From: Armatimonadetes bacterium DC
GTDB taxonomy: Bacteria > Armatimonadota > Fimbriimonadia > Fimbriimonadales > GBS-DC
Assembly (NCBI GenBank): GCA_001442985.1
Contig: LDYB01000025.1
Span: 1-64,000, forward strand
Reading direction: 5' to 3'
DNA: 64,000 nucleotides
Made by a program: the position numbers and the translations under genes
Shown: positions 1 through 64,000 of the stretch, one piece after another
Position numbering within the stretch: position 1 is the stretch's first letter
How the letters are laid out: every line of letters starts with the position of its first letter
The notes under the pieces: generated by a model
What the model was told of the DNA's origin: nothing
Seen by the model: only the letters and a program-made list of their open reading frames with translations
Databases searched by the model: none

Positions 1-650
1 ATTGATTGGCTTGGGCGTCAACTCCCTTAGGGCGACCCGAACCTCTATCGGTAGTGCGGGAACGACCCGATTAATCATGCCGACCCGTCGGGGCTGGATT
101 TTATCGACAACGCCGCGCACTTTGCAGCTGGCTGGGGCGATCGGCTCACAGGCGGGCTGACGAAAGACATTCGGGATTGGCTGTGCGACCTGTTGGACCT
201 GCCGCGCTGGGAGCCGCGCGATCCATGTGATGAATGATATCTGGCGGGTCATGTGGTTGGGGCGGTTCACGATCGGTTGCTCACGCGCGGGGCTGGTGGG
301 GGAGTGGGGTTTGCTAAGAAGAGACATCGCATACCCAACCCTGGAGGAAGGCACGGTGGAACTCGCCATCGTGCTAAAGTACAGCAACGGGCACAGGAAC
401 TTGAAAATGAGGGGTATACTATTGTGACTGGAGGCAGAAAACACCCGGAGCAAGCTGTTCATGACCCAAACAACGGGGGCGATATCGCTATCCTGACATT
501 ATCGCTGAAAAGAATGGGCAGAGGCACTATGAAAACATTGGGCGCAGGAACAAGCGTGGCGATCCTGTCAAACGCGAGCGCGATGCTTTGGATGACTTAG
601 GGAAGTGGTTGCCTCCGGGTACTCCAGTGATTTTTACACCCTACAATTAG
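1..650 (+). pseudogene. Decayed RHS-repeat protein C-terminus with toxin tail
   Basis: Frame 1 encodes an RHS core signature (GDPNLYR, then CGNDPINHADPSGL) followed by the pre-toxin motif AAHFAAGWGDRLTGGLT typical of polymorphic toxins. The frame is broken by TAG at 28-30, TAG at 52-54 and TGA at 235-237; the last probably replaces Trp in DPCDE-W-YLAGHVVGA. Near 481-486 the reading passes to frame 3, which continues through RYPDIIAEKNGQRHYENIG to a stop at 648-650. The tail resembles nuclease-like RHS C-termini in general style, but I cannot name the toxin family. The 5' part lies outside the window. The stops and frameshift make toxin production unlikely. Its base composition is less GC-rich than the housekeeping genes further on, as expected for an acquired cassette. 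Confidence 0.8.
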
Positions 651-658
651 GGGCTAAC

Positions 659-1540
659 ATGGCGACACTTCGCTTCTTCGCTACACCAGAGGAGCAGTAT
701 GAGTGGCTGAAACATTACTTTCAGCCGGAAGTGATGTGGTGCGTGGTGCGCGACAAAACACGCGATCCCTATCGCTGGTGGACGGTACAGTCCCCAGAAG
801 AGCTGACCCTCTTCGCTCACCACGCTCCTCATTCACTTGCTGTGTGCGTGGTGTTAGGGTGGTATGACTTGGGCGAACCTCGGTGGAGAAGGGTATCGCT
901 CGATACAGGAGGCGAATACGAGGATATTGACTTTTTCTCATCACATGGAATTGAGATATATCTTTCGCTTTATTCGTTTGAGGATCAACATCTGCTCTTT
1001 GAAGGTTGGATGGCAGTCGGGCGACCGAGCGATTATCAATCCCTGGGCTATAATCCTGAGCAGTTGTATCGTCGCTTCCGTCAGTTAGAACGCCAGTGGC
1101 GAAAACTGATGGATTGTAGCTATACCCCCGTGTATCGGGGTATTGCCGTGATGCGTGCCGTGCCGGTTCCCTACTCCGCAGGTGTGTCATACGGAGCAGT
1201 GCAGTGGTGTCTCTCAGGGGGACGCCTCAAGTCGGCACTGACCTATGCTGTTTATGATGTGGTTCCAATTCATCAGGCAAAGCAATACGAGCGGGCGCTT
1301 CGTCAGTTTCAGTGTCCTGAAGGCACTCAGCGTTGCCGCCGTTGCAAGGGCGGCGGAGAAATAGTTTTAGAGGGTAAAGTCCAGCGATGTGCGGCGTGTG
1401 ATGGGCGTGGGTGTGCCTCTATAAGCACTAAGTGGTGCCCGCACTGTGAGGGAAGCGGTTCTGTTTTGGTTCCACTCTATTCAGATAGGCTGATGGTTCA
1501 GGATTGTCCCTTCTGTGGGGGGAGAGGCATAATCGCTTAG
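659..1540 (+). CDS. Orphan immunity-like protein with C-terminal DnaJ-type zinc finger
   Basis: 293 residues, in the position of an immunity gene 8 nt after the broken RHS toxin tail. ATG at 659 is preceded by AGGGG; an upstream in-frame start at 605 lies inside the toxin pseudogene and is less likely. Residues 1-220 are soluble, rich in Trp and Tyr, and match no family I recognise. Residues 226-293 contain four CxxCxGxG motifs (CRRCKGGG at 226, CAACDGRG at 244, CPHCEGSG at 260, CPFCGGRG at 283). This is the full set of a DnaJ/Hsp40 cysteine-rich domain binding two zinc ions, but no J domain is present. The role could be toxin neutralisation or a zinc-dependent interaction with a partner. The immunity function is inferred from position only. 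Confidence 0.75.
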   Translation: MATLRFFATPEEQYEWLKHYFQPEVMWCVVRDKTRDPYRWWTVQSPEELTLFAHHAPHSLAVCVVLGWYDLGEPRWRRVSLDTGGEYEDIDFFSSHGIEIYLSLYSFEDQHLLFEGWMAVGRPSDYQSLGYNPEQLYRRFRQLERQWRKLMDCSYTPVYRGIAVMRAVPVPYSAGVSYGAVQWCLSGGRLKSALTYAVYDVVPIHQAKQYERALRQFQCPEGTQRCRRCKGGGEIVLEGKVQRCAACDGRGCASISTKWCPHCEGSGSVLVPLYSDRLMVQDCPFCGGRGIIA

Positions 1541-1612
1541 AATAAAGAGATCGTCTGAAGCTACATTCGTTCGGAAATTGCGATTCAGTGGGGGTAATAT
1601 TATGGAGAAAGT

Positions 1613-1770
1613 ATGTCTCCCAGCGAGCGACTGCAGGAAGCCTTACGCGCGTTTCATTTTCGGCGATGGGAGCCACAAATCCGTCAGGCACTGGCGGCTT
1701 TGCTGGAGTGGCGCCTGACATGATTGCTTTTGTGGATTGGGAAGAGCATGACCAGCTCCTTTCACAGTGA
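1613..1770 (+). pseudogene. Small ORF of unknown function, apparently frameshifted
   Basis: ATG at 1613 opens a 36-codon ORF (MSPSERLQEALRAFHF...) ending with TGA at 1721-1723. It is preceded by GGAGAAAGT. A +1 shift at the stop continues into MIAFVDWEEHDQLLSQ, ending at 1770, so the original product may have had about 52 residues. The first part looks amphipathic helical. No family is recognised. It lies between an immunity-like gene and the next RHS remnant, so it may be a leftover of another toxin or immunity gene. Confidence 0.3.
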
Positions 1771-1875
1771 AGCCATCTCTGTACGCTGGCGGAAGCAGGT
1801 CGCTGTCCTCGAGTCGTGCCTCTGTTCGGTTAGAGTTATACACTGTTGTGGGCATAGGTTCCCTCGCAGCAAGCT

Positions 1876-2030
1876 GGCTCTCTTGTCTATGAGTTGCACT
1901 ATGACAGAGACCTTGCCCCTTGCAGATGGTCCAGTATCATACTGCCGCCCGTGCGTATGACCCCCGCACTGCCCGTTGGCTGTGGAAAAAAAACCGATAG
2001 ATGCAACCTTCGGCGACCTGAATCCGTAGC
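1876..2030 (+). pseudogene. RHS core remnant 2
   Basis: Translated fragments in changing frames spell the end of an RHS core: YELHYDRDLAP, then MVQYHTAARAYDPRTARWLWKK, then PIDATFGDLNP followed by TAG. YDPRTARWL corresponds to the YDPxTGRWLSxDP signature, and GDLNP to GDPNLYRY. The frame changes in the run of eight A residues near 1986-1993. This marks the junction of a second RHS-CT cassette whose toxin part is lost. An intact immunity-like gene follows at once. Confidence 0.65.
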
Positions 2031-2041
2031 ATGAGGTGGCG

Positions 2042-2665
2042 ATGCACCGAGACTTTTGGAGCTATCTAAGACAGCAGTGGGAACGCTTCAGAAAACATTC
2101 CCTGAAAAGGCGTCCCAAAATCACTGCGGAAAGCTATTGGCAGGGTTATCGAATTGAGGCACCCCTATCTTACGAAGAAGAACAGCTTCCATACCAGCTA
2201 CTGTCGACAAACTTCGTATGGTACTGGTCAAGCCGATGGCTTCGAGAAGTCACGGAGGTGGAACTCGCTACAGGTTTACCTGTAGTTCGTCCTTTTACGC
2301 GCTTGGGTGAGGGTACGGTTACAGAGATGGTTGCTGACTTGCGGGCGCGGGACGCTTCTGGGGACATGCGAACGATTGAGTGGGTTGGGGTTGAGTGGGA
2401 GGCTGCGCGGGGCTGGGTTGATGAGCAGCCGCTTTTGGAGAGCCTTCGGATGTTTGCGCGAGAGGGACAGGGACCTGTTCAGATCGTGGTGAGCGAACTT
2501 GGTGATGCGGTATATGCTGAGATTTTTCTGCCGAAGCATGTGCCCCTGCCAGTCCAGCAGGTTCTGAGCCTGTTTGGATTAGAGTTTAGTTTAGAAAAAG
2601 CAAATGTCATTCGCCACAATAAAAACTGGGATTTGACATTTGAGTTCCCGTCAAGCGCGCACTGA
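2042..2665 (+). CDS. Hypothetical protein, probable orphan immunity protein
   Basis: 207 residues. ATG at 2042 is preceded by GAGG about 5 nt upstream; GTG at 2036 would overlap that site. The protein is soluble, with a basic N-terminus (residues 1-30), many Trp residues and no signal peptide or membrane segment. No family is recognised. The position directly after an RHS core remnant and before another one suggests that it was the immunity gene of a lost RHS toxin. It is intact, unlike the toxin parts around it. The immunity role is inference. Confidence 0.6.
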   Translation: MHRDFWSYLRQQWERFRKHSLKRRPKITAESYWQGYRIEAPLSYEEEQLPYQLLSTNFVWYWSSRWLREVTEVELATGLPVVRPFTRLGEGTVTEMVADLRARDASGDMRTIEWVGVEWEAARGWVDEQPLLESLRMFAREGQGPVQIVVSELGDAVYAEIFLPKHVPLPVQQVLSLFGLEFSLEKANVIRHNKNWDLTFEFPSSAH

Positions 2666-2897
2666 CTCCGCCTTCGGCGCCCCGAACCTCTATCGGTTTC
2701 CGACCGCAGACTTGCCCCCAAAGATTCACAGCGGCCGCTGGAACCTGCAGGTGCTGGACAACGAAGCCCACAAGCGTGCCCATCGTCGCCTGAGGCGTAT
2801 GGAAAACGCGCTCCGAACCAACACCAATCGGTATACTATCACCGCGCGCTTTTTGAACAACCTGCGCAGAGACCTGGAACAGCCGTGTGAGGAGTGA
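2640..2897 (+). pseudogene. RHS core remnant 3 with short C-terminal toxin-like tail
   Basis: The frame contains FGAPNLYRF, a relic of the RHS GDPNLYRY signature with nucleotides nearly identical to the first remnant at 34-51. About 66 residues follow (LPPKIHSGRWNLQVL, EAHKRAHRRL, ending DLEQPCEE) to TGA at 2895-2897. The His-rich start of this tail could be part of a nuclease toxin, but the fragment is too short to classify. No upstream RHS core is attached. The reading from 2640 overlaps the end of the previous gene, so only the part after about 2665 is meaningful. An immunity-like gene starts 5 nt downstream. Confidence 0.55.
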
Positions 2898-2902
2898 GCG
2901 AG

Positions 2903-3433
2903 ATGTTCGGCTGGATCAAATGGCTATGGAAACAGCTCCAGATGGAGAAAGTGAAGTCGCAGCGGTGGGAAGCACAGAGGCAGCGAATTGCGCGTTTGAG
3001 TGTAGAGCAGGCGCGGGAAGAAGCACTGCAGGTGTTGCAGGATGAGCGCGTGTTTCGGCTGGTGCCGGCTTCGGGGGTACGGGATGCGCAGATTTTAGCG
3101 CAACTCCCTGCAGATGTGCAGGAGCTGGCGGTTCAGTACGACCGGATTGAACTGGTGGGGACAGAGGACGAGTGGCGTGGAGCGGACGGGCTGGATTTTT
3201 CCCAGATTACCCCTGCGGAGTTACGGGAGGGGTTTTTACGAATCGGGCGGCTGGCGCCGGACATGGATGTGTATACAGAGGTGTGCATCCGCCCTGGAGA
3301 AAAAGGGGTATATGAGTTGTACTTAGACGCAGCAGAAGTTCGCGAGTATGCGAGTGTGTACCACTGGATATTGAACGAATATTGGGTTGACCGTGTTCTG
3401 CGTGAGGTGGAGGAGGAGTTTGGGGAGGGGTGA
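2903..3433 (+). CDS. Hypothetical protein, probable orphan immunity protein
   Basis: 176 residues. ATG at 2903 has GAGGAG (2889-2894) at proper distance; GTG at 2894 overlaps that site. An N-terminal amphipathic, charged segment (residues 1-45) is followed by an acidic globular region ending REVEEEFGEG. There is no signal peptide. Family unknown. It sits directly behind RHS remnant 3 and shares the acidic, Trp-rich style of the other two immunity-like genes here, without clear sequence identity. Function is inferred from position. Confidence 0.6.
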   Translation: MFGWIKWLWKQLQMEKVKSQRWEAQRQRIARLSVEQAREEALQVLQDERVFRLVPASGVRDAQILAQLPADVQELAVQYDRIELVGTEDEWRGADGLDFSQITPAELREGFLRIGRLAPDMDVYTEVCIRPGEKGVYELYLDAAEVREYASVYHWILNEYWVDRVLREVEEEFGEG

Positions 3434-3676
3434 GTTGCTGGTCGATCAAACTGAAGGTAGCCAGCGCACTCTGGATTGGCGGTTGGCAGCAGAGTTGCTT
3501 GTCAACGCGGCGTTCTATGAGTAAAAGGGATGGGATGCTGAGACACATGGCACAGGCAGCCATAAAAACATCCCCCGCACCCCAGCGGGAAAATCGAAGT
3601 CAGCAATTTACCCCCAATTTTGCCCAATTTGCCCTCTTTGTGCGCCAAAAATGCAGGAATTCGCGAAAGGGTAGGG
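3434..3676. other. Intergenic stretch without a convincing gene
   Basis: About 240 nt before the cold-shock promoter. Frame 3 reads ELLVDQTEGSQRTLDW... to TAA at 3522-3524, a 30-codon coding-like scrap that may be the start of another lost cassette gene. The rest (3525-3676) is A/C-rich and holds nothing recognisable. Confidence 0.4.
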
Positions 3677-3682
3677 TATAAT
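3677..3682 (+). promoter_or_regulatory. -10 box of the cold-shock gene
   Basis: Perfect TATAAT in the context AGGGTATAATG, the pattern seen at many promoters in this window. No good -35 box is visible 16-18 nt upstream. It implies a 5' leader of about 57 nt, which fits a cold-shock mRNA. Confidence 0.6.
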
Positions 3683-3745
3683 GCTCCTGTATCACATCGG
3701 GGGGTATGGTCTACCCGTCCATATTCACCCGGAAGGAGGTTAGCA

Positions 3746-3946
3746 ATGCAAACGGGTAAAGTTAAGTGGTTCAACGACCAGAAGGGCTACGGGTTTATCG
3801 TAGCCGACGACGGTCGTGAAGTCTTTGTGCACCACTCCGCCATCAACATGTCGGGGCACAGGACGCTGTACGAAGGGCAGTCTGTGGAGTTTGAGGTCGT
3901 TCAGGGACCGAAGGGCTTGCAGGCACGCAATGTTGTCCCGAAGTAG
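3746..3946 (+). CDS. csp: Cold-shock protein (CspA family)
   Basis: 66 residues, the usual length of a single cold-shock OB-fold domain. It contains both RNA-binding motifs: [12 protein letters not shown] (RNP1, residues 7-18) and VFVHHSAI (RNP2). It binds single-stranded RNA and DNA and prevents mRNA secondary structure. ATG at 3746 follows a strong AAGGAGG. The gene stands alone with its own -10 box and terminator. Confidence 0.95.
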
Positions 3947-3975
3947 AGCAGTCTCTAAAGACGGAAACGACCGCG

Positions 3976-3997
3976 AAGGGGGCTTTTATGCCCCCTT
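3976..3997. terminator. Bidirectional terminator between csp and the MFS gene
   Basis: Stem AAGGGGGC (3976-3983), loop TTTTAT, stem GCCCCCTT (3990-3997), followed by CTTT. It lies directly at the stop codon of the convergent transporter gene and can serve both strands. Confidence 0.75.
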
Positions 3998-3999
3998 CT

Positions 4000-5271
4000 T
4001 TAGTTCGTAGAAAGCTCCCGCTCGCGCACGCTCCGCAGGAGCCACGCTCCCAGCAGCAGGTAAACCGGGATCGTCATAAACCCCCAGCGCCAGCCGACGC
4101 CCATGCCGTAAGCCTGATTGATCCAGTCGCCCAGCGCGCCCGCAATCAGCGGCGCAATCACCTGCGGCACGGTCATCGAGATGTGCCAGATGGCCATATA
4201 GCGCCCCGACTCATGGTTGGGCACAAGGTTGCTGGCAAGCGCCCAGTCCACCGCCGAAAACGCGCCCCACGCGAAGCCGAACACCCCCGCCAGCAGGTAG
4301 ACCCACCCCATCGCATTCGCGAACAGAAAGAGCAAAGTCGCAAGCCCCATCATCCAGACCGTCTGGAAAATCACCCATTTTTTGCTGGTGCGGTCGCTCA
4401 GAACCCCCGCCCACCAGTTGCCCAGCACGCCCGTGAGCGTGGCGATGGTCATCACGAGAAACGCGAAAAAGGGCGCCTGAGTGCCCAACCCCATCGTATC
4501 GCGCAGGTAATACTCCAGAAAGAAGAGAACCGTGTAAAAGCCCAGATTGAACGCAAAGCGCGACAGCACCACCAGCCGGAAGTTGGGGTAATCGTTCATC
4601 AAAATATCCACGAAATGGCGCCAGTGGAGCCGTGCTTCGTCAGGGTGATTCGGGAGCCACGCGGGTTCGCGCAAACCCAGTACCGTCCACAGCATCGTGA
4701 GCAGAAGACAGGCGACCAGAATCGCGCCCACAATCAGTAAGCGTGTAGCATAAGGTAAGCCTGCGAACAGAATCGGCGGCTCGTTCAGCGTCAGCCCTGC
4801 CAGCGCCAGCCCTATCAGATTCCCGACCAGAGTCATCATGCCCATATACGCCGACGCCAGCCCGTGCCGTTCAGGAGGCACATAATCGGGGATCACCGCC
4901 TGATAGGGACCGTTCGCCCAGTTCAGAAAGAGCTGAATCGCCACGAAGCAAGCAACCAGCAGGGGGAAACTCGGCGCGACCATAAAGAGCAGGATGAAGG
5001 GCAGGCTCAACAGCGTGCCCCAGAAGATAAACGGACGCCTGCGCCCCCAGCGCGAGGTACTGCGGTCGCTGATGGGACCCGCAATCAGCTCAATCACCGT
5101 GGAGATAAAAGCGCCCGCCGCCGAGAGGACCCCCAGCATCGTGCCCTTGATTTCGGGGGCAACCAGCTCCGCCGTGCGCACCTGCATCACAATCGTCAAA
5201 AACGCCGCCCAGTGGACGCTAACCCCAAACCAGAAGATGCTGATTGCCCAGTAGTTGATACGCCCTATCAT
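4000..5271 (-). CDS. MFS transporter
   Basis: 423 residues with about 12 hydrophobic segments; an inner-membrane secondary carrier. The loop after TM2 carries GPISDRSTSRWGRRRPFI, the MFS signature of the sugar-cation symporter type (GPH/SLC45-like). A second loop, GVLSDRTSKKW, sits at the equivalent place in the C-terminal half. The substrate cannot be told from sequence; a sugar is plausible. The gene is alone and convergent with csp. A TATAAA on the minus strand (5284-5289) ends 12 nt before ATG 5271, so the leader would be very short and no Shine-Dalgarno sequence is visible. Confidence 0.88.
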   Translation of the reverse strand: MIGRINYWAISIFWFGVSVHWAAFLTIVMQVRTAELVAPEIKGTMLGVLSAAGAFISTVIELIAGPISDRSTSRWGRRRPFIFWGTLLSLPFILLFMVAPSFPLLVACFVAIQLFLNWANGPYQAVIPDYVPPERHGLASAYMGMMTLVGNLIGLALAGLTLNEPPILFAGLPYATRLLIVGAILVACLLLTMLWTVLGLREPAWLPNHPDEARLHWRHFVDILMNDYPNFRLVVLSRFAFNLGFYTVLFFLEYYLRDTMGLGTQAPFFAFLVMTIATLTGVLGNWWAGVLSDRTSKKWVIFQTVWMMGLATLLFLFANAMGWVYLLAGVFGFAWGAFSAVDWALASNLVPNHESGRYMAIWHISMTVPQVIAPLIAGALGDWINQAYGMGVGWRWGFMTIPVYLLLGAWLLRSVRERELSTN

Positions 5272-5336
5272 CGTTGTGAGATATTTATACCTGACATCAC
5301 TAACAGAGGGTGTTCGAGAAGCGCCGCCTCGTGCCT

Positions 5337-5400
5337 GACGGCTTCAGCTGCTCTGTTGCCAGGATGGGCGCGAGTGTTCCGAGAACCCCCTCCGTGAGGT
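5337..5400 (-). repeat. MITE-like repeat, copy A, part 1 (left of the IS)
   Basis: Begins GACGGCTTCAGCTGCTCTG and runs to CCCCCTCCGTGAGGT. It continues at 6847 beyond the insertion sequence. Together the parts correspond, inverted, to 9661-9886. See copy B for the full structure. Confidence 0.7.
5390..5400. repeat. Target-site duplication, left copy
   Basis: CTCCGTGAGGT, directly outside the left terminal inverted repeat. An identical 11 bp lies outside the right one at 6847-6857. This length is within the range known for IS4-family insertions. Confidence 0.8.
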
Positions 5401-5420
5401 CTTAAAGGGGTAGGTTTTTT
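5401..5420 (+). repeat. Left terminal inverted repeat of the IS
   Basis: 20 bp, perfect match to the inverted right end. A close relative, CTTGAAAGGGTAGGTTTTTT, occurs alone at 9303-9322. Confidence 0.85.
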
Positions 5421-5468
5421 GGGGGGGTAGCCCGACACACAAAAAAAGAGAGCCGCCGACCGATGGGA

Positions 5469-5474
5469 TACAAT
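5469..5474 (+). promoter_or_regulatory. -10 box of the transposase gene
   Basis: TACAAT, seven nt before ATG 5482. Transcription would start at or next to the start codon, so the message is probably leaderless, and no Shine-Dalgarno is present. Confidence 0.5.
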
Positions 5475-5481
5475 CCCTACT

Positions 5482-6633
5482 ATGCACACAACGACGGCTC
5501 CCGAACAACTGGAACAACTATACCTCACCATCCGCACCCATCTGCCACACCTCACAAAACCCCAAGCCTACACCCTCGCCCTCTACAGCTTCGGTATCGC
5601 CGCGACCAGTCCCTGCGGACTGACCACCCTCGCGACTTGCCTCGCCCTGCTCCTCCACCAACCCTTCAACACCGTCCGCCAACGCCTGCGCGAATACTAC
5701 AAAGACGCTCCCCACAAAAAAGGAACCCACCGACGCGACCTTGACCCCGCCACCTGCTTCGCGCCCCTGATGCGCTGGATGACCCGCCTCTGGAGCGATA
5801 CACGCCTGATACTTGCTTTAGACGCCACCACCCTCGGACACCGCTTCACCGCCCTCACGGTCCGTGTGCTGTATCGCGGACGCGCTCTGCCTGTTGCGTG
5901 GAAGATACTGCCTGCCACGCAACAGGGTAGTTGGCGTCCGCACTGGGAAGCCCTGCTGCGCGCGCTGCAGGGGAGCATCCCTGCCCACTGGACGGTGTTG
6001 GTCTGCGCGGATAGAGGGCTGTACGCCCCGTGGCTGTTTGAGTGGATTACGGCGCTGGGGTGGCATCCGTTTTTGCGCATCCACGCACAAGGGCAGTATC
6101 CTCTGGAGAACGACCCGACCGTGCGCGAGTTGGCGACGGTGGCGCCGTGCGCAGGCACGCACTGGTGCGGGCGTGTGGTGTGTTTCAAAGCGAACCCGTT
6201 GCCGTGTACGCTGCTGGCGTGCTGGGATACGGGGCACAAAGAAGCGTGGCTGATTGTGACCGACCTGCCGCCCGATGAGGTGTGCGCGGAATGGTATGCG
6301 AAGCGTGCGTGGATAGAGAGCGGGTTTTCGGACTTGAAGCGTCGGGGCTGGCAGTGGCACAGGACGCCGAGGCAGGATGGCGCGCGTGCGGCGCGTGTGT
6401 GGTTGGCGCTGGCGATCGCGACGCTGTGGGTAATGAGTGTTGGGGGTTCTGTGGACGAGGCGCGGTTGGGGGTTCGGGGCAAGGTGAGTTGTTTTCGGTT
6501 GGGGCGGCTGGCGTTGTGGGCGCAGTGGCTTTCGGGGGATGCTGGGGCGTGGGGTGTGTTGTCGGATTGGGAGCGTTCATCGCGTGCGCCGCCGCGTCGG
6601 GGCAAGTCGGTTGGGGGTGTGCGTTGTGTGTGA
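5482..6633 (+). CDS. IS4-like DDE transposase
   Basis: 383 residues. It carries the RNase-H-fold triad expected of IS4-type enzymes: Asp in LALDATTLGHR, Asp in LVCADRGLYAPWL, and Glu in the Y-(2)-R-(3)-E-(6)-K signature YAKRAWIESGFSDLKRRGW. It cuts and joins the IS ends. The coding strand is C-rich at the beginning and G/T-rich after about 6400, unlike neighbouring genes. An overlapping frame starting at 5463 is a shadow. All catalytic motifs look intact. The family assignment rests on the YREK-type motif and the duplication length; the exact IS subgroup needs a comparison with ISfinder. Confidence 0.9.
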   Translation: MHTTTAPEQLEQLYLTIRTHLPHLTKPQAYTLALYSFGIAATSPCGLTTLATCLALLLHQPFNTVRQRLREYYKDAPHKKGTHRRDLDPATCFAPLMRWMTRLWSDTRLILALDATTLGHRFTALTVRVLYRGRALPVAWKILPATQQGSWRPHWEALLRALQGSIPAHWTVLVCADRGLYAPWLFEWITALGWHPFLRIHAQGQYPLENDPTVRELATVAPCAGTHWCGRVVCFKANPLPCTLLACWDTGHKEAWLIVTDLPPDEVCAEWYAKRAWIESGFSDLKRRGWQWHRTPRQDGARAARVWLALAIATLWVMSVGGSVDEARLGVRGKVSCFRLGRLALWAQWLSGDAGAWGVLSDWERSSRAPPRRGKSVGGVRCV

Positions 6634-6826
6634 GGCGCGTCTGTGTGCGGTGTGGGGCAGGCGTGCGCGGTTGTTGGCGCGTGGCAGGTGTGTGTATGGG
6701 TGTTGGGGGGTGGGGTATGGCTGATGTGTGGCTTAGCTGGGCGCGTGTTTGGGGGAGACGGCTGGGGTGACGAGGCGTTTTTCAGGGTTTTTGGCGGTGT
6801 TGGGGAGGTTGGTTTGTGCCCCTGCG

Positions 6827-6846
6827 AAAAAACCTACCCCTTTAAG
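6827..6846 (-). repeat. Right terminal inverted repeat of the IS
   Basis: Exact reverse complement of 5401-5420. Confidence 0.85.
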
Positions 6847-7017
6847 CTCCGTGAGGTTCCCCCTGCTGCGCAGGGGGAACCGAAACCTGCCACGCACGCG
6901 GGCATCCACCCTCACGGCGACCCCGTTCTCGGTTCCCCTCGCTTGCGGGGGGAACCTGAAGGAGGGGGGCATCGGTGTTCCAGCAGGCGTCTTTGCAACA
7001 GAGCAGGTTCACCCGTC
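6847..7017 (-). repeat. MITE-like repeat, copy A, part 2 (right of the IS)
   Basis: Starts with the second copy of the 11-bp target duplication. It then has hairpin GGTTCCCCCTGC/GCAGGGGGAACC (about 6855-6884), a spacer of about 46 nt, a second hairpin GGTTCCCC/GGGGAACC (about 6933-6957), and ends TTGCAACAGAGCAGGTTC-ACCCGTC. Without the IS and one duplication, copy A measures about 224 bp. Confidence 0.65.
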
Positions 7018-7057
7018 CCGCCCAAAAGCGATTTTTCGAACATCCTCGCCAAACCCC

Positions 7058-7087
7058 TTGACAAAACTCCCTGACTCATGATATTCT
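7058..7087 (+). promoter_or_regulatory. Promoter of the WD40/dockerin gene
   Basis: TTGACA at 7058-7063, an 18-nt spacer, and TATTCT at 7082-7087. It lies just outside the repeat and 21 nt before ATG 7109. Confidence 0.65.
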
Positions 7088-7108
7088 TAAACAGCGGAGG
7101 TGGCTGGA

Positions 7109-9247
7109 ATGAAACGAGAGTTGGTGTTGAGTGGAATGACGCAGATTACACGCGTCGGTTTGCTGTTGTCGATTGCTCTGTTGCCCATTCTGATGTGGGC
7201 GCAGGGTCGCCCCGACATCCTGTGGACAAGAGAGAATGCAGAATTCCGCTCCGCGTCCTTCTCGCCTGATGGTCAAACCCTTGCCCTGAGAAGCGGATTC
7301 GGAATACACCTGTACCAACTGCCTGACTACTCTCTGAAACGCACATTGACGGTTTCCCTCTTCGATACTGCCTATAGAATCCCGCCAGTCTTTTCGCCCG
7401 ATGGGCAGTATGTAGCAGCTGCAGGTTATTGGAGCGATGGCTGGGTCGTCCGCGTGTGGCGCACTTCAGGGGGGCAGCCCGTTCATAGTTTTCCTTATCC
7501 GGGGTCTCCCGACACTTCTCTTAGCGTACGAGCCATAGCGTTTACTCCTGACGGACGCCACCTGCTGGTTTATGTAGTTCAGAGGTCAGGCTCGGGGAGC
7601 ACCGGTAACATTGACACTTGGCGTCTCTCGGACGGGGTCCGGGTTCGGAGCCTTTCGTCCCTACCATACTCTGAACTTGCTGCTTTCTCATCCGATAGTC
7701 AATACCTGGGCGTTGCGGGGTATGGTGGAGCCAGCGTGCGGCGCGTTTCTGACGGCACTCTTGTCCGTTCGTGGGACTTCGAGAGTAGATTTACAGCTCT
7801 TTGCATTACACTCTCGCCTGACGGACGAGAGATGGCAGTAGGTGGTTACATAACGCCTTCGAGTTACTCACAACCACAACGGGGTATTATTTACGTTTTT
7901 CGAATACCCACAGGGGGGGTTCTGCAGTTCGACCACACCTCCGACCACCCCTACGCAGGGGTCACTTCTGTCGCTTACTCGCCGAGCGGGGTGCTTGCGT
8001 CCGCGGGATATTATGCATCCTCGTATGATAACCCCACAATAACCGTGCGCATTTGGGACACAGGAAGAACCCTCAACCTCGGCTCTGCTTCTGGGTCTAC
8101 TGTTGCGTTCGTAAGCTTCGCACACGACGGTCAGAGTCTGGTAACCTGTTCTAGATATGGCGCCCAGATATGGCGATTGTCTGACCTCACGCTTGTGCAC
8201 ACTATCGAGAGAGAAGGTTTCAACAATCGCGTCGCTTTTTCTCGTAATGGCGAGCTGATCGTATCATCCAGCAGCAACGAGTCTGTTGTTCGGTTGTGGG
8301 ATGTTGAGAGCGGCGCGCTCCGTTTCGTTCTGGAACACGAAGGGGTTCAGGATGCGGTTCTATCCCCCAACGGTCAGTATTTGGCTTCTGCTTCGAGTTC
8401 ACCAGGATTTATCAAGCTCTGGCGCACAGCGGACGGCGCGCTGATTCGCACAATCTTTCCTGGAGGATACCGTATTGCCTTCTCTCCCAACAACCTCTAC
8501 ATAGCGGCAGCCAGCGGCTCGCTGGTCCGATTATGGCGCATCGACGGTCTGCTGGTACGGGCGATGGATATCTCCCCTTTGGTAGAGACTAGTATCGCTT
8601 TTTCGCCCGACGGTCAGCTCCTGCTCGTAGCAGGACGGAGTAGTTCGAGCCCGGCGCAGTACCAAGCACAGATATGGCGCTTGATGGATGGCACGCGAAT
8701 CCGCACCATTCCGCTGGACGCTCACCCGCTTTGCGTCGCCTTCTCGCCTGATGGTCAGTATATGGCTATCGGAGATGATGTTTCGAGGTTCGGGCGCGTG
8801 CATGTGTGGCGGGTGTCAGACGGCGCCCTGTTCCGAACCTTCAGCGCCCATCTGGGCGGAGTTCGGGGGATAGCCTTTTCAGCCGATGGGCGCTACCTGA
8901 TTTCAGGAAGCGCTGACGCCACCATCAGCATCTCGCAGCTTGCTGACGGCGCGCTGATGCAAATCTACGATCAGGACACCGCCTCAGGCATCGCCTCACT
9001 GGCGGCTGCCGCCACCCACGATAGGCTCTTTGCTTATACCCGCGACGACGGCACTCTCGTGGTAGCGCGCTATCGGATATGGGGCGATGTGGACGGCGAC
9101 GGCTGTGTGAGCGATAGCGACCTTGCACAAATCCTGTTCGCCTTTGGGCAGACAGTGGAGGACGCCCCTGAAGACATCAGTCGGGATGGAGTGGTTGATG
9201 ACTTGGACCTGATTCTCGTGCTGGTGTATTTCGGCAGCGGGTGTTAA
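7109..9247 (+). CDS. Secreted WD40 beta-propeller protein with dockerin-like tail
   Basis: 712 residues. ATG at 7109 follows GGAGG at 7096-7100. A signal peptide is seen (hydrophobic LLLSIALLPILMWAQ, cleavage after about residue 32). The body has many WD40-type blades with the motif FSPDGQ...A..........VRLWR, repeated about ten or more times (for example FSPDGQYVAAAG, FSPDGQYMAIGD, FSADGRYLISGS). The C-terminal 55 residues hold two dockerin-like calcium loops, GDVDGDGCVSDSDL and ISRDGVVDDLDL. The protein is exported and probably works in extracellular protein-protein contacts; whether a cohesin partner exists is not visible here. It is a single-gene unit with its own promoter and a downstream hairpin, between two repeat blocks. 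Confidence 0.85.
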   Translation: MKRELVLSGMTQITRVGLLLSIALLPILMWAQGRPDILWTRENAEFRSASFSPDGQTLALRSGFGIHLYQLPDYSLKRTLTVSLFDTAYRIPPVFSPDGQYVAAAGYWSDGWVVRVWRTSGGQPVHSFPYPGSPDTSLSVRAIAFTPDGRHLLVYVVQRSGSGSTGNIDTWRLSDGVRVRSLSSLPYSELAAFSSDSQYLGVAGYGGASVRRVSDGTLVRSWDFESRFTALCITLSPDGREMAVGGYITPSSYSQPQRGIIYVFRIPTGGVLQFDHTSDHPYAGVTSVAYSPSGVLASAGYYASSYDNPTITVRIWDTGRTLNLGSASGSTVAFVSFAHDGQSLVTCSRYGAQIWRLSDLTLVHTIEREGFNNRVAFSRNGELIVSSSSNESVVRLWDVESGALRFVLEHEGVQDAVLSPNGQYLASASSSPGFIKLWRTADGALIRTIFPGGYRIAFSPNNLYIAAASGSLVRLWRIDGLLVRAMDISPLVETSIAFSPDGQLLLVAGRSSSSPAQYQAQIWRLMDGTRIRTIPLDAHPLCVAFSPDGQYMAIGDDVSRFGRVHVWRVSDGALFRTFSAHLGGVRGIAFSADGRYLISGSADATISISQLADGALMQIYDQDTASGIASLAAAATHDRLFAYTRDDGTLVVARYRIWGDVDGDGCVSDSDLAQILFAFGQTVEDAPEDISRDGVVDDLDLILVLVYFGSGC

Positions 9248-9272
9248 CGCCTTTGCGCTGAGATGACAGCGT

Positions 9273-9323
9273 AGCCCCTGCTCCCGCATGCGGGAGCAGG
9301 GGCTTGAAAGGGTAGGTTTTTTT
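9273..9323 (+). terminator. Strong hairpin after the WD40 gene
   Basis: 14-bp perfect stem AGCCCCTGCTCCCG (9273-9286), loop CATG, and its complement (9291-9304). It is followed, after 12 nt, by seven T (9317-9323). The distance between stem and T-run is longer than in a classical terminator. The sequence after the stem resembles the IS terminal repeat. Confidence 0.55.
9303..9322 (+). repeat. Solitary sequence similar to the IS terminal repeat
   Basis: CTTGAAAGGGTAGGTTTTTT against CTTAAAGGGGTAGGTTTTTT of the IS at 5401. No transposase or second end is nearby. Confidence 0.5.
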
Positions 9324-9441
9324 GAGAGGGGCGCCGTCTCATGCGTTCCTGAAGTGTGTTGGGGCACGCCTCCGCCCTGACGGCTGAAGCCGTTCCTATA
9401 ATACCAATCTGCTGGTCATAGTTCGTAAAACGGCGGTTTAG

Positions 9442-9493
9442 GGAGTGCGGAAGCTCCGCTTCCGCGCTTGCTGAAGCTGCGCTTCAGCACTCC
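9442..9493. repeat. Y-shaped palindrome (three-way junction)
   Basis: Outer stem GGAGTG (9442-9447) with CACTCC (9488-9493). Inside are two perfect hairpins: GCGGAAGC-TCC-GCTTCCGC (9447-9465) and GCTGAAGC-TGC-GCTTCAGC (9470-9488). It looks like a cloverleaf-type interspersed repeat. Confidence 0.7.
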
Positions 9494-9580
9494 ATAATAG
9501 CAGACCGCAGGCAACAACACGCATCTGCAGGGGTGCGCGAGTCATTTGCGAAGTCTGACCCGCCGATTGGTATAAGACGA

Positions 9581-9648
9581 AGCCGACCTGCGTCGGCTCA
9601 GCCCCCAAACCCCCGTAAACGGGGGTTGATAGCCAGCGCAGGCTGGCT
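9581..9648. repeat. Three consecutive hairpins
   Basis: AGCCGACCTGCGTCGGCT (9581-9598), AACCCCCGT-AA-ACGGGGGTT (9608-9627) and AGCCAGC-GCAG-GCTGGCT (9631-9648). No T-run follows the first two; the last is followed by TTGTTTGTT. Likely a REP-type intergenic repeat. Confidence 0.6.
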
Positions 9649-9660
9649 TTGTTTGTTAGG

Positions 9661-9886
9661 AACGGCTTCAGCTGCTCTGTTGCAAAGATGCCCGATGGAA
9701 CCCACGATGCCCCCCTCCTTCAGGTTCCCCCCGCAAGCGAGGGGAACCGGGGCGAGGGCTTCCGTGTGTCTGTATCGGTCAGCACGAGGCAGGGTTCGGT
9801 TCCCCCTGCTTCGCAAGGGGAACCTCACGGAGGGGGTCTGGGAAGGCTTACGCTCCTATCCTTGCAACAGAGCAGCTTCAGCCGTC
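9661..9886 (+). repeat. MITE-like repeat, copy B (uninterrupted)
   Basis: About 226 bp with imperfect terminal inverted repeats. The left end reads ACGGCTTCAGCTGCTCTG, the right end in reverse complement ACGGCTGAAGCTGCTCTG, both continuing TTGCAA. Inside are two hairpin blocks with GGTTCCCC...GGGGAACC (about 9723-9748 and 9797-9824), separated by about 47 nt. Copy A at 5337-7017 is the same unit in the opposite orientation, interrupted by the IS. There is no ORF of its own, so mobility would need a transposase in trans. Confidence 0.65.
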
Positions 9887-9892
9887 GCTCTT

Positions 9893-9981
9893 TCAGGGGG
9901 CATCGTGGGTTCCAGAAGGTATCTTTGCAACAGAGCGGCTTCACCCGTCCTGCTCAGAGGTGATTTTCTGAACATCCTCGC
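9893..9981 (+). repeat. Partial third copy of the MITE-like repeat
   Basis: Matches the right end of copy A, including TTGCAACAGAGCGGCTTCA and sequence beyond it up to GAACATCCTCGCC, which also occurs at 7038-7050. It lacks the hairpin block. Confidence 0.55.
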
Positions 9982-10006
9982 CCTGCCCTGACTTCTCTGT
10001 TTTGGG

Positions 10007-10012
10007 TATAAT
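10007..10012 (+). promoter_or_regulatory. -10 box of the DUF4190-like gene
   Basis: TATAAT in the context TTGGGTATAATC, 20 nt before ATG 10033. No convincing -35 box. Confidence 0.55.
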
Positions 10013-10032
10013 CTCGCACGAGGGGGACGGAA

Positions 10033-10341
10033 ATGGCGGTTGTGTCGCTGGTGCTGGGAATTGTGGCGCTCATATCGCTGCTGACGGGCTACTTTGCTCC
10101 GTTCTGCATTCCGCTGCCGCTGGTGCTGGGGGTGGTGGCGTGGGTGCTGGGCAAAAACGCGCTCACCGAGATTGAGGCAGGTCAGGGCAACCCGAGCGAG
10201 AAAGGGATTGCCCAGGCGGGGATGATTATGGGGATTATCTCCGTCGTTCTGAGCGTGCTGGGGTTCTGTTGCCTCACGGCGGGCATACTCGGTTTTCTGG
10301 GCTTGAGCGCCTACTTCGGGAACGGGGCGCCCTGGTGGTAA
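10033..10341 (+). CDS. Small membrane protein, DUF4190-like
   Basis: 102 residues with two long hydrophobic segments: VVSLVLGIVALISLLTGYFAPF near the N-terminus and AGMIMGIISVVLSVLGFCC in the second half. Between them lies the cytoplasmic-type loop GKNALTEIEAGQGNPSEKG. This arrangement is typical of the DUF4190 family, whose function is unknown. It has an upstream purine-rich AGGGGGACGG. The next gene starts 11 nt after its stop and may be read through or from its own -10 box. Confidence 0.75.
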   Translation: MAVVSLVLGIVALISLLTGYFAPFCIPLPLVLGVVAWVLGKNALTEIEAGQGNPSEKGIAQAGMIMGIISVVLSVLGFCCLTAGILGFLGLSAYFGNGAPWW

Positions 10342-10344
10342 AAT
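10339..10344 (+). promoter_or_regulatory. -10 box for a leaderless reductase transcript
   Basis: TAAAAT overlapping the stop codon of the upstream gene, seven nt before GTG 10352. No Shine-Dalgarno is present upstream of that GTG. Confidence 0.45.
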
Positions 10345-10351
10345 TATCCCC

Positions 10352-11350
10352 GTGAACGAGGCACTGTACGACATCACGATTATCGGTGGCGGACCCGTGG
10401 GGCTGTTCGGCGCGTTTTATGCGGGTCTGCGCGGCATGAAGACCAAAATCATCGACAGCCTGCCCCAGCTGGGCGGGCAGCTGACCGCGCTCTATCCCGA
10501 AAAATATATTTACGATATGCCGGGCTTTCCCGAAGTGTTAGCCAAAGACCTCGCCGAGCAAATGATTCGGCAGGCGATGCGCTTCAAGCCCACCGTTTGC
10601 CTTGAAGAGCGCGCCGAGCATCTCACCCGGCGGGATGATTACTGGATCATCACCACCAATAAGGGGGTAGAGCATGCCACGCGCACGGTGGTTATCTGTG
10701 CAGGCGCGGGCGCCTTCACACCGCGCAAGCTGAACGCCGAGGGAGTGGAAGCGTTTGAGGGTAAAGGGGTGTATTACGGCGTGCGCGACAAAGCCCAGTT
10801 TGAGGGCAAGCGCCTGCTGATTGTGGGCGGTGGCGACTCGGCGGTAGACTGGGCGCTGAATCTCTACCCGATTGCCCGCGAGGTGGTACTGATTCACCGC
10901 CGTGACGAGTTCCGGGCGCACGAGCAGAGCGTCGCCCAGTTGCGCCAGTCGCCTGTGCGGATTCTAACCCCCTACGAACTGCGTCGTGTGGAAGGCAACG
11001 GCAGGCTGGAACGCGCCGTTATCTTCCACAACAAAACGCAGGAAGAAGTAGAGCTGCCCGTGGACGCCGTAATTCTCAATCTGGGCTTTGTGGCGAGCCT
11101 GGGACCCATCAAAACCTGGGGGCTGGAGCTGGAGGGCAACGCCATCAGGGTAGACCACCTGATGCGCACGAACCTGCCGGGCGTCTACGCAGCGGGTGAT
11201 GTGTGTACCTACGAGGGCAAACTCAAGCTGATTGCCACGGGCGTCGGCGAGGTGTGTATCGCGGTGAACCACGCGAAGCACACCATAGACCCCAGCGCGA
11301 AGATGTTCCCCGGCCACAGCAGCGACATGACTTTACCTGCGCTGGAGTAG
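10352..11350 (+). CDS. Ferredoxin--NADP+ reductase type 2 (TrxR-like)
   Basis: 332 residues, the usual length of the YumC-type flavoprotein. The FAD-binding motif ITIIGGGPVGLFGAFYAG is at residues 8-25, followed by PQLGGQLTALYPEKYIYDMPGFP, diagnostic for this family. The NADPH-binding motif is IVGGGDSAVDWALNL, and the C-terminal FAD contact is GVYAAGDVC. The CxxC of true thioredoxin reductases is absent, which supports ferredoxin reduction. It transfers electrons between NADPH and ferredoxin in the cytoplasm. GTG start, with a -10 box 7 nt upstream and no Shine-Dalgarno. Confidence 0.93.
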   Translation: MNEALYDITIIGGGPVGLFGAFYAGLRGMKTKIIDSLPQLGGQLTALYPEKYIYDMPGFPEVLAKDLAEQMIRQAMRFKPTVCLEERAEHLTRRDDYWIITTNKGVEHATRTVVICAGAGAFTPRKLNAEGVEAFEGKGVYYGVRDKAQFEGKRLLIVGGGDSAVDWALNLYPIAREVVLIHRRDEFRAHEQSVAQLRQSPVRILTPYELRRVEGNGRLERAVIFHNKTQEEVELPVDAVILNLGFVASLGPIKTWGLELEGNAIRVDHLMRTNLPGVYAAGDVCTYEGKLKLIATGVGEVCIAVNHAKHTIDPSAKMFPGHSSDMTLPALE

Positions 11351-11359
11351 GAAGTACCC

Positions 11360-11390
11360 TTGCAATTCCAAAGGGGGTTTAGGGTATAAT
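11360..11390 (+). promoter_or_regulatory. Promoter of tRNA-Ala
   Basis: TTGCAA at 11360-11365, a 19-nt spacer and a perfect TATAAT at 11385-11390, 11 nt before the mature tRNA 5' end. Confidence 0.6.
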
Positions 11391-11401
11391 AACCCCTGCG
11401 T

Positions 11402-11477
<76 letters not shown>

Positions 11478-11484
11478 AATTTTT

Positions 11485-12915
11485 TTATGCCCCGATCAGC
11501 CGCTTGAGGATGTGATGCCCCTCTTCTGCCAGGTGGCGCGCCGCGTCGGGCGTTTGCGCTTCGGCGTAGATGCGCACCACAGGCTCCGTGCCCGACGCCC
11601 GCAACAGCAGCCATGTGCCGTCTTCCAGAATGTGCTTGATGCCGTCCAGCGTATCGCGTTTGGCAACGGGCACATCCAGCACGCGCTCCAGCGTCAGGTC
11701 TTTGAGCCGCTCGCGCAGTTCAGGCATCTGCGAACGCTCGAAGTGGGCGTCGATGCGGTGATAGAAGTAGGGTCCCGTGATTTCAAACACCGATTCCACC
11801 AGCTCGGAGAGCGATTTGCCTGAGGTCGCCATCGCCTCCAGCAGGAGCATGCCCATCATCACGCCGTCGCGCTCCACCATGTAGCGCGTGATGCCGATGC
11901 CGCCGCTCTCTTCGCCGCCCATCAGGATATCTTCCTGAAGCATCTTCTCCACGATGAACTTGAAGCCAATTGGCGTGACGGACAGGGGCAGCCCGTAATG
12001 CTCGCAGAGGCGGTCAATCATCTGGCTGACGGAGAAAGTTTTCACCACGCCGCCCCGCCAGCCGCGGCGTTCCACAAGGTGGCGGAGCGTGATGGCGAAA
12101 ATGCGATGGCTGTCCACGAAATTGCCGTGTTCGTCCACTGCGCCCACGCGGTCGCCGTCGCCGTCGATCGCGATTCCGATATGCGCTTTCAGGTGGCGCA
12201 CGGCGTGAATCAGTTCTTTGAGGTTATCGGCAATCGGTTCGGGGTTCACGCCCCCAAAATAGGGGTTGCGCTCTTCGCGCAGAGCGTGGACCTCAATCCC
12301 CAATCGGGAGATGAGCGACTTGAGGTAGCCAGCGCCGGAGCCGTGCATCGCATCGGTCACCACGCGGAATGGCGCTTCATGCAGTTCGTCGATACGGATG
12401 AATTGATGCACATGCTCCAGATAATCGGGCACAGGGTCCATGGTTCGGATGAACGTTCGCGTTTCAACGGGTTCGGTATAGCGGGTGTAATCTGCCATCA
12501 GGTCGTTGAGGTGCTTTTCGATATTGGCGGTAATATCGGTCAGCGCCGCGCCGCCGTAGTGGGGTTTGAACTTGATGCCGTGAAAGATGGGCGGGTTGTG
12601 GCTGGCGGTGAACATCACCGCGCCCTGAAGGTGGTTTTTAATCACGCCATATGCCGCGGCGGGCGAGGAAACGGGCTTTGGCGTCAGCCACACGGGGAAG
12701 CCGTGATGGCTCAGCACTTCTGCCGCCGCCTGCGCAAATACCTCCGATTGCGCCCGACAGTCGTAGGCGACCAGCACGCCCTCGCCGGGCGGACGCGCGT
12801 CCAGCAGGTGTCGGGCAATCGCATGGGTTACAAGACGCACATTCGCAACGGTGAAATCGTCGGCAATTACGCCACGCCAGCCTTCCGTACCGAACTTAAT
12901 CTGTGGAACGCCCAT
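11485..12915 (-). CDS. Phosphoglucomutase/phosphomannomutase family protein
   Basis: 476 residues with all four signatures of the alpha-D-phosphohexomutase superfamily: active-site loop FTASHNP with the phosphoserine, metal loop DGDGDRVGA, sugar-binding GGEESGG, and phosphate-binding RASGTEP near the C-terminus. It interconverts hexose 1- and 6-phosphates and could feed the nucleotide sugars used by the glycan genes at the other end of the window. It lies 4 nt after the TsaC gene in the same direction, so an operon folB-tsaC-mutase is likely. Preference for glucose or mannose cannot be told. Confidence 0.92.
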   Translation of the reverse strand: MGVPQIKFGTEGWRGVIADDFTVANVRLVTHAIARHLLDARPPGEGVLVAYDCRAQSEVFAQAAAEVLSHHGFPVWLTPKPVSSPAAAYGVIKNHLQGAVMFTASHNPPIFHGIKFKPHYGGAALTDITANIEKHLNDLMADYTRYTEPVETRTFIRTMDPVPDYLEHVHQFIRIDELHEAPFRVVTDAMHGSGAGYLKSLISRLGIEVHALREERNPYFGGVNPEPIADNLKELIHAVRHLKAHIGIAIDGDGDRVGAVDEHGNFVDSHRIFAITLRHLVERRGWRGGVVKTFSVSQMIDRLCEHYGLPLSVTPIGFKFIVEKMLQEDILMGGEESGGIGITRYMVERDGVMMGMLLLEAMATSGKSLSELVESVFEITGPYFYHRIDAHFERSQMPELRERLKDLTLERVLDVPVAKRDTLDGIKHILEDGTWLLLRASGTEPVVRIYAEAQTPDAARHLAEEGHHILKRLIGA

Positions 12916-12919
12916 AGCC

Positions 12920-13951
12920 CTAAGAGTTTACCTCATGCGCGGCGCGCTCAAGGCGGTCGCGTAGCGCCCGCGCCAGTCCCTCGGCGGGGGGCAGGGGACA
13001 GAGGATCGCATGCACCTGCTTCGATTCGAGCCAGCGCAGTCCCTCAAAGAGCCGCCGCGCCAGCGTGTCCCAGTCGCCCCAGGGACCCCAGTTGAAGCGC
13101 ACCACGCGCGGGTCGTCGGGCGTGAGCCAGCCTTCGGGAATCATCACGCCGACAATCGCATACTGGGTCAGGGCGTCTTTCACGGCGCCGAACAGCGTGT
13201 TGGGGTCGGGCGCGGTCAGCAACACGGGCACGCGAGGCGCGTAGTGGCGTGGCGCCGTGCCCGGCGAGGGCAACGGCGTGCCCTCGGCAGGGCGCTCGCC
13301 GAAGACACGCACCGTCCCAATCACCGACTCAATCGCCTCCAGCGGGATGCCTCCGGGGCGCAACAGCGTGGGCGGCTGGGTGGTCAGGTCTACAATCGTC
13401 GATTCCACGCCGACAGGGGTCTCGCCGCCGTCCAGCACCATCTCAATCTCGCCAGCGAGGTCGTCCAGCACATGGTCGGCATTCGTGGGGCTGGGGCGCC
13501 CGAAGCGGTTCGCGCTGGGCGCGGCAATCGGCGTCTGGCTATACTCGATCAACGCGCGGGCTACCGGGTGAACAGGCATCCGCACCGCCACCGTGTCGCG
13601 CCCTGCCGTGATAATATCGGAAACCCATTCCGAGCGCGGCAAAATCAGCGTCAGTGGACCGGGCATGAAGGCGTCTATCAGCGCTTCGGCGAGGGGCGGA
13701 ATCTCGCGCACCAGCAGGCGCATCTGATTACGGTTGATCACATGCACAATCAGGGGGTCCCACGCAGGACGGCGCTTTACCTCATAGATGCGTCGCACAG
13801 CGAGGGGGTTCAGCGCGTCCGCGCCCAAGCCGTACACGGTCTCGGTGGGGAACGCCACCAGCCCGCCCGCGCGGATGACCGCCGCCGCCTGCCGAATGAG
13901 CGGCTCATCGTGTGCTGGGTCGCCCGTCAAAATCAGCCGCTGTGTGAGCAT
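12920..13951 (-). CDS. tsaC: L-threonylcarbamoyladenylate synthase (Sua5/TsaC)
   Basis: 343 residues. The N-terminal YrdC domain shows GGLVAFPTETVYGLGADA, KRRPAWDPLIVHV and the SANRFGRPSPT region. The extra 130 residues at the end are the Sua5 domain, so this is the long form. It makes threonylcarbamoyl-AMP from Thr, bicarbonate and ATP for the t6A37 modification of ANN-decoding tRNAs. ATG 13951 follows the folB stop (TGAGATG) and has GGGAG upstream. An earlier ATG at 13984 would overlap folB by 32 nt and is less likely. Confidence 0.93.
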   Translation of the reverse strand: MLTQRLILTGDPAHDEPLIRQAAAVIRAGGLVAFPTETVYGLGADALNPLAVRRIYEVKRRPAWDPLIVHVINRNQMRLLVREIPPLAEALIDAFMPGPLTLILPRSEWVSDIITAGRDTVAVRMPVHPVARALIEYSQTPIAAPSANRFGRPSPTNADHVLDDLAGEIEMVLDGGETPVGVESTIVDLTTQPPTLLRPGGIPLEAIESVIGTVRVFGERPAEGTPLPSPGTAPRHYAPRVPVLLTAPDPNTLFGAVKDALTQYAIVGVMIPEGWLTPDDPRVVRFNWGPWGDWDTLARRLFEGLRWLESKQVHAILCPLPPAEGLARALRDRLERAAHEVNS

Positions 13952-13952
13952 C

Positions 13953-14315
13953 TCACCGCTCCCGTGCAATTCGGACTCCGGCATTTTCCATCACGGTTCC
14001 CGCGGGGGGCAGGCGTTTGCGCAGGGTTAACTCCACGCGCTGCACCGGGGGAAAGGTTTCCAGAATCTCCCGACATAGCCGTTCGGCAAGCGCCTCCATC
14101 AGGCGGTATCGCGTGCCCGTGCCAATCGCAACGATGCGCTGGGCGACTTCGGCGTAGTTCACCGTATGCTCCAGCTGGTCAGTGCGCCCCGCCTGGCTCA
14201 AATCCAGCTCCAGCACCACATCCACGCGATAGCGATGTCCTATTGCCTGCTCCTCGTCGGGGACGCCGTGATAACCATAGAACTCGATTCCTTCCAGCAG
14301 AATCTGGTCGGGCAT
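13953..14315 (-). CDS. folB: Dihydroneopterin aldolase
   Basis: 120 residues, the standard length. Motifs are FYGYHGVPDEEQAIG (substrate pocket), HTVNYAEVAQRI and LMEALAERLC, the last containing the conserved Glu. It acts in folate synthesis, turning dihydroneopterin into 6-hydroxymethyl-dihydropterin. The start is placed at ATG 14315, because the longer reading from 14336 runs through a TATACT -10 box at 14325-14330, nine nt upstream of this ATG. First gene of a probable operon with tsaC and the hexomutase; no other folate gene is nearby. Confidence 0.93.
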   Translation of the reverse strand: MPDQILLEGIEFYGYHGVPDEEQAIGHRYRVDVVLELDLSQAGRTDQLEHTVNYAEVAQRIVAIGTGTRYRLMEALAERLCREILETFPPVQRVELTLRKRLPPAGTVMENAGVRIARER

Positions 14316-14324
14316 CGAGAGGGA

Positions 14325-14330
14325 AGTATA
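14325..14330 (-). promoter_or_regulatory. -10 box for folB operon
   Basis: TATACT on the minus strand in the context GAGGTATACTT, directly after the stop codon of the upstream gene. The nine-nt distance to the ATG implies a leaderless message. Confidence 0.5.
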
Positions 14331-14332
14331 CC

Positions 14333-15070
14333 TCACGCTTGTGGGCGCTGTTGTATCGCCGACGCCAGCACCCCAAAGCCGGGCGCATAGAACACGATTG
14401 GCTCTGTATCGGGTAAGGCAATTCCTGCGGCAGAGACCATCGTCTGCTCCAGCTCCAGCAGGTGAGCGGGCTGAATGCGGTAGGGGATATGTGCCACATG
14501 CCCTGTGTAGAGTTGCCCGCGATGGACGGTGAACAGCGTGTAGCGCTCCACCAGAAAATGCTCCAGAGAGCCTTCAGGCGGAATTGCTGGCTCGCCTTCA
14601 ATCCGATACCGTACTCTGCCGTAGACTTCGGGGGTTCGGTGGCATTCGTAGTGTATCTCCTGCGGCGCGGGCTGGTTCCAGCGGATGCGCGCATAGTAAT
14701 AGGGCAGCCGCCATCGTTGACGCGCCACCCACACCGCCAGCCGATGCGCCGCATCCAGACTGAAAAACCACACGCCGCGCTGTGTGCCATAGCGCACATA
14801 GGTGCGCACATTCGTCTCGCCGAAATCAAACAGGCGGGGGACTGGAGGCAGCCATGTGGGGCGCACCGACTCCATCACAAAGGGAACCCAGCCGACCCAC
14901 GCGCTGCCGTCATAGGTGTCTATCTCCAGCGCGTGCGGAATGAGAGGGCGTAAAACAGCGGGGTTCACGCGCCAGTGAACGAAGAGCAGGTGTCGCCAGC
15001 GCATCGTGAGGGCTGGACGCCATGCGGGGGTCTCTATCGGGGGCAGTGCGTTTCGCCCAGTCGTAGCCAT
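14333..15070 (-). CDS. DUF2071 (YqjF-like) protein
   Basis: 245 residues. The family motifs visible are MRWRHLLFVHWRVNPAVLRPLIP at the start, DGSAWVGWVPF, and ETNVRTYVRYG in the first half. DUF2071 proteins are soluble; their biochemical role is unknown. ATG 15070 has AGGAGG nine nt upstream. Its first 37 nt overlap the end of the preceding thiol-oxidoreductase gene, so the two are co-transcribed and probably coupled. An earlier ATG at 15127 would lie far inside that gene. Confidence 0.85.
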   Translation of the reverse strand: MATTGRNALPPIETPAWRPALTMRWRHLLFVHWRVNPAVLRPLIPHALEIDTYDGSAWVGWVPFVMESVRPTWLPPVPRLFDFGETNVRTYVRYGTQRGVWFFSLDAAHRLAVWVARQRWRLPYYYARIRWNQPAPQEIHYECHRTPEVYGRVRYRIEGEPAIPPEGSLEHFLVERYTLFTVHRGQLYTGHVAHIPYRIQPAHLLELEQTMVSAAGIALPDTEPIVFYAPGFGVLASAIQQRPQA

Positions 15071-15420
15071 CGGCTCAGCCTCCTGCGGTTGCGGGCTACT
15101 ATGGCATAGCCCAGTTCCACCAGCCATACAAAGGGAGGGAGGCTCAGTATCCGTGCCACCCAGCGATAGCCCAGCTGCTCCAGAATGAACAGCGCGGCGC
15201 GCCCCGCACGCAACACGCGCCCGTCGGCGGTGATGACATGCGCGCCCCGTGAAAACGAATCCGGGTCTACCTGCGCCTGCAGTTCAGGGGGCAGACTCTG
15301 AAACGGCACGGCTTGAAAGGCAGCATATCTGTCGTGCTTGCGAACCCACGCGATGCTCCAGGCGCACAGGTCGCAGGCGCCGTCCCATATCAGCCAGTGG
15401 CGGGCACTCGTTGGCGTCAT
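15034..15420 (-). CDS. DCC-family thiol-disulfide oxidoreductase (DUF393)
   Basis: 128 residues. The N-terminal signature IWDGACDLCAWSIAWV holds the catalytic CxxC and the preceding DG that name the DCC family. LGYRWVARILSLPPF near the C-terminus is also typical. Members are predicted thioredoxin-like redox proteins. The start could be ATG 15420 (AAGG upstream) or GTG 15426. It overlaps the downstream DUF2071 gene by 37 nt; a joint but unknown function is suggested. Confidence 0.85.
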   Translation of the reverse strand: MTPTSARHWLIWDGACDLCAWSIAWVRKHDRYAAFQAVPFQSLPPELQAQVDPDSFSRGAHVITADGRVLRAGRAALFILEQLGYRWVARILSLPPFVWLVELGYAIVARNRRRLSRWLRLGETHCPR

Positions 15421-15469
15421 CTCCACCTTATCCTACGAAGGAGCGCAGGGATTGGTTGCAAGGAGGGAT

Positions 15470-16345
15470 TCATCGCACAATCCCCTGCGGGTAGAGCCGT
15501 TTGAGAATCACCTCTACGGGGTCGTCGCGGTTGGTGAGCTGAAAGTAGAATGCCCCGATTCGGCGGCAGGCTTGCTGAATGGCTTGCAGGTGGGCGTTCA
15601 GGCGACGCTGGTATTCAGCAAGCACGCCGCTGGTGGCAGTAATCTCCACCGCCTCGCCCGTTTCGGCGTCTATCAGCTTGAGGTCGCCCTCTAAGTCAGG
15701 GTCTAACTCGGCTTCTGAGAGAATCTGCAGGCAGACCACCTCGTGGCGCCGTCCGCCGAGAGCGCGAAGCGCTTGGGGCAGGTTTTCGTCCAGCCCATCG
15801 GTCAGCAGCAGCACCATGCCTGTGGGCAGGTTGGCGTGGGCGAATCGCTGGAGGCTCTGGCTGAGGGCGCGCCCGTCGGGTGTGCGCGTGCGGAGCCATT
15901 CCACAAGGCGCGAATAGGCGACGCGCCCCCGCAACGCCCGCGTCTCGCTCGCCTGTGAGTGGAGCGCCACCGGGTAGAGCGCGTCCCCGCTGACAAGCGC
16001 GATATAGCCCAGACACGCCGCCAGCGTCCGCGCGAAATCAAACTTGCTCGGCTCGCCAAACGCCATCGAGGCCGAGCAGTCCAGAAGCAGGTGAATGGGC
16101 AGCTCTTGCTCGTCCTGATAGGTGCGCAGGTAGGCGCGATCCAGTCGGGCAAGGATATTCCAGTCCAGATGGCGCAGGTCGTCACCGGGCGCGTAGTGGC
16201 GATAATCGGCGAACTCGATGGAGATGCCTTTGCGTGGCGAGAGCCGCTCGCCCCGAATCGCGCCTGCATGGGTTTTCTGGGGCTGGAACCGATACCGCTC
16301 CAGCCGCGCCAGCGTCGCCGTCGGCACACCAGACCACTCCGCCAT
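15470..16345 (-). CDS. DUF58 / VWA-like protein
   Basis: 291 residues. It has the DUF58 motif GERLSPRKGISIEFADYRHYAPGDDLRHLDWN at residues 32-63, then a von Willebrand A-type fold with a MIDAS-like LLLDCSASMAFG and LLLTDG. Such proteins usually accompany a MoxR ATPase in chaperone-like maturation systems; none is present here. It is placed 10 nt after the rhamnosidase gene, but a TAAAAT on the minus strand (16353-16358) overlapping that gene's stop could give it a leaderless transcript of its own. Confidence 0.9.
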   Translation of the reverse strand: MAEWSGVPTATLARLERYRFQPQKTHAGAIRGERLSPRKGISIEFADYRHYAPGDDLRHLDWNILARLDRAYLRTYQDEQELPIHLLLDCSASMAFGEPSKFDFARTLAACLGYIALVSGDALYPVALHSQASETRALRGRVAYSRLVEWLRTRTPDGRALSQSLQRFAHANLPTGMVLLLTDGLDENLPQALRALGGRRHEVVCLQILSEAELDPDLEGDLKLIDAETGEAVEITATSGVLAEYQRRLNAHLQAIQQACRRIGAFYFQLTNRDDPVEVILKRLYPQGIVR

Positions 16346-16355
16346 CGCCGTTATT

Positions 16356-19151
16356 TTACCCCGACTCCCACAGGCTCTTGCCCCGATAGAACGGGGTCAA
16401 CACGAACTCGTACTCGCCAGGCAACACGCCGAGAGCAACAGGAGGGAAGTGCCTCCAGTGAACCACCGTATCGGCAAACCAGTCTGGCTCTTCCACGAAA
16501 TGCTCGCCGTCATGAATCAGGTGGCTGCCTTCGTAAAGACGCGCGGGCTGTTTCACATAAATGAAAATATTGCCCTGCACGCCGTAGGGGATTTTGAGTT
16601 GACACACGAGTCGGTTGTCGCTCCGCTCCCAGCGGATGGACGCCTCGCCGATGCGCAGCCGAACCGACGCCTCCGCCCACTGGAGGTCGCCAATCGGGTT
16701 GACAAGGTAGCGAATCAGCCCCTCGTGCAGGCGGGGTTCAATCCCCGCCACGAACTGATAGAGCCAGCCGTCGATGCACCCGAACGCCGGGTGATTGTGG
16801 GAGTTCATGCCCGGTCCCGTTTCGTACTTCCAGAGCTCCCAGATGGTGGTGGCGCCGTTTTCCAGCATGTAGCCCCAGCTGGGGTAGGTCGTTTGCGTGG
16901 CGATTTTATAGGCTAAATCGCCATAGCCGTTGAGAGTGAGCATATCCAGCAGGTAGCGCGTGCCCACAAAGCCTGTCGCCAGATGCTCGTTATAGCGCGT
17001 TTTGATGGACTCTGCCAGGGCTGCCAGAGCGCGCTGTTCTCCTTCCTGATTTTCACGGAACACACCGAGATAAATCGGCAGCAGGTTCGCGGTCTGGGTG
17101 TTGCCGTCAAAGTAGCCCCCTTCGGGATGATAGAAATGCTCCCGAATCTGATGCGCCATGTTGCGCCAGAGAGGCTGCTCACCGAGATGGCGGCGCAGCC
17201 CCCAGTTAAAGCCGATAGGTCCTGGATCAAACCGCCTCAAGGTTTCCGCCTTGCGTCGGCTCATGACGCGCTCCTGAATCATTAACATGAGTGCGCACGA
17301 GGCAACCAGCGACTTGGGCGTGCCCTCCTCAACGGCAACCCAGTCGCCATAGTGGCAGAGGTGGAGCAATCCGTCTTCGCCAATCTGGTTCGCGAGGAAC
17401 TGGATGTGCTTATCGATTCCGCGGTTGTGTTTATTCTTTTCGGGGTAGTCGCCCACGAATCGCAACAGTGCGTGTTGTATCACGGGGTACGCCGCAGTCC
17501 ACATCGGGTCGCCAGGGCGCGAACCCCACACATGGGGCACGGTATCGGGCAGGGAGCCGTCCTCGCCCATCTCGTCGGCAATATCGCGCAGGAACTTGCG
17601 ATAGGCGCGCTCGGCGGCGAAGTTATATAGCCCCGTGAGCGAGGCAATCTGCGCATCGCCCATCCAGCCCTGACGCTCATCGCGCTGGGGGCAATCGGTC
17701 GGAATCGAATGGAAGTTTGTGCGGAAGCCCCACACCGACGCCTCGTGAATGCGGTTCAGCAGGGGATTGGAGCAGGCGAAATGCCCCCGCTGCTCAAAAG
17801 CGGTATGCACCAGCCGCCCCTCCAGCGTCTCCAGCTGGAGCGCGCCGTTCTCCATCGCATCAGGGGGATCGGTCTCCACCTGCACATAGCGGAAGCCGTG
17901 ATAGGTGAAACGCGGCTCGTAAGTTTCCAGCCCCTCGCCCTTGAGAATGTAGATATCGGTCGCCTCGGCGGAGCGCAGGTTTTCAGGGTTAATCGTGCCG
18001 TCGGGATAGAGCAGCTCCGCATGGCGCAGAATCACCTTCATCCCCGCCTGACCCCGCACCTGAATGCGACACCAGCCGCTGATGTTCTGCCCCAGATCAA
18101 ACACGCGCGCGCCCGGCTTTGGCGTCGTTATGCTCACGGGCTGGAGCGTGGCGATCACTTCTATTGGCTCAATAAACGCCGCCGAGAGCTGCATTGTTTT
18201 GGGCATGCTAACGAGGCGCACAGGCTCCCACCCCTCCAGCGAGGCGTGGGGGTGATTCCAGTCAGGCTGCTCCATGCGGGCGTCGTACACCTCGCCTTTA
18301 TAAATGGAGTTGGAGCGGATGGGCGAGGGCTTCCAGCGCCAGTCGGGGTTAGTGGTGATGGTCAGTCGCTCGCCGTTGGGGTAGGTAATCTCCAGCTGTG
18401 CCAGAAAGCAGAGGGGACCTTCCCACCAGCTTTGCCCCAGAATCGCGCCGATGCAATTCGCCCCCGGATGAAGGTAGTCCGCCACATCATAGGTACGGTA
18501 CTCCACACGCTTGTCAAAACGGGTAAACGAGGGTTCCAGCACGGCATTCCCCACCTTGCGCCCGTTGAGGTACGCCTCGTAGTAGCCCAGCCCCGTTACA
18601 TAGAGCCGTGCCCTCTGGAACGGTTTGTCGGGCAGGATGAACTCATAGCGCATCAGCGAGCCAAGCGTCTCGGGCGGGCGCTTCACGGGGTCTTTGCACA
18701 CGCCAACAGGCTCGCGCGTATCGGCGGAGGGGGCAATCCACTTCGCTTTCCAGTCGGACGCCTTCAGCAGCCCCATCTCGAAAAAGGCAATCTCCGAAAC
18801 GGCGGGCGCAGGCAGGTCGGGATGTGAAAAACGCACACGCCAGTAGACGCGCTGGCGACTCCCCAGTTTGGGACCCTCGTAAAACGCCTCGCGCATGGTG
18901 TCCAGATCGGTGTCAAAATACTGGCGGAACTGGCGCGAACCGCGTTCCAGCGTGTGGGCGTCCTCTGCATACTCAATGACACAGCGCCCATCCGTCAGGT
19001 CCAGACCGCGCGTGGCGCTCTCGTAGCGCCATGTGAGCATCGGCTTGGGGTTGTCCAGCCCGATGGGGTTCCTCCAGCCATCCACTTGAAGGTCTACGAT
19101 CCGCAGCTCAGGTTTTGGCTTCCGCATGAGAGGCGCAATTTCGCTTCCCAT
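16356..19151 (-). CDS. Alpha-L-rhamnosidase (GH78)
   Basis: 931 residues. The N-terminal beta-sandwich domains include a carbohydrate-binding region (LYVTGLGYYEAYLNGRKVGN, typical of GH78 domain N). An (alpha/alpha)6 barrel follows with SIPTDCPQRDERQGWMGDAQ, which carries the catalytic acid Glu, and TTIWELWKY near its end. It removes terminal rhamnose from plant or microbial polysaccharides and glycosides. No signal peptide is seen, so it is probably cytoplasmic and acts on imported oligosaccharides. ATG 19151 is preceded by AGGGAG. The open frame extends upstream to 21770 but overlaps nagA and rpsA on the other strand; that part is a shadow. Divergent from nagA, from which it is separated by 33 nt. 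Confidence 0.93.
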   Translation of the reverse strand: MGSEIAPLMRKPKPELRIVDLQVDGWRNPIGLDNPKPMLTWRYESATRGLDLTDGRCVIEYAEDAHTLERGSRQFRQYFDTDLDTMREAFYEGPKLGSRQRVYWRVRFSHPDLPAPAVSEIAFFEMGLLKASDWKAKWIAPSADTREPVGVCKDPVKRPPETLGSLMRYEFILPDKPFQRARLYVTGLGYYEAYLNGRKVGNAVLEPSFTRFDKRVEYRTYDVADYLHPGANCIGAILGQSWWEGPLCFLAQLEITYPNGERLTITTNPDWRWKPSPIRSNSIYKGEVYDARMEQPDWNHPHASLEGWEPVRLVSMPKTMQLSAAFIEPIEVIATLQPVSITTPKPGARVFDLGQNISGWCRIQVRGQAGMKVILRHAELLYPDGTINPENLRSAEATDIYILKGEGLETYEPRFTYHGFRYVQVETDPPDAMENGALQLETLEGRLVHTAFEQRGHFACSNPLLNRIHEASVWGFRTNFHSIPTDCPQRDERQGWMGDAQIASLTGLYNFAAERAYRKFLRDIADEMGEDGSLPDTVPHVWGSRPGDPMWTAAYPVIQHALLRFVGDYPEKNKHNRGIDKHIQFLANQIGEDGLLHLCHYGDWVAVEEGTPKSLVASCALMLMIQERVMSRRKAETLRRFDPGPIGFNWGLRRHLGEQPLWRNMAHQIREHFYHPEGGYFDGNTQTANLLPIYLGVFRENQEGEQRALAALAESIKTRYNEHLATGFVGTRYLLDMLTLNGYGDLAYKIATQTTYPSWGYMLENGATTIWELWKYETGPGMNSHNHPAFGCIDGWLYQFVAGIEPRLHEGLIRYLVNPIGDLQWAEASVRLRIGEASIRWERSDNRLVCQLKIPYGVQGNIFIYVKQPARLYEGSHLIHDGEHFVEEPDWFADTVVHWRHFPPVALGVLPGEYEFVLTPFYRGKSLWESG

Positions 19152-19171
19152 GCTTTGCTCCCTGCAGAGGG

Positions 19172-19177
19172 TACAAT
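19172..19177 (+). promoter_or_regulatory. -10 box of nagA
   Basis: TACAAT in the context AGAGGGTACAATA, seven nt before ATG 19185; a leaderless transcript is implied. Confidence 0.5.
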
Positions 19178-19184
19178 AAAGGCG

Positions 19185-20354
19185 ATGCATTTTCGGGTCT
19201 TCTGCGGCACGCTGGTTACGGACGGACAGCGCTACACGAATGTCGCGATTCGAATCGAAAAGGGGCGGATTGTGAGCTGGGAGCGTTTCGACCCACACAC
19301 GGTGCGCATCACGCCTCCTGATGTGGACGCCCGCGAGCGTGTGGTCGCGCCGGGTATGATAGACATCCACATTCACGGGGGTGGCGGGCGCGACCTGATG
19401 GAGGGCACCCCAGACGCCGTGCAGGCAGTGGCGAAGCATCTGTTGAAATATGGGGTTACGGGCTTTCTGGTGACGCCACTGACCGCCCCGTGGGACGCCA
19501 TTCGCGCCGCTTTCGCTGCTGCCCGCGAGGTACGCCAGCACGGCTCCGAAGGGGCACAGGTGCTGGGATGCCATCTGGAGGGACCCTTTATCAACCCCAA
19601 GCGCGCGGGCGCGCAACCCCCCGAATACATCGTGCCGCCCAGCCTGCAGGTGCTGGAAGAGGCGCTGGGAAGCCTGATAGACGAGCTGCGCATCATCACG
19701 CTGGCGCCCGAGCTGGAGGGCAGCGAACCGCTGGTACGGGCGCTGGTGCAGGCTGGCGTGATTGTGTCTATCGGGCACACCGACGCCGACTACGACGCCG
19801 TAACCCGCGCGATTGATTGGGGCGCACGACACGCCACCCACTGCTTCAACGCCATGCGCCCCTTGCATCACCGTGAGCCGGGCACGGTGGGGGCGGTGTT
19901 GACTCACCCCGAACTCAAGGCAGAACTCATCTGGGACAATGTGCATACCCATCCCGCAGTCGCCCAGATGCTGGTGCAAGCCAAAGGAGTGGGAGGAGTG
20001 ATTTGCATCTCCGATGGGGTGGCTGGGGCAGGCATGCCCGACGGCTACGAGTTCGAACTCTGGGGGCATCGGGCAGTTGTCGCTGAAGGGAAGGCAACGC
20101 TCGTGGAAAACGGCTCGCTGGCAGGTAGTGTGATTGGGATGGACACCTGCTGGCGCCATGCAACCCAGCGTTTCAACTGGGAGACCGCCTCGATGCTCTG
20201 CGCCTATAACCCAGCCCGCGCACTGGGGCTGGAGGGGCGTAAAGGCACCCTGCGCCCCGGCGCCGATGCGGACCTCGCCATCTGGAACCCTGCCTGTCAG
20301 CAAGTGGAATCCACATGGATTGCAGGAATCTGCAAATATACAGCGAATCCATAG
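19185..20354 (+). CDS. nagA: N-acetylglucosamine-6-phosphate deacetylase
   Basis: 389 residues, the normal length. The metal and substrate motifs are DIHIHGGGGRDLMEG, HLEGPFINPKRAGA, IGHTDADYD, ATHCFNAMRPLHHREPG and ISDGVAGAGMPDG with the catalytic Asp. It hydrolyses GlcNAc-6-P to GlcN-6-P and acetate, in amino-sugar catabolism or cell-wall recycling. Divergent from the rhamnosidase gene, which hints at shared carbohydrate use. No nagB is nearby. Confidence 0.95.
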   Translation: MHFRVFCGTLVTDGQRYTNVAIRIEKGRIVSWERFDPHTVRITPPDVDARERVVAPGMIDIHIHGGGGRDLMEGTPDAVQAVAKHLLKYGVTGFLVTPLTAPWDAIRAAFAAAREVRQHGSEGAQVLGCHLEGPFINPKRAGAQPPEYIVPPSLQVLEEALGSLIDELRIITLAPELEGSEPLVRALVQAGVIVSIGHTDADYDAVTRAIDWGARHATHCFNAMRPLHHREPGTVGAVLTHPELKAELIWDNVHTHPAVAQMLVQAKGVGGVICISDGVAGAGMPDGYEFELWGHRAVVAEGKATLVENGSLAGSVIGMDTCWRHATQRFNWETASMLCAYNPARALGLEGRKGTLRPGADADLAIWNPACQQVESTWIAGICKYTANP

Positions 20355-20374
20355 CAGGAACTTTCCGCAGAGGG

Positions 20375-20380
20375 TAGAAT
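20375..20380 (+). promoter_or_regulatory. -10 box of rpsA
   Basis: TAGAAT in the context AGAGGGTAGAATC, 37 nt before ATG 20418. A Shine-Dalgarno AAGGAGG lies in between (20399-20407 region). Confidence 0.45.
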
Positions 20381-20417
20381 CCTTGAGTCTCTGCGAAACG
20401 AAGGAGGTCGAAGAGCG

Positions 20418-21929
20418 ATGTGGCAAGACGATACGATGCAGACGAGCGCCGAGCAACAACCCGTTAACGACGAGACCACCGCGGGATTTGCCGAAACGCA
20501 ACCCGTCGAAGCGACCGCGACACCCGCTGAGGACGCGCAACCTGTCGAGACCCCGGCGGCGTCCGCTGAGCAGACACAGCCTGAGGAGGCGACCGCGCCC
20601 AGCGCGGAAACACCGCCTGCAGCAGCAAGCGCCCAGCCTGAAACCGCACCAACCGCCGAATCGGCGACCCCCGAAGAGCCAATTACGATGGACGAAGCCA
20701 TCGAGCAGAGCTTCCGATCCTTCGAAAAAGGCGAGATTATTCGCGCTACCGTCGTGCAGGTAGACCGTGAGGGCGCGCTGGTGGATGTCGGCACGAAGAC
20801 CGAAGTCCGCATCCCCCTGTCTGAGCTCTCTGCCGAGCAGGTCAGCTCCGCCGAAGAGGTGGTTAAGGTCGGCGACGAGATCGAGGTGAAGGTTCTCAAG
20901 GCGCGGGGCGAAGCGGGCACCCCGGTGCTTTCCAAACGCGAGGCAGATTTTGAGCGCCTCTGGGAGGAGCTGCGTGAAGCCTACCAGCAGAAGCGCACGC
21001 TGGAAGCCCCCGTTGTGGAGCGCGTCAAGGGGGGCGTGGTGGTGGATATCGGCGTGCGGTGCTTCGTGCCCGCCAGCCAGATTGCCCGACGCATCCCGCC
21101 GCACCAGCTGGATAAACTGATTGGCGAGACCCTGCCCATCAAGATTATTGATCTGGACGAGGAGAAGCGCAAGGCGGTAGCATCGCATAAACTGGCAGAG
21201 GAAGAGATTCGCCAGCAGCGCGAGCGCGAAGAGCGTGAACGCCGCGAGCGCATCTTCAGCCAGCTTCAGGTGGGGCAGCGCTTGCAGGGCAAGGTCAAAC
21301 GGCTCACAGGATATGGCGCCTTTGTGGATATTGGCGGCTACGAAGGGCTGCTGCATGTGAGCGAAATCGCCTGGACCCGTGTGGACGACCCCGCTCAGGT
21401 TCTCAAAGAGGGCGATGAGATTGAGGTGGTTGTCATCCGTCTGGAGCCAGAAAACGGCAAGGTGGCGCTGAGCCGTCGCCAGCTGTTGCCCGACCCGTGG
21501 GCGCTGGCAGCCCAGCACTATCGCGAGGGCGATGTGATTGAAGCGCCCGTCTCGCGTGTGGTGCGCACAGGCGCGTTCGTCAAGCTGGAAGAGGGGATTG
21601 AAGGCTTCATTCCGATGTCGGAGCTCACCTCGCGCAAGGTGCGCAACCCCGAAGAGGTGGTCAAGCCGGGCGATACCGTCAAAGCGAAAGTGATTGAAAT
21701 CACGCCGCGCCGACGCTGGATGGTGCTGAGCGTGCGCGCTCTGGAAGAGCAACGCGCCGTTCAGGAACATCAGCGCCAGCGCGCCCAGAGCCGCTCCAGC
21801 GGATTCACCATCGGCGACCGCCTGTCAGCGCAACTGCAGGAACTCCAACAGCTCACTCAGCGCGAAGAAGGGAGCGAATCGGCAGGAGATTCGGGAACCC
21901 CTGACGAAATAGAAACGCCAAACGCATAA
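20418..21929 (+). CDS. rpsA: 30S ribosomal protein S1
   Basis: 503 residues. An N-terminal tail of about 95 residues is low-complexity and rich in Ala, Glu, Thr and Pro. Four S1/OB RNA-binding domains follow, starting near residues 105, 192, 285 and 371 (for example GKVKRLTGYGAFVDIGGYEGLLHVSEI). The last two are the most canonical. It helps the ribosome bind mRNA. The strong Shine-Dalgarno contrasts with the leaderless starts around it. Four domains rather than six is common outside Proteobacteria. Followed without a gap by coaE. Confidence 0.93.
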   Translation: MWQDDTMQTSAEQQPVNDETTAGFAETQPVEATATPAEDAQPVETPAASAEQTQPEEATAPSAETPPAAASAQPETAPTAESATPEEPITMDEAIEQSFRSFEKGEIIRATVVQVDREGALVDVGTKTEVRIPLSELSAEQVSSAEEVVKVGDEIEVKVLKARGEAGTPVLSKREADFERLWEELREAYQQKRTLEAPVVERVKGGVVVDIGVRCFVPASQIARRIPPHQLDKLIGETLPIKIIDLDEEKRKAVASHKLAEEEIRQQREREERERRERIFSQLQVGQRLQGKVKRLTGYGAFVDIGGYEGLLHVSEIAWTRVDDPAQVLKEGDEIEVVVIRLEPENGKVALSRRQLLPDPWALAAQHYREGDVIEAPVSRVVRTGAFVKLEEGIEGFIPMSELTSRKVRNPEEVVKPGDTVKAKVIEITPRRRWMVLSVRALEEQRAVQEHQRQRAQSRSSGFTIGDRLSAQLQELQQLTQREEGSESAGDSGTPDEIETPNA

Positions 21930-22511
21930 ATGCGTCGCATCGCACTCACAGGAGGCATCGCCGAGGGCAAAACCACCGTTTTGCGCATGTTTGAAGCCCT
22001 CGGCGCGACCACTTTGAGTAGCGATGCACTGGTGGCGGAGTTAATGCGTCCAGGGACGGACCTATGGAACCGATTGGTCACGGAGTTTGGGCAGGCGATT
22101 GTGCAGAGCGACGGCTCGCTGGCGCGCGAGCGCCTGGCGCAGATTGCGTTTGGCGAGGCGCAGGCGCGTCGGCGGCTCAATCGTCTGGTGCATCCCGTGG
22201 TGATGCAGGCGATTGCCGAACGGATTCGGAGCGCCGAGACACCCCTGATGCTCATCGAAGTGCCCCTGCTGATCGAAGTCGCCTTTCAGGGGCTGTTCGA
22301 TGGGATCGTGGTGGTGCAGGCAACGCCGGCGCTGCAGTATCACCGATTGCGGGAGCGTGGCGTGCCGGCGTCGCTGGCACGGCAGATTTTGCGCTCGCAG
22401 CTCCCCACACGCGCCAAAATCCCCTTCGCCGACTGGGTGATTCGAACCCATCGCTCTCTCGACCACACCTTTGCTCAGGTTCAGCGCGTGTGGCACGACC
22501 TCACTGCATAG
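21930..22511 (+). CDS. coaE: Dephospho-CoA kinase
   Basis: 193 residues. P-loop GGIAEGKTT at residues 8-16, then LSSDALVAELM, the LVHPVV motif, IEVPLLIEV and RLRERG of the lid. The last step of coenzyme A synthesis. The usual Gly of the P-loop (GxGKST) is replaced in GIAEGKTT, a tolerated variant. Its ATG directly follows the rpsA stop (TAAATG), so translation is probably coupled. Confidence 0.93.
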   Translation: MRRIALTGGIAEGKTTVLRMFEALGATTLSSDALVAELMRPGTDLWNRLVTEFGQAIVQSDGSLARERLAQIAFGEAQARRRLNRLVHPVVMQAIAERIRSAETPLMLIEVPLLIEVAFQGLFDGIVVVQATPALQYHRLRERGVPASLARQILRSQLPTRAKIPFADWVIRTHRSLDHTFAQVQRVWHDLTA

Positions 22512-22518
22512 GATGGGG

Positions 22519-22524
22519 TATACT
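22519..22524 (+). promoter_or_regulatory. -10 box and leader of the surface-protein operon
   Basis: TATACT in the context ATGGGGTATACTG. The leader to GTG 22627 is about 95 nt. It contains a 9-bp hairpin CATGCAGGG/CTCTGTATG around 22563-22588. No known riboswitch is recognised in it. Confidence 0.45.
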
Positions 22525-22626
22525 GCAGGGCGCAACGAATTTGGCGGTACGGCGTCAAAAAAGCATGCAGGGTTCTGGCTCTGTATGTCGAATGCAAGCA
22601 AAGTACGAAGAGGAGGTTCGAACGCA

Positions 22627-25600
22627 GTGAACAAACGATGGTGGTTAGCAATCGCGGGGCTTTTGATTGGCGCGGCGGGCTTTGCCCAGAACACCAGCCA
22701 GCCGCCTTATCGTCCGATTCCACCGCAAAACTATCGAGTGGCGCCGCAACGCCCTCCGATGGAAGGCGCACGCTGGCACAAAAACGGGCTGTTCAACCCC
22801 CAGCAGTTTTTTGAACAGCTGCGCAATCAGGTGCGCCCGACGCGCGCCCCAAACTGGGATCGCGACCTGACCGTCGCTCCCACGGATGATATCCATCCCG
22901 TTTATTTCCCCGGTCAGGCGCGCGCCTTCTTCGCCAGCAACGCCACCGCGGTCGTGAACGGGCGACTCGCCAACCCCGGACCGCGCTACCGCATCTGGCG
23001 CGGAGACATGGACGATGGCAGCACCCCCAATCAGGGGCTGTTCACGAACCTCACCCAAATCACAGGCGACACCCCCGATGAGCAGTTCGGCAGCCAGATC
23101 CAGCCCTCGCTGAACCAGCAGGGCAACATTCTGGCATATGCGAACCTCACCGCATCGGGCAACTACAATATTGTGGTGCGCAACCTCTCCACAGGACAGC
23201 GCATCGTGCTAACCACCGATACCGATGGCGTAACCCAGAACCTCCGTCCCACCCTCAGCCCGGGAGGCAACCTTGTCGCCTTCGCTTCGAACCGCCTTGA
23301 ACCGGGCGAAACTGAAGCTGACCGCCGGTTCCGCATCTATGTGATGCGCACCGATGGGCGCCCCTTCGATGACGGCACCATCTACCGACGCTACACCTTC
23401 CCTGACCCAGGCGAAAACGACCTGGAACCCGCGTGGTCGCCCGATGGGCGGCTGATTGCGTTCGCGCGCACCTTTCCGGATGGCAGCAGCTATATCCATG
23501 TGGTAGACGCCGATACCCGTATTGTAACGCAGTGGACCTCCTTCGTGGACGGCTCGGGCAACCGCCCGCAGGACCGTCAGCCCGCCTGGGACCGCACGGA
23601 AGACGGCACGCTGGTGCTGGTGTTCGCCAGCACGCGCAAGTCGCTGGACAATCAGGGACGCCATCAGCGCGGACAACCCAGCAACAGTGTCAGTACGGAC
23701 AACATTTTCGATATCTATGCCGTCGCTGCCGACCTGCCCGAAGATTCGGGCATCCGCACCCCTGTCTCCTACACGGTAGACCCCAGTACCCCGGCGATGG
23801 CACGCCCGAACTATCCGGGCGACCCCGGCACCTTCGCAGGAGCGCAATACCCCTCCAGTGCGGTGGTGGCGCGCGACCGGGTTCTCTATCAATCCACACG
23901 ACCAAACGCGGAAAACAACGAGGGTCCCCACGATATCTGGGAAACCGCCACACGCGACACCACACCGCCGGTTATCGAAACCCTGCCGGAGATTGTGTCG
24001 GGCAAGGAACTTTTCCCTGGCGATGAAGTGGTTATCCGCGTCAAAGTGGTAGACCTGCAGAGTGGCGTCAACTTCGTGCGGGTGCAGTTCAAAGACCCCG
24101 ACAGCGCCGAGCAGGATGCCGAGGGGCTGGAACATAAACTCTACTGGCTCTTCCAGTTCGATATCTTCTTCCCGAACCGTATTCTGGCAGACCAGAACCA
24201 GGCGTATGTGCCCCTGTTTGTGGAGATCGGTTGCCAGGCGATTCATCCCGAAACCTACGAATACAAAGACCCCTACTCGCTGGCGTCGCTGGGCTTCGAT
24301 GGGCGCCTGGAGGATACGCTTTTGCTGACCCCTGTGCCCAACGAACCCGATGTGTACGAGGCACGATGGCGCACGCCGGATGTGCCCAGCGACTTCTACT
24401 TTGACATCATCGTTCGCGATAACGCAGGCAACGAATTCATCTACGATAACATCTCAGGGTTCACCACGCGCCGCTTCACAGGCGCCAATAACATTCTGCT
24501 GGTTTCCGACTATATGGGCGGGCAGATTTTCGTGCAGAACCGCATCGGGGAGATTGGCACCAACGTCACCCGCCCCACATGGCAGCCTGTGGAGAGCTAC
24601 TGGACAGACAACCCCACAGGCAAGCCACCGTTCCACTTCACGCAGCCGCCTTCGGGCACACCGCTGCCCATTATTGGGGACGGCGCCATCACGCACCCTG
24701 ACTTCGGGTTCCCGGTGTGGATTCGCGCCGATACGCTCGGTTCGAACACCCCCTATGGCAACACCTATGACATCTGGCGCGTGCAGTGCCGCAACCCGAT
24801 TACGCCCTCCGTGCTGGCAGGCTACCTGCCGCGCACCGAGCAGGAACCCGTGGACCTGGAGGGCAACTACCGCACCAAGCTGCACGCCGAGCGAATCGTT
24901 ATCTGGGGCAGCCCCTACACGGGCAATGTGTGGGCAGGACCGGGTCATCTTCTGGACCCCGAGGTGCAGACCCTGCTGCAGTCGTATCTGGCAGGTGGGG
25001 GGCGCCTGATTGTGAGCGGTCAGGATGTGGCGTGGGCGCTTTCGCTCGCAGGAGGGTTGTCCAGCCAGTTCCTGGCGAACACGCTTCGCGCAGGCTTTGA
25101 TAGCGACACGGCGATAGACACTTTCCTGCAGGCATATCAGGGGCTGCGCCACATTATCGCCAGCGATGGCTTGCTGGGCGATACAACGCAAGGCGAAGAC
25201 CCCAACCCCTTCCCGGAGAACCCGGCAGGGCTGGGTATCTGGCCGCCGCCACTGCGTGCAGGCGCGCCCGGCGCAGATGCGCCCGCGACCTTCCGCCTGT
25301 CGCACCCTGGATTTTTCGCCGATGGAGGGTTTGATGTCATTCCGCCCGTGGGCGCTGGCACAACCACACCGCTCTACACCGATGCGGCGTGGAACCAGGT
25401 GTGGCTGGACACTGTAACCGTTAGCCCCGACAAAGCGGCGCCCTATCGCTATCAGAACCGTGGTCCGGGCGGCGCGCTGGGGTTGGGCACTTCCGATCGC
25501 GCCGGCTCCTACTACTATGACCCAAACACCAAAGCGAAGGTCGCCTTCTTCGCCTTCGGGATTGAAGGTGTCAACACCCACTACACGCCCAGCCAGCTGG

Positions 25601-28056
25601 GAACGATTCAGGTTCTCTGGGCGCACTCGTATCGCAATAAGATTTTGCACAACGGCTATGTCTGGATGACGCACAGCATTGTGGAGGGTGTGGTGCGCGA
25701 ATACGACCCCGACACGCGCGAGTATCGCCCGCTGCCACGCGCGCTGGTGCGCATCACAGGGCTGTTCCCGCCCAGCGTGGCGAACCAGACAACGGGCTAC
25801 GCCGTCACCGACTCCGCAGGGTTCTATCGCATCGTTGGGCTGGAAGCGGGGATCTATCTCATCGACGCTGTTCGCCCCGGCTATCGCATCCAGCATCCGG
25901 AATCGGTAACACTGGCAGGAGGCACGCAGACCATCAATCTGGTCATGCTCAAAAGCCCGCCGGGTCAGATTGCGGGGCGCGTGGTCGATATCAACGGGCA
26001 ACCCGTGCGCTATGCAAAAGTGGTCGCCACCAACACCACCGACCCGCTCCTGACCGTGGAGGCTCTGACCGATGCCGACGGCAGCTTCCTGCTGACGCGC
26101 GTGCCGGCAGGAACTTATAATGTAGCCGTTACCGAAGTGCCTGCCGCCTATACGCTGCCGCCGGTGCGCCCCACGCCCGATGGAGTGTTCCGCGATGTGC
26201 AGGTCGCCGCGCTCCAGACCACGAACCTGCCCGAAGATTTCGTGATCGCCCCACGCCCGGGCACGGTAACAGGCACTGTTGTGGATAACACCACGAATCA
26301 GCCTATTGCCAACGCCCGCGTTATTGCGACGGCAAGCAACCAGAGCCGCGGCGAGACCTTCACAGACGCCAATGGGCAATACACGCTCTCCGTGCCTGCA
26401 GGGCAATACACACTCACGGCGTCCGCGCCCGGCTATCAGCCCGATGGGGAAGTGGTCACGGTCGTCTCCGACCAGACCGTAACCGTCAACTTCCGCCTGA
26501 ACCCGCTGCCACCGGGGAGCATCAGCGGACGCATCACCCGCAAGATTGGCGGCGCCGGCGAGCCGAATGTTACGGTGGAAGTGGTGTTTGGCTCCAGCAC
26601 GATCACTTCAGGCACCACCGATTCAGATGGCAACTACACCATCCCGAATGTGCCGCCCGCGGACTATGTGGTGCGCCCGCGCAAGGCCGGGTTCACCTTC
26701 GAACCCGCCCAGCGCACCGTTACGGTAACCTCTGGGCAGACCACCGTGAATGTGAACTTCCAGTCCTCACCGCTGCGCACCTTCGTGCGCGGTCGGTTCC
26801 TGGTGTCCGCACCGTATGACTACGCCCAGGATGTGAAGAGCCTGCTGGAAGTGCCACAAAACGCGGTGTTCAAGTTCTTCACCTGGGATCCGCAGGCGAT
26901 GCGCTATGTGTTCTATCCGAACGCGCCTGCCAATCGCTTCGAACTGGGACGCGGGTACTTTATCGAGAGCTCCGTGGACCTGCCGCTGGCGACGGAAGGC
27001 ACGCCTGCTGACGAGAATGCGCCCTTCTCCATCCAGCTCCGACGCGGCTGGAACCTGATTGGCACGCCGTTCCGCAACACCGTGGCGTGGGAGCGCACGC
27101 AGGTGCTGGATCCTGATACGAATCAGGTGATTTCCAACTCGACGGCTGTCGGGCGCCAGCTGATTGGCAACGCGCTGTGGGGCTACTCGTTTGGCACCTA
27201 CAATGTCACGCGCCAGATGAAGCCATGGGAGGGCTACTGGGTGTACGCTTATCGCGACATCACCCTGATTATCCCGCCCGATGCGATTACGCGCAGTGTT
27301 ACAGGGCGCGCGGCGCTCAACAGTGTGGGCGGTTGGACGCTGACCCTCGAGGCGCAGTCGGGTGAGGCGCGCGATCGTGCCTACATCGGTGTCTCCCGCG
27401 CGGCGACGCCCGGCTACGACAGCGAATACGATGTGCTGAAGCCGCCGCCTGTCGACGCGAACTATGTCTACATCAGCGTGCCGCGCCTGGAGTGGGGCGC
27501 CCACAGCGGACTCTACGGCGTGGATATCCAGCCTGTGAGCCGCTCGGCACGCTGGGAGTTCACTGTGGAAACCGCACGCCCCGGTCAGGAGGTGACCCTC
27601 CGCTGGCCCGATATGGCGCAGCTGCCGCGCGCGGCGAACCTCGTGCTGGTCAACCTGCAGACGGGCGAGCGACGCTACCTGCGCACCACGCCCAGCTACA
27701 CCTTCCGAACCGATGCGAACGGTGTCGGGCGCTTCCGCATCGAAATGGCGTCCAGCGGCGGCTTGCTGCGCGTCACGAACCTGCAGGTGGCGTCCGGACG
27801 CGGCAACCAGCACACCATCACCTTCAACCTGACAGGAGAAGCCACCGTTCAGGTGAATATCATGGCAGGCGGTAAGCCGGTGCGCACGCTGATGCACCAG
27901 GCTTCCCGCAGTGCCGGGTTGCAACAGGTTTCCTGGGACGGGCGCGACCAGAACGGTGTTGCGCTACCGCCCGGCTCGTACACGGTGGAAATCCGCGCCA
28001 CCAGTGAGGACGGTCAGATTGCTCGCGCGGTCACGACCCTGATCCTCACACGCTAA
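22627..28056 (+). CDS. Giant exported protein: TolB propeller, GATase-like, carboxypeptidase-regulatory repeats, FlgD-Ig tail
   Basis: 1809 residues. GTG 22627 follows GAGGAGG; the signal peptide is WWLAIAGLLIGAAGFAQ. In order: a TolB/WD40-like propeller (about 150-440, for example EPAWSPDGRLIAFART); an Ig-like region (about 450-600); a Rossmann-type segment with LLVSDYMGGQIF and GGGRLIVSGQDVAWAL (about 620-820), as in secreted peptidase-associated domains; and four carboxypeptidase-regulatory-like repeats (starting about 1016, 1113, 1211, 1296; motif ADGSF/ADGNY...VPAGTY). The shared C-terminal module runs from about 1390 (LVSAPY, GWNLIGTPF, WEGYWVYAY). The FlgD-like Ig domain covers about 1731-1809, with SWDGRDQNGVALPPGSYTVE and the end LILTR. 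No enzyme active site is evident. First gene of a co-directional six-gene run. Probably located at the cell surface. Confidence 0.85.
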   Translation: MNKRWWLAIAGLLIGAAGFAQNTSQPPYRPIPPQNYRVAPQRPPMEGARWHKNGLFNPQQFFEQLRNQVRPTRAPNWDRDLTVAPTDDIHPVYFPGQARAFFASNATAVVNGRLANPGPRYRIWRGDMDDGSTPNQGLFTNLTQITGDTPDEQFGSQIQPSLNQQGNILAYANLTASGNYNIVVRNLSTGQRIVLTTDTDGVTQNLRPTLSPGGNLVAFASNRLEPGETEADRRFRIYVMRTDGRPFDDGTIYRRYTFPDPGENDLEPAWSPDGRLIAFARTFPDGSSYIHVVDADTRIVTQWTSFVDGSGNRPQDRQPAWDRTEDGTLVLVFASTRKSLDNQGRHQRGQPSNSVSTDNIFDIYAVAADLPEDSGIRTPVSYTVDPSTPAMARPNYPGDPGTFAGAQYPSSAVVARDRVLYQSTRPNAENNEGPHDIWETATRDTTPPVIETLPEIVSGKELFPGDEVVIRVKVVDLQSGVNFVRVQFKDPDSAEQDAEGLEHKLYWLFQFDIFFPNRILADQNQAYVPLFVEIGCQAIHPETYEYKDPYSLASLGFDGRLEDTLLLTPVPNEPDVYEARWRTPDVPSDFYFDIIVRDNAGNEFIYDNISGFTTRRFTGANNILLVSDYMGGQIFVQNRIGEIGTNVTRPTWQPVESYWTDNPTGKPPFHFTQPPSGTPLPIIGDGAITHPDFGFPVWIRADTLGSNTPYGNTYDIWRVQCRNPITPSVLAGYLPRTEQEPVDLEGNYRTKLHAERIVIWGSPYTGNVWAGPGHLLDPEVQTLLQSYLAGGGRLIVSGQDVAWALSLAGGLSSQFLANTLRAGFDSDTAIDTFLQAYQGLRHIIASDGLLGDTTQGEDPNPFPENPAGLGIWPPPLRAGAPGADAPATFRLSHPGFFADGGFDVIPPVGAGTTTPLYTDAAWNQVWLDTVTVSPDKAAPYRYQNRGPGGALGLGTSDRAGSYYYDPNTKAKVAFFAFGIEGVNTHYTPSQLGTIQVLWAHSYRNKILHNGYVWMTHSIVEGVVREYDPDTREYRPLPRALVRITGLFPPSVANQTTGYAVTDSAGFYRIVGLEAGIYLIDAVRPGYRIQHPESVTLAGGTQTINLVMLKSPPGQIAGRVVDINGQPVRYAKVVATNTTDPLLTVEALTDADGSFLLTRVPAGTYNVAVTEVPAAYTLPPVRPTPDGVFRDVQVAALQTTNLPEDFVIAPRPGTVTGTVVDNTTNQPIANARVIATASNQSRGETFTDANGQYTLSVPAGQYTLTASAPGYQPDGEVVTVVSDQTVTVNFRLNPLPPGSISGRITRKIGGAGEPNVTVEVVFGSSTITSGTTDSDGNYTIPNVPPADYVVRPRKAGFTFEPAQRTVTVTSGQTTVNVNFQSSPLRTFVRGRFLVSAPYDYAQDVKSLLEVPQNAVFKFFTWDPQAMRYVFYPNAPANRFELGRGYFIESSVDLPLATEGTPADENAPFSIQLRRGWNLIGTPFRNTVAWERTQVLDPDTNQVISNSTAVGRQLIGNALWGYSFGTYNVTRQMKPWEGYWVYAYRDITLIIPPDAITRSVTGRAALNSVGGWTLTLEAQSGEARDRAYIGVSRAATPGYDSEYDVLKPPPVDANYVYISVPRLEWGAHSGLYGVDIQPVSRSARWEFTVETARPGQEVTLRWPDMAQLPRAANLVLVNLQTGERRYLRTTPSYTFRTDANGVGRFRIEMASSGGLLRVTNLQVASGRGNQHTITFNLTGEATVQVNIMAGGKPVRTLMHQASRSAGLQQVSWDGRDQNGVALPPGSYTVEIRATSEDGQIARAVTTLILTR

Positions 28057-28086
28057 ACACGAAACTGTGAAGGAGGAGCTATTAGA

Positions 28087-29874
28087 GTGAAAACACGGAT
28101 GAAACGGATCTGGGCTACGCGAACCGTTACGGTCGGCGTCATCAGCATGATGGCGTTCGGGGTGCTCTATCCGCTGGGCGCGGCGCGCGCCTATGCCCAG
28201 CAGATTACCCTGCCCCGCATCGCAGTGATTGATTTCCAGAACAAGAGCGGGGTCGGGGGGCAGAGCATCGCCCGCGCCGCCACCGACGCGATTGCCAGCG
28301 AGTTCCAGAAAACAGGCAAATACGAGGTGCTGGCGCGCGGCGAGGTCGAGCAACAGCTCAAAGACCTCGAACTCGCGCCACCACTGGACCGAATCGGCTT
28401 TCTGCGACTGGGACGCGCCCTGCAGACCGAGTCTCTTATCGCGGGCGAGGTCAACGCCATCACCTTCGTGGGCAGCCCCAAACAGGCGCAGGTCACCCTC
28501 TCCGTGCGCGTGATTGATATCGCCTCCGGGGAACCGGTGAACGGCGCGGTCGCCACAGGGCGCAGCAACCCACGACCCGGCTACGCGGGCGACGACGACA
28601 CGCTCATTCAGGAAGCCATCCGCAACGCGGCGTTCGAAGCTGTGCGCATCATCCAGACAGCCACCATCCCCGAAGCCACCGTGCTGACCACCCGCGGGGG
28701 CCAAGAGGTCATCCTCAACCGCGGCATTCGTGGCGGGCTCAAGGTCGGCATGGAGATGGTGGTCATCCGCCGCGGCGAAGAGGTGGGGCGCATCCGCGTG
28801 ACGCAGGTCTCCGACAGCGATGCGGTGGCGGAAATTATTGCCGTCACGAAAGGCATCCAGTCGGAAGATAAAGCGCGCGCGATTTTTGAGGTGCCCACGG
28901 TTCAGGTGCGAGGCGGCAAGGTTGTGGAGCAGCGTCCGCAACCGCGAGGCGCCGCGAGTCGCAGTCTGCGTGCGCTGGGCGCCGTGCTGGTGCTGGGACT
29001 GATCGCCTTTGGGGTGGCACGCGGCGCTTCGGGCGGCAACACCCCCGTGCAGGATGTGATTGCCGAAGCGGGCGTCGACGGGAACTTCGAACCGATCGTG
29101 CGCATCTCGTGGAAAACAACCCTGTTCGCCAAGAATAACCGCGCCCAAATCCAGTGGCAAATCTATCGCTCCGACTTCATCGGTGTAGACGGCAACGGCA
29201 ACCTGCGCCCTGTCGGTGTGGTGCCTGGCAACCAGCATTTCTTCATCGACACCACCCTACCGCGTAATGTGACGTATGCCAGCCTGCCTCGCGAAGGCTC
29301 CGAAGACCTCGAACTGGAAGAGCTTACCGACGACGACGCGCCGCCAGGGGTCTCGCCCGGACGCTCCTACACCTACCAGCTGGCGCTGGTCTATAGCGAG
29401 GAGCGCACCGGCAGTCAGGGCGAGATCGTCACCTTCTTCTTGCTCTCCGATCGCGTGCGCTCGGGGCAAGCCACTGTGCTGAACCCCGTGCAGCTACTGG
29501 AGCCTGTCCAGCGCAGTGAGGATGTGAACCCCGCCGATGTGCGGTTCTCCTGGCTGGCAACCGAAGGGGCAAACGCCTATCGCATCGAGGTCTCCACAGA
29601 CCCGACCTTCCGCGACCGCAACCGCACCTTCGTTTCGAACGAGATTCTCTCCACTGCCCAGGGCGGTACGCCCGTGTCGTCGGAGCGAATCAACCTCGAG
29701 GCGGCGCTGCTGAACCGACTGGGGCTTACAGGACAGCGTGTAACCCTCTACTGGCGCGTGGGCGCCCGTAACCTCAGCGATAACCCCGGTCCAATTCCGG
29801 GTCCAGGCGGTCTGCGCTATGTCTGGAGCCGACCGTTTGAATTCACAACCCAAGAACTCCCGCCGAGTCCCTAA
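28087..29874 (+). CDS. CsgG/TolB-N-like exported protein with Fn3-like domains
   Basis: 595 residues. GTG 28087 with AGGAGG ten nt upstream. A signal or membrane segment covers about residues 10-38 (ending ARAYAQQ). Residues 44-170 resemble the CsgG/LpoB/FlgO-type fold: RIAVIDFQNKSG, ATDAIASEFQKTGKYEVLARGEVEQQL, LIAGEV. A FlgT-like beta-barrel segment (about 195-275) follows, then a transmembrane helix LGAVLVLGLIAFGVARGA (about 298-315). The remaining 280 residues are beta-rich, Fn3-like. No lipobox Cys is seen. Possibly a periplasmic or membrane-anchored scaffold for the neighbouring secreted proteins. It stands between two members of the FlgD-Ig family. Function inferred. Confidence 0.75.
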   Translation: MKTRMKRIWATRTVTVGVISMMAFGVLYPLGAARAYAQQITLPRIAVIDFQNKSGVGGQSIARAATDAIASEFQKTGKYEVLARGEVEQQLKDLELAPPLDRIGFLRLGRALQTESLIAGEVNAITFVGSPKQAQVTLSVRVIDIASGEPVNGAVATGRSNPRPGYAGDDDTLIQEAIRNAAFEAVRIIQTATIPEATVLTTRGGQEVILNRGIRGGLKVGMEMVVIRRGEEVGRIRVTQVSDSDAVAEIIAVTKGIQSEDKARAIFEVPTVQVRGGKVVEQRPQPRGAASRSLRALGAVLVLGLIAFGVARGASGGNTPVQDVIAEAGVDGNFEPIVRISWKTTLFAKNNRAQIQWQIYRSDFIGVDGNGNLRPVGVVPGNQHFFIDTTLPRNVTYASLPREGSEDLELEELTDDDAPPGVSPGRSYTYQLALVYSEERTGSQGEIVTFFLLSDRVRSGQATVLNPVQLLEPVQRSEDVNPADVRFSWLATEGANAYRIEVSTDPTFRDRNRTFVSNEILSTAQGGTPVSSERINLEAALLNRLGLTGQRVTLYWRVGARNLSDNPGPIPGPGGLRYVWSRPFEFTTQELPPSP

Positions 29875-29883
29875 CAATCTCAC

Positions 29884-29917
29884 GGGGGTGTTTCGGCGCG
29901 TAGCCTGAAACACCCCC
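29884..29917 (+). promoter_or_regulatory. Intercistronic hairpin
   Basis: 11-bp perfect stem GGGGGTGTTTC (29884-29894) / GAAACACCCCC (29907-29917), loop of 12 nt, no T-run. It lies between two co-directional genes and may reduce read-through or protect a processed mRNA end. Confidence 0.55.
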
Positions 29918-29956
29918 ACAAATGAATCGTCTATACCCATACGGGAGGGCAAAAGC

Positions 29957-32854
29957 ATGAAGAGCATCTGGCGATGGCTGATTGGAATGGTGCTGATTAT
30001 CGGCGTTCTGTGGGCGCAAAACTACACGCCTAACGATTTTGTGCCGGGGCAGATGGTTCTGCGTCTGCGCCCGGGCGAGACGATCGAGCGCGCCCGTGCA
30101 ATCGCAAACGCCTACAACGCCGACCTGCGCCCAATTGAAGTGCCTGATACTTATGTGCTAACCCTGCGCGAGAACCTGCCCGCGCAGGCGCTGGTGGATA
30201 AAACCGTGCAGGTGGTGGAGCAAATCAAAAACGAGCCGGGCGTTCTCTACATCGAACCAAACTGGATTATGCAACCACACGAAATTCCCAACGACCCCCT
30301 CTTCTCCCAGCAGTGGGCGCTCACGATGATTAAAGCGCCTGGTGCATGGGACACCGAGAAGGGGCAGGCAGGAATTCGGATTGCCTTTATCGATGACAAC
30401 TTCCAGACCAGCCATCCCGACCTTGCAGGACGCTTTGATCCGCTCTCCCGTAACTTTGCTACCGACGACGAAGGCGGCAACACCAATATCGATCCCGAGG
30501 CTCCCGGCTTCTCGCACGGCACCTCCACGATGGGAGTTGCCGCCGCGAACACCAACAATGGGCAAGGAATCGCCGGACTGTGCTGGGAAGGTGTCACTGT
30601 GGTGGCGATTAAAGTGTCGGAAATGCCACTCGGTCCTATTCTTCTGGATCGTGTTCTCAGAGCCTACCAATATGTGCTGGATAATGCGGCGCAGATTCAT
30701 GTCCTGAACATGAGCTACGGTTTTTTTGTGCCCTCGCCGCAGCAAAACGATTATATGCAACGCCTGTATCAGGCAGGGGTTATCCCGGTGGCTTCCGCAG
30801 GAAACCATGGAAGCTCGGTGCCCTCCTATCCCGCCTCATTCCCGAATGTCGTGAAGGTCTCCGCGGTGGGACCCGACTACCTGCTGGCATCGTACTCGGC
30901 ATATGGGGGCGTTACGATTACCGCACCAGGGGGCGACCAGGAAGCACGCTATGAAGACGGGGTCTTGACCACTGCCAGCACAAGCCAGCGCTACGATTAT
31001 GTGCAGGGTACCTCTTATTCGGCGCCCTATGTCTCCGCGGCGCTGGCGCTGGTGCTTTCGGCAGGCGTACGCCGCCACACAGCCGCGGACACCACACCCC
31101 CGGCGCTGGAGATTCTGATGGAGACCGCCGACCCGCGCGGGCGGCAGGTGCCCGACCCCGAATTCGGGGCAGGCATTATTGATGTAGAAGCCGCTCTGCG
31201 CGGTCTGGGTGGCGCTTCGATCGCGTTTGTAGAACCGACGACAGGCGCTACTTTCGACACCCGCCGTGTGAAAGTGAAAGTTACAGTGCGCCGTGTGCTG
31301 GATAACGCCACCGATAACATTACGATCAAGGTCAACGACGATGTGGTTCCGCGCAGCGAGTGGGAGCCGAACGCGGTGGTGGATGTGGCTCGCAAGACAA
31401 TTTCTATAGAATTTATCGCCACTTTCCCGGGCGAGGGGCGCCATACGGTGGAAGTCAGCGCGGTGGGGCAGGATGGGCTGACCAAAACTGCCTCCATTCA
31501 GGTGATTATCAAAGCCCATGTCCAGCAGAAAGGGCTGACCATGTTCGCCGTGCCCTATCGGGTTTCCCAGCGCCCCGAGGAGATTTTTGGTCCCGATGTG
31601 GTGCTGGCGCGCTATCTGCCCGAGCAGGGCACTTATGCACGCTACACTCTCAACAACCCCGATGAGAACGCCAGTTTCAATCCGCCGAATGTGGATGTGC
31701 GCCCGGTGAATAGTTCCACGCCGACGCCGCCGCGCGGGCTGGGCTACTTCCTGCGCACCCCTGCGCCCGGCTTCATTCTGGGCGATGAACCGGTGGATAC
31801 CAACACCGCTTACCGCATCCCCTTGCAGCCGGGCTGGAACATGATTGGCAACCCGTTCCCCTTCAATGTGCCGTGGAACGCATGCGAGGTTGAAATCACG
31901 GGCGCGGAAGGGATTACGGAGCGCATCACGCTACAGGAGGCGGCAGACCGCGATTATATTCGCCTGCAGATTTACCGCTATCTGCCTCTCACGGGGTCTT
32001 ATACATGGCGTACTGCGCCGCTGGGCGAACTGCGTGCTTGGGAAGCCCACTGGGTGCGGGCGTTGAAGCCATGCGTGCTGATTGTGCCGCCTGTGGGGAG
32101 CCTGCGCAGCACCCCTGATGATTCCCAGCGCATCACGCCGAACGCGGGCAGTGGCTGGCTGGTGCGGCTCGCGGCACGCTCAGGCGACCGTGAAGATGCC
32201 AACAACTTCATCGGCGCGGGCGTGCGCCCCGAGAGCGTGGAGAAGCCGCCCCTGTTCCAGTCTTATGTGAACCTGACCATTCGCGAGCCGCGTTCACGCG
32301 CCGCGCTGGCGCAGGATGTGCGCCCGGGCGCCCGACGCGCCCAGCGATGGGAAGTGGAGGTCACCACCGATCAGCCCAACGCGGAGGTGACGCTCACATG
32401 GAATCAGGAAATGCCCGTGCCGAAAGGCGCACGGCTGGTGCTGACCGACACCGTAACCGGTGCGAAAATCTCGATGCTGCAGCAGAGCGCCTACACCTTC
32501 CGCACGGATGAGACCAGCCGACGCCGGTTCGTGATCGAGTTCCAGCCCTCGCGTATCGGGCAACTGCGCATCACCAACATCGGCGTGACCCGTACACGCG
32601 GCAACCAGTTCTCCATCCAGTATGCGCTGAGCGGCAACGCGAATGTGCAGGTGCAGATTCAGGACGCTTCGGGCAAGCCGGTGGCGCGCCTGCAGTCGGG
32701 GAGCCGTGCCGCAGGTCTCAATAGCGTCACCTGGAACGGGCGCACCGACGACGGCATCGCCGTGCCACCCGGAGCCTATCAGGTACAGATTATCGCAACC
32801 ACCGAAGAGGGCGAGACAGCGCGTGTCGTGCGCCCCATCGTGATTACCCGCTAA
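29957..32854 (+). CDS. Secreted subtilase (S8) with shared C-terminal module and FlgD-Ig tail
   Basis: 965 residues. Signal peptide residues 1-20 (ending VLWAQ). An inhibitor-like propeptide (about 25-105) has FVPGQMVLRLRPG and EPGVLYIEPNW, as in S8 zymogens. The catalytic domain (about 118-410) has Asp146 (IAFIDDNFQTSHPDL), His187 (GFSHGTSTMG), Asn283 of the oxyanion hole (SAGNHG) and Ser353 (GTSYSAPYVS). All four residues are present, so it should be active. An Ig-like domain follows (about 415-525), then the shared module (LTMFAVPYRV at about 526, GWNMIGNPF at about 625). The FlgD-Ig domain is at about 878-965 (TWNGRTDDGIAVPPGAYQV, ending IVITR). It could process the neighbouring proteins that carry the same tail, or digest external protein. 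Confidence 0.9.
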   Translation: MKSIWRWLIGMVLIIGVLWAQNYTPNDFVPGQMVLRLRPGETIERARAIANAYNADLRPIEVPDTYVLTLRENLPAQALVDKTVQVVEQIKNEPGVLYIEPNWIMQPHEIPNDPLFSQQWALTMIKAPGAWDTEKGQAGIRIAFIDDNFQTSHPDLAGRFDPLSRNFATDDEGGNTNIDPEAPGFSHGTSTMGVAAANTNNGQGIAGLCWEGVTVVAIKVSEMPLGPILLDRVLRAYQYVLDNAAQIHVLNMSYGFFVPSPQQNDYMQRLYQAGVIPVASAGNHGSSVPSYPASFPNVVKVSAVGPDYLLASYSAYGGVTITAPGGDQEARYEDGVLTTASTSQRYDYVQGTSYSAPYVSAALALVLSAGVRRHTAADTTPPALEILMETADPRGRQVPDPEFGAGIIDVEAALRGLGGASIAFVEPTTGATFDTRRVKVKVTVRRVLDNATDNITIKVNDDVVPRSEWEPNAVVDVARKTISIEFIATFPGEGRHTVEVSAVGQDGLTKTASIQVIIKAHVQQKGLTMFAVPYRVSQRPEEIFGPDVVLARYLPEQGTYARYTLNNPDENASFNPPNVDVRPVNSSTPTPPRGLGYFLRTPAPGFILGDEPVDTNTAYRIPLQPGWNMIGNPFPFNVPWNACEVEITGAEGITERITLQEAADRDYIRLQIYRYLPLTGSYTWRTAPLGELRAWEAHWVRALKPCVLIVPPVGSLRSTPDDSQRITPNAGSGWLVRLAARSGDREDANNFIGAGVRPESVEKPPLFQSYVNLTIREPRSRAALAQDVRPGARRAQRWEVEVTTDQPNAEVTLTWNQEMPVPKGARLVLTDTVTGAKISMLQQSAYTFRTDETSRRRFVIEFQPSRIGQLRITNIGVTRTRGNQFSIQYALSGNANVQVQIQDASGKPVARLQSGSRAAGLNSVTWNGRTDDGIAVPPGAYQVQIIATTEEGETARVVRPIVITR

Positions 32855-32867
32855 GGAGGCTATCGAA

Positions 32868-35579
32868 ATGATGAGAAGCAAACAACTGATCACTCTGGTG
32901 TTGGGTTTGGCATGGGGCTTCGCCAGTGGGCAAAGCTATAGCCCCTTCACCCCCCCTTGCAACTGCCCGGATAACCAGGACCCTGTGAGTGACGACTACA
33001 GGCATATCAACATCACCAACGGGGTTCTGGGCGCCACGCTGGGCTTAGGCGGAACCGTTACATGGATTACAGGCTGCTTCCCCATAGAAAACGCGGAATG
33101 TACCACACGCCCTGCGGAGGGAAGCATCCAGCTGGGTACCGACCGGGGTTCCGCTCTTGTGGGGGACGGCGGCTATGCCCTCACTTCAGGCTACCCCTGG
33201 GGAGTCTATCCTGGCGGGATTTTCATCACGATGCGCCCCGACAACCGTGACCCCTTCGTGTGGGGACAGGGAGACGCCCGTTTTTCGCAGGCGTGGCCCG
33301 GCGCCAGCGGCTACTATATCCGCCGTATCTGGAATGTGGAAGACTGGGATACCGATCTAAGAATTGACCTCATCCAGTCGGTGGCGCGCATTAGCCTCAA
33401 AGTGCGCAACACCAGCACCGAGACCCGACGCCTCTCCCTGCGCCTCGCCTCCGATGTGGAGACAGGAGTGGAAACGGGACCGCCCTACATTTACGCGCAG
33501 GGCATCCGCCCTATCACGGTGGACACCGTTCTGGGCAACCTGCCGCTGGAAATCGAGCAGAATCTGCCTGCCGAGTTCAGTCGCGTGCGCGGGCGCCAGC
33601 CCGTGCCGAACGCGATTGAATTCTATCAGTCGCGTGGCGACCTGCGCGGCGCCTCCCGCTATATCCTGAAACCCATCAAAGGGTTTGAAGATGCGACCCC
33701 AATTGATGGACTGGTGGTGGCAAAGTGGTTCTTCATTCAGGGAACCACCAACTGGGCGCCAACCCTGTTCCCTGATTCCACGATAGGAGATTCTGCCATC
33801 AACCTGTTTGTGAACGACCGTGTGTTCGCTCCCGGTCAGGAGCGCGAATTTGTGTTCTATGTGTCCCTGACGCCGGTGGACACCGATGTGCAGCCCCCCC
33901 TGGCGCTGGGCGTGGAGGCACTGCCTGTTGTGGAACCGGACCGCAGCGATCTTACGAAGCTCCAGAACAACGGGGTCTTTACAGTAATCGCCAATGTGAC
34001 GAACCAGTTCTTCGTCGTGGGGCGCGAGGTAGACCTGAGTAATGTCACAGTGGACATCGCCCTGCCCAACAATTTGAGCCTGGCGTCAGGTGAGACCCGC
34101 ACCAAGACCATCCCACGCCTTGCCCCCGGCGAGACCCGCGCCGTTAGCTGGAGCGTCGTGGCAGACCCGCGCTTCGCCGGCTTTGCGACCATCCGCGTTT
34201 CGGCGCAGGCGCCTCCCGCACCCAATAAGAGCGTCTCGCGCACCATCCTGATTTCGGCAACCGCCAACCGTCAGGCGTATAAGGGATTCCAGCTGGCTTC
34301 CATCCCATTCACCACCACCACGACCCTGGATCAGGTGCTGAACCTGACCCCGGGCTCCTATCAGGTGAAACGCTGGAACCCTGAAATTGAAGCGTATGAA
34401 GAGATTGATTCCATCCGCCCGGGCGAGGCGTTCTGGCTCTACCTGCCCAACGACGCGGCAGTGGTGCAATATGCAACGGGTACGGTTCAGTTCCCCTCCG
34501 GGGTGTTTACCGATAGCGTGCCGTTGCGCCTTGCCCAGGGCTGGAACCAGATTGGCAACCCGTACCCCTATCCGCTGGTGCTGGGGCAGATTGTGATTGT
34601 CAGCGCCAGCAATCCGCGCGAGAGCATCACCTTCTTCGAAGCAGCCCAGCGCGGGGTGATTCGGGGCGTTCTTTACTACTGGGATGAGTTCACCCAGCAA
34701 TACAAGTTCACCTCCGACCCGAACACGCCCCTGATTCCGCATCGGGGCTACTGGATTAAGGCGAACGACGATATTGAGCTGGTCTTCCCGCCGGTGTTCC
34801 TGCCGGGCACAGGGTTCGGCGGGATTATCAACCGCTCGGCTTCGGAGACGCCGAACCAGCCAAACAACTGGCGCCTGCAGATTATCGCGCGAACCGCCCG
34901 CGGCGAAGACAGCGAGAACTACATCGGTCTGGCCTCGGGACGCGCCGCTGGCGAGGTGGAGGAGCCACCTATCCCTCTTGTGGAAGTGCCTGTACGCCTG
35001 ACAATCCTCAAACAGGGCACAGGCGCGCCGCTCATGCAGGATGTACGCCCTGTTAGCGGCACGCGCCACCAGTTTGAGTTCGTCGTGGAGGCGCAACCCG
35101 GCGAGGAGGTGAGCCTCCGGTTCCCGAACCTGCGCACGATCCCCACAGGCTATCGACTGCGCCTGACGGATCAGAGTACGGGGCGCACAATAGACCTGCG
35201 CACCACGCCGGAGTACCGCTTCGTCTCCACGGGACGCGCGCGATTTACCCTCACGGTGGAGCGTGCGTCGCGAGGCGGCGCCCTCATCACCAGCATGACG
35301 GTCACCTCCGCAGGGCGCGGCGTGCAAAGCGTCTCCATCTCGTATGTGCTGGCAGACGACGCGCAAACCGAGGTGCGCATTCTGGGCACGAATGGGGCGC
35401 CCGTCGCCACGCTCCAGCAGGGACGCGCCGCCACGCGCGGAGCCAATACCGTCGTGTGGAACCTGCGCGACCAGCAGGGACGCGCGGTGCCGCCCGGCAC
35501 CTATCAGGTGCAGATCGAAGCACGCACTGAGGACGGGCAGGTCGCGCGCATGGTACGACCGCTGATTCTCACACGCTAA
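32868..35579 (+). CDS. Exported protein of unknown N-terminal type with shared module and FlgD-Ig tail
   Basis: 903 residues. Signal peptide residues 1-21 (ending GFASGQ). Residues 22-470 form an extracellular region I cannot assign, with NITNGVLGATLGLGGTVTWITG and several Cys near the start, and a CARDB-like stretch (about 395-465, LAPGETRAVSWSV). The shared module runs from about 475 (LASIPFTTT; GWNQIGNPYPY at about 557; PHRGYWIKA). The FlgD-Ig domain is at about 820-903 (VVWNLRDQQGRAVPPGTYQV, ending LILTR). It begins 13 nt after the subtilase stop with AAGGAGG, so co-transcription is nearly certain. Function unknown; a surface structural role is inferred. Confidence 0.8.
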   Translation: MMRSKQLITLVLGLAWGFASGQSYSPFTPPCNCPDNQDPVSDDYRHINITNGVLGATLGLGGTVTWITGCFPIENAECTTRPAEGSIQLGTDRGSALVGDGGYALTSGYPWGVYPGGIFITMRPDNRDPFVWGQGDARFSQAWPGASGYYIRRIWNVEDWDTDLRIDLIQSVARISLKVRNTSTETRRLSLRLASDVETGVETGPPYIYAQGIRPITVDTVLGNLPLEIEQNLPAEFSRVRGRQPVPNAIEFYQSRGDLRGASRYILKPIKGFEDATPIDGLVVAKWFFIQGTTNWAPTLFPDSTIGDSAINLFVNDRVFAPGQEREFVFYVSLTPVDTDVQPPLALGVEALPVVEPDRSDLTKLQNNGVFTVIANVTNQFFVVGREVDLSNVTVDIALPNNLSLASGETRTKTIPRLAPGETRAVSWSVVADPRFAGFATIRVSAQAPPAPNKSVSRTILISATANRQAYKGFQLASIPFTTTTTLDQVLNLTPGSYQVKRWNPEIEAYEEIDSIRPGEAFWLYLPNDAAVVQYATGTVQFPSGVFTDSVPLRLAQGWNQIGNPYPYPLVLGQIVIVSASNPRESITFFEAAQRGVIRGVLYYWDEFTQQYKFTSDPNTPLIPHRGYWIKANDDIELVFPPVFLPGTGFGGIINRSASETPNQPNNWRLQIIARTARGEDSENYIGLASGRAAGEVEEPPIPLVEVPVRLTILKQGTGAPLMQDVRPVSGTRHQFEFVVEAQPGEEVSLRFPNLRTIPTGYRLRLTDQSTGRTIDLRTTPEYRFVSTGRARFTLTVERASRGGALITSMTVTSAGRGVQSVSISYVLADDAQTEVRILGTNGAPVATLQQGRAATRGANTVVWNLRDQQGRAVPPGTYQVQIEARTEDGQVARMVRPLILTR

Positions 35580-35588
35580 CGGAACGAT

Positions 35589-35609
35589 GGGGGAGGGAAC
35601 CCCTCCCCC
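35589..35609 (+). promoter_or_regulatory. Intercistronic hairpin
   Basis: 9-bp stem GGGGGAGGG (35589-35597) / CCCTCCCCC (35601-35609), loop AAC, no T-run. It sits in the 51-nt gap before the next gene. Confidence 0.5.
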
Positions 35610-35630
35610 GCACTCAAGGAGGAATCTATC

Positions 35631-36323
35631 GTGAGGAAAGTCTGGCTTCTTGGGATATGGCTGACCCTGTGTGCGCCACTGTTTGCCAGCGACACGCGGG
35701 AACTGGTGCTGTTCCCCTTCGGCACGACCAGCACGGTGCAGCAGCCCGAAGACTTCAACCTGAATGCGGAGCTGATGGGCGCACTCTACGCCCAGCTGAA
35801 AGACATCCCTAACCTCTATGTATGGCGGTTTCGGGAGAATAGTCCTTCGGTGCGCCGAGCGCTGGACGAAAACCGCCTGCGCCGCGATCGCCTCAATCCG
35901 CCTTTTAACGAGCGCGAAGCCGACGGCACCTTCCGCTCGGCGCGGATTGGCGCGATTGTGGGCGCGCAATATGCGCTCGCAGGCACAATTGCCGAGTTCC
36001 GTTACGACCCCAATACCCGCGAGGCGACGATTACTGTGAGTGTGGACCTTGTGCAGGTCGGCACAAACGAGCTGCTGGTCTCCATCGGGGAGACGGGACG
36101 CGGACGGCTGGCGCGCGACGAGTCGGACCCCAACTTAGCCTACATTCGGGCAATCGCAGATGTGGCGCAAAAGATTGCTCCTGCTATCAAAGAGCGTCTG
36201 GCGCCTGCGCCCCAGACCGCGCCCCAGCAAACCGAGAAAAAAGCCGACCGTCGTCGGGAACGCACCGCGCTCGGACTCTTCCTGCTCCTTCTGGGTGTCG
36301 GATTCGAGTTGGCCGATTTCTGA
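35631..36323 (+). CDS. Second CsgG-like exported protein
   Basis: 230 residues. GTG 35631 with AAGGAGG eight nt upstream. Signal peptide residues 1-19 (ending PLFAS). RELVLFPFGT starts a domain like the first half of the CsgG-type protein two genes upstream (ARIGAIVGAQYALAGTIAEFRYD matches its LIAGEV region). The C-terminus has a charged linker (EKKADRRRER) and a hydrophobic end (TALGLFLLLLGVGFELADF), perhaps a membrane anchor. The next gene starts at ATG 36325, one nt after the stop, so the two are coupled. Role probably linked to the outer-membrane barrel that follows. Confidence 0.7.
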   Translation: MRKVWLLGIWLTLCAPLFASDTRELVLFPFGTTSTVQQPEDFNLNAELMGALYAQLKDIPNLYVWRFRENSPSVRRALDENRLRRDRLNPPFNEREADGTFRSARIGAIVGAQYALAGTIAEFRYDPNTREATITVSVDLVQVGTNELLVSIGETGRGRLARDESDPNLAYIRAIADVAQKIAPAIKERLAPAPQTAPQQTEKKADRRRERTALGLFLLLLGVGFELADF

Positions 36324-36324
36324 G

Positions 36325-38262
36325 ATGATTCGGCGACGGCTCCTGCGCTTTGCCCTCACAGAGGGTCTGATGACCCTCTGTGTTGCTGTTTCTCTGGCGC
36401 AGGGCACGCTCCGCCTCACGGTCTACCCGAACGCGCTGGTTGCCGACGGCATTTCCACCGCGCTGGTTACCGCAGAGGTTCGCACGCCTCAGGGGAAACC
36501 CGTGCCCGATGGCACGCAGGTAGCGTTCAGCACCACGCTGGGCGCCTTTCGCGAGGCGCTGGTGGCGACCGAGGGCGGTGTGGCGCGTGCCACCTTTGTG
36601 GCGGCGTCTGTGCCCGGCGTCGCCGTGATTACCGCCAGCGCGCTGGGACAGTCCGCCGTCGGCGAGGCGCAGGTGGTGATGGTGCGCTCGCCTGAAGACC
36701 TGCGCGCCGCCACCGACTATGTGCAGGTGTTCGGAACCGAATATCTCGCGTTCGCCAACGAGCAGCGCATCATCGCCGCCTCTGGAGCCAACTTCGGCGC
36801 CTCGGTGCGCTTCGGGCTGACCACCCTCGAAGCAGACGATTTGCAACTGGAGACCGATAGCCTGCGAGTCAAGGCACGCCACGCCCGTCTGCGCTTCGGC
36901 TCGGAAACCGCCACCTACAACGAGCTGGTGTACGACCTGCGCACCAGTGAAGGCTACGGCGTCACGGAACACGAGGGGCGCTGGCAGGTGTTCCGTATCC
37001 GCTCTGGGCTGCGCACGCCGTTCCCTGAGCCGCTCCCGCCCGACTGGTTCCAGTTCGCCGACCTCTCCTACTCGGAGATGGTGATCAGGGCACGGCAAAT
37101 CTGGTTCTACCCGGGTGAGCGCCTCCAGTTCCGTCAGGCGGAGTTCTATGTGGGCGATGTGCGCGTGCTGAGCCTGCCCCTCTATTCGCACAGCGTGTGG
37201 GGCAGTGGGGTAGGCGCGGACACCTTCTTCGGCGTGCAAAACGGACAGGTCTATCTGGACATTCCGTACTATTATGCGCTTGCGCCCGGTCAGGTCGGGG
37301 CGCTACGCCTGCGCACAGCACAACGCGCCTCACGCGGCACAGGCATCTCGCGAGGACTGTTTCTGGATTTGGAGCATGAATATCGCTGGGGGCAGGGGCA
37401 GGGCGCGTTTACCTTCACGGGACTGGGGCGCGACGATTGGGGCGTCCTCTGGCGACACAGCCAGCCGCTGGGAACGCGCACGCGCATGCACCTGTGGCTC
37501 GATTCGCCTGCCCATCAGGGGCTTTACAGCTCTGCTCAGGTAAGCCATCAGGGCAGAGGGTTCTCGCTGGGGGCTACTGTTGCGGGTAGCACTTTCTGGG
37601 AAGGGTCTGACGCCCGTTCCCTGCGTACCGATCTCTTTGCGGAAAGCACGCCCCGCAAGATTGCGAACCTCCCCCTGCGCCAGAGTCTCGCTCTCACTTT
37701 CAGCAGCGCCACGACCCGCACCACCCAGTTTCAACAGCGGCGTGAAGGGTTCGGCATCCGCGCCCGATGGAACCTCATTCCCCAATCGTTAGACCGCCAG
37801 ACCACCTTAACTGGCGGCTTTGTCGCAGGGCGCTACCTTGGCAACCTGCCGAACGCAGGCTGGAGCTTTACAGGCACGCTGGGAATTACCCGCGCGCTGG
37901 GGCGCACGGGCGCCTTCACCCTCACCTATGACTATAACGAAGATGCGCTCGGCGTCAGTCTGCTGGGGCGCCACCGCCTCAGCGGCAGCCTTTCGTGGAA
38001 CCCTTCCGAACACCTGACGCTTGCCGGTTACTTCAGCCGCGCGCTGGACACCGACACTTTCAGCTATCTTGCCGACGCCTCATGGCGAATCAGCGGTCTC
38101 TGGCGCATCGGCTCAGGAATCACATGGCAGGCGTTTCAGGGCAATACCTTCCGCGACCATACCTTTACAATAGCCTACCGAATCGGCTTCCGCGAAGTCG
38201 CGCTCACATGGTCTTCCAACACGAAACGATGGAGTTTCGATATCCTGACCGCTTTCTATTGA
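36325..38262 (+). CDS. Outer-membrane beta-barrel protein: Ig-like plus LptD/OstA-like
   Basis: 645 residues. Signal peptide residues 1-26 (ending VSLAQ). Residues 28-120 form an invasin-type Ig domain (ADGISTALVTAEVRTPQGKP, VAFSTTLGAF). Residues 120-300 look like the OstA/LptD N-terminal beta-jellyroll, including MVIRARQIWFYPGERLQFRQ and FYVGDVRVLSLPLY, the pattern seen in LptD. The rest is a run of amphipathic strands with Tyr/Trp girdles, ending in ...DILTAFY. An aromatic last residue is the usual signal for barrel insertion. This supports a diderm envelope. It could be the outer-membrane gate for lipid or for the surface proteins encoded upstream; which one cannot be decided. Confidence 0.75.
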   Translation: MIRRRLLRFALTEGLMTLCVAVSLAQGTLRLTVYPNALVADGISTALVTAEVRTPQGKPVPDGTQVAFSTTLGAFREALVATEGGVARATFVAASVPGVAVITASALGQSAVGEAQVVMVRSPEDLRAATDYVQVFGTEYLAFANEQRIIAASGANFGASVRFGLTTLEADDLQLETDSLRVKARHARLRFGSETATYNELVYDLRTSEGYGVTEHEGRWQVFRIRSGLRTPFPEPLPPDWFQFADLSYSEMVIRARQIWFYPGERLQFRQAEFYVGDVRVLSLPLYSHSVWGSGVGADTFFGVQNGQVYLDIPYYYALAPGQVGALRLRTAQRASRGTGISRGLFLDLEHEYRWGQGQGAFTFTGLGRDDWGVLWRHSQPLGTRTRMHLWLDSPAHQGLYSSAQVSHQGRGFSLGATVAGSTFWEGSDARSLRTDLFAESTPRKIANLPLRQSLALTFSSATTRTTQFQQRREGFGIRARWNLIPQSLDRQTTLTGGFVAGRYLGNLPNAGWSFTGTLGITRALGRTGAFTLTYDYNEDALGVSLLGRHRLSGSLSWNPSEHLTLAGYFSRALDTDTFSYLADASWRISGLWRIGSGITWQAFQGNTFRDHTFTIAYRIGFREVALTWSSNTKRWSFDILTAFY

Positions 38263-38274
38263 GGAGGAACTGCC

Positions 38275-38775
38275 ATGCAGGAACCGATGCTCCATTTGCA
38301 GGGTTTGCCGCTGAAGATAACGCCCCGCTACTTTACCACAGGGGCAGGCGCCGGTGTTTCCGCGTTTGAGCTGGTCTCGTTTGACCGCGCCTTGCGGGAA
38401 GCAGGGTTTGCCGACTACAACCTGCTTCGGGTTTCCAGCATTCTGCCGCCCTCGGCAGAACACCGCAGCCATGTGGAGTTGCCTAAAGGGAGCCTTTTGC
38501 CAATCGCCTACGGCGTATTTACCTCGAACGAAGAGGGCGCCCGAATCGCCGCGGCGGTCTCCTACGCCCAGCCCACCGACCCTGACGCCGTGGGCGTCAT
38601 TATGGAGACAGAAGGTTATATGACCGAACGCGAGGCGCATGACCTCGTGGTGGCGATGGCGGAGGAGGCGATGGAAGACCGCAACCTCAAAATCGCCCGC
38701 CTCGAAGTGGTCGCTGTGGAAGCGACGGTGGAACTCTACACCACTGTGTTCGCAGGTGTGGCGCTCTGGGGATAA
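38275..38775 (+). CDS. Pyruvoyl-dependent arginine decarboxylase
   Basis: 166 residues, the size of the PvlArgDC proenzyme. YFTTGAGAGVSAFELVSFD and NLLRVSSILPPSAEH mark the family. Self-cleavage is expected within Ser54-Ser55 of VSSI, making the pyruvoyl group on the alpha chain. Also seen are GSLLPIAYGVFTSNEEGARIAAAVS and ETEGYMTEREA. It decarboxylates arginine to agmatine for polyamine synthesis. It starts 13 nt after the barrel gene with a strong Shine-Dalgarno, so it may be the last gene of that operon despite the unrelated function. Confidence 0.92.
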   Translation: MQEPMLHLQGLPLKITPRYFTTGAGAGVSAFELVSFDRALREAGFADYNLLRVSSILPPSAEHRSHVELPKGSLLPIAYGVFTSNEEGARIAAAVSYAQPTDPDAVGVIMETEGYMTEREAHDLVVAMAEEAMEDRNLKIARLEVVAVEATVELYTTVFAGVALWG

Positions 38776-38784
38776 GTCAGCACC

Positions 38785-38814
38785 TTGACTTTCGCCCCTC
38801 GAATGTGCCATAAT
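38785..38814 (+). promoter_or_regulatory. Promoter of sufD
   Basis: TTGACT at 38785-38790, an 18-nt spacer, CATAAT at 38809-38814, 34 nt before ATG 38848. Confidence 0.65.
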
Positions 38815-38847
38815 TTAGCCACGCTAAGCATTTGAGGAGGCGAACCA

Positions 38848-40221
38848 ATGACGACCGAAATGAAGCAAGTACCCGCAGGTTTATCCAGAGAGACCATAGA
38901 GCGCCTCGCCCGCGAACGCGGCGAGCCAGAATGGCATATTCAGAGACGATTAGAAGCGTTTGAGCGATTTTTACAGCTCCCCATGCCCAGCCCCAAACAG
39001 GAGGACTGGCGCTACACCGATATCACCACGCTGCACCTTGAGGATTACCCCGCTGTAGCGTGGGGTGGCACGGAGCTGGGCGTTCCCCCGCAGACGATGC
39101 CCGCGTTCCTGACCGACCACCCCACCATTCGCGTGGTGCATCGGGTCGGCTTCGGCTTTGAGGCAGAAATTCCTGATGCGCTCCAGCAGAAAGGCGTGCA
39201 GGTGCGCGACCTGCGCGAGGTTCTTATTCAGAATCCCGAACAGCTGCAGGAAGATTTGGGGCGGCTTGCCCCGCTGCCGGGCGACAAATTCTCGTTCCTG
39301 CACACGGCGTGCTGGGATACGGGGCTCTATGTTTACCTCCCCCCGAATGTGGAGGTGGAGGGAGTTATTGAGATTATCCACTGGTTTGAGACCCCTGGGG
39401 CGCACTTTCCGCACACTGTGATTGTGGCGGAGCCGAACAGCCGCGCGAATATCGTGCAGTCTTTCTTCTCACCAGAGGAGGCGCCTGTGCTGGCGGTTGG
39501 CGCTGTGGAAGTGTTCAACCGCGCCAACAGCGACCTGCGCCATGCGATTGTGCAGCGCATGGGGCGTGCCAGTGTGTTCCTGACCAGCGTGGATTATGAA
39601 CAGAAGCGCGATAGCCGCGTGCTGTCGCTTGCGGTGGGGCTGGGCGCGAAACTGGCGCGTACCGTACTCCAGCATCTGATGACCGAGCCGGGCGCCGAAG
39701 CACGCCCGCTGGGAGTCTTCTTCGGCGACGACGACCAGCACCTCGATTTCCGCACCCTGCAGGATCACCGCGTGGGGCACACCACCAGCGACCTGCTCTA
39801 CAAGGGCGTGCTGGACGACTCGGCAGTCTCGGTCTTTTCGGGCATGATTCGCGTGCATCCGCGTGCCCAGCACACCGACGCTTATCAGGCGAACCGCAAC
39901 CTCATCCTCAGCGGTGAGGCGCAGGCTTATTCCATCCCGAATCTGGAGATTGGCGCCAACGAGGTGCGCTGTACCCACGGGGCGACGGTCGGTCCCGTCC
40001 AGCCCGATGAGGTGTTCTACCTGCGCTCGCGCGGGTTAGACCCCGAAACCGCCGAAGCACTGCTGGTGATGGGATTCTTTGAGGTTGTGCTACGCGAAAT
40101 CAAACCCGCCGACCTGAGGCTCTCCATCCAGCGGCTGCTCGCCAGCAAGCTCAAGGGCAACGCCGCGCAATACTTCATGGATCTGGCAGAGCTGGACGAA
40201 TCGATTCTGGTGGAGGCATAA
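38848..40221 (+). CDS. sufD: Fe-S cluster assembly protein SufD
   Basis: 457 residues. An N-terminal helical region (PMPSPKQEDWRYTDITTL) and then the beta-helix core of SufB/SufD: NSRANIVQSFFS, DSAVSVFSGMIRVHPRAQHTDAYQANRNLILS, and EIGANEVRCTHGATVGPVQPDEVFYLRSRGL. The last carries the conserved C-x-H-G-A-T and is typical of SufD. It is part of the SufBCD scaffold that assembles Fe-S clusters in the cytoplasm. It stands alone here with its own promoter and terminator; SufB and SufC must be elsewhere. SufB is a possible alternative, but the length and C-terminus favour SufD. Confidence 0.9.
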   Translation: MTTEMKQVPAGLSRETIERLARERGEPEWHIQRRLEAFERFLQLPMPSPKQEDWRYTDITTLHLEDYPAVAWGGTELGVPPQTMPAFLTDHPTIRVVHRVGFGFEAEIPDALQQKGVQVRDLREVLIQNPEQLQEDLGRLAPLPGDKFSFLHTACWDTGLYVYLPPNVEVEGVIEIIHWFETPGAHFPHTVIVAEPNSRANIVQSFFSPEEAPVLAVGAVEVFNRANSDLRHAIVQRMGRASVFLTSVDYEQKRDSRVLSLAVGLGAKLARTVLQHLMTEPGAEARPLGVFFGDDDQHLDFRTLQDHRVGHTTSDLLYKGVLDDSAVSVFSGMIRVHPRAQHTDAYQANRNLILSGEAQAYSIPNLEIGANEVRCTHGATVGPVQPDEVFYLRSRGLDPETAEALLVMGFFEVVLREIKPADLRLSIQRLLASKLKGNAAQYFMDLAELDESILVEA

Positions 40222-40229
40222 GCGCTCCA

Positions 40230-40261
40230 GTCGCCCTCTCCTGCCTATGGGAGAGGGCGAC
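40230..40261. terminator. Bidirectional terminator between sufD and the pseudopilin gene
   Basis: 12-bp stem GTCGCCCTCTCC (40230-40241) / GGAGAGGGCGAC (40250-40261), followed by TTT. Confidence 0.75.
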
Positions 40262-40276
40262 TTTCTGCTCAGAGGA

Positions 40277-41077
40277 TTACGGCTGATCCAGACTCCACTG
40301 GTTGTCGTCTATCGCGCGGAAAGTTTGGGCGAAGCGCGCGTGCCTTGCGTGCCCATCAGCATAGAGAACCGCAGTGCCTCCCTGATAGCGAACTTTTGCA
40401 ATCTGCGCATCCCAGTCGCCACAGGAGGGCGCGTTGGGGAACAGGCTACAGGGCGGCACAGCACGCCGCTTGGACCAGTGGTAAGGATGATTCACATCCG
40501 TCGTCTCCACCCACGGGTCCAGGCACATATCAAAAAACTCCGATACCCAGAACGGGTCGTTGGGATTGTTGACAGGGAGTGGATTAGGAGGGGTGATGCC
40601 CGTGATTTGCACCCACGGGTCTCCGCGCAGGATGGAGTAGATGGTGGACGCGGGTCGCGAGACCTCCGCCAGCCGACGGGGCATCGCCGTGAAAAATCCA
40701 TTACTGCTGAAGGAACCCCACATCGCGGGCAACGAGCGGTCAGGGTCCGAAGGGTCCCACCAGATGTTCTGCTTGTTGCGCAGCCCGCGATCCATCTTAA
40801 TGTATGGCTCCAGCGATGCCTGATAGTTGTGAACTGCCCAGTAATTGACCGTGCTGGGCAGCCCATTAACAACCGCCATCGTAAAGGGGTAGCCCTCATC
40901 GTAGTCGTGCAGATACAGGTTCACAGCAACCCCAATCTGACGCAGGTTACTCAGGCACTGGGTTTGGCGCGCTTTCGCACGCGCCTGTGCAAACACAGGG
41001 AACAGAATCGCCGCCAGAATTGCGATAATGGCGATTACCACCAGCAGTTCAATCAGTGTGAAACCATTGCGTTTCAT
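40277..41077 (-). CDS. Type II/IV pseudopilin-like protein with prepilin signal
   Basis: 266 residues. The N-terminus [21 protein letters not shown] is a classical class III signal: cleavage is expected after Gly5, with methylation of Phe6 and the conserved Glu. The rest is a pilin-like globular domain with [24 protein letters not shown] and the C-terminal [17 protein letters not shown], which resembles the H-x-DG type end common in Armatimonadota and Planctomycetes. It is a surface or periplasmic filament subunit, or a member of the large family of decorated pilin-like proteins in these phyla. ATG 41077 has GGAGG seven nt upstream. Single gene, convergent with sufD. Confidence 0.88.
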
Positions 41078-41199
41078 CGTTGCTCCTCCCTCGTGTTATC
41101 AAAGCGCCCCCCAAAGATGGCTGGGCAGCCGCGGCAGGGTTTATCTGCCTGCGCCTGAAAACCGCGTGAGACGCATGCTGCGCCCCCCAACGGTCATCA

Positions 41200-41502
41200 T
41201 CACGCGCAGACAGGAGGAGCGCGAGGGTCCTGATGAAACGCTTCGCAGAGTCGGGGGAAAACCGGTAGCAGGGCAGGCAAAGGCGGAACCTCTGCCAGAA
41301 TCACCTTCAAGACAGGCTGCAGAACCAGCTCAGGTTGGGGTACATGCCCGTGAGTCTTGTGGAAAAGACATACGGGGCACTGGCGTCGCGCCGCGAGGCT
41401 CTCGTCCTCAATCTGGGCGTGCAACAGCTCGGCTGACAGAATCATCAGCAGCCAGAGTATCGCCAGACCTGTCGCAAGCCGCCGCAGCGTCTCTCTGCGC
41501 AT
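41200..41502 (-). CDS. Small membrane-anchored or exported protein with CPVC motif
   Basis: 100 residues. The N-terminal hydrophobic helix ATGLAILWLLMILSAELLHAQ is a signal peptide or anchor. It is followed by the outside motif CPVCLFHKTHGHVPQPEL, then a Pro/Leu-rich stretch with two more Cys (RLCEAF and the final VCA). The CxxC with following His residues could bind a metal, or a heme-like ligand if modified, but it is not a CxxCH. No family is recognised. The start at ATG 41502 is supported by a TATACT -10 box 8 nt upstream (41511-41516), which would lie inside the longer reading from 41547. Divergent from the DUF1501 gene. Confidence 0.55.
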   Translation of the reverse strand: MRRETLRRLATGLAILWLLMILSAELLHAQIEDESLAARRQCPVCLFHKTHGHVPQPELVLQPVLKVILAEVPPLPALLPVFPRLCEAFHQDPRAPPVCA

Positions 41503-41591
41503 CGCGAAGGAGTATACCCCAAACGGAAACGACCGAGCGGTTGACACCCACCATGCTCACTGGGCAGTCTGCAGGAGTATTCCGGAATTTG

Positions 41592-41620
41592 TTGAATGGA
41601 TTGTCTGAATGCGCTATAAT
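41592..41620 (+). promoter_or_regulatory. Promoter of the DUF1501 gene
   Basis: TTGAAT at 41592-41597, a 17-nt spacer and a perfect TATAAT at 41615-41620. The leader is about 55 nt and holds GAGGGTCTCC-type complementarity (GGAGGCTCC and GGGAGACCCTC) before the Shine-Dalgarno GAAGGAG. Confidence 0.7.
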
Positions 41621-41680
41621 TAGTGCAGGGCAGTGAGGAGGCTCCGTTTCAGGGAGACCCTCACGAAGGAGTGAGCTGTT

Positions 41681-43126
41681 ATGCGAGAGCAGAAGCTGGA
41701 TCAGGAAACTTTGAAGTTGATCACGCGCCGCCATTTCTTCCGCATGTGCGGCTACGGGATAGGGGCGCTGGCGCTGAACGCGCTGATGAATGAGAAACTG
41801 TTCGCTGCCTCAGACCCGCTCGCGCCCAAGCCGCCCCACTTCAAGCCTCGCGCGAAACGGGTGATTTTTCTGTTTATGGCGGGGGCGCCCTCGCAGATTG
41901 ACCTGTTCGATTATAAACCGACTCTACAGCGCTACGACGGTCAACCCTGCCCCGAAAGCCTGCTACAGGGGGAGCGATTCGCCTTCATCAAGGGGCGCCC
42001 GACGCTGCTTGGCTCGCCATACAAATTCAGCAAGCACGGGCAATCGGGTCAGGAAATCTCCGAGCTGCTACCCCACATCGCTCAGATTGCCGATGATATC
42101 TGCATCATTCGCTCCATGCAGACCGACCAGTTCAACCATGCACCGGCGCAGATTTATATGAACACGGGACACCAGCTGCCCGGACGCCCCAGCATGGGGT
42201 CGTGGCTCACCTACGGCTTGGGCACGGAGAATCGCGACCTGCCCGGCTTTGTGGTGCTGATTTCGGGTGCGAACCGTCCCGACGGCGGGCACGCCTGCTG
42301 GAGCAGCGGCTTCCTGCCGACCGTCTATCAGGGCGTGGAACTCCGCAGCAAGGGCGATCCCGTACTCTATGTGTCCAACCCCGAAGGGATTGACTCCGAA
42401 ACGCGCCGTGAAACGGTGGAAGCCATCAGCGATCTCAATCGGATGCACTTGGAGGCAGTAGGCGACCCCGAGATCGAGACGCGCATCAACGCCTACGAGC
42501 TGGCGTATCGTATGCAAACCAGCGTGCCCGAGCTGATGGACATCAGCAAGGAGCCAGAGCATATCCACCAGCTGTATGGCACGACGCCGGGCAAACCCTC
42601 CTTCGCGAACAACTGCCTGCTGGCGCGGCGACTGGTGGAGCGGGGCGTGCGCTTTGTGCAACTCTACCATCGCGGCTGGGACCATCACGGCACGGGAGAG
42701 GGCGACAGTATTTCCAAGGCGCTCCCACGCCTGTGCAGTGAGGTGGACCGGGCATCGGCAGCCTTGATTATTGACCTCAAACAGCGCGGGCTACTGGAGG
42801 ATACCCTGGTCATCTGGGGCGGCGAGTTCGGGCGCACACCGATGAAAGAGGGGCGCGGCGGCTCCACCTATCTGGGGCGCGACCATCACCCGCGCGCCTT
42901 CACCATCTGGATGGCAGGCGGTGGAATCAAACCCGGCATCACCTATGGCGCGACCGACGAACTCGGCTATCAGGTGGTGGAAAACCCTGTGCATGTGCAT
43001 GACCTGCACGCCACCATCCTGCACCTGCTGGGAATCGATCACACGCGCCTGACCTACTGGTATCAGGGGCGCAACTTCCGCCTCACCGATGTCGCCGGGC
43101 GCGTGATTGAGGGGATTATTGGCTAA
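41681..43126 (+). CDS. DUF1501 protein with Tat signal
   Basis: 481 residues. The N-terminus [22 protein letters not shown] is a twin-arginine signal. The body has family motifs [64 protein letters not shown] and [21 protein letters not shown]. The His/Asp pattern places it in the alkaline-phosphatase/sulfatase-like fold. Members are exported folded; the substrate is unknown. In Planctomycetes the gene is usually paired with a DUF1553/DUF1549 cytochrome-type gene. Here it is alone. Confidence 0.9.
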
Positions 43127-43184
43127 GGGGCAGACGCGGGGCAGGTATCAGGAAGGCTTTGGCTGCGCTGCTTGCGAAAGCGGG

Positions 43185-43961
43185 CTACAAACCCTCCAGC
43201 GCAAGGCTCGACTCGGGCAGTACCTGCCCCCCATCAACCACCAGAGTCTGTCCCGTGATGTACGACGCCTCGTCGGAGGCGAAAAAGAGCGCGGCATACG
43301 CCACCTCTTCGGGTTTGCCCAGCCGCTTGAAGGGAATCATCGCCTCCATCTTGCGCCGATACTCCTCGCCAATCTCGCCCAGCCCCTCGGTCTCAATATT
43401 GCCCGGCAGGATGGCGTTAATCGTAATCCCATACTTCGCCAGCTCAATCGCTGCCGAGTGCATGAACCCAATCATTCCCGCTTTGGTGGCACCGTAGTGC
43501 GCCCAGCCAGGAAAACCCGTAATCGGACCCGTGATAGAGGAGGTCAGAATAATCCGTCCATGAGGCGACTGCTTGAGCATAGGCAAAAACGCTTTGATGG
43601 TCAGAAACATCCCGCGAAGGTTGACCGCATGCACCCTGTCCCAGTCCGCTTCGCTCATCGTTTCGAGGAACGCCTGCGGATAGATGCCTGCGTTGCAGCA
43701 GAGGATGTCCGTTTTGCCGTAAGCCTTCTGCACCTCGCTGGCTGCTTGCTGGAGCGTGGTCATGTCGCTCACATCGGCAAAAAGCGCGAGTGCCTCGCCA
43801 CCGCGCTGGCGAATCGCGTCCGCAGCCTGCAGGCTCGCGTGAGTGTCTACATCCAGAAGCGCCACCTTAGCCCCTCGCTGGGCAAACTGTTCCGCCATCG
43901 CGCGCCCAATCCCCTTTGCGGCGCCTGTAATCACCGCCACACGCCCAGAAAAGTTTGTCAT
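43185..43961 (-). CDS. Short-chain dehydrogenase/reductase (FabG-like)
   Basis: 258 residues. Rossmann motif TGAAKGIGRAMA (residues 12-23), CCNAGIYP, the Ser of LTSSITG, catalytic Tyr/Lys in YGATKAG, and the NP/PG loop AILPGNIETEG. The C-terminus has FFASDEASYITGQTLVVDGG, which is typical. It oxidises or reduces a small alcohol or ketone with NAD(P). It could be a sorbitol, glucose or 3-oxoacyl reductase; context does not decide. Shine-Dalgarno GGAGG lies upstream of ATG 43961. Confidence 0.9.
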   Translation of the reverse strand: MTNFSGRVAVITGAAKGIGRAMAEQFAQRGAKVALLDVDTHASLQAADAIRQRGGEALALFADVSDMTTLQQAASEVQKAYGKTDILCCNAGIYPQAFLETMSEADWDRVHAVNLRGMFLTIKAFLPMLKQSPHGRIILTSSITGPITGFPGWAHYGATKAGMIGFMHSAAIELAKYGITINAILPGNIETEGLGEIGEEYRRKMEAMIPFKRLGKPEEVAYAALFFASDEASYITGQTLVVDGGQVLPESSLALEGL

Positions 43962-44035
43962 CGGACTGACCTCCTGCAGGGGAATTTTACCTGAGCGCAG
44001 AGGAATCCGCCGTCTTCAGGGGGATAAAAAAAAAT

Positions 44036-44112
<77 letters not shown>

Positions 44113-44123
44113 TTGGCGCCTTA

Positions 44124-44153
44124 ATTATACCATGCGCAATACGGCTCTGTCAA
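44124..44153 (-). promoter_or_regulatory. Consensus promoter of tRNA-fMet
   Basis: On the minus strand TTGACA (44148-44153), an 18-nt spacer and TATAAT (44124-44129): a perfect match to the sigma-70 consensus hexamers. Confidence 0.85.
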
Positions 44154-44173
44154 GGGGTGGGGGGTGAGTGTGC

Positions 44174-44179
44174 TACAAT
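44174..44179 (+). promoter_or_regulatory. -10 box of the permease gene
   Basis: TACAAT ending nine nt before ATG 44189; no Shine-Dalgarno, so a leaderless transcript is likely. Confidence 0.45.
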
Positions 44180-44188
44180 TAAGCCGCC

Positions 44189-45331
44189 ATGTGGGGACGC
44201 CATCCGCTCTCGCCGCTGTTGTTTCTGGTGCGCAATCCGGGGCGCTCGCTGCCGCTCACGCTCGTGCTGGCGCTGGCGGTGCTGACCGTCGCCAGCGTGG
44301 TCGCATTGCTGAACTCCATAGACCGCACGATTCTGAAGATTTACGACTACAACCGCTACTTCGCCGCCATCAGCCCGCGTGGGAGCGACCGCCTGAAACC
44401 CGAACTCATCGCCCGAATCCAGCAGGCGCCGTACTACGCCACGCACTTCGAGACGGTGGTGTGCTTCATGAACGCCGAGACGATTGTGGGCAAAATGCCC
44501 TTTGTGGTCTTCGGCTTGAAGCAGGAGCATATTGAGCCGCTGGTCTCACGCTGTCGGCTGAAGCTCAAGGAGGGGCGCTACCCCCAGCCCAATCAGCCCG
44601 AAGTCGCGCTGTCGGAACCCCTGATGCGCAACAAAAAGCTCAAACTCGGCGATGTGGTGCTGTCGCCCTTCATCCCCGACCAGTATGCGCCCGTGCCCGT
44701 GCGCGTGGTGGGTGTGCTGGAAGGCGACACATGGCTGGCAATTTCTTCCTATGAGTTTATCCGCAATCACTTCTTTGCGCCTGTGCGGAACCTGATTATC
44801 TTCGCGACCGATGTGCGCTCCCAGCCACGGCTGGATAAGTGGCTGCGCGAGACCCTGCGCGGCGAGCAGGCGCGCGTCTGGACCTACGCCGAACTGCAGG
44901 AAGAGACCCACAAGGCGTTTCAGAATCTCTACTTCATCACGGGGGTTGTGGTGGTGGTCGTGGCGTTTATGCTGGCGACGATGACGGGCTTGCTGGCGAA
45001 CATCTATTTCCAGCAGCGTCTGGTGGAGTTCGGGCTGTTGCAGGCGATTGGCTATACACGGCGCGAGCTCCTGTTCCGTGTCTCCACCGAAACGATTGTG
45101 GTGGTGGTACTGGGCTGGGTGGTGGGCGTGCTGGTGGCGCTGGGCGTGCTGTTCTGGGCGAAGACGGCGGTGATGGAGCCGCGCGGGCTTTATATGGAAC
45201 CGTTAGACCCGATTGCCTATCGCTACACCCTGCCTGTGCCCCTGATGGTGCTGACCTTCGCGCTGGCAACCATCGGCTGGCGCCTGCGCACCTTTGACCC
45301 CGTAGCGATTGTGGAACGCCGAATCGTGTAG
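44189..45331 (+). CDS. ABC transporter permease, FtsX/MacB-like (DevC type)
   Basis: 380 residues. TM1 is at about 21-43. A large periplasmic domain (about 45-245) contains GVLEGDTWLAISSYEFIRN. Three TM helices are then clustered: about 250-275, 295-325 and 345-362. The signature VVAFMLATMTGLLANIYFQQRLVEFGLLQAIGYTRREL is the FtsX core, with the E-[FL]-G-[LI]-L-[QR]-A-[IL]-G motif. It would export a substrate or transmit force together with an ATPase and a membrane fusion protein, but neither is encoded next to it. Single-gene unit with a -10 box nine nt from the start. Confidence 0.88.
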   Translation: MWGRHPLSPLLFLVRNPGRSLPLTLVLALAVLTVASVVALLNSIDRTILKIYDYNRYFAAISPRGSDRLKPELIARIQQAPYYATHFETVVCFMNAETIVGKMPFVVFGLKQEHIEPLVSRCRLKLKEGRYPQPNQPEVALSEPLMRNKKLKLGDVVLSPFIPDQYAPVPVRVVGVLEGDTWLAISSYEFIRNHFFAPVRNLIIFATDVRSQPRLDKWLRETLRGEQARVWTYAELQEETHKAFQNLYFITGVVVVVVAFMLATMTGLLANIYFQQRLVEFGLLQAIGYTRRELLFRVSTETIVVVVLGWVVGVLVALGVLFWAKTAVMEPRGLYMEPLDPIAYRYTLPVPLMVLTFALATIGWRLRTFDPVAIVERRIV

Positions 45332-45336
45332 TGCGG

Positions 45337-45342
45337 TATAAT
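45337..45342 (+). promoter_or_regulatory. -10 box of the coiled-coil membrane protein gene
   Basis: TATAAT in the context GTGCGGTATAATT, directly after the permease stop codon; leader of about 60 nt. Confidence 0.55.
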
Positions 45343-45408
45343 TTCCGTAGCGCGCGACGGGGACGGGTTCCGCACGGAACGCGCCGCAGGCTGGAGGGGA
45401 ATGGAAAG

Positions 45409-45702
45409 ATGGGCGATCTGATTGGACTGGTTGCGGTGGTGTTGATTTTCGGTCCCGCGCTGGTGATTCCACTGGTGGCGATGACCCAGAAGCACCGCAA
45501 AGAGATGCTGATGCTGGAGCTGGAGAAGCGCCGCCAGAGCAATGAGGAAGTGCTGAAACAGATTGAGGCGTTGCGCAGAGAGATTGCTGAACTCCGCGAG
45601 ACCACCACGCAATACGACATGAGCCTGCAGGCGAATCTGGAGAACCTTCAGGCGCGCGTGCGCGCCCTCGAAGAGAGCCAGAATCAGGTGGTGCGGTACT
45701 GA
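45409..45702 (+). CDS. Small membrane protein with coiled coil
   Basis: 97 residues. One N-terminal transmembrane helix (LIGLVAVVLIFGPALVIPLVAM, about 4-25), then a long charged helix (about 28-95) with heptad pattern, predicted coiled coil (KRRQSNEEVLKQIEALRREIAELRE). The layout recalls PspB-like or YvlB-neighbourhood proteins, but no family is certain. ATG 45409 has GGAGGGG eight to twelve nt upstream. It overlaps the convergent TPR gene by 19 nt at the 3' end. Confidence 0.7.
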   Translation: MGDLIGLVAVVLIFGPALVIPLVAMTQKHRKEMLMLELEKRRQSNEEVLKQIEALRREIAELRETTTQYDMSLQANLENLQARVRALEESQNQVVRY

Positions 45703-46328
45703 GTCGTCTTCATGCCCTGAATCGCTTCGCGCATCATCATCCCCGCGCATGCGCCGAGGGATGCCATCACAATAGACAGCACAATCACCACCAGCCCGCG
45801 CTTCACAGCGCCCTGAAGCATGGCGATAATGCCGCACGCAATCCCGCCTACCAGTCCCAGCCAGGGCGCGCACAGCCCGGAGAGGGCGAACAGGATGCCC
45901 ATCATGACCCACCCTGAAGCAGGCGCGGACTTTTTCACGGACAGGGGCGCGCCCGGCATCGGCGCACCGCGAATCCCCAGCGCCTGACGCAATCCCGTCG
46001 CCGCCTGCAGAGCCGCCACCAGCGTCGGGTCTAACTGATAGGCGCGCTCATAAGCGCGCAACGCCTCCTGCAAACGCCCCTGACGATGGAGAAAGATTCC
46101 CCAGTTATAGAACACAAAGGCGTCGTTGGGGTCTAAGGCAATCGCGTGGGTGAAATGTTTTTCGGCGCGGGCGGTCTCGTTCAGCTGATCCAGGGTCATC
46201 GCCAGATAGAGGTGGGCGCGCGCCTCCTTCGGGAACTCCGAGACCGCCCGCTCCAGCATCGTGCGCGCTTCCTGCAAGCGCCCCTGAGAAAGCAACTCGT
46301 AACCCAGCTCTATTGAGGTGCGCGCCAT
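45684..46328 (-). CDS. TPR protein with C-terminal membrane segments
   Basis: 214 residues. Residues 3-110 contain three tetratricopeptide repeats (GRLQEARTMLERAVSEFPKEARAHLYLA; ARAEKHFTHAIALDPNDAFVFYNWG; GRLQEALRAYERAYQLDP). A linker follows, then two hydrophobic segments (about 138-165 and 172-200, GLVVIVLSIVMASLGACAG) of DUF4190-like style. An adaptor at the inner membrane with a cytoplasmic TPR part is the likely topology. Its ATG directly follows the metK stop (TAGATG), so it is coupled to metK. Confidence 0.8.
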   Translation of the reverse strand: MARTSIELGYELLSQGRLQEARTMLERAVSEFPKEARAHLYLAMTLDQLNETARAEKHFTHAIALDPNDAFVFYNWGIFLHRQGRLQEALRAYERAYQLDPTLVAALQAATGLRQALGIRGAPMPGAPLSVKKSAPASGWVMMGILFALSGLCAPWLGLVGGIACGIIAMLQGAVKRGLVVIVLSIVMASLGACAGMMMREAIQGMKTTQYRTT

Positions 46329-47465
46329 CTACAGCAGCTCGGCGAACAGCGGCACCGAGTCGCGCTGCTCCCAGCGGAACGAGGGGTTGCCGAAGTGCCC
46401 GTTTTTCGCCGTGGGCAGGTACTGGGGCTTCTGCAGGTCTAAAAACTGGATAATCCCACGCGGGCTGAGGTCAAACCGATCGCGAATACGCTGGATAATC
46501 TTTTCGGGATCTACACGGTGCGTGCCGAAGGTCTCCAGCAGCAGCGACACGGGTTGCGCCACGCCAATCGCGTAGGAGATTTGAATCTCCACGCGGTCGC
46601 ACAGTCCCGCCGCGACGATGTTTTTTGCCAGGTAGCGCGCCATATAGGTCGCCGAGCGGTCTACTTTGGTGGGGTCTTTGCCAGAAAACGCGCCGCCCCC
46701 GTGGCGGCAGTAGCCGCCGTAGGTGTCCACGATAATCTTGCGCCCGGTGACGCCCGTGTCGGCTTGCGGACCGCCAATCACGAACACGCCCGTCGGGTTC
46801 ACATAATAGTGCTTCACATTAATGTCCACGAACGGGGCAAAGCGCTCCAGCACAGGCTTGACCACGAACTCCAGCACGCGCTCGCGCACCTCGCTCTGGG
46901 TGAGGTCGGGGTCATGCTGGGCGGAAATCACGACGGTATCGAGCGCTTTGGGCACGCCATTCTCGTAAAGCACTGTAACTTGCGATTTGCCGTCGGGGCG
47001 GAACCCCAGTTCGGGCTGGGCTTTGCGCACTTCGGCGAGCTGGCGTGTGAGCGCATGGGCAATCGTGATGGGCAGGGGCATCAGTTCAGGGGTCTCGTTG
47101 CAGGCGAAGCCGAACATCATGCCCTGGTCGCCCGCGCCCCCTACATCCACACCCTGACTGATGTCGGGCGACTGTTCCTGAATTGCTACGATGACCCCGC
47201 AGGTGTCGCCTTCAAAGCCGTACTCCGTGCGGGTGTAGCCCACCTGATTGATCGTGCGACGCACCACATCGGGGATTTCCACATAGGCGTGGGTGGTGAT
47301 TTCGCCTGCAATTACCGCCAGCCCGCGAGTCAGCAGGGTCTCAACTGCCACGCGCGACTGCGAATCCTGCGCCAGGCACTCGTCCAAAATCGCGTCGCTA
47401 ATCTGGTCCGCCAGCTTGTCGGGATGCCCTTCGGTAACGCTCTCCGATGTAAACGGCTGCAGCAT
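46329..47465 (-). CDS. metK: S-adenosylmethionine synthase
   Basis: 378 residues, normal length. Motifs: [24 protein letters not shown] (ATP and Met binding), [17 protein letters not shown] (signature 1), and [23 protein letters not shown] (signature 2 with P-loop-like GGGAFSGKD). It makes SAM from Met and ATP. Shine-Dalgarno AAGGAGG is six nt before ATG 47465. The leader is only about 25 nt, so no SAM riboswitch fits. Divergent from nuoB. Confidence 0.97.
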
Positions 47466-47497
47466 GTCTTACCTCCTTCTTTTTTGATAACGGGGGG

Positions 47498-47503
47498 ATT
47501 ATA
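47498..47503 (-). promoter_or_regulatory. -10 box of metK
   Basis: TATAAT on the minus strand in the context CGGGTATAATCC, 32 nt before ATG 47465. Confidence 0.6.
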
Positions 47504-47526
47504 CCCGTTTTGGGGACGCCATCGGG

Positions 47527-47532
47527 TACACT
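47527..47532 (+). promoter_or_regulatory. -10 box of the nuoB operon
   Basis: TACACT in the context TCGGGTACACTTG, eight nt before GTG 47541, in the short divergent region with metK. Confidence 0.45.
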
Positions 47533-47540
47533 TGAATCGG

Positions 47541-48152
47541 GTGGAACCTATGGAAAAGCGCGTTCAAGAGATTGTGTTGCGCGATTCGGCGACGCCCGCC
47601 ATCCCGAATCTGGAAATGGGCGGCAATGTGTTGCTGACCCGCCTGGACGAGATTGTGAACTGGGCGCGGCGCAACAGCATCTTTCCGCTCACTTTCGGGC
47701 TGGCGTGCTGTGCAATTGAGATGATGTCCACCGCCGCAGCGCGCTTCGATATCGCGCGTTTTGGGATGGAGGTGTTTCGTGCCTCGCCGCGTCAAGCCGA
47801 TTTGATGATTGTGGCAGGGCGCGTCAGCAAGAAGATGGCGCCCGTGCTACGCCAGATTTACGACCAGATGCCCTCGCCCAAGTGGGTGGTCTCGATGGGC
47901 GCATGCGCCTCATGCGGCGGAATCTTCAACAACTACGCGATTGTGCAGGGCGTGGATCAGATTGTGCCGGTGGATGTATATGTGCCCGGTTGCCCCCCTT
48001 CGCCTGACGCGCTGATTTACGCGCTGATCAAGCTCCAGCAGAAGATTCGCACCCAGCGGCTGGGGATGTTGCTGGAGTTGCCCACGCGCCCGTCGCCCGC
48101 GATTGAGCAGGGCGACAAGACGCCCGCCCTCGAAAGCCATGCGAGCGGATAG
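47541..48152 (+). CDS. nuoB: NADH-quinone oxidoreductase subunit B
   Basis: 203 residues from GTG 47541 (200 from ATG 47550; the -10 position favours the GTG). Cluster N2 ligands are visible: the tandem Cys of [11 protein letters not shown], Cys in [10 protein letters not shown] and Cys in [12 protein letters not shown]. Subunit B lies at the quinone end of complex I and carries the last 4Fe-4S cluster. The longer open frame upstream to 46518 is antisense to metK and is not real. Only nuoI accompanies it here; the other subunits are elsewhere. The next gene overlaps its end by 14 nt. Confidence 0.93.
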
Positions 48153-48540
48153 CGAGAGCTGGATGGCGCAAGCCCGGCGCGACCTGGAAAGCGCAGAATG
48201 GGCAGCGCAAGGGGGCTACTATGAGTGGGCGTGCTTTATGTGCCAGCAAGCTGCCGAGAAGGCGCTCAAGGCGGTCTATGTGGATCGCGGAGCGGAAGTC
48301 TGGGGACACGCAATACGGCACATGTTACGTGGGCTCCGAGCAGAGATTGATCCTGCTGAGTGGGCACAACTCGATGCTTGCGCCCGTGAACTGGACTCTT
48401 ACTATGTTCCAACACGCTATCCCGACACGCAAAACGGAGGCATCCCTTATGAAACCTATCAGTCAGCCGACGCGGATCGCGCCCTCGCTTGTGCGCAAAG
48501 AATCTTACGGCTCTGTGACGATTTACTGGCTGGATCGTGA
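48139..48540 (+). CDS. HEPN domain protein
   Basis: 133 residues. Helical protein with the HEPN (PF05168-like) pattern: [37 protein letters not shown], then AIRHMLRGL and [11 protein letters not shown], the conserved end of this subfamily. HEPN proteins are often RNases or partners of minimal nucleotidyltransferases in toxin-antitoxin pairs. A clear R-x4-6-H active site is not obvious, so nuclease activity is uncertain. It overlaps nuoB by 14 nt and the MNT gene by 92 nt. An internal ATG at 48163 is a possible alternative start. Confidence 0.85.
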
Positions 48541-48871
48541 GGCGGCGCGCCAGCAGATCCAAGCCGCCGCGCAACAGCTGGTCGCGGAGCGCCCAGAGGT
48601 CGTGGCGGTCTATCTCTTCGGCTCGCTCGCCCGCAACAAAGCAACGCCGCGTAGCGACGCCGACATCCTGATTGTGCTACGCGAAAGCAATCAGCCCGTC
48701 TGGTTCAAACGCGCCATCGACTATTTCCCCTACTTCGATTCGGTGGAGATGCCCACGGAGCTTTTCTGCTACACGCTGGACGAACTACCCCACAAAGCGG
48801 TCGCCCGAAACGCTCTGCAATATGCCGTTCTGATGGCAGGAACCGACATTCGGAATGAGGTGCGGTTATGA
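48449..48871 (+). CDS. Minimal nucleotidyltransferase (MNT)
   Basis: 140 residues. The core motif VYLFGSLARNKATPRSDADI contains GS (58-59) and the D-x-D pair (Asp70, Asp72) expected for catalysis in Pol-beta-type nucleotidyltransferases. The rest is short, as in MNT antitoxins of HEPN/MNT systems, which in studied cases modify the HEPN partner by adenylylation. ATG 48449 has GGAGG eight nt upstream; it lies within the HEPN gene. Its stop overlaps the nuoI start (ATGA at 48868-48871). Pairing with the HEPN gene is certain; the toxin-antitoxin role is inferred. Confidence 0.88.
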   Translation: MKPISQPTRIAPSLVRKESYGSVTIYWLDREAARQQIQAAAQQLVAERPEVVAVYLFGSLARNKATPRSDADILIVLRESNQPVWFKRAIDYFPYFDSVEMPTELFCYTLDELPHKAVARNALQYAVLMAGTDIRNEVRL

Positions 48872-49338
48872 ATATCCTACGCGATGTGCTGAAGCCGATC
48901 GGCAAAGGCTTGCGAATCACGCTCCGTCATTTTCTGGAGCCGAAGGATACGGTTTTCTACCCGGAGGAGCGCAAGGAGCAGTTTCCGCGCACGCGCTGGC
49001 GCCATGTGCTGCTCCGCTACGAGAACGGGCTGGAGCGGTGCATCGGTTGCTCGCTCTGTGCAGGGGCGTGTCCCGTGCGCTGTATCTATGTGGAGGCGGC
49101 GGAGAACACCGACACGGAACGCTACTCGCCCGGCGAACGCTATGCCAAGCGCTATGAGATTAACCTGTTGCGCTGTATCTATTGTGGCTACTGTCAGGAC
49201 GCCTGCCCGACGGGCGCGATTGTGTTGCGCGAAGATTATGAGCTAGCCGACTACACGCGCGACGCCTTTATTGCCACCAAAGAGATGCTGCTGGAGCCGC
49301 TGCCCGTGCGCGATGAGGTGGCAGAGGTGGCGCGTTAG
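48868..49338 (+). CDS. nuoI: NADH-quinone oxidoreductase subunit I
   Basis: 156 residues. Two 4Fe-4S ferredoxin motifs: CIGCSLCAGACPVRC and CIYCGYCQDACPTGAI, with the typical NuoI surroundings (RYENGLERCIGC, YEINLLRCIYCG). It carries clusters N6a and N6b in the peripheral arm of complex I. It starts within the stop of the MNT gene (ATGA), so translation depends on the HEPN/MNT pair. The 3' end overlaps the convergent deacylase gene by 4 nt. Confidence 0.95.
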   Translation: MNILRDVLKPIGKGLRITLRHFLEPKDTVFYPEERKEQFPRTRWRHVLLRYENGLERCIGCSLCAGACPVRCIYVEAAENTDTERYSPGERYAKRYEINLLRCIYCGYCQDACPTGAIVLREDYELADYTRDAFIATKEMLLEPLPVRDEVAEVAR

Positions 49339-50909
49339 GCGTTTTTGCGCAACACGCGCCCCGCACGCACGCCCGTATACTGCCCGTCGCGCAGCGTCCA
49401 GCGCCCGTTAATCAGCAGGTGAACCACCCCTTCCGAAAGGCGGTGGGGGTCTTGAAAGGTGGCGTGGTCTCTAATGCGCCCGAAATCGAACACCACAATA
49501 TCGGCGTAGGCGCCTGGTTTCAGCACGCCTCTATCGGTCAGTCCCAGCCGCGCCGCGGGCAACCCCGTCATCTTGAGAATCGCTGTCTCCAGCGGCATCA
49601 GTCCCTGTTCGCGGACATAGCGCCCCAGCACGCGGGGGAAAGTGCCGTAACTGCGCGGATGGGGGCGCTCCTCTTTGTGGCGTTCCGGGTCGTACCCCAA
49701 GCCATCGGAGCCGACCATCGTCAGAGGATACTGAAGCACCGTGAGCATATCCTCTTCCGACATATTGAACCATGCGACGCCCACATGCCCGCCGCCCTCC
49801 ACCAGCAGATCCAGCACCGTCTCTTCCGGGGACTTACCCAGTTGACGCGCGGCTTCGGCGAGGGTTCGCCCCTGCAGTTCGCGTCGCGGCGGGAAGGAGC
49901 CTATCACCGCGCGTTCCCAATCAAAAGTGCGCGAACGCATTGCCTGCAAAATGTGTTCACGGCTGTCGGGCGCTTGCAGCCGCTGAAGAATCTCGCTCGG
50001 TTCCCCCTCCAGCGCCCAGTCGGGCAGGCACACCGTTGCCAGCGAGGTTTGATACGCCGTGTAGGGGTACACATCCAGCATCACATCCAGCCCGCCTTTG
50101 ACCGCTTCCGAGACGCGCTGGAGCGTCTGATGGACTTTGCCCCAGTTCGCCTCGCCTTCCGCCTTATGATGTGAGAGTTGAAGCGGAATTTCTGCCTGCT
50201 CCGCAATCTGGATGGCTTCCTCTACACACTCCACCAGAAAGTCGCCCTCACTGCGCAGGTGGGTCGCGTAGAACCCGCCGTATTCGCTGGCAATGCGCGC
50301 CAGCGCCACGATTTCAGGCGGCTCGGCGTAAGCGTTTGGCACATATTCCAGCCCCGTGGTGAAGCCAAACGCCCCCGCCTCCATACAGGCGCGCACCTCC
50401 TCCTGCATCTGGCGCAGTTCCGAGTCGGTAGGGGCGCGTTTGGCAAAGCCCATCACCTTTTTGCGAAGCGTGCCGTGCCCACACAGCGGTACATAGTTCG
50501 TGCCCAATCCCAGGTCATCCAGAATCTGGAGATATTCACGCATGGAGCGCCATGTAATCTCCACGCCATAGGGCTTGAGCCAGCGCTGCTCCTGACGGAA
50601 CCGCTCGGAGTTGTCAATTTGCCCTATGCAAAGCCCGCAGTTGCCGCCGACCTGTGTGCCGACGCCCTGATACAGCATGCTGATCTGTTCAGGGTGGTGA
50701 TTGAGCGAGAAGTCGGCGTGCGTGTGGATATCGATAAACGCAGGCGCGACGCATAGCCCTTCAACCGAAACCTCCTGAGCGCCGTGCCACTCTTCCAGCT
50801 CACCGATGGCTACAATGCGCTCATCGGTGATGGCGACATCGGCGCAAAAGCCAGGATTGCCCAATCCGTCATAAACGACGCCGCCGCGCAAGAGAATATC
50901 GCAATGCAT
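49335..50909 (-). CDS. N-acyl-D-amino-acid deacylase (amidohydrolase)
   Basis: 524 residues, the size of D-aminoacylases. Metal motifs: FIDIHTHADFSL (HxH), the Cys of GGNCGLCIG that bridges metal in this family, HLRSEGD, QLSHHKAEG, and MVGSDGLG with the catalytic Asp. The C-terminal composite domain has GVLKPGAYADIVVFD. It releases D-amino acids from N-acyl forms, possibly recycling peptidoglycan-derived compounds. A minus-strand TATCCT (50917-50922) lies seven nt before ATG 50909, suggesting a leaderless message of its own. Confidence 0.9.
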   Translation of the reverse strand: MHCDILLRGGVVYDGLGNPGFCADVAITDERIVAIGELEEWHGAQEVSVEGLCVAPAFIDIHTHADFSLNHHPEQISMLYQGVGTQVGGNCGLCIGQIDNSERFRQEQRWLKPYGVEITWRSMREYLQILDDLGLGTNYVPLCGHGTLRKKVMGFAKRAPTDSELRQMQEEVRACMEAGAFGFTTGLEYVPNAYAEPPEIVALARIASEYGGFYATHLRSEGDFLVECVEEAIQIAEQAEIPLQLSHHKAEGEANWGKVHQTLQRVSEAVKGGLDVMLDVYPYTAYQTSLATVCLPDWALEGEPSEILQRLQAPDSREHILQAMRSRTFDWERAVIGSFPPRRELQGRTLAEAARQLGKSPEETVLDLLVEGGGHVGVAWFNMSEEDMLTVLQYPLTMVGSDGLGYDPERHKEERPHPRSYGTFPRVLGRYVREQGLMPLETAILKMTGLPAARLGLTDRGVLKPGAYADIVVFDFGRIRDHATFQDPHRLSEGVVHLLINGRWTLRDGQYTGVRAGRVLRKNA

Positions 50910-50927
50910 GCCGATAAGGATACCCGT

Positions 50928-52178
50928 TTACTTCACATCGCCGTTTGGGGGCAGTCCACAGAAGAGGCGGTCATACGCTGTGAGCAGCACCTGCTCGCTC
51001 CGCTCCCAGCTGAGGCACTCCAGAAAGCGTTTGCGCCCGTATTCGCTCATCGCCTTGCGCCGCGCCTCGTCATGGAGCAGCTCCAGAATCGTATCCCCAA
51101 ACGACTCGGGGCGGTCATCGGGCGGGGAAATCAGCGCCTCCTGAGCCGACCACTTGTTCTCGATGCTTTTTGTGGCGACAATCGGCAATCCCACCGCCAT
51201 GAACTCGATAATCTTATTCATCGTGGAGCGGGCGGTGTAAGAGTTGTCGGGGTCGCTGGCGACGCCCACATCGGCGGTAGAGAGGTAGCGCAGGAGCAGC
51301 TCACGCTCGCGGATGAAGCCTGTGAAGGTGATATATTCGTCCATCCCCAGGTCATGGCTCAGCCGCTTCACCTCCTCGAGGCAGTCGCCTGAGCCAATCG
51401 CGACGAAATGCACATCGGTATAGCCGCGTGTATGCACAATATGGTGCGCCGCGCGCACGAAGATGTCTGTGCCGTCCTGCGGTCCCATAATCCCCAGATA
51501 GCACACCAGATGCTTTTTGCCCTTTTTGAAGGCGGGTTCGGGTTCCACAGGATAAAACTCGGAGGCGCGTGGACCGCTGCGAACAATCACAATCTTTTCG
51601 GGGCGCGCCCGACCCCGCTGCAGCGCGTTCTGGCGGTACGACTCGTTCATCTCGATAATCATATCCGCCAGCTGATAGGAGCGCCGTTCAAACAGCACCT
51701 GCAGGTGATAGAATAGCCCCCGCTTTTTGAAGCGCACCTCATAGAGTTCGGGGCAGAGGTCGCGATGCTCGTAGACGAACTTTTTGCCGCGCAGCTTGTA
51801 ATACAGCCCCAGCGGCCAGAAAATATCGAGCGGGTTGCCCACATGGAACACATCGAAGCCCTGCTCTTTTTCGACGCGGCGGCTGAGGCGGAAGGTATGC
51901 CACAGACAGTAGAACGCCTCCCGAATAAAGTTGCCGACACTGTGGGTTGGGGGCAGCATCGGGTAGCGATAGAGGTGAATCCCTTCCAGTTCACAGTATT
52001 CGGGGTCTTCAGGGGGGCGTGGTGAGATGACCGAGACATGGTAGCCTGCCCGCCTGAGCGAGGTGGCGACCTGCCACATGCGACGATCGTGGGGCACGGG
52101 CAGATTCTCCAGCACAAGCAACACGCGCCGTGCCTGCCCTGTCTCCCCTACCTGCGGCGTTGAATGACCTGTTAACAT
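50928..52178 (-). CDS. Glycosyltransferase family 4 (copy 2 of a paralog pair)
   Basis: 416 residues, GT-B fold. The N-terminal domain has RVLLVLENLPVPHDRRMWQ and HVGNPLDIFWPLG. The C-terminal donor domain has GIMGPQDGTDIFVRAAH, the VGVASDPDN segment and STMNKIIEFMAVGLPIVAT with the acidic residue of the E-x7-E region. The end FLECLSWERSEQVL matches the paralog at 53380. ATG 52178 overlaps the stop of the preceding glycosyltransferase by 7 nt. It probably adds a sugar from a nucleotide donor to an exopolysaccharide repeat unit; donor unknown. A longer frame to 52439 is a shadow. Confidence 0.9.
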   Translation of the reverse strand: MLTGHSTPQVGETGQARRVLLVLENLPVPHDRRMWQVATSLRRAGYHVSVISPRPPEDPEYCELEGIHLYRYPMLPPTHSVGNFIREAFYCLWHTFRLSRRVEKEQGFDVFHVGNPLDIFWPLGLYYKLRGKKFVYEHRDLCPELYEVRFKKRGLFYHLQVLFERRSYQLADMIIEMNESYRQNALQRGRARPEKIVIVRSGPRASEFYPVEPEPAFKKGKKHLVCYLGIMGPQDGTDIFVRAAHHIVHTRGYTDVHFVAIGSGDCLEEVKRLSHDLGMDEYITFTGFIRERELLLRYLSTADVGVASDPDNSYTARSTMNKIIEFMAVGLPIVATKSIENKWSAQEALISPPDDRPESFGDTILELLHDEARRKAMSEYGRKRFLECLSWERSEQVLLTAYDRLFCGLPPNGDVK

Positions 52179-53368
52179 GCCTGCTCCCGCACCTTTGCTG
52201 TGGGCGCGTCCTCCACCAGACCCATCTGCTGGCACACCTGATAAGCATGCTGGCGAATGGAGTACCGCTCGGCGGTGCGTCGGGCTTCTGTGCCCAGACG
52301 CTCGCGCTCGTGGTATGCCCGCTCCAGCAGCTGTGCCAGCTGGGCAGGATCGCGCTCCAAAAGGACATAACCGTTCTGGTCGTCTTTGACCACGCTGGGC
52401 ATGCCACCCACAGCGGTAACCACTGCCGGAAGCCCACATGCCATTGCTTCCAGCAGCGCCGTCGGTAGCCCTTCCCAGTGAGAGGTCAGTGTGAACACAT
52501 GCGCTTTGTGATAGTAGGCTATAATCGCCTCGCGTGGGATTAAACCCGTCATCTCCACACCCTCATGAACACCGTACTGCTCAATCCATGCTTTCACCTG
52601 CGCCTCCATCGGGTTGTAATCCTGTGAACCGCCGACCAGAATCAGTCGCGCCGTCGGCATGCGCTTGCGCAACTCGGCAAAACCTGCAATCAACAGATCC
52701 AGCCCTTTAGAGGCGTCTAATCTTCCTACGAACAAAATCGTGGGCGGTTCCCCAGCGCGCTCTCCTGGCGGCAGGTACTCTTCGGTCTCGATCCCCAGCG
52801 GGATGAAGTGGATTTTCTCGCGCTGTTCGGGGAAGCGGTTTGCGTAATACTCATAGTCTGCCGGGCTAATCACAAACACGCCCTGCGCACGCCGAATCAC
52901 GCGCGCTTCGGTACGGTAAAACCACGCGCGGAACCAGCGCCAGCGGAACAGCGGGTGGGTGGTCCACTTTTCAAAAAAGGCGGATTGCCCGTGGGTGTTG
53001 AAATAAAGCGGGTTCGGGAGGCGGAGAAACGCCAGCCCGTGTTCGGCACGCTGGATGTAAAACACCGTGTCTGGCTCCCAGTAGCGGGCACGATACGCTT
53101 TGAGCGCGCGCACGAAGCGATAGTTCAGCGGGATACGCGAGCGCTGCTGGCGTGCTTCGTCTACATACAGAATCGGCAGGAAGGGGCGCTCCACATCCTT
53201 GAGGCGCACCGTCGTCCACTCACCCAGCGGTGTCGCAGGGTTCAGGGTCAGCCCCACGATACGCAGTTCCACAGGGGCGTAGCGGGCGAAGTTCTTCACA
53301 TACTCCAGCACGCCCCCCATCGGGTAGCCCTGAAAATCCCCACTATACACCAGAGTGAGTCGCGCCAT
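52172..53368 (-). CDS. Glycosyltransferase family 4
   Basis: 398 residues. The N-terminal part has the acceptor-domain signature GDFQGYPMGGVLEYVKNFAR. The donor domain has ILFVGRLDASKGLDLLIAGF, LILVGG, and TSHWEGLPTALLEAMACGLPAVVT with the E-x7-E motif. A retaining GT-B enzyme of the cytoplasmic membrane face. It sits between the two paralogous glycosyltransferases and is not close to them in sequence. 11 nt after the upstream gene, so one operon. Confidence 0.92.
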   Translation of the reverse strand: MARLTLVYSGDFQGYPMGGVLEYVKNFARYAPVELRIVGLTLNPATPLGEWTTVRLKDVERPFLPILYVDEARQQRSRIPLNYRFVRALKAYRARYWEPDTVFYIQRAEHGLAFLRLPNPLYFNTHGQSAFFEKWTTHPLFRWRWFRAWFYRTEARVIRRAQGVFVISPADYEYYANRFPEQREKIHFIPLGIETEEYLPPGERAGEPPTILFVGRLDASKGLDLLIAGFAELRKRMPTARLILVGGSQDYNPMEAQVKAWIEQYGVHEGVEMTGLIPREAIIAYYHKAHVFTLTSHWEGLPTALLEAMACGLPAVVTAVGGMPSVVKDDQNGYVLLERDPAQLAQLLERAYHERERLGTEARRTAERYSIRQHAYQVCQQMGLVEDAPTAKVREQAC

Positions 53369-53379
53369 TGGAGCCTCCT

Positions 53380-54615
53380 CTACTTAACCTTCTCAGAGCG
53401 GCTTTGTGTCGCAGGCAGATGCCCCAGCAAGCGGTCATAAAATTCTATTAGTTTCTGCTTACTGTGTTCCCAGCTGAGGCACTCCAGAAACCGCTTCCGC
53501 CCAAACTCGCCCATGCGCTGGCGTCGTTCCGGGTCGTTCAGCAGCTCAAGAATCGCCTGCGCAAACGCGCGCTCATCGTTGTTGGCGACATACACCGCCG
53601 CCTCCTGCGCGGAATAGCGTGACTCTTTCAGGTCAAATGAGACAATCGGCAGCCCCACCGCCATATACTCAATCACCTTGTTCATGGTGGAGATATCGTT
53701 CAGCGGATTGAGCGGGTCAGGCGCCAGCGCAATGTCGGCGGTGCTGAAGTAGCGTAGCAACTCGTCGTCGGGGATGCGCCCTGTAAACTTCACATGGTCA
53801 GTGAGCTTCAGCGCTTCGCTCATCCTTACCAGGTCAGGATACATGTCGCCGCCGCCAATCAACACAAACAGGGTGTCATGGTGCCCGAAAGTGTAGACCA
53901 CATGGTGGATGGCACGCAACAGGTAGTCCACCCCGTCCTGCGCGCCCATCACGCCCAGATAGACCCCCATATATTTGTGTCCGCATTTGAGGGAAGGGTC
54001 AGGTTCCACGCGCTGGAAGCGGCTGGCAAGCGGACCGCTCCGCACCACCGCAATCTTTTCGGGTGGGATGCCGCCGCGCTCCATCGCCACGCGCCGATAC
54101 GACTCGTTGGGGGCAATCACGCCATCCGCCGTGCGGTAGGTCTGTTTTTCCAGCCACAGCAAGCCCCTGTGCAGGATGCCACGCCGCCCGAAGCGCGACT
54201 CGTACAACTCGGGGCAAAGGTCGTGCTGGTCAAACACGAACTTTACCCCTTTCCGTTTGTACCAGCGCCCGATGGTCCAGAAGGTATCGGGCGGATTGCA
54301 GGTATGAATCACATCGATGCCGCGCTCCTTCCAGACACGGCGCGTCAAACGCCATGTCTGCAGCCAGCAGTAGATGAACTCATAAAAGAAGCTCACCACG
54401 CTTTTGGTGGGTGGGGGCATCGGGTAGCGGTAGAGGTGAACTCCTTCTAACTCTAAATACTCTGGCTCCCCGTCAGGGCGTGGGGAGATGACCGAAACCT
54501 CATAGCCTGCCTCCGTCAGCGCCAGCGATTCCAACCATACCCGCCGATCCATCGGCACAGGCAGGTTCTCCACCAGGATCAGGATTCTCCCTTTGCACTT
54601 ACCAGTAGAGTCCAA
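53380..54615 (-). CDS. Glycosyltransferase family 4 (copy 1 of a paralog pair)
   Basis: 411 residues from TTG 54615, chosen because AAGAGG ends eight nt upstream; GTG 54624 would lie at that site itself. RILILVENLPVPMDRRVWLES, FDQHDLCPELYE, VYLGVMGAQDGVDYLLRAIHH, ISTMNKVIEYMAVGLPIVSF and FLECLSWEHSKQKL all correspond to the gene at 50928, so the two arose by duplication. GT-B retaining enzyme of polysaccharide synthesis. Its start overlaps the end of the dehydrogenase gene by about 17 nt. Confidence 0.9.
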   Translation of the reverse strand: MDSTGKCKGRILILVENLPVPMDRRVWLESLALTEAGYEVSVISPRPDGEPEYLELEGVHLYRYPMPPPTKSVVSFFYEFIYCWLQTWRLTRRVWKERGIDVIHTCNPPDTFWTIGRWYKRKGVKFVFDQHDLCPELYESRFGRRGILHRGLLWLEKQTYRTADGVIAPNESYRRVAMERGGIPPEKIAVVRSGPLASRFQRVEPDPSLKCGHKYMGVYLGVMGAQDGVDYLLRAIHHVVYTFGHHDTLFVLIGGGDMYPDLVRMSEALKLTDHVKFTGRIPDDELLRYFSTADIALAPDPLNPLNDISTMNKVIEYMAVGLPIVSFDLKESRYSAQEAAVYVANNDERAFAQAILELLNDPERRQRMGEFGRKRFLECLSWEHSKQKLIEFYDRLLGHLPATQSRSEKVK

Positions 54616-55915
54616 TGTACTCACCTCTTATTTGGTCAGGATGGAAGGCGCGGGCTAAGTCTACTACGACCTGCCCTTCCCGCACCTTTGCCGGAAGGCT
54701 TTCGCGCAAGTCGGCGGAGAGATGCCCGATAATCAGCAACTCCGCGTGCTGGACCACTTCATCCGCGTTTTCGCGCAGAATTTCGCGAATATGCGGGATT
54801 TCGCGCTCAATATAGGCTTTATTGGAGCCATGCAGCGCGGCATAGCACACATTCGGGTCATGAATCAGCAGCTTGTAGCCTTTGCCGATGAGCTGTTCTG
54901 CCAGTTCCACCAGCGGGCTTTCACGCAGGTCGTCGGTACCTGGTTTAAACGAAAGCCCAAAAAGCCCGATTCGGCGCTTGCGCTGGCGTGCCACCAGCTT
55001 GACCGTCTGTTCGATCTGCAGGCGGTTGCTGGGCAGCACGCTTTCCAGCATCGGCAGAGCGACATCGTTGGAACGAGCGCGATAGGTGAGCGCCCGCAAA
55101 TCTTTCGGCAAGCATGAACCGCCAAACGCGAAGCCAGGAGTCAGGTAGCGTGCCGAGATGTTCAACTTGGTATCAGCGCAAAAGATGCGCATCACCTCGT
55201 GGCTGTCCACGCCTTCCGCTTTACACAGCATGCCAATTTCGTTTGCAAAGGTGATTTTAACCGCGTGGAAGGCGTTGCAGGCATACTTAATCATCTCCGC
55301 CGTGCGGATGTTGGTCAGAAAGAGCTGCGCTTTGACGCTCTCATAGAGTTGGGCAATCGTCTCAGCGTCTTCAGGGCGGTGTGCGCCCACAATCGTGAAG
55401 GGAGGATCGTAAAAGTCGGCAATCGCGCTCCCCTCGCGCAGAAACTCCGGGTTGACGCCCAGACCGAACCCCTCGTTCACACGCTTGCCTGATGCCTCTT
55501 CCAGAATAGGTAGCACAATCTCTTCGGTGGTGCCGGGGAGAACGGTACTGCGCACTACGACAATATGATAGGCATCCTTCTGGCGCAGTGCCTGCCCGAT
55601 TTGTTCCGCAACGCGCTCCAGATAGGTGGTCGTCAGGTCGCCGTTTTCTTTGCTGGGCGTGCCGACACAAATCAGCGAGAGGTCCGACTCGCGAACCGCT
55701 TCCTCTGTCGAGTCGGTAACGCGCAGGCGTCCTGAGCGGATTCCCTCCTGTAAGAAAGGCTCCAGATTGGCTTCCACAATCGGGGCACGTCCTTCCTGAA
55801 TCAGCCTCAGTTTATAGGGGTCCACATCCACCCCTATCACGGAGTGCCCCTCTCTGGCGAAGCACGCAGAAGTGACCGCGCCCACATAGCCCAGCCCAAA
55901 GACGCTTACTCTCAT
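54599..55915 (-). CDS. GDP-mannose 6-dehydrogenase-like nucleotide-sugar dehydrogenase
   Basis: 438 residues. NAD site FGLGYVGAVTSACFAREGHSVIGVD, ICVGTPSKENGDL, VVVRSTVLPGTTEEIV, NPEFLREGSA, catalytic Cys in PGFAFGGSCLPKDLRALTYRA, and FKPGTDDLRESPLVELAEQLIGKGY. These stretches are closer to my memory of AlgD (GDP-mannose dehydrogenase) than to UDP-glucose dehydrogenases. The other dehydrogenase at 57275 is clearly the UDP-glucose type. It would oxidise GDP-mannose to GDP-mannuronate in the cytoplasm. First gene of a four-gene minus-strand glycan operon with a TATAAT upstream. A UDP-sugar substrate remains possible. Confidence 0.85.
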   Translation of the reverse strand: MRVSVFGLGYVGAVTSACFAREGHSVIGVDVDPYKLRLIQEGRAPIVEANLEPFLQEGIRSGRLRVTDSTEEAVRESDLSLICVGTPSKENGDLTTTYLERVAEQIGQALRQKDAYHIVVVRSTVLPGTTEEIVLPILEEASGKRVNEGFGLGVNPEFLREGSAIADFYDPPFTIVGAHRPEDAETIAQLYESVKAQLFLTNIRTAEMIKYACNAFHAVKITFANEIGMLCKAEGVDSHEVMRIFCADTKLNISARYLTPGFAFGGSCLPKDLRALTYRARSNDVALPMLESVLPSNRLQIEQTVKLVARQRKRRIGLFGLSFKPGTDDLRESPLVELAEQLIGKGYKLLIHDPNVCYAALHGSNKAYIEREIPHIREILRENADEVVQHAELLIIGHLSADLRESLPAKVREGQVVVDLARAFHPDQIRGEYIGLYW

Positions 55916-55956
55916 CAGCCTGTCCCTCTAACGGGGTTGTTCCACATCTCGATCAT

Positions 55957-55962
55957 ATTATA
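55957..55962 (-). promoter_or_regulatory. -10 box of the glycosyltransferase operon
   Basis: TATAAT on the minus strand in the context GGGCTATAATAT, 41 nt before ATG 55915. Shine-Dalgarno GAGGGA follows in the leader. Confidence 0.6.
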
Positions 55963-55987
55963 GCCCATTTCTATGCCAGGTGGGATA

Positions 55988-57172
55988 CTACCCCCATCGC
56001 CCGACGCGGCGATGTAAAACGATTCGGTTACGCTGACGCGCCGTGTGCCGTCGCCATGCCAGGATTCCCAGCACGCCCATCGGTACCAGCGCCGCCCACA
56101 CTGAGGCATAGGTGGCAGAGCGTACTTCCACCGCACTGAGCGTCCGCAAGGGAACCCGATAAACAATCCGCTCGCCCTGCTTAAGCACGAGCCACCCTGC
56201 AGGTTGGTTTTGAGCCACAGGCGCCTGCAAGGGTGAAAAGGTGAGCGCCCATTGATAGTGATGGCGCTGTGAAGCGGGCACAACCCAGTAGGCAGGCTGG
56301 GCTAATCCCACAGGCGCGTTTGCCTGTCGTCCATGCGCTACAGGCGCGTGCCCAACAACCATGTCAACCGTGCCGTATTCCAGCGGTACCCATGCGTTGA
56401 AGCCGTATTCCATCAGTGCAATCGTGTCCTGCTCGCGCTGGGGGCTGTTCAGCACGATAGCAATCAGCCGGCGCCCCTCCTTGCTGGCAGAGCCTGCGAA
56501 GCAGAACCCTGCAGGGCGTGTGTAGCCCGTCTTGATGCCCTCAGCGTAGGGGTACATCTGCAGGAATCTGGCTTTGTTCACCATCCAGAGGTCTTCCTGA
56601 TTCAACGAGCGCTGGACGATATGATAGCGCTGCTGCACGATGGTGCGCAGGGTTTCGTTCTCCATAAAGGCACGCGCGATCAGGGCGAGATCATAGGCAG
56701 TGGAGTAGTGATTTGGCTCGTGCAAGCCGTGGGGATTGGTGAAATGCGTGTTTTTTGCGCCCAGCGCCTGTGCTTTTTCGTTCATCATGCGGGCAAACTG
56801 CTCCACCGAGCCCCCTACATGCTCGGCTAACGCCACCGCTGCGTCGTTGGCAGAGCGGAGTAAAAGCGCATAGAGCAAATCCCGTACAGAAACCTGTTCG
56901 CCCTCCTTGAGGTGCATCGAACTGGCAGGCGTCTCCACCGCGCGTTTGGAGGCGGTCACGATGTCGTCCAGCGCGGCATGCTCCATCACTACCAGCGCCG
57001 TCATCATTTTGGTGAGGCTGGCAGGGGGTAGACGCAGATGCGCGTTTTTTGCGTAAAGCACCTGACCCGTGCGGGCTTCCAGCAGTACCGCGCTTTTTGC
57101 CTGTATTGGGAGGTTCTGGCTCCACGCCGCCAGAGCCAGCAGCCAGAGCCACGCTCCGCTCAGCCATCGCAT
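55988..57172 (-). CDS. D-alanyl-D-alanine carboxypeptidase (peptidase S11)
   Basis: 394 residues. Signal peptide WLSGAWLWLLALAAWSQ. Penicillin-binding motifs: S52-L-T-K55 in PPASLTKMMTA, SxN in RSANDAAVALAEHVGG (107-109), and KTG in AEGIKTGYTRPAGFCFAG. A C-terminal domain follows, then a transmembrane anchor VWAALVPMGVLGILAW before a basic tail. It trims the pentapeptide of peptidoglycan in the periplasm. The start at ATG 57172 gives a good signal peptide; a GTG at 57220 would add 16 residues without signal character. Divergent from the UDP-glucose dehydrogenase gene. Confidence 0.92.
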   Translation of the reverse strand: MRWLSGAWLWLLALAAWSQNLPIQAKSAVLLEARTGQVLYAKNAHLRLPPASLTKMMTALVVMEHAALDDIVTASKRAVETPASSMHLKEGEQVSVRDLLYALLLRSANDAAVALAEHVGGSVEQFARMMNEKAQALGAKNTHFTNPHGLHEPNHYSTAYDLALIARAFMENETLRTIVQQRYHIVQRSLNQEDLWMVNKARFLQMYPYAEGIKTGYTRPAGFCFAGSASKEGRRLIAIVLNSPQREQDTIALMEYGFNAWVPLEYGTVDMVVGHAPVAHGRQANAPVGLAQPAYWVVPASQRHHYQWALTFSPLQAPVAQNQPAGWLVLKQGERIVYRVPLRTLSAVEVRSATYASVWAALVPMGVLGILAWRRHTARQRNRIVLHRRVGRWG

Positions 57173-57274
57173 AAGGTTGGGGTTTAACACAACGAAGCAA
57201 TCTCCTGCTATCAGGTACACTATGGGTACAGAGTTGGCTTGCCTCTAACCGATAATTGTCCGAGAGGAGATGCC

Positions 57275-58594
57275 ATGAAAATCGCGGTCGCTGGAGCAGG
57301 CTATGTGGGGTTAGTAACGGGGGTCGTGTTTGCGGACCTCGGCAACGAAGTCATCTGTGTTGACATAGACCCCGCCAAAGTGGACGCCATTAACAAGGGG
57401 CGTGCGCCGATTTATGAGCCAGGGCTGGACGAAATGCTCCAGCGTAATCTGGAAGAGGGGCGCCTTCGCGCCACAACGGATCTGGCAGCTGCTGTGCGCG
57501 AATCAGAGGTGATTTTCATCACCGTTGGCACTCCTCCTACCGAAAATGGTGAACCCGACCTGAAGTATGTGGACGAAGTGGCGCGGGTGATTGGCGAATC
57601 GCTGAATGGCTATAAGATTATCGTCAACAAGTCCACCGTGCCGGTGGGCACAGGCGACCGGGTGCGGCGCATTATTGAGCAGTATCGCCGCGAGCCACAC
57701 GAGTTTGATGTCGTATCGAATCCTGAATTTTTACGCGAGGGCTCCGCTGTCCACGACACGCTTTATCCGGAGCGTATCGTGATTGGCACGGATAACCCCC
57801 GCGCGGCGATGAAGATTGTGGAACTCTATGCCCCCCTGGAGCGCCCGATGCTGATTACGAACCTGCCCACTGCCGAGGTGATTAAGTATGCCTCTAACAC
57901 CTTCCTTGCGCTCAAGATTTCGTACATTAATGCAATTGCAGACCTGTGTGAGCGTGTGGGTGCGGATGTGGTGCAGGTCGCCAAGGCGATGGGCTACGAC
58001 TCGCGCATTGGTCCGCACTTTTTGCAGGCGGGTCTGGGATTTGGCGGCTCTTGTTTCCCCAAAGATGTGAAGGCGTTCGCACACAGCGTGGAGCGTTATG
58101 GGCTGGATCCAACCCTGTATCAGACGATTCTGGCGATTAATGATGCCCGCCCGCGCCAGTTTGTGCAGCGCATCAGCGAGCGTTTGGGCGGACTGCAAGG
58201 AAAGACCATCGGGTTGCTGGGGCTGGCATTCAAACCAAACACCGACGATATACGCGAGGCGCGCTCCATCGAGATTATTCGATACCTCCTGCAGGAAGGA
58301 GCCGCCGTGCGGGCTTACGACCCCGTGGCGATGCCGAACATGCAGGCGCTTTATCCGCACATCACTTATTGTCGCAACGCTTACGAGGTTGCCGAAGGCG
58401 CCGACGCCCTGGCGCTGGTTACCGAGTGGAACGAGTTCAAGCAGCTTAACTTTGAGCGCATCAAAAGCCTGATGCGCCAGCCCAATCTGTTTGATGGGCG
58501 CAACCTGTACGACCCTCAGCGCATGCGCAAACTGGGATTTTACTACTACGGCGTTGGGCGTGGGGAAGCAAACCAGCACGAAAATGGGCTATAA
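57275..58594 (+). CDS. ugd: UDP-glucose 6-dehydrogenase
   Basis: 439 residues. MKIAVAGAGYVGLVTGVVFADLGNEVICVDID (NAD site), FITVGTPPTENGEPDL, VNKSTVPVGTGDRVR, SNPEFLREGSAVHD, catalytic Cys in GLGFGGSCFPKDVKAF, and LAFKPNTDDIREARSIEII. It makes UDP-glucuronate, the substrate of the UDP-glucuronate decarboxylase encoded at 61380. ATG 57275 has AGAGGAG seven nt upstream. It may share transcription with the unknown gene downstream, although that one has its own TATAAT. Confidence 0.95.
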   Translation: MKIAVAGAGYVGLVTGVVFADLGNEVICVDIDPAKVDAINKGRAPIYEPGLDEMLQRNLEEGRLRATTDLAAAVRESEVIFITVGTPPTENGEPDLKYVDEVARVIGESLNGYKIIVNKSTVPVGTGDRVRRIIEQYRREPHEFDVVSNPEFLREGSAVHDTLYPERIVIGTDNPRAAMKIVELYAPLERPMLITNLPTAEVIKYASNTFLALKISYINAIADLCERVGADVVQVAKAMGYDSRIGPHFLQAGLGFGGSCFPKDVKAFAHSVERYGLDPTLYQTILAINDARPRQFVQRISERLGGLQGKTIGLLGLAFKPNTDDIREARSIEIIRYLLQEGAAVRAYDPVAMPNMQALYPHITYCRNAYEVAEGADALALVTEWNEFKQLNFERIKSLMRQPNLFDGRNLYDPQRMRKLGFYYYGVGRGEANQHENGL

Positions 58595-58595
58595 T
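58590..58595 (+). promoter_or_regulatory. -10 box of the unknown glycan-cluster gene
   Basis: TATAAT overlapping the end of ugd, 17 nt before ATG 58613. GGAGAG lies between, so the leader would be only about ten nt. Confidence 0.45.
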
Positions 58596-58612
58596 TGCTC
58601 TGGAGAGACGCA

Positions 58613-60250
58613 ATGGCTCGAAAACGGGTTGCGCTGATTATCCCGACGAACAACACGAGCAGTTCGCTCTACGCGAACAACCTGCGCGCGGCAAAGGCAT
58701 GGCAATCGGCACTGCGTTTATGGGGCGTTTCGGCAGATATTCTCGTGGCTGGCAATGTCAGCAAAAGCTTTTTCAACAGTCGGTATGACCTGGGAATCGT
58801 GCCGTTGCTTTCAGGCGTGGTGTCCAGCCAGCCTGTGCTGGGGTGGGTGAACTATGCCTCTGGCGACAAACCCCTCTATTTCTGTGGTTATCAGGTGCCT
58901 CAGGGTACGGCGGGGACTCCTGCAACAGGAGTTTTAGGACTGACGCCGATAGACGGCGCTCCAACACAGGCGAAGCGGATAGGGCGTCGCGCTGTCTGGA
59001 GCTCATCTGGCATCAAGGTGCATGTTGCCAGCTATATCGCCACCGTCAATGGGGTGATTCACGCCCTTCGGGTTGATGAAAGCAACCCGAACCTGCAGGT
59101 GCTGTTGCGCCCCGACCCTGAACTGCATCCGACTGCCCAGCATGTCTATATTGCGCGCTGGCATAATCGGTACTTTCTGCCGCACACAGGGACTGTTCTC
59201 GATCGGTCTGTATGGGTTCTGCCGTGGATTATGGTTAACGAAGGGGCAACTCCCGAATGGAGCCGCCCGTGGAGCGCGGATATCGATCATCCATGCAGCC
59301 GATTGCCTGCGGGGATCGATACCGAGAGCGACTATAGCATTTATTTGCAGAGTTTCCAGTGGCTGCGCAACTTTTGCCACGCTACGGGGTTGGTGGTGCA
59401 AAACGGCTGTACGACCCACGCACTCAACAATATCACCTATGACCAGTATTTTCTCCAGCGGTTCGCCCGTACACGCAACACTTATCTGGCACAGATTCAT
59501 CAAATGCTTGTGGACGAGCAGGGAGGGTGCTTTCCATGTGCGTGGCATGACCATCGCTGGGTGATTGAAGACACCCTTGGGGGCGGCAGCGCAACAACCT
59601 GGACCAATCCCTATGGCACTTTTCGCGACCTTGCCTCTCCCGCGGCGTTCCGGGCGCACTGGAAGGGCACGCTGGATGAGATGCGGGGTATGGGGTTTGC
59701 TGATAGCTGGTGTGGGCGCCACCGGTATATCAACTTCGCGAACAATCAGTATACAGATCGCTATCTCCGTTTCCTGCGCGAGGAAACCCCTGTGCGAGCG
59801 GTTCGGTTTCTGGAAGGAGGGTGTATTGGAGGACGCTCTACCCGAATCATGAGTCCGGACCCCTATTCCAAAAACCCCTTGGGGCGGCGTTATGGAATTG
59901 AGATATTGGCATCCTATGATCCGCTGTTCAGCAACAGTTTTGACTACACGCAACGCGTGACGCGCGAGTCGCTGGCGATTGTGGAAGGCTACGGCACTGC
60001 AGGCGAGGACCCTGACCTTCTGTTTGCCCGCTATTTGGGCGATCAGTTCGGCAACATCCTCTGGCTCCTGTGGATGCGTGCGGGGGCACTGATGTACCAT
60101 CACAACTATGAGATGGCTTACGAGTGGCCGTCGCTCGCTGTTCGGTGCTATCAGGAATTAGGGGCATGGCGCCAGATACTCGCAGGCTGGGTTCATCTGG
60201 GAAGCGTGAGCGATGTGATTACATGGCGCAATCGGGTGCGCTCCCTCTAA
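58613..60250 (+). CDS. Unrecognised protein in polysaccharide cluster
   Basis: 545 residues, no signal peptide, no membrane segment. The beginning, RKRVALIIPTNNTSSSLYANNLRAAKAWQSALRLWG, looks like an alpha/beta fold start. Later parts are rich in Trp, His and Tyr (CFPCAWHDHRWVIEDTLGGG; DSWCGRHRYINFANNQYTDRYL; WLLWMRAGALMYHHNYEMAYEWPS), as often found in carbohydrate-active enzymes or deacetylase-like hydrolases. The many His/Asp residues could bind a metal. I cannot assign a family. It is between ugd and, convergently with a 4-nt overlap, another unrecognised protein. A role in glycan synthesis or modification is inferred from context only. Confidence 0.75.
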   Translation: MARKRVALIIPTNNTSSSLYANNLRAAKAWQSALRLWGVSADILVAGNVSKSFFNSRYDLGIVPLLSGVVSSQPVLGWVNYASGDKPLYFCGYQVPQGTAGTPATGVLGLTPIDGAPTQAKRIGRRAVWSSSGIKVHVASYIATVNGVIHALRVDESNPNLQVLLRPDPELHPTAQHVYIARWHNRYFLPHTGTVLDRSVWVLPWIMVNEGATPEWSRPWSADIDHPCSRLPAGIDTESDYSIYLQSFQWLRNFCHATGLVVQNGCTTHALNNITYDQYFLQRFARTRNTYLAQIHQMLVDEQGGCFPCAWHDHRWVIEDTLGGGSATTWTNPYGTFRDLASPAAFRAHWKGTLDEMRGMGFADSWCGRHRYINFANNQYTDRYLRFLREETPVRAVRFLEGGCIGGRSTRIMSPDPYSKNPLGRRYGIEILASYDPLFSNSFDYTQRVTRESLAIVEGYGTAGEDPDLLFARYLGDQFGNILWLLWMRAGALMYHHNYEMAYEWPSLAVRCYQELGAWRQILAGWVHLGSVSDVITWRNRVRSL

Positions 60251-61338
60251 AGAGGTTCATGCCAGAGGGGAGCAGGAATACGCCACGCCTCATAAACGCG
60301 CGGTGTCAGAGTCGCGGAGTCTGGCGTGTTGCGGTCAAACCGGCAGGTTTGTGCGTTATAATGGCGTTTCACCTGCTCCCGAACCCACCAGAGCGATTCG
60401 GTTCGAAGCGCCTCTGCAGATAAGGCGCCAAAAGCTTCGAGAATGAACGGTACTTCAAAGCCTGAAGGATTGTAGCCCATCGCGAAGGGATTGTGCCGAA
60501 GCGCTTTCTTGTGGGCTTCGGAAAAAGTGTATCGCACCGCTGACTGAATAAGAGGGTGGTTCCACACGGCGTGGGAGGGGTACCCCTGCTTGAGCATCGC
60601 CATGCCGTACATGGCGAAGGCATGGTAGCCGACGGAGGTCTCGTAGTAGCCGAAGAAGGGCTTAACCCGGTCGGGGTTCAGTTTGGCACGCACGCGCTGT
60701 TTCCATTCGCGCCACAGGCGACGCGCGCGTTCTGTAAAACGGACTTCGCGGTCGCTACGGATGCGCATGCCTAATAGTCCGTTGGGAAGCAAGTGGATAT
60801 GCCCCGGCAACTGCTCCAGAAAACGCTCTACTTTGGCACGCGCTTCGGGTTCGTGAAGCTGCGCGCCCATCGCCGCCAGCCAGACCTGCTGATTGAGGGT
60901 TTGATGCACCCTCCCAATCGAGCCGTCGGGGTTCAGGACATGCCATAATCCCTGTTCAGCGCAAAATCGGTGTTGATGAAAGATTTCCGTCGCCACAGCG
61001 TGATAGTGCGGTTCGTTGAGAACTTTGGAGGCGGTGAGGAGGGCTTCCAGCGCCCAAGCCTGACCAATCAGTCCGTTGCCGGGCATCGGATGGTTCGGAA
61101 GCATCCATATCGCATAGCCGTGAGGGCGCGCCTCAGCACTGATTAATTGAGACGCCAGTTCGGCAACGCGCTCCAGAAAACGTGAGTCGCCCGTCAGCTG
61201 ATGCGCCCAGGCGAAGGCGTTAATCCAGTGCGCCATATTGCGATAGGGCGTATCGGGGACGCGACGCGGACCGTTCCATCCCGATTCAACCCCTTGAAAA
61301 TGCTCGCAGACAGCCACCACAATCTCTGCCAGGGTCAT
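60247..61338 (-). CDS. Unrecognised alpha/alpha-toroid-like protein
   Basis: 363 residues, mostly helical, with repeated patterns such as HWINAFAWAHQLTGDSRFLERVAELA, GLIGQAWALEALLTASKVL and NQQVWLAAMGAQL. These suggest an (alpha/alpha)6 toroid like those of glycan lyases, epimerases or GH88/GH105-type hydrolases. The FFGYYETSVGYHAFAMYGMAML segment is also typical of such barrels. No signal peptide. The start at ATG 61338 is supported by a TATTCT nine nt upstream (61348-61353); the longer frame to 61485 overlaps the decarboxylase gene. The 3' end overlaps the convergent gene by 4 nt. Confidence 0.7.
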   Translation of the reverse strand: MTLAEIVVAVCEHFQGVESGWNGPRRVPDTPYRNMAHWINAFAWAHQLTGDSRFLERVAELASQLISAEARPHGYAIWMLPNHPMPGNGLIGQAWALEALLTASKVLNEPHYHAVATEIFHQHRFCAEQGLWHVLNPDGSIGRVHQTLNQQVWLAAMGAQLHEPEARAKVERFLEQLPGHIHLLPNGLLGMRIRSDREVRFTERARRLWREWKQRVRAKLNPDRVKPFFGYYETSVGYHAFAMYGMAMLKQGYPSHAVWNHPLIQSAVRYTFSEAHKKALRHNPFAMGYNPSGFEVPFILEAFGALSAEALRTESLWWVREQVKRHYNAQTCRFDRNTPDSATLTPRVYEAWRIPAPLWHEPL

Positions 61339-61379
61339 GCTCGCTTTAGAATACCCGTTTGTTCTATGTCCCTGACCCC

Positions 61380-62351
61380 TCAGAAGGCATTCTGGGGAGG
61401 CAGTGCCGTGTTTGATTTCAAATAACGACGGAAGTACGCGATAGTGCGTTCCAGCCCATCGCGAAGCGAAACCTGGGGCTCCCACCCCAGCAGTTCGCGG
61501 GCACGAGTAATGTCGGGGCAGCGCCGGCGCGGGTCGTCGGGTGTCAGGAACTCTCGAAACACAATCGGGCTGGGGCTTTGAGTGATTTCCTTAATCAACT
61601 GGGCGAACTCCAGAATCGTGTTTTCCTGGGGATTGCCCAGATTCACAGGCAGGTGATAGTCCGTCTGCGCCAGACGCCAGATTCCTTCCACGAGGTCTGC
61701 CACATAGCAGAAGCTGCGTGTCTGGCTTCCATCCCCATAGACGGTGATCGGTTCGCCCCGGAGCGCCTGACACACAAAATTCGGCACAACGCGCCCGTCA
61801 TTGAGGCGCATGCGCTCGCCGTAGGTATTGAAAATCCGCACGATGCGGGTGTCGGCGCCCTTGTAGCGATGATATGCCATCACCAGCGATTCGGCGTAGC
61901 GCTTCGCCTCGTCATAAACCCCACGCACGCCGATGGGGTTCACATTCCCCCAGTAGTCTTCCGACTGCGGATGCACCAGCGGGTCGCCGTAGACCTCCGA
62001 AGTAGAGGCGAACAGGAACTTGGCGCCTTTTTCCAGGGCAAGGTTCAGCGCGTTTTCTGTGCCGTAAGCCCCAACGGTGAGAGTCTCGAAAGGGCGCTGG
62101 ATAAAGTCCACCGGGCTGGCAGGGGAGGCGAAATGAAAGACATAGTCCACGCGCCCCTCCACCTGCAGGGGAACACGAATATCGTGGTGGATGAATTGCA
62201 CAGGATAATCGCGCTCCAGCGCCTCAATATTGCGACGCTGACCCGTAATGAGGTTGTCCACCACGACGACCTCCCATCCTTCGTGAACCAGTCTCTCGGT
62301 GAGATGGGAGCCGATAAATCCTGCACCACCTGTAACAACTGCTCTTGGCAT
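61380..62351 (-). CDS. UDP-glucuronate decarboxylase (UDP-xylose synthase)
   Basis: 323 residues, extended SDR. NAD motif [53 protein letters not shown] (diagnostic of UXS), YDEAKRYAE with the catalytic Tyr/Lys, and [10 protein letters not shown]. It converts UDP-glucuronate to UDP-xylose, so it continues the path begun by ugd. ATG 62351 has AGGAG seven nt upstream. It is 13 nt after the GT2 gene and in the same operon. Confidence 0.92.
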
Positions 62352-62364
62352 AGGCAAGCTCCTG

Positions 62365-63324
62365 TTACTCTGCAGACTTGTAGTAACATACCAGACGATC
62401 TCGCGCGAACCAGCGCCGATAAATGGCTCCGGGAATGCTTTTCAAAAAGTGCCACCACACGCCTGGCGCCTCGCGGCTAACCGCGAACGCCTCGCGCCAC
62501 CGACGCGCCTTGAGGTGGTCCGCGAATTCGGGATAAAGGGAGAGCATCACTTTCCTGTGAAATACTGCTTCCAGCAGGCGTAAAATGCGCGGGTCCCGCT
62601 GGGCTTCAGGCAGACTTTTAAGATACTCCAGCGACAAGCGGTTTTGCTCAATCGCCTTGCGCCGTGAATAGGTGCTGGTAATGGAGCCAGGGCGCACCCG
62701 GTAGTAATACATCGGCTCAGGCAGCACTGCAAAACGCGCTCCCTTAATCAGAATCTCCATGTAAAAGGCGTAGTCCTGCGATTTTCGTATCTGGGGCACG
62801 AAACGAATGCCGTGTTGCTGCACGAAAGCATGCCGAATCACCGGTTGCCCACCTGCATGGTAGCGAATTGCTTCATAGAGGGTGTAGTATCGAGGGCGGG
62901 AGGGGTTTTTCCCAAAAGTCGACCAGAAGACTTGTAACAACTTTCCGTTTGGGGCAACTTCCTGAAGCAAATCCACCACCATATCGGCGTGGAACTCTTC
63001 TGCGAACTGCACCAATCGTTCCAACCGCTGGGGGGCGATCCAGTCATCGGAGTCGACCATCGCGAGCCACTCGCCTGTGGCGTTTTCCAGCGCCCGGTTG
63101 CGGGTGTAGCCTGCTCCCATGTTTTGTTCGTTGCAGAACAGGCGAATGCGCGGGTCGTCCAGATACCGCTCGATCACGGCGACGGTGCCGTCGGTGGAAG
63201 CGTCGTCGACCAGAATCAGCTCCCAATCCTCAAGAGTCTGCGCCAGCACCGATTCGATGCACTGGGCAATATAAGGCTCCACATTGTAGGTTGGCGTAAT
63301 GATGGAGACCTTAGGCATGCTCAT
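62365..63324 (-). CDS. Glycosyltransferase family 2
   Basis: 319 residues, GT-A fold. [36 protein letters not shown], and [28 protein letters not shown] with the DxD-type SDD motif that binds the nucleotide-sugar metal. The C-terminal part (about 200-319) is helical and basic, perhaps peripheral at the membrane. Inverting enzyme of polysaccharide or surface glycan synthesis. ATG 63324 or 63318. The start overlaps the end of the biotinyl protein gene. Confidence 0.92.
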
Positions 63325-63829
63325 GACCCTCCTCGTGGGGGTGGGGCACGACTTCCACCAGAATTGTACCTTCCTGAACGATTTCTCCTTCGCGGGCGTT
63401 GAGTTGTTGCACCACGCCGTCGAAGGGGGCGCGGAGCGCCTGCTCGGTCTTCATCGCTTCCAGAATCAGCAGGCGGTCGCCTGCCCGAACAGTCTGCCCA
63501 ACCTGCACAAAAACGCGCGTAATCAGCCCTGGCATTGGCGCGGTGAGGGAGCCTTCCGCCGCTGTGTGAGCGGGCACAGACGCCGCGCGGGGGCGGGGAA
63601 AGCGGTACAGGCTTCCACGCCACATCAACTGAACCTCGTCCGCCGTAATCCAGCAAGGGATTCGCCACACCGTGCTGGAAGGGCGCAGAATCAGTATGGA
63701 GCCTTCGGCGCGTGCCTCTTCAACCTCCAGGATGGAACCCTCAGGCAGGGTCAGTTTCCAGCCCTTGCCGAGCGGCTGGAGTGTGAACTCCAGCGGCTGC
63801 CCACGCCATTCATAGTGCCGCTTATGCAT
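63311..63829 (-). CDS. Biotin carboxyl carrier-like protein
   Basis: 172 residues. The C-terminal 75 residues form a biotinyl/lipoyl domain: LTAPMPGLITRVFVQVGQTVRAGDRLLILEAMKTEQALRAPFDGVV, with Lys127 in EAMKTE as the expected biotin site. The N-terminal 90 residues (WRGQPLEFTLQPLGKGWKLTL...) resemble the leader of BCCP subunits of acyl-CoA carboxylases. No carboxylase gene is adjacent, and the neighbours are sugar genes. ATG 63829 lies in the end of the nucleotidyltransferase gene (8-nt overlap), and GAGGAGG is upstream. The last residues HPHEEGHEH are an odd His/Glu-rich tail. Confidence 0.88.
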   Translation of the reverse strand: MHKRHYEWRGQPLEFTLQPLGKGWKLTLPEGSILEVEEARAEGSILILRPSSTVWRIPCWITADEVQLMWRGSLYRFPRPRAASVPAHTAAEGSLTAPMPGLITRVFVQVGQTVRAGDRLLILEAMKTEQALRAPFDGVVQQLNAREGEIVQEGTILVEVVPHPHEEGHEHA

Positions 63830-64000
63830 GCCGCTTGCCTCCTCGCTCTGCCAGCACACAAAAGGCGTGGCGGTACTCTTCGGGCGTGCCGAAATCGAGG
63901 CACTCGCCTTCCACATGAAGCAGGTAGGCGGGCATCTGTGTCGTCAACCGCTGCTGGGCATCCACGAGGTACCATTCGCGTCCCCACTGGCGGTACTCTT
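63822..64000 (-). CDS. Sugar nucleotidyltransferase, C-terminal end (partial)
   Basis: The last 58 residues before TAA at 63822-63824; the gene continues beyond the window. HVEGECLDFGTPEEYRHAF is the closing motif of the NTP-transferase family (the usual VEGPWFDIGTPEDYLRA type), found in mannose-1-phosphate guanylyltransferases and glucose-1-phosphate nucleotidyltransferases. It probably supplies a nucleotide sugar to the downstream glycosyltransferase and decarboxylase. The exact substrate cannot be told. Confidence 0.75.
   Translation of the reverse strand, partial: EYRQWGREWYLVDAQQRLTTQMPAYLLHVEGECLDFGTPEEYRHAFCVLAERGGKRHA

Follow-up and report, generated by a model that had tools for sequence, protein, structure and literature searches.

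The array and its upstream neighborhood

The window analyzed here is a stretch of 64,000 nucleotides (G000:C25:1-64000) beginning at the start of its contig in a Fimbriimonadales (Armatimonadota) genome, whose assembly of 2.85 Mb in 26 contigs is probably metagenomic. The array under study occupies positions 1 to about 3524, where partial RHS cores, toxin remnants and open reading frames follow one another (Table 1). No recombinase was seen in the array stretch that we read. Ordinary chromosome resumes at a gene at 3746 that looks cold-shock-like by eye. Two further RHS loci lie elsewhere in the genome (C1 to reversed C12, and C11 to C21).

Table 1. Features of the array and of the adjoining contig C24 (window coordinates unless C24 is named; asterisks mark stops)
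Feature	Position	Strand	Evidence or remark
Probable frameshifted immunity relic, 3' end, IDWLGRQLP*	1-30	+	begins on C24 (2806-3034)
RHS core remnant 1, GDPNLYR*CGNDPINHADPSGL	31-96	+	tblastn against core consensus, E=7e-12
Orphan toxin 1: pre-toxin linker and putative restriction-endonuclease-like C-terminus	97-650	+	
ORF1, 293 aa, putative immunity 1	659-1540	+	open frame; AGGGG shortly before ATG
immS, broken immunity-like gene	1604-1883	+	tblastn with intact copy C17:2599-3210
RHS core remnant 2, YHTAARAYDPRTARWL ... GDLNP*	1935-2030	+	YHTAARAYDPRTARWL part 1935-1982, E=1e-6
ORF2, 209 aa from GTG (207 from ATG), imm2 family, orphan immunity gene	2036-2665	+	
RHS core remnant 3, DSAFGAPNLYRF (GAPNLYRF), fused to toxin-3 tail	2664-2699	+	DNA alignment with G004 and G179
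Toxin-3 remnant, in-frame end (66 codons) of HNH-like toxin	2697-2897	+	
ORF3, 179 aa from GTG (176 from ATG 2903), toxin-3-family immunity	2894-3433	+	overlaps toxin stop
Immunity-like gene 3' end, LLVDQTEGSQRTLDWRLAAELLVNAAFYE*, last 30 codons	3435-3524	+	rest deleted
C24 orphan toxin frame	stop at 2087-2089 on C24		
C24 open ORF, 89 aa	C24:2491-2757		

The first-pass annotation had described three RHS-core relics, each followed by an intact ORF, and our reading agreed on both points. The third core is weak alone (E=0.13), but it is fused to the toxin-3 tail, and that toxin carries a full core in Fimbriimonadales bacterium KatS3mg018 (G004; AP024673.1), a member of the same family. The same annotation held that the toxin parts carried stops, a frameshift and truncations; stops and a frame break were confirmed for toxin 1, and the second toxin was deleted rather than decayed. 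Core remnant 1 is interrupted by a TAG at 52-54, and toxin 1 behind it has a stop at 235-237 and, read directly, a single frame break near 475-483 that is known from the assembly sequence only. Toxin 1 had no Pfam match and its restriction-endonuclease-like type was assigned by eye; over its C-terminal 55 aa it matches open RHS frames at their tips in three genomes (G047, G025 and G051; 46-50%), and its linker is 91% identical at the nucleotide level to C17:111-306. Core remnant 2 is internally deleted with no toxin behind it, and ORF2 begins right after the stub; window 1819-2028 is collinear with 19419-19629 of the G004 array. Toxin 3, which matched no Pfam family and is HNH-like by eye, suffered a clean internal deletion that took away the part with the HHxNPLxGHPGG motif. 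It is intact in G004 (239-codon ORF) and in Chthonomonadia bacterium Ch118 (G179), of the same phylum, and the DNA from 2697 to 3441 shows 96% nucleotide identity to G004.

It had been proposed that a functional RHS gene would be found by extending the sequence to the left, and such a gene was reached. Contig ends share exactly 77-base overlaps, leading from reversed C23 through C24 (3,081 bp) to C25, and on the joins that rest on these overlaps an rhs open frame of 1,814 codons without a stop spans reversed C23 and C24. It combines a conserved core (TIGR03696, E=2e-20) with a variable tip (Tox-REase-7, E=1.9e-20), both being profile matches; its N-terminus resembles a Sec signal by eye. Directly after the tip there is a HEAT-repeat gene (E=5.9e-14), which is likely the immunity gene for it. 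Behind the rhs gene C24 carries one more cassette, consisting of a core, a toxin frame, the 89-aa ORF and a two-frame relic. Partial cores recur on C24 and, within the window, at 31, 1935 and 2664, each with a different tip. The frames of the relic (2806-2922 and 2921-3031) run on through the 77-bp overlap to window position 30. No intact homolog of the relic was found, and because the neighboring 89-aa ORF was not matched by tblastn either, we keep it as a probable frameshifted immunity gene.

Two further immunity-like genes are broken within the window. In immS an N-terminal piece is followed by a frameshift, an in-frame TGA, a deletion of about 106 codons and a C-terminal piece; its homolog is intact in G004 too. 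The remnant at 3435-3524 corresponds to the 3' end of an ORF of 215 codons that G004 carries behind an Rhs tip, and the deletion went through an 8-bp GTTGCTGG microhomology. The earlier statement that the immunity candidates are open is true of ORF1 to ORF3; it passed over the breakage of these two immunity-like genes and probably of the relic running from C24:2806 to window 30.

Could the toxins really be intact, and their defects be errors of sequencing or assembly? A metagenome assembly with collapsed repeats gives some ground for such suspicion, and the start of C17 has the same 77-mer as window 3365-3441. However, we consider this hardly credible, given that the rhs ORF next door, of the same sequence type, runs for 1,814 codons without interruption, that toxins 2 and 3 lost hundreds of bases by deletion compared to G004, and that one junction shows the 8-bp microhomology. 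Against an intact relative, the main defects show as differences of structure, not as the sequencing errors that could have undone the original reading. The shared 77-mer means that the end of ORF3 has two contexts in the assembly, which would represent two copies or two strains, and C17 beyond it runs like G004 after ORF3. Past position 3441, there may be continuations other than that of the window.

Open reading frames and their relatives

Length was a poor guide to the open frames. In first-order Markov versions of the stretch (n=300), 139 had an open frame of at least 170 aa, so ORF length is weak evidence and was rejected as an argument for ORF2 and ORF3; the longest random frame (296) was exceeded only by that of ORF1 (about 311 codons). 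For ORF2 and ORF3 the support comes from homology instead. Among the 291 genomes of the phylum, ORF3 has homologs in seven others, with amino acid identities of 97% in G004, 74% in G179, 49% in G001, 37% in G184 and 34% in G007. In these five genomes the gene directly before the homolog encodes an HNH-like toxin on an Rhs core, the end of this toxin matches the toxin-3 remnant of the window, and homologs of ORF2 sit behind Rhs tips in G007 and G179. The order of a toxin tip followed by a small cognate immunity ORF is therefore found by synteny for ORF3 and ORF2, and by position for ORF1.

At its C-terminus ORF1 carries a CxxC zinc module resembling that of DnaJ, which matches Pfam PF00684 at E=2.6e-6 and so falls short of the cutoff. 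By codon usage, ORF1 scores close to zero. For the remainder of the protein, the 291 genomes yielded a single weak match of 66 aa (G088, E=1.8e-4), and tblastn against plasmids and a search of genome contigs gave no homolog beyond the zinc module. A relationship to the immunity genes behind the toxin-1 homologs in G047 and G051 was rejected (hhalign probability 0.2%). To call ORF1 an immunity gene is a guess from its position.

For none of the three ORFs did Pfam, NCBIfam or PADLOC give a family match that passed the cutoff. By eye we had suspected that ORF3 was a member of the SUKH superfamily; this was rejected for want of profile or fold support. The best PDB match to the predicted structure of ORF3 (pLDDT 90.7) reached only E=0.25 and that to the poor model of ORF2 (pLDDT 68.4) only E=0.033, and neither protein had a significant Pfam or PDB fold match to SUKH or another named immunity superfamily. 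Such anonymity, together with the absence of a PDB fold for ORF2 and ORF3 and the DnaJ-like module on ORF1, would suit unrelated cargo genes that came to lie between RHS fragments by chance. We regard this as improbable, since the ORF3 homolog of each of five other genomes lies directly behind the same toxin family and the homologs of ORF2 lie behind Rhs tips, and for these two genes the synteny already disfavors it. The objection that relatives might carry the ORFs outside RHS context was likewise not borne out for ORF2 and ORF3. When the orphan genes were compared with Rhs-linked immunity genes of relatives, as had been suggested, ORF2 and ORF3 were placed in families behind Rhs toxins, whereas ORF1 stayed a candidate by position.

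The array adjoins the same acs gene (named by eye) here and in G004, with 93.5% identity over 1,962 bp. Most cassette matches to G004 are about 90-98% identical, compared to about 70-84% for ordinary-gene segments between 3440 and 20000 of the window, an IS element excepted, from which we infer that pieces of the locus were exchanged recently between genera. It is conceivable, and we put it forward tentatively, that ORF1 to ORF3 represent immunity families without described relatives, maintained in Fimbriimonadales as a protective repertoire that lacks toxins and has moved between genera with whole pieces of the Rhs locus.

Loss of toxins and possible retention of immunity

According to the original interpretation, displaced toxins decayed while selection kept the immunity genes. 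Its first part fared well, as an array of displaced tips does lie behind an intact rhs gene, and the part on selection did not stand as stated, so that the whole is partly supported. In C24 and the window, breakage affects all four orphan toxins and three of seven immunity-like genes (Fisher p=0.19), and with C17 included, the numbers become seven of nine toxins and three of 16 immunity genes (p=0.009); both tallies are our own reading of the frames and are subject to ascertainment bias, as an immunity gene that lacks homologs escapes notice unless its frame is open. The asymmetry between toxins and immunity genes is thus overstated if only open immunity ORFs are counted. Immunity is not kept in general, given the three broken immunity-like genes within the stretch or at its edge.

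Substitutions in ORF3 give little help. Compared to G004, ORF3 has a dN of 0.019 and a dS of 0.089 (p=0.002), with an overall dN/dS of 0.21. Since the split from G004, its G000 lineage has gained four synonymous and two nonsynonymous changes in 179 codons and the toxin-3 remnant three and one, respectively, in 66 codons; these counts, polarized with G179, are too few to infer selection. In this cassette, the only one that allows the test, the toxin-3 deletion is too recent for selection on ORF3 to show. Purifying selection is seen elsewhere in the arrays on immR, an immunity-like ORF that follows its upstream neighbor without an intervening toxin (C21, the end of C17, and G004), which has a dN/dS of 0.14-0.21 at a dS of 0.28-0.82 in three contexts.

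These data also bear on the view that the array is junk under random deletion, in which the immunity ORFs are merely the pieces spared so far. The three broken immunity genes (the one at 1-30 probably so), the few changes in ORF3 and the toxin-3 remnant since the deletion, and a tally in which immunity genes are detected largely through being open are all compatible with it. However, the constraint on toxin-less immR in three contexts is not what neutral decay would leave, nor are the immunity-like ORFs of C17:1-11.3 kb, all nine of which are open, and we think this explanation rather unlikely. Because one cassette is intact in G004 and cut down in G000, selective retention of orphan immunity is testable on this pair with strain-level data.

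We are confident, short of certainty, that an orphan Rhs-CT/immunity array has its distal end at window positions 1 to about 3524. Following the published model, new toxin-tip/immunity modules would recombine onto the conserved rhs core, pushing older modules downstream. Displaced tips would lack the secreted rhs front, leaving the toxin parts free to be trimmed, while the immunity ORFs appear to possess start sites of their own. The open ORF1 to ORF3 would most likely still protect against toxins of neighbors, ORF2 and ORF3 judging by synteny and ORF1 as a guess from position. Deletions between short repeats or shared cores take out immunity genes too, so that the whole array turns over, probably with a bias toward toxin loss.

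Comparison with known systems

The array shows classic Rhs tip displacement in Armatimonadota, and our literature search found no paper describing Rhs in this phylum. Jackson et al. (2009; PMC2935791) described dissociated Rhs tips displaced downstream of rhs genes in Enterobacteriaceae. There, as here, partial cores bearing non-homologous tips come after an intact rhs gene, and tips are exchanged between genomes; our locus differs in its host phylum, in the Sec-like N-terminus of rhs (by eye) and in that the tips of the window are all broken.

Poole et al. (2011; PMC3150448) studied orphan modules of the cdiA-CT/cdiI and rhs-CT kinds and found that the orphan toxins tested were still active, that orphan immunity was produced while the orphan toxin apparently was not, and that orphan toxin genes mostly had no translation starts. 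In both cases a full-length gene is followed by an array of toxin-CT/immunity pairs, but the orphan toxins in our window are broken, whereas those tested in that study were active.

In the orphan immunity arrays of Vibrio cholerae T6SS loci, attributed to sequential effector displacement and lateral acquisition (Kirchberger et al. 2017; PMC5361080), the effector is likewise displaced and immunity genes are stacked downstream. Those are T6SS clusters, whereas ours is an Rhs array in which broken immunity genes are visible as well. The orphan immunity genes of recombinase-associated acquired interbacterial defense (rAID; PMC12247911) are also kept without an effector; in the array stretch that we read, by contrast, no recombinase was seen, and protection is a prediction. 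Taken together, this locus belongs to a type already described, of which it is a good example, rather than to a new system.

Orphan cassettes on contig C17 and the end of the array

A further run of orphan Rhs cassettes was observed on another contig of this genome, at C17:1-11.3 kb (L010). All nine immunity-like ORFs there are open, part of them being stacked without intervening toxins, and the toxin cassettes are open in two of five. The first 77 bp (C17:1-77) are identical to window 3365-3441. Beyond this 77-mer, C17 matches the sequence 3' of ORF3, a putative immunity gene, in Fimbriimonadales bacterium KatS3mg018 (G004), and the window beyond 3441 differs from the C17 continuation. The array end may exist in two copies or reflect strain variation.

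In the rhs genes of C23/C24 (L060, L009) and L011:69-4937, a dockerin-like insert, DVNxDGxVDDADL, precedes the core; the L011 insert matched Dockerin_1 below the cutoff (E=0.006).

Mobile and repeat elements

The MITE-like element, for which no Rfam match was found, has about 30 copies in G004 and few in the present genome, and splits another dispersed repeat into pieces at 9380-9407 and 9571-9600. Copies of the IS occur in G004 at 94%, and pieces resembling the inverted repeat units recur elsewhere in the window and in G004.

Features of the window and of the acs flank (rcC23, contig C23 reversed)
Feature	Location	Details
acs gene	rcC23:9083-11044 (L060)	adjoins Rhs array
Counterpart of acs/Rhs locus	G004:C1 near 1.437 Mb (L077)	
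IS with DDE transposase	window 5482-6633	PF01609, E=2.9e-11
MITE-like element, ~176 bp	window 9401-9576	ends ATACCAATC...GATTGGTAT
Inverted repeat units	window 9720-9830	GGTTCCCC...GGGGAACC

The acs flank

Because acs beside the array shares 93.5% identity between this genome and G004, a member of another genus, compared to about 70-84% for the compared backbone segments, it is possible that the Rhs locus was transferred together with its acs flank.

Follow-up and report, generated by a model that had tools for sequence, protein, structure and literature searches.

This locus raises the question of what a compact gene cluster encoding three giant exported proteins, two putative CsgG-like proteins and a predicted outer-membrane barrel does at the cell surface. 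The window analyzed is the stretch of 64,000 nucleotides at positions 1 to 64,000 of contig LDYB01000025.1 from Armatimonadetes bacterium DC, a member of the order Fimbriimonadales (Armatimonadota). The six genes open at the coordinates given by the first-pass annotation, all on the + strand, with intergenic gaps of 30, 82, 13, 51 and 1 bases; the reading frame of the barrel was taken from 36325, and signal peptides were judged by eye throughout. The features of the locus and its surroundings are as follows.

20418..21929, + strand: ribosomal protein S1-like (rpsA-like) gene (Pfam S1, 3e-72); conserved flank, upstream of the locus in relatives
21930..22511, + strand: coaE, dephospho-CoA kinase (Pfam CoaE, 3.8e-41); conserved flank
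22627..28056, + strand: protein A, 1809 aa; signal peptide, PD40 propeller match, four CarboxypepD_reg stretches, shared tail
26743..28056, + strand: shared tail of A; GWN module, middle part and FlgD Ig domain, last residues ILTR
28087..29874, + strand: CsgG/FlgT/PelC-like protein, 595 aa; signal peptide, CsgG-like domain at 41-195
29957..32854, + strand: protein B, 965 aa; signal peptide, subtilase (Pfam Peptidase_S8, 3.6e-36), shared tail
31490..32854, + strand: shared tail of B; last residues VITR
32868..35579, + strand: protein C, 903 aa; signal peptide, no Pfam family in the N-terminal half, shared tail
34242..35579, + strand: shared tail of C; last residues ILTR
35631..36323, + strand: P5, 230 aa, small CsgG/LpoB-like protein; signal peptide, C-terminal hydrophobic stretch, FlgT_M, LpoB and LptE hints below cut-off
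36325..38262, + strand: LptD-like outer-membrane protein, 645 aa; signal peptide, Invasin_D3/Big_1 Ig domain (Invasin_D3, 2.9e-9), jelly-roll-like strands, barrel
38275..38775, + strand: pyruvoyl-dependent arginine decarboxylase; downstream neighbour, likewise in four f1 loci (L038, L061, L062, L064)

As had been noted before, the N-terminal parts of the giant proteins differ, and the three share a tail, of about 440 residues. The Pfam scan places PD40 and CarboxypepD_reg in the N-terminal part of A, a subtilase in that of B and no family in that of C. By blastp, the tails of A and B are 36% identical over 388 residues (E 5.5e-54), those of B and C 33% over 489 residues (E 4.7e-53) and those of A and C 29% over 530 residues (E 8.6e-42). 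FlgD_ig exceeds the Pfam cut-off in A, B and C, being the sole family to do so in C, which agrees with the FlgD-like Ig domain first read at these C-termini. The GWN-IGNP motif ascribed to all three tails has to be relaxed for A, which reads GWNLIGTP. Of 85 tails with the FlgD domain, 80 terminate precisely where the profile does, 81 have Arg as the C-terminal residue, and Pro at -6 and Arg at -10 are found in 71 and 66, respectively; the fraction of R within the last 100 residues is 0.094. The tail thus resembles a signal or anchor placed at the C-terminus.

Between the giant proteins lie the two proteins that the first-pass annotation called CsgG/LpoB-like. For the 28087 protein this stands, with a Pfam CsgG score just over the cut-off (21.4 versus 20.8 bits, residues 41-152), whereas for P5 there is a weak LpoB/FlgT_M hint below cut-off. 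The P5 counterparts of G018, G227 and G184 match the CsgG-like profile (2e-5, 4e-11 and 7e-14, respectively). The AF2 model of the 28087 protein (pLDDT 81, pTM 0.46) predicts, after the CsgG-like domain, a beta domain at about 194-266, a hydrophobic helix at about 290-314 and then C-terminal fibronectin-type domains. Its structural relatives are FlgT, PelC, CsgG, LpoB and TolB. Foldseek matched the model to FlgT (1.7e-10, TMq 0.18), and VIA-align gave tied values for PelC (Z 13.2), FlgT (12.8) and CsgG (12.4), the PelC alignment covering 129 residues with an rmsd of 2.7 and the FlgT alignment covering residues 42-266 with an rmsd of 11.3. The model contains the PelC fold, although sharing a fold does not reveal function, and by fold comparison only it also has the FlgT arrangement, in which a CsgG-like middle domain precedes the FlgT C-domain. 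Searching PDB sequences with the CsgG-like profile yielded no significant match, and no relative was found in viral contigs.

Regarding known systems, the 28087 protein shares with PelC the ring-type alpha/beta domain and the position of its gene near that of an outer-membrane barrel, but it adds the beta domain, the hydrophobic helix and the fibronectin domains, and the partner barrel is LptD-like. With FlgT of the flagellar H ring it has in common the CsgG-like domain plus the subsequent beta domain, and with the curli pore CsgG, the Pfam match. It differs from both in that its translation contains no cysteine for a lipid anchor, so the N-terminal cysteine of the CsgG lipoprotein is missing. 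As regards the two transmembrane beta hairpins per subunit of CsgG, the AF2 model has candidate strands at 116-128 and 133-144. A Pfam scan of 15 window genes (17709 to 43126) recognized no flagellar or curli gene, no pel operon partner and no lipid or polysaccharide synthesis gene.

The earlier description of the barrel as OstA/LptD-like has its basis in the predicted fold and not in Pfam: neither PF04453 nor PF03968 matched any of 21 aligned barrels at E up to 0.5. The likeness comes from the AF2 model (pLDDT 79, pTM 0.62), for which Foldseek ranks 1-15 are all LptD (8.2e-16 to 1.1e-12, TM-scores 0.24-0.32) and rank 16 is an usher (1.6e-7). VIA-align singled out no family, with other barrels at Z 15.2 to 13.6 and LptD at 13.5, and a PDB sequence search with the barrel profile returned Ig domains only. 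The terminal aromatic residue that had been remarked upon is not conserved, since F or Y ends 11 of the 21 aligned proteins (hand count). Like LptD, the window protein has predicted jelly-roll-like strands and then a large outer-membrane barrel, and by profile it is distantly related to the more canonical LptD family of the phylum; unlike LptD, it carries an N-terminal Invasin_D3/Big_1 domain, and it has about 22 barrel strands by our own count. The LptD barrel has 26 strands. The barrel proteins of the window type also differ from LptD in having 0-3 cysteines each and in occurring together with a separate, more canonical LptD encoded elsewhere.

Given the Foldseek result and the near-universal presence of the barrel, the possibility that it was the only LptD of the cell was considered, and it was dropped when two weak PF04453 hits led to this second family. 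In the source genome the more canonical gene is at G000:C26:266-2356. PF04453 exceeds its cut-off in none of 41 genomes, the E. coli and Caulobacter controls being positive. The profile of the more canonical family matches PDB LptD at 7.6e-6, two of its members having no Pfam hit, and aligns with the window barrel family by hhalign (E 1.1e-5, probability 82%). It matches 278 of 291 genomes, a count that takes in probable cross-matches with barrels of the window type, for instance the sole match in G017 (1.1e-8) and weak matches in f22. The wide conservation of the window genes suggests an early duplication and re-use of an LptD-type protein.

Nearly every sampled genome of this whole diderm phylum retains these genes. 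Profile matches were found for the tail in 274, the CsgG-like protein in 274 and the barrel in 278 of the 291 Armatimonadota genomes. Neither outcome that the first-pass annotation had named as refuting its proposal arose. Tail, CsgG-like and barrel genes form one cluster in many families, and there are exceptions: 9 genomes have a tail match without a barrel match, and 13 the reverse, among them the draft G120 with matches at contig ends. In G171 and G199, the CsgG-like and barrel genes are adjacent and all tail genes are gone, which indicates that neither the barrel nor the ring protein depends on the tails for its retention. In the proposal that the tail is a sorting or anchoring signal read by its neighbours, the signal-like part is supported by the fixed C-terminus; recognition by the neighbours is not supported. 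Other families encode an additional giant tail protein, D.

Gene order is also conserved. Of 126 genomes with both genes among the 150 matches listed per search, 26 had them on different contigs, and in all the other 100 the CsgG-like gene is upstream of the barrel on the same strand, with a gap of 136 to 16446 bases; 24 listed barrel and 24 listed CsgG-like matches without a listed partner were left out, and unlisted weaker matches were unused. Outside that list, G194 (f22) shows no barrel in the 9.6 kb downstream of its CsgG-like gene, where the sequence includes some N. In 16 of 17 genomes fetched from outside the order, picked non-randomly from the listed matches, the CsgG-like gene has tail genes next to it. 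The rpsA-like and coaE genes, directly 5' of the locus, are a flank retained across many families; as that position is conserved too, a fixed order by itself does not have to reflect a shared role.

Presence or absence of the FlgD domain is near-uniform within a locus. Families f4, f31, f32, f34 and f35, each examined through one representative, have locus proteins devoid of it and keep the barrel and CsgG-like matches, the loss being locus-wide. The idea that a FlgD sorting system was lost from the whole genome was discarded, because PF13860 still matches elsewhere in f31 (7 in G217), f34 (5 in G229), f35 (2 in G232) and once in f32 (G223), leaving f4, a single genome, as the only one without any match. 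When each family was represented by one genome bearing two or more complete tails, 1 of 18 was mixed for FlgD versus 10.8 expected (0 of 100,000 shuffles at or below), a test that ignores relatedness and paralogue exchange. In this sample G021 stood for f5 instead of the mixed G023, which together with G227 makes up the two mixed genomes, and f3 and f11, with one tail each, were left out. In f3, FlgD_ig matches just once in 38 of 85 genomes (hand count), a number more in keeping with one partner than with a sorting signal of general use. The same family bears on the subtilase, which had been put forward as the processing enzyme. In all nine fetched f3 loci (L047 starts at a contig end) the subtilase is absent from the locus, though protein C keeps its FlgD tail; hence it is not required there, and this role was rejected for the locus.

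Taken together, these data tentatively favour an ancient, phylum-wide outer-membrane platform for translocation or assembly with surface clients, a reading that we would place somewhat below an even chance. Its core would be the CsgG/FlgT/PelC-type ring protein and the second LptD-like barrel. The former may form a ring next to the barrel on the periplasmic side of the outer membrane, like PelC beside PelB, and both could jointly translocate or assemble surface material. The Ig domain of the barrel would be at the end where LptD docks LptA. The usual clients would be the adjacently encoded giant proteins A, B, C and, elsewhere, D, whose GWN/FlgD tail might hold them to the platform or export them through it as surface components. 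A bolder version probably goes too far: that Armatimonadota possess a system of their own for exporting proteins across the outer membrane and anchoring them at the surface, with no kinship to any named secretion system, in which the hydrophobic helix of the CsgG/PelC-like ring spans the outer membrane, a barrel derived from LptD and recruited early was re-tooled from lipid to protein assembly, and the cargo bears the GWN/FlgD module ending in RxxxPhhhTR. Among the papers searched, none pairs Armatimonadota with LptD and none was found that describes such a system, in line with the initial remark that no system of this composition had been described. The cluster offers a genetic target in cultured Fimbriimonadia for how deep-branching diderms build their surface.

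The same core could instead export lipid. The barrel would then act as another exporter of lipid or glycolipid (LptD2), delivering a special LPS, a capsule lipid or an exopolysaccharide to the surface with the PelC-like ring, the tail proteins being exported otherwise and binding the product. The LptD-like fold with its jelly-roll-like strands, PelC among the tied best matches of the ring protein and the survival of the core without tails are all consistent with it, as are the LPS genes and the visible capsule that passages of PMC4072686 report for Fimbriimonas. Nevertheless, we consider this possible but doubtful, since the tail genes adjoin the CsgG-like gene in nearly all of the fetched genomes outside the order and none of the scanned window genes is recognized as synthesizing lipid or polysaccharide.

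It is unlikely that the cluster reflects no joint mechanism at all, with A, B, C and D as structural or enzymatic parts of a surface coat or adhesive layer and the block held beside rpsA-coaE by slow rearrangement. The retained flank would fit, and tail proteins also occur alone, the source genome encoding four more with no barrel in the 20 kb around each. However, the order of CsgG-like gene and barrel holds among the listed same-contig matches despite the widely varying gap, and FlgD presence is near-uniform within the locus.

Finally, it is very improbable that the tails mark cargo for a type IX secretion system (T9SS): they share with the T9SS CTD, which a passage of PMC4804311 describes as Ig-like, a C-terminal Ig-like domain with a fixed end, and B weakly matches TIGR04183, the type A CTD model (E 0.0042), while weak matches to the last part of the PorU model were found for A (0.0074), B (0.0012) and C (0.0024), but the common profile is about 440 residues long, B stays below the TIGR04183 cut-off (17.0 of 23 bits), A and C have no match to it at E up to 1, and SprA_N (PF14349) matched 0 of 41 and 0 of 291 genomes, as well as none of 14 control genomes, so that this count has no positive control.

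Regarding other databases, one scan of contigs returned 15 loci, by identity all of the window's own family. A tblastn search of plasmids with protein B matched 318 records, all below 60% identity and none over more than 80% of the query, and the three matches shown are S8 peptidases.

The locus at 22627-38262 is an outer-envelope gene cluster that is real, ancient and apparently undescribed. The six genes named in the first-pass annotation are indeed all open, lie on the same strand and are separated by short gaps:

22627, + strand: A, giant exported protein
28087-29874, + strand: CsgG-like protein
29957, + strand: B, giant exported protein
32868, + strand: C, giant exported protein
35631, + strand: P5, small CsgG/LpoB-like protein
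36325, + strand: barrel, LptD-like protein

The same annotation described the giant proteins as unrelated at the front and alike at the end, and this holds. Their N-terminal parts differ (a PD40 match with CarboxypepD_reg repeats in A, a subtilase in B, and no family in the Pfam scan of C), and the C-terminal ~440 residues, hereafter the tail, are in common (pairwise E-values of 5.5e-54, 8.6e-42 and 4.7e-53), with FlgD_ig above cut-off at the C-terminal end in all three.

Composition and conservation of the cluster are established. The CsgG-like profile recovered 15 named loci (56-78% identity), labelled Fimbriimonadales, Fimbriimonadia, Armatimonadetes/Armatimonadota, HR15 or plain bacterium. 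Profile searches across the phylum found the tail in 274 of 291 genomes (186/194 of the high-quality ones), the CsgG-like protein in 274 (191/194) and the barrel in 278 (188/194). By hand tally, barrel and tail occur together in 265 of the 291, barrel only in 13, tail only in 9 and neither in 4; many of these genomes are drafts, so part of the absences are assembly gaps. G160 and G161 (family f3, 1.5 Mb, 97% complete) gave neither a barrel nor a tail match, and the envelope system may be in the course of loss there. The CsgG-like match adjoining coaE in G160 (L147 8773-9540) has four stop codons.

Concerning gene order, the arrangement within the order Fimbriimonadales is rpsA-like, coaE, (A), CsgG-like, (B), C, (P5), barrel, the flanks falling outside the fetched stretch in some loci. 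In the fetched stretches, A is present in f1, f2 and f4 loci and none was seen in f5 and f3 loci, the latter being also without B and P5. Among 17 genomes from 16 other families, chosen from the listed matches, all have the CsgG-like gene and 16 have tail genes adjoining it, the remaining one being G192 (9.7-kb contig); in 6/17 a further giant tail protein, D (1612-3140 residues), lies 3' of C. Comparison of the best 150 barrel and best 150 CsgG-like matches gave 126 genomes in both lists, with the two genes on one contig in 100 and on different contigs in 26. In all 100 same-contig genomes the CsgG-like gene is upstream of the barrel on the same strand, at 136 to 16446 bases (median 3077). 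G171 and G199 retain this pair without a tail gene between, and G201 has it with the CsgG-like match broken across two frames. In G194 (family f22, L143), rpsA-like, coaE and CsgG-like genes are followed by no barrel in 9.6 kb downstream (some N), and a barrel match exists in the genome; the core pair is thus separable. From these data, the constant core is mostly the CsgG-like gene and the barrel, to which tail proteins are often added. In family f21, P5 and the Ig domain of the barrel may be fused: L132 1-3203 (G192) holds a 1067-residue open frame, interrupted by the contig end, with a P5 match at its start and a barrel Ig-domain match near its end.

The mechanism that we tentatively prefer is a translocation or assembly platform for the tail-bearing surface proteins; the main rival, a second lipid or polysaccharide exporter, is rather unlikely. 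In 85 complete FlgD-bearing tails from the fetched loci and the window, the terminus falls exactly at the profile end in 80, Arg is the last residue in 81 (R fraction 0.094 over the last 100 residues), Pro stands at -6 in 71 and Arg at -10 in 66; where the FlgD domain is missing, Arg is terminal in 6/17 tails. Within a locus the domain is nearly always either present throughout or absent throughout: in 18 families, each represented by a single genome, 1 genome is mixed vs 10.8 expected (0/100,000 shuffles, uncorrected for relatedness and for paralogue exchange), and a second f5 genome outside this test, G023, is mixed as well. A genome-wide FlgD sorting system is not demonstrated, because FlgD_ig is retained elsewhere in the genome in the f31, f34 and f35 representatives and once in that of f32. 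By hand count, 38/85 f3 genomes have a single FlgD_ig match, carried by locus protein C in G024, G032, G034 and G037.

In the window's own genome, the profile built from the three window tails gave seven clear matches, namely those three and four more at C16, C19 (two) and C25:157 kb; the 20 kb fetched around each of the latter contained no barrel. The protein at C25:157 kb (L060 6944-11848, 1635 residues) carries a long WD40 repeat array. Those of L058 5748-12371 and L059 2987-9628 (2208 and 2214 residues), on different contigs, have an identical domain set of LVIVD repeats, TIG, DUF7619 and FlgD_ig.

Regarding known systems, SprA_N of the T9SS matched 0/291 genomes, and no control genome either. 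The T9SS CTD is described in passages of PMC4804311 as Ig-like, with the targeting signal within its last 22 residues, which is a parallel to the tail and not evidence. Passages on the envelope of Fimbriimonas ginsengisoli report genes for T2SS and LPS, a capsule and an envelope that is likely diderm, and do not mention such a locus (PMC4072686). LPS genes and BamA were reported for two hot-spring Armatimonadetes (PMC5629042); one of the two, JP3_11, is the source of a locus in the present set. Armatimonadetes also appear, in a passage of PMC5007114, among phyla with LPS core genes. The literature search found no paper joining Armatimonadota with LptD.

The CsgG-like protein was modelled with AlphaFold2 (pLDDT 81, pTM 0.46). 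Foldseek placed FlgT first (1.7e-10), followed by phage tail tip, fibronectin-type chains, CT253, CsgG, PelC, GNA1162, LpoB and others. In VIA-align, PelC (Z 13.2), FlgT (12.8) and CsgG (12.4) are tied for the first domain, with TolB at 11.2; for residues 194-266 the match is to an F-ATPase subunit domain (Z about 10), and residues 316-595 look like paired fibronectin type III domains (Z about 9). Between these last parts, 19/19 sequences have a hydrophobic 19-residue stretch (mean hydropathy 1.95-2.63). In the window protein (28087-29874) the hydrophobic helix at residues about 290-314 has Arg/Lys on its N-terminal side and is flanked by two extracytoplasmic-looking domains. The C-terminal part has two cysteines at fixed columns in 13/13 f3 and f5 sequences and 0/6 of f1 and f4, which suggests a disulfide and thus an extracytoplasmic location either side of the helix. 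An inner-membrane helix would fit poorly with this; the options would be a helix in the outer membrane or one enclosed within a ring.

The AlphaFold2 model of the barrel protein (21 sequences, mean pLDDT 79) has an Ig domain at 27-122 (Invasin_D3, 2.9e-9), a strand run at 133-290 (block pLDDT 83-95) and then about 22 barrel strands by our own count. LptD takes Foldseek ranks 1-15 (8.2e-16 to 1.1e-12, TM-scores about 0.3 or less), ahead of a pilus usher at rank 16 (1.6e-7); in VIA-align it has Z 13.5 at rank 11 and does not stand out, with other barrels reaching Z 15.2. Pfam LptD was above cut-off in 0/41 genomes, the E. coli and Caulobacter controls matching, and sub-threshold matches in G015 and G034 pointed to a second family. 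Two of its members, without Pfam match, we take to resemble LptD by their motifs. The profile of this family matches PDB LptD at 7.6e-6 and 278/291 genomes, the weaker matches being partly cross-hits; its member in the window's own genome is at C26:266-2356 (7.9e-249). Profile comparison with the barrel family gave E 1.1e-5, probability 82% over 379 columns, a distant kinship. Given this separate LptD-type family, the preferred interpretation of the window barrel is that of an additional LptD-like protein that has diverged.

Within the signal-peptide codons of the barrel gene, an 11-pair hairpin with a partly T-rich stretch after it (36357-36382) could be an attenuator or chance; the region has 9 terminator-like sites, fewer than the 13.1 in shuffles.
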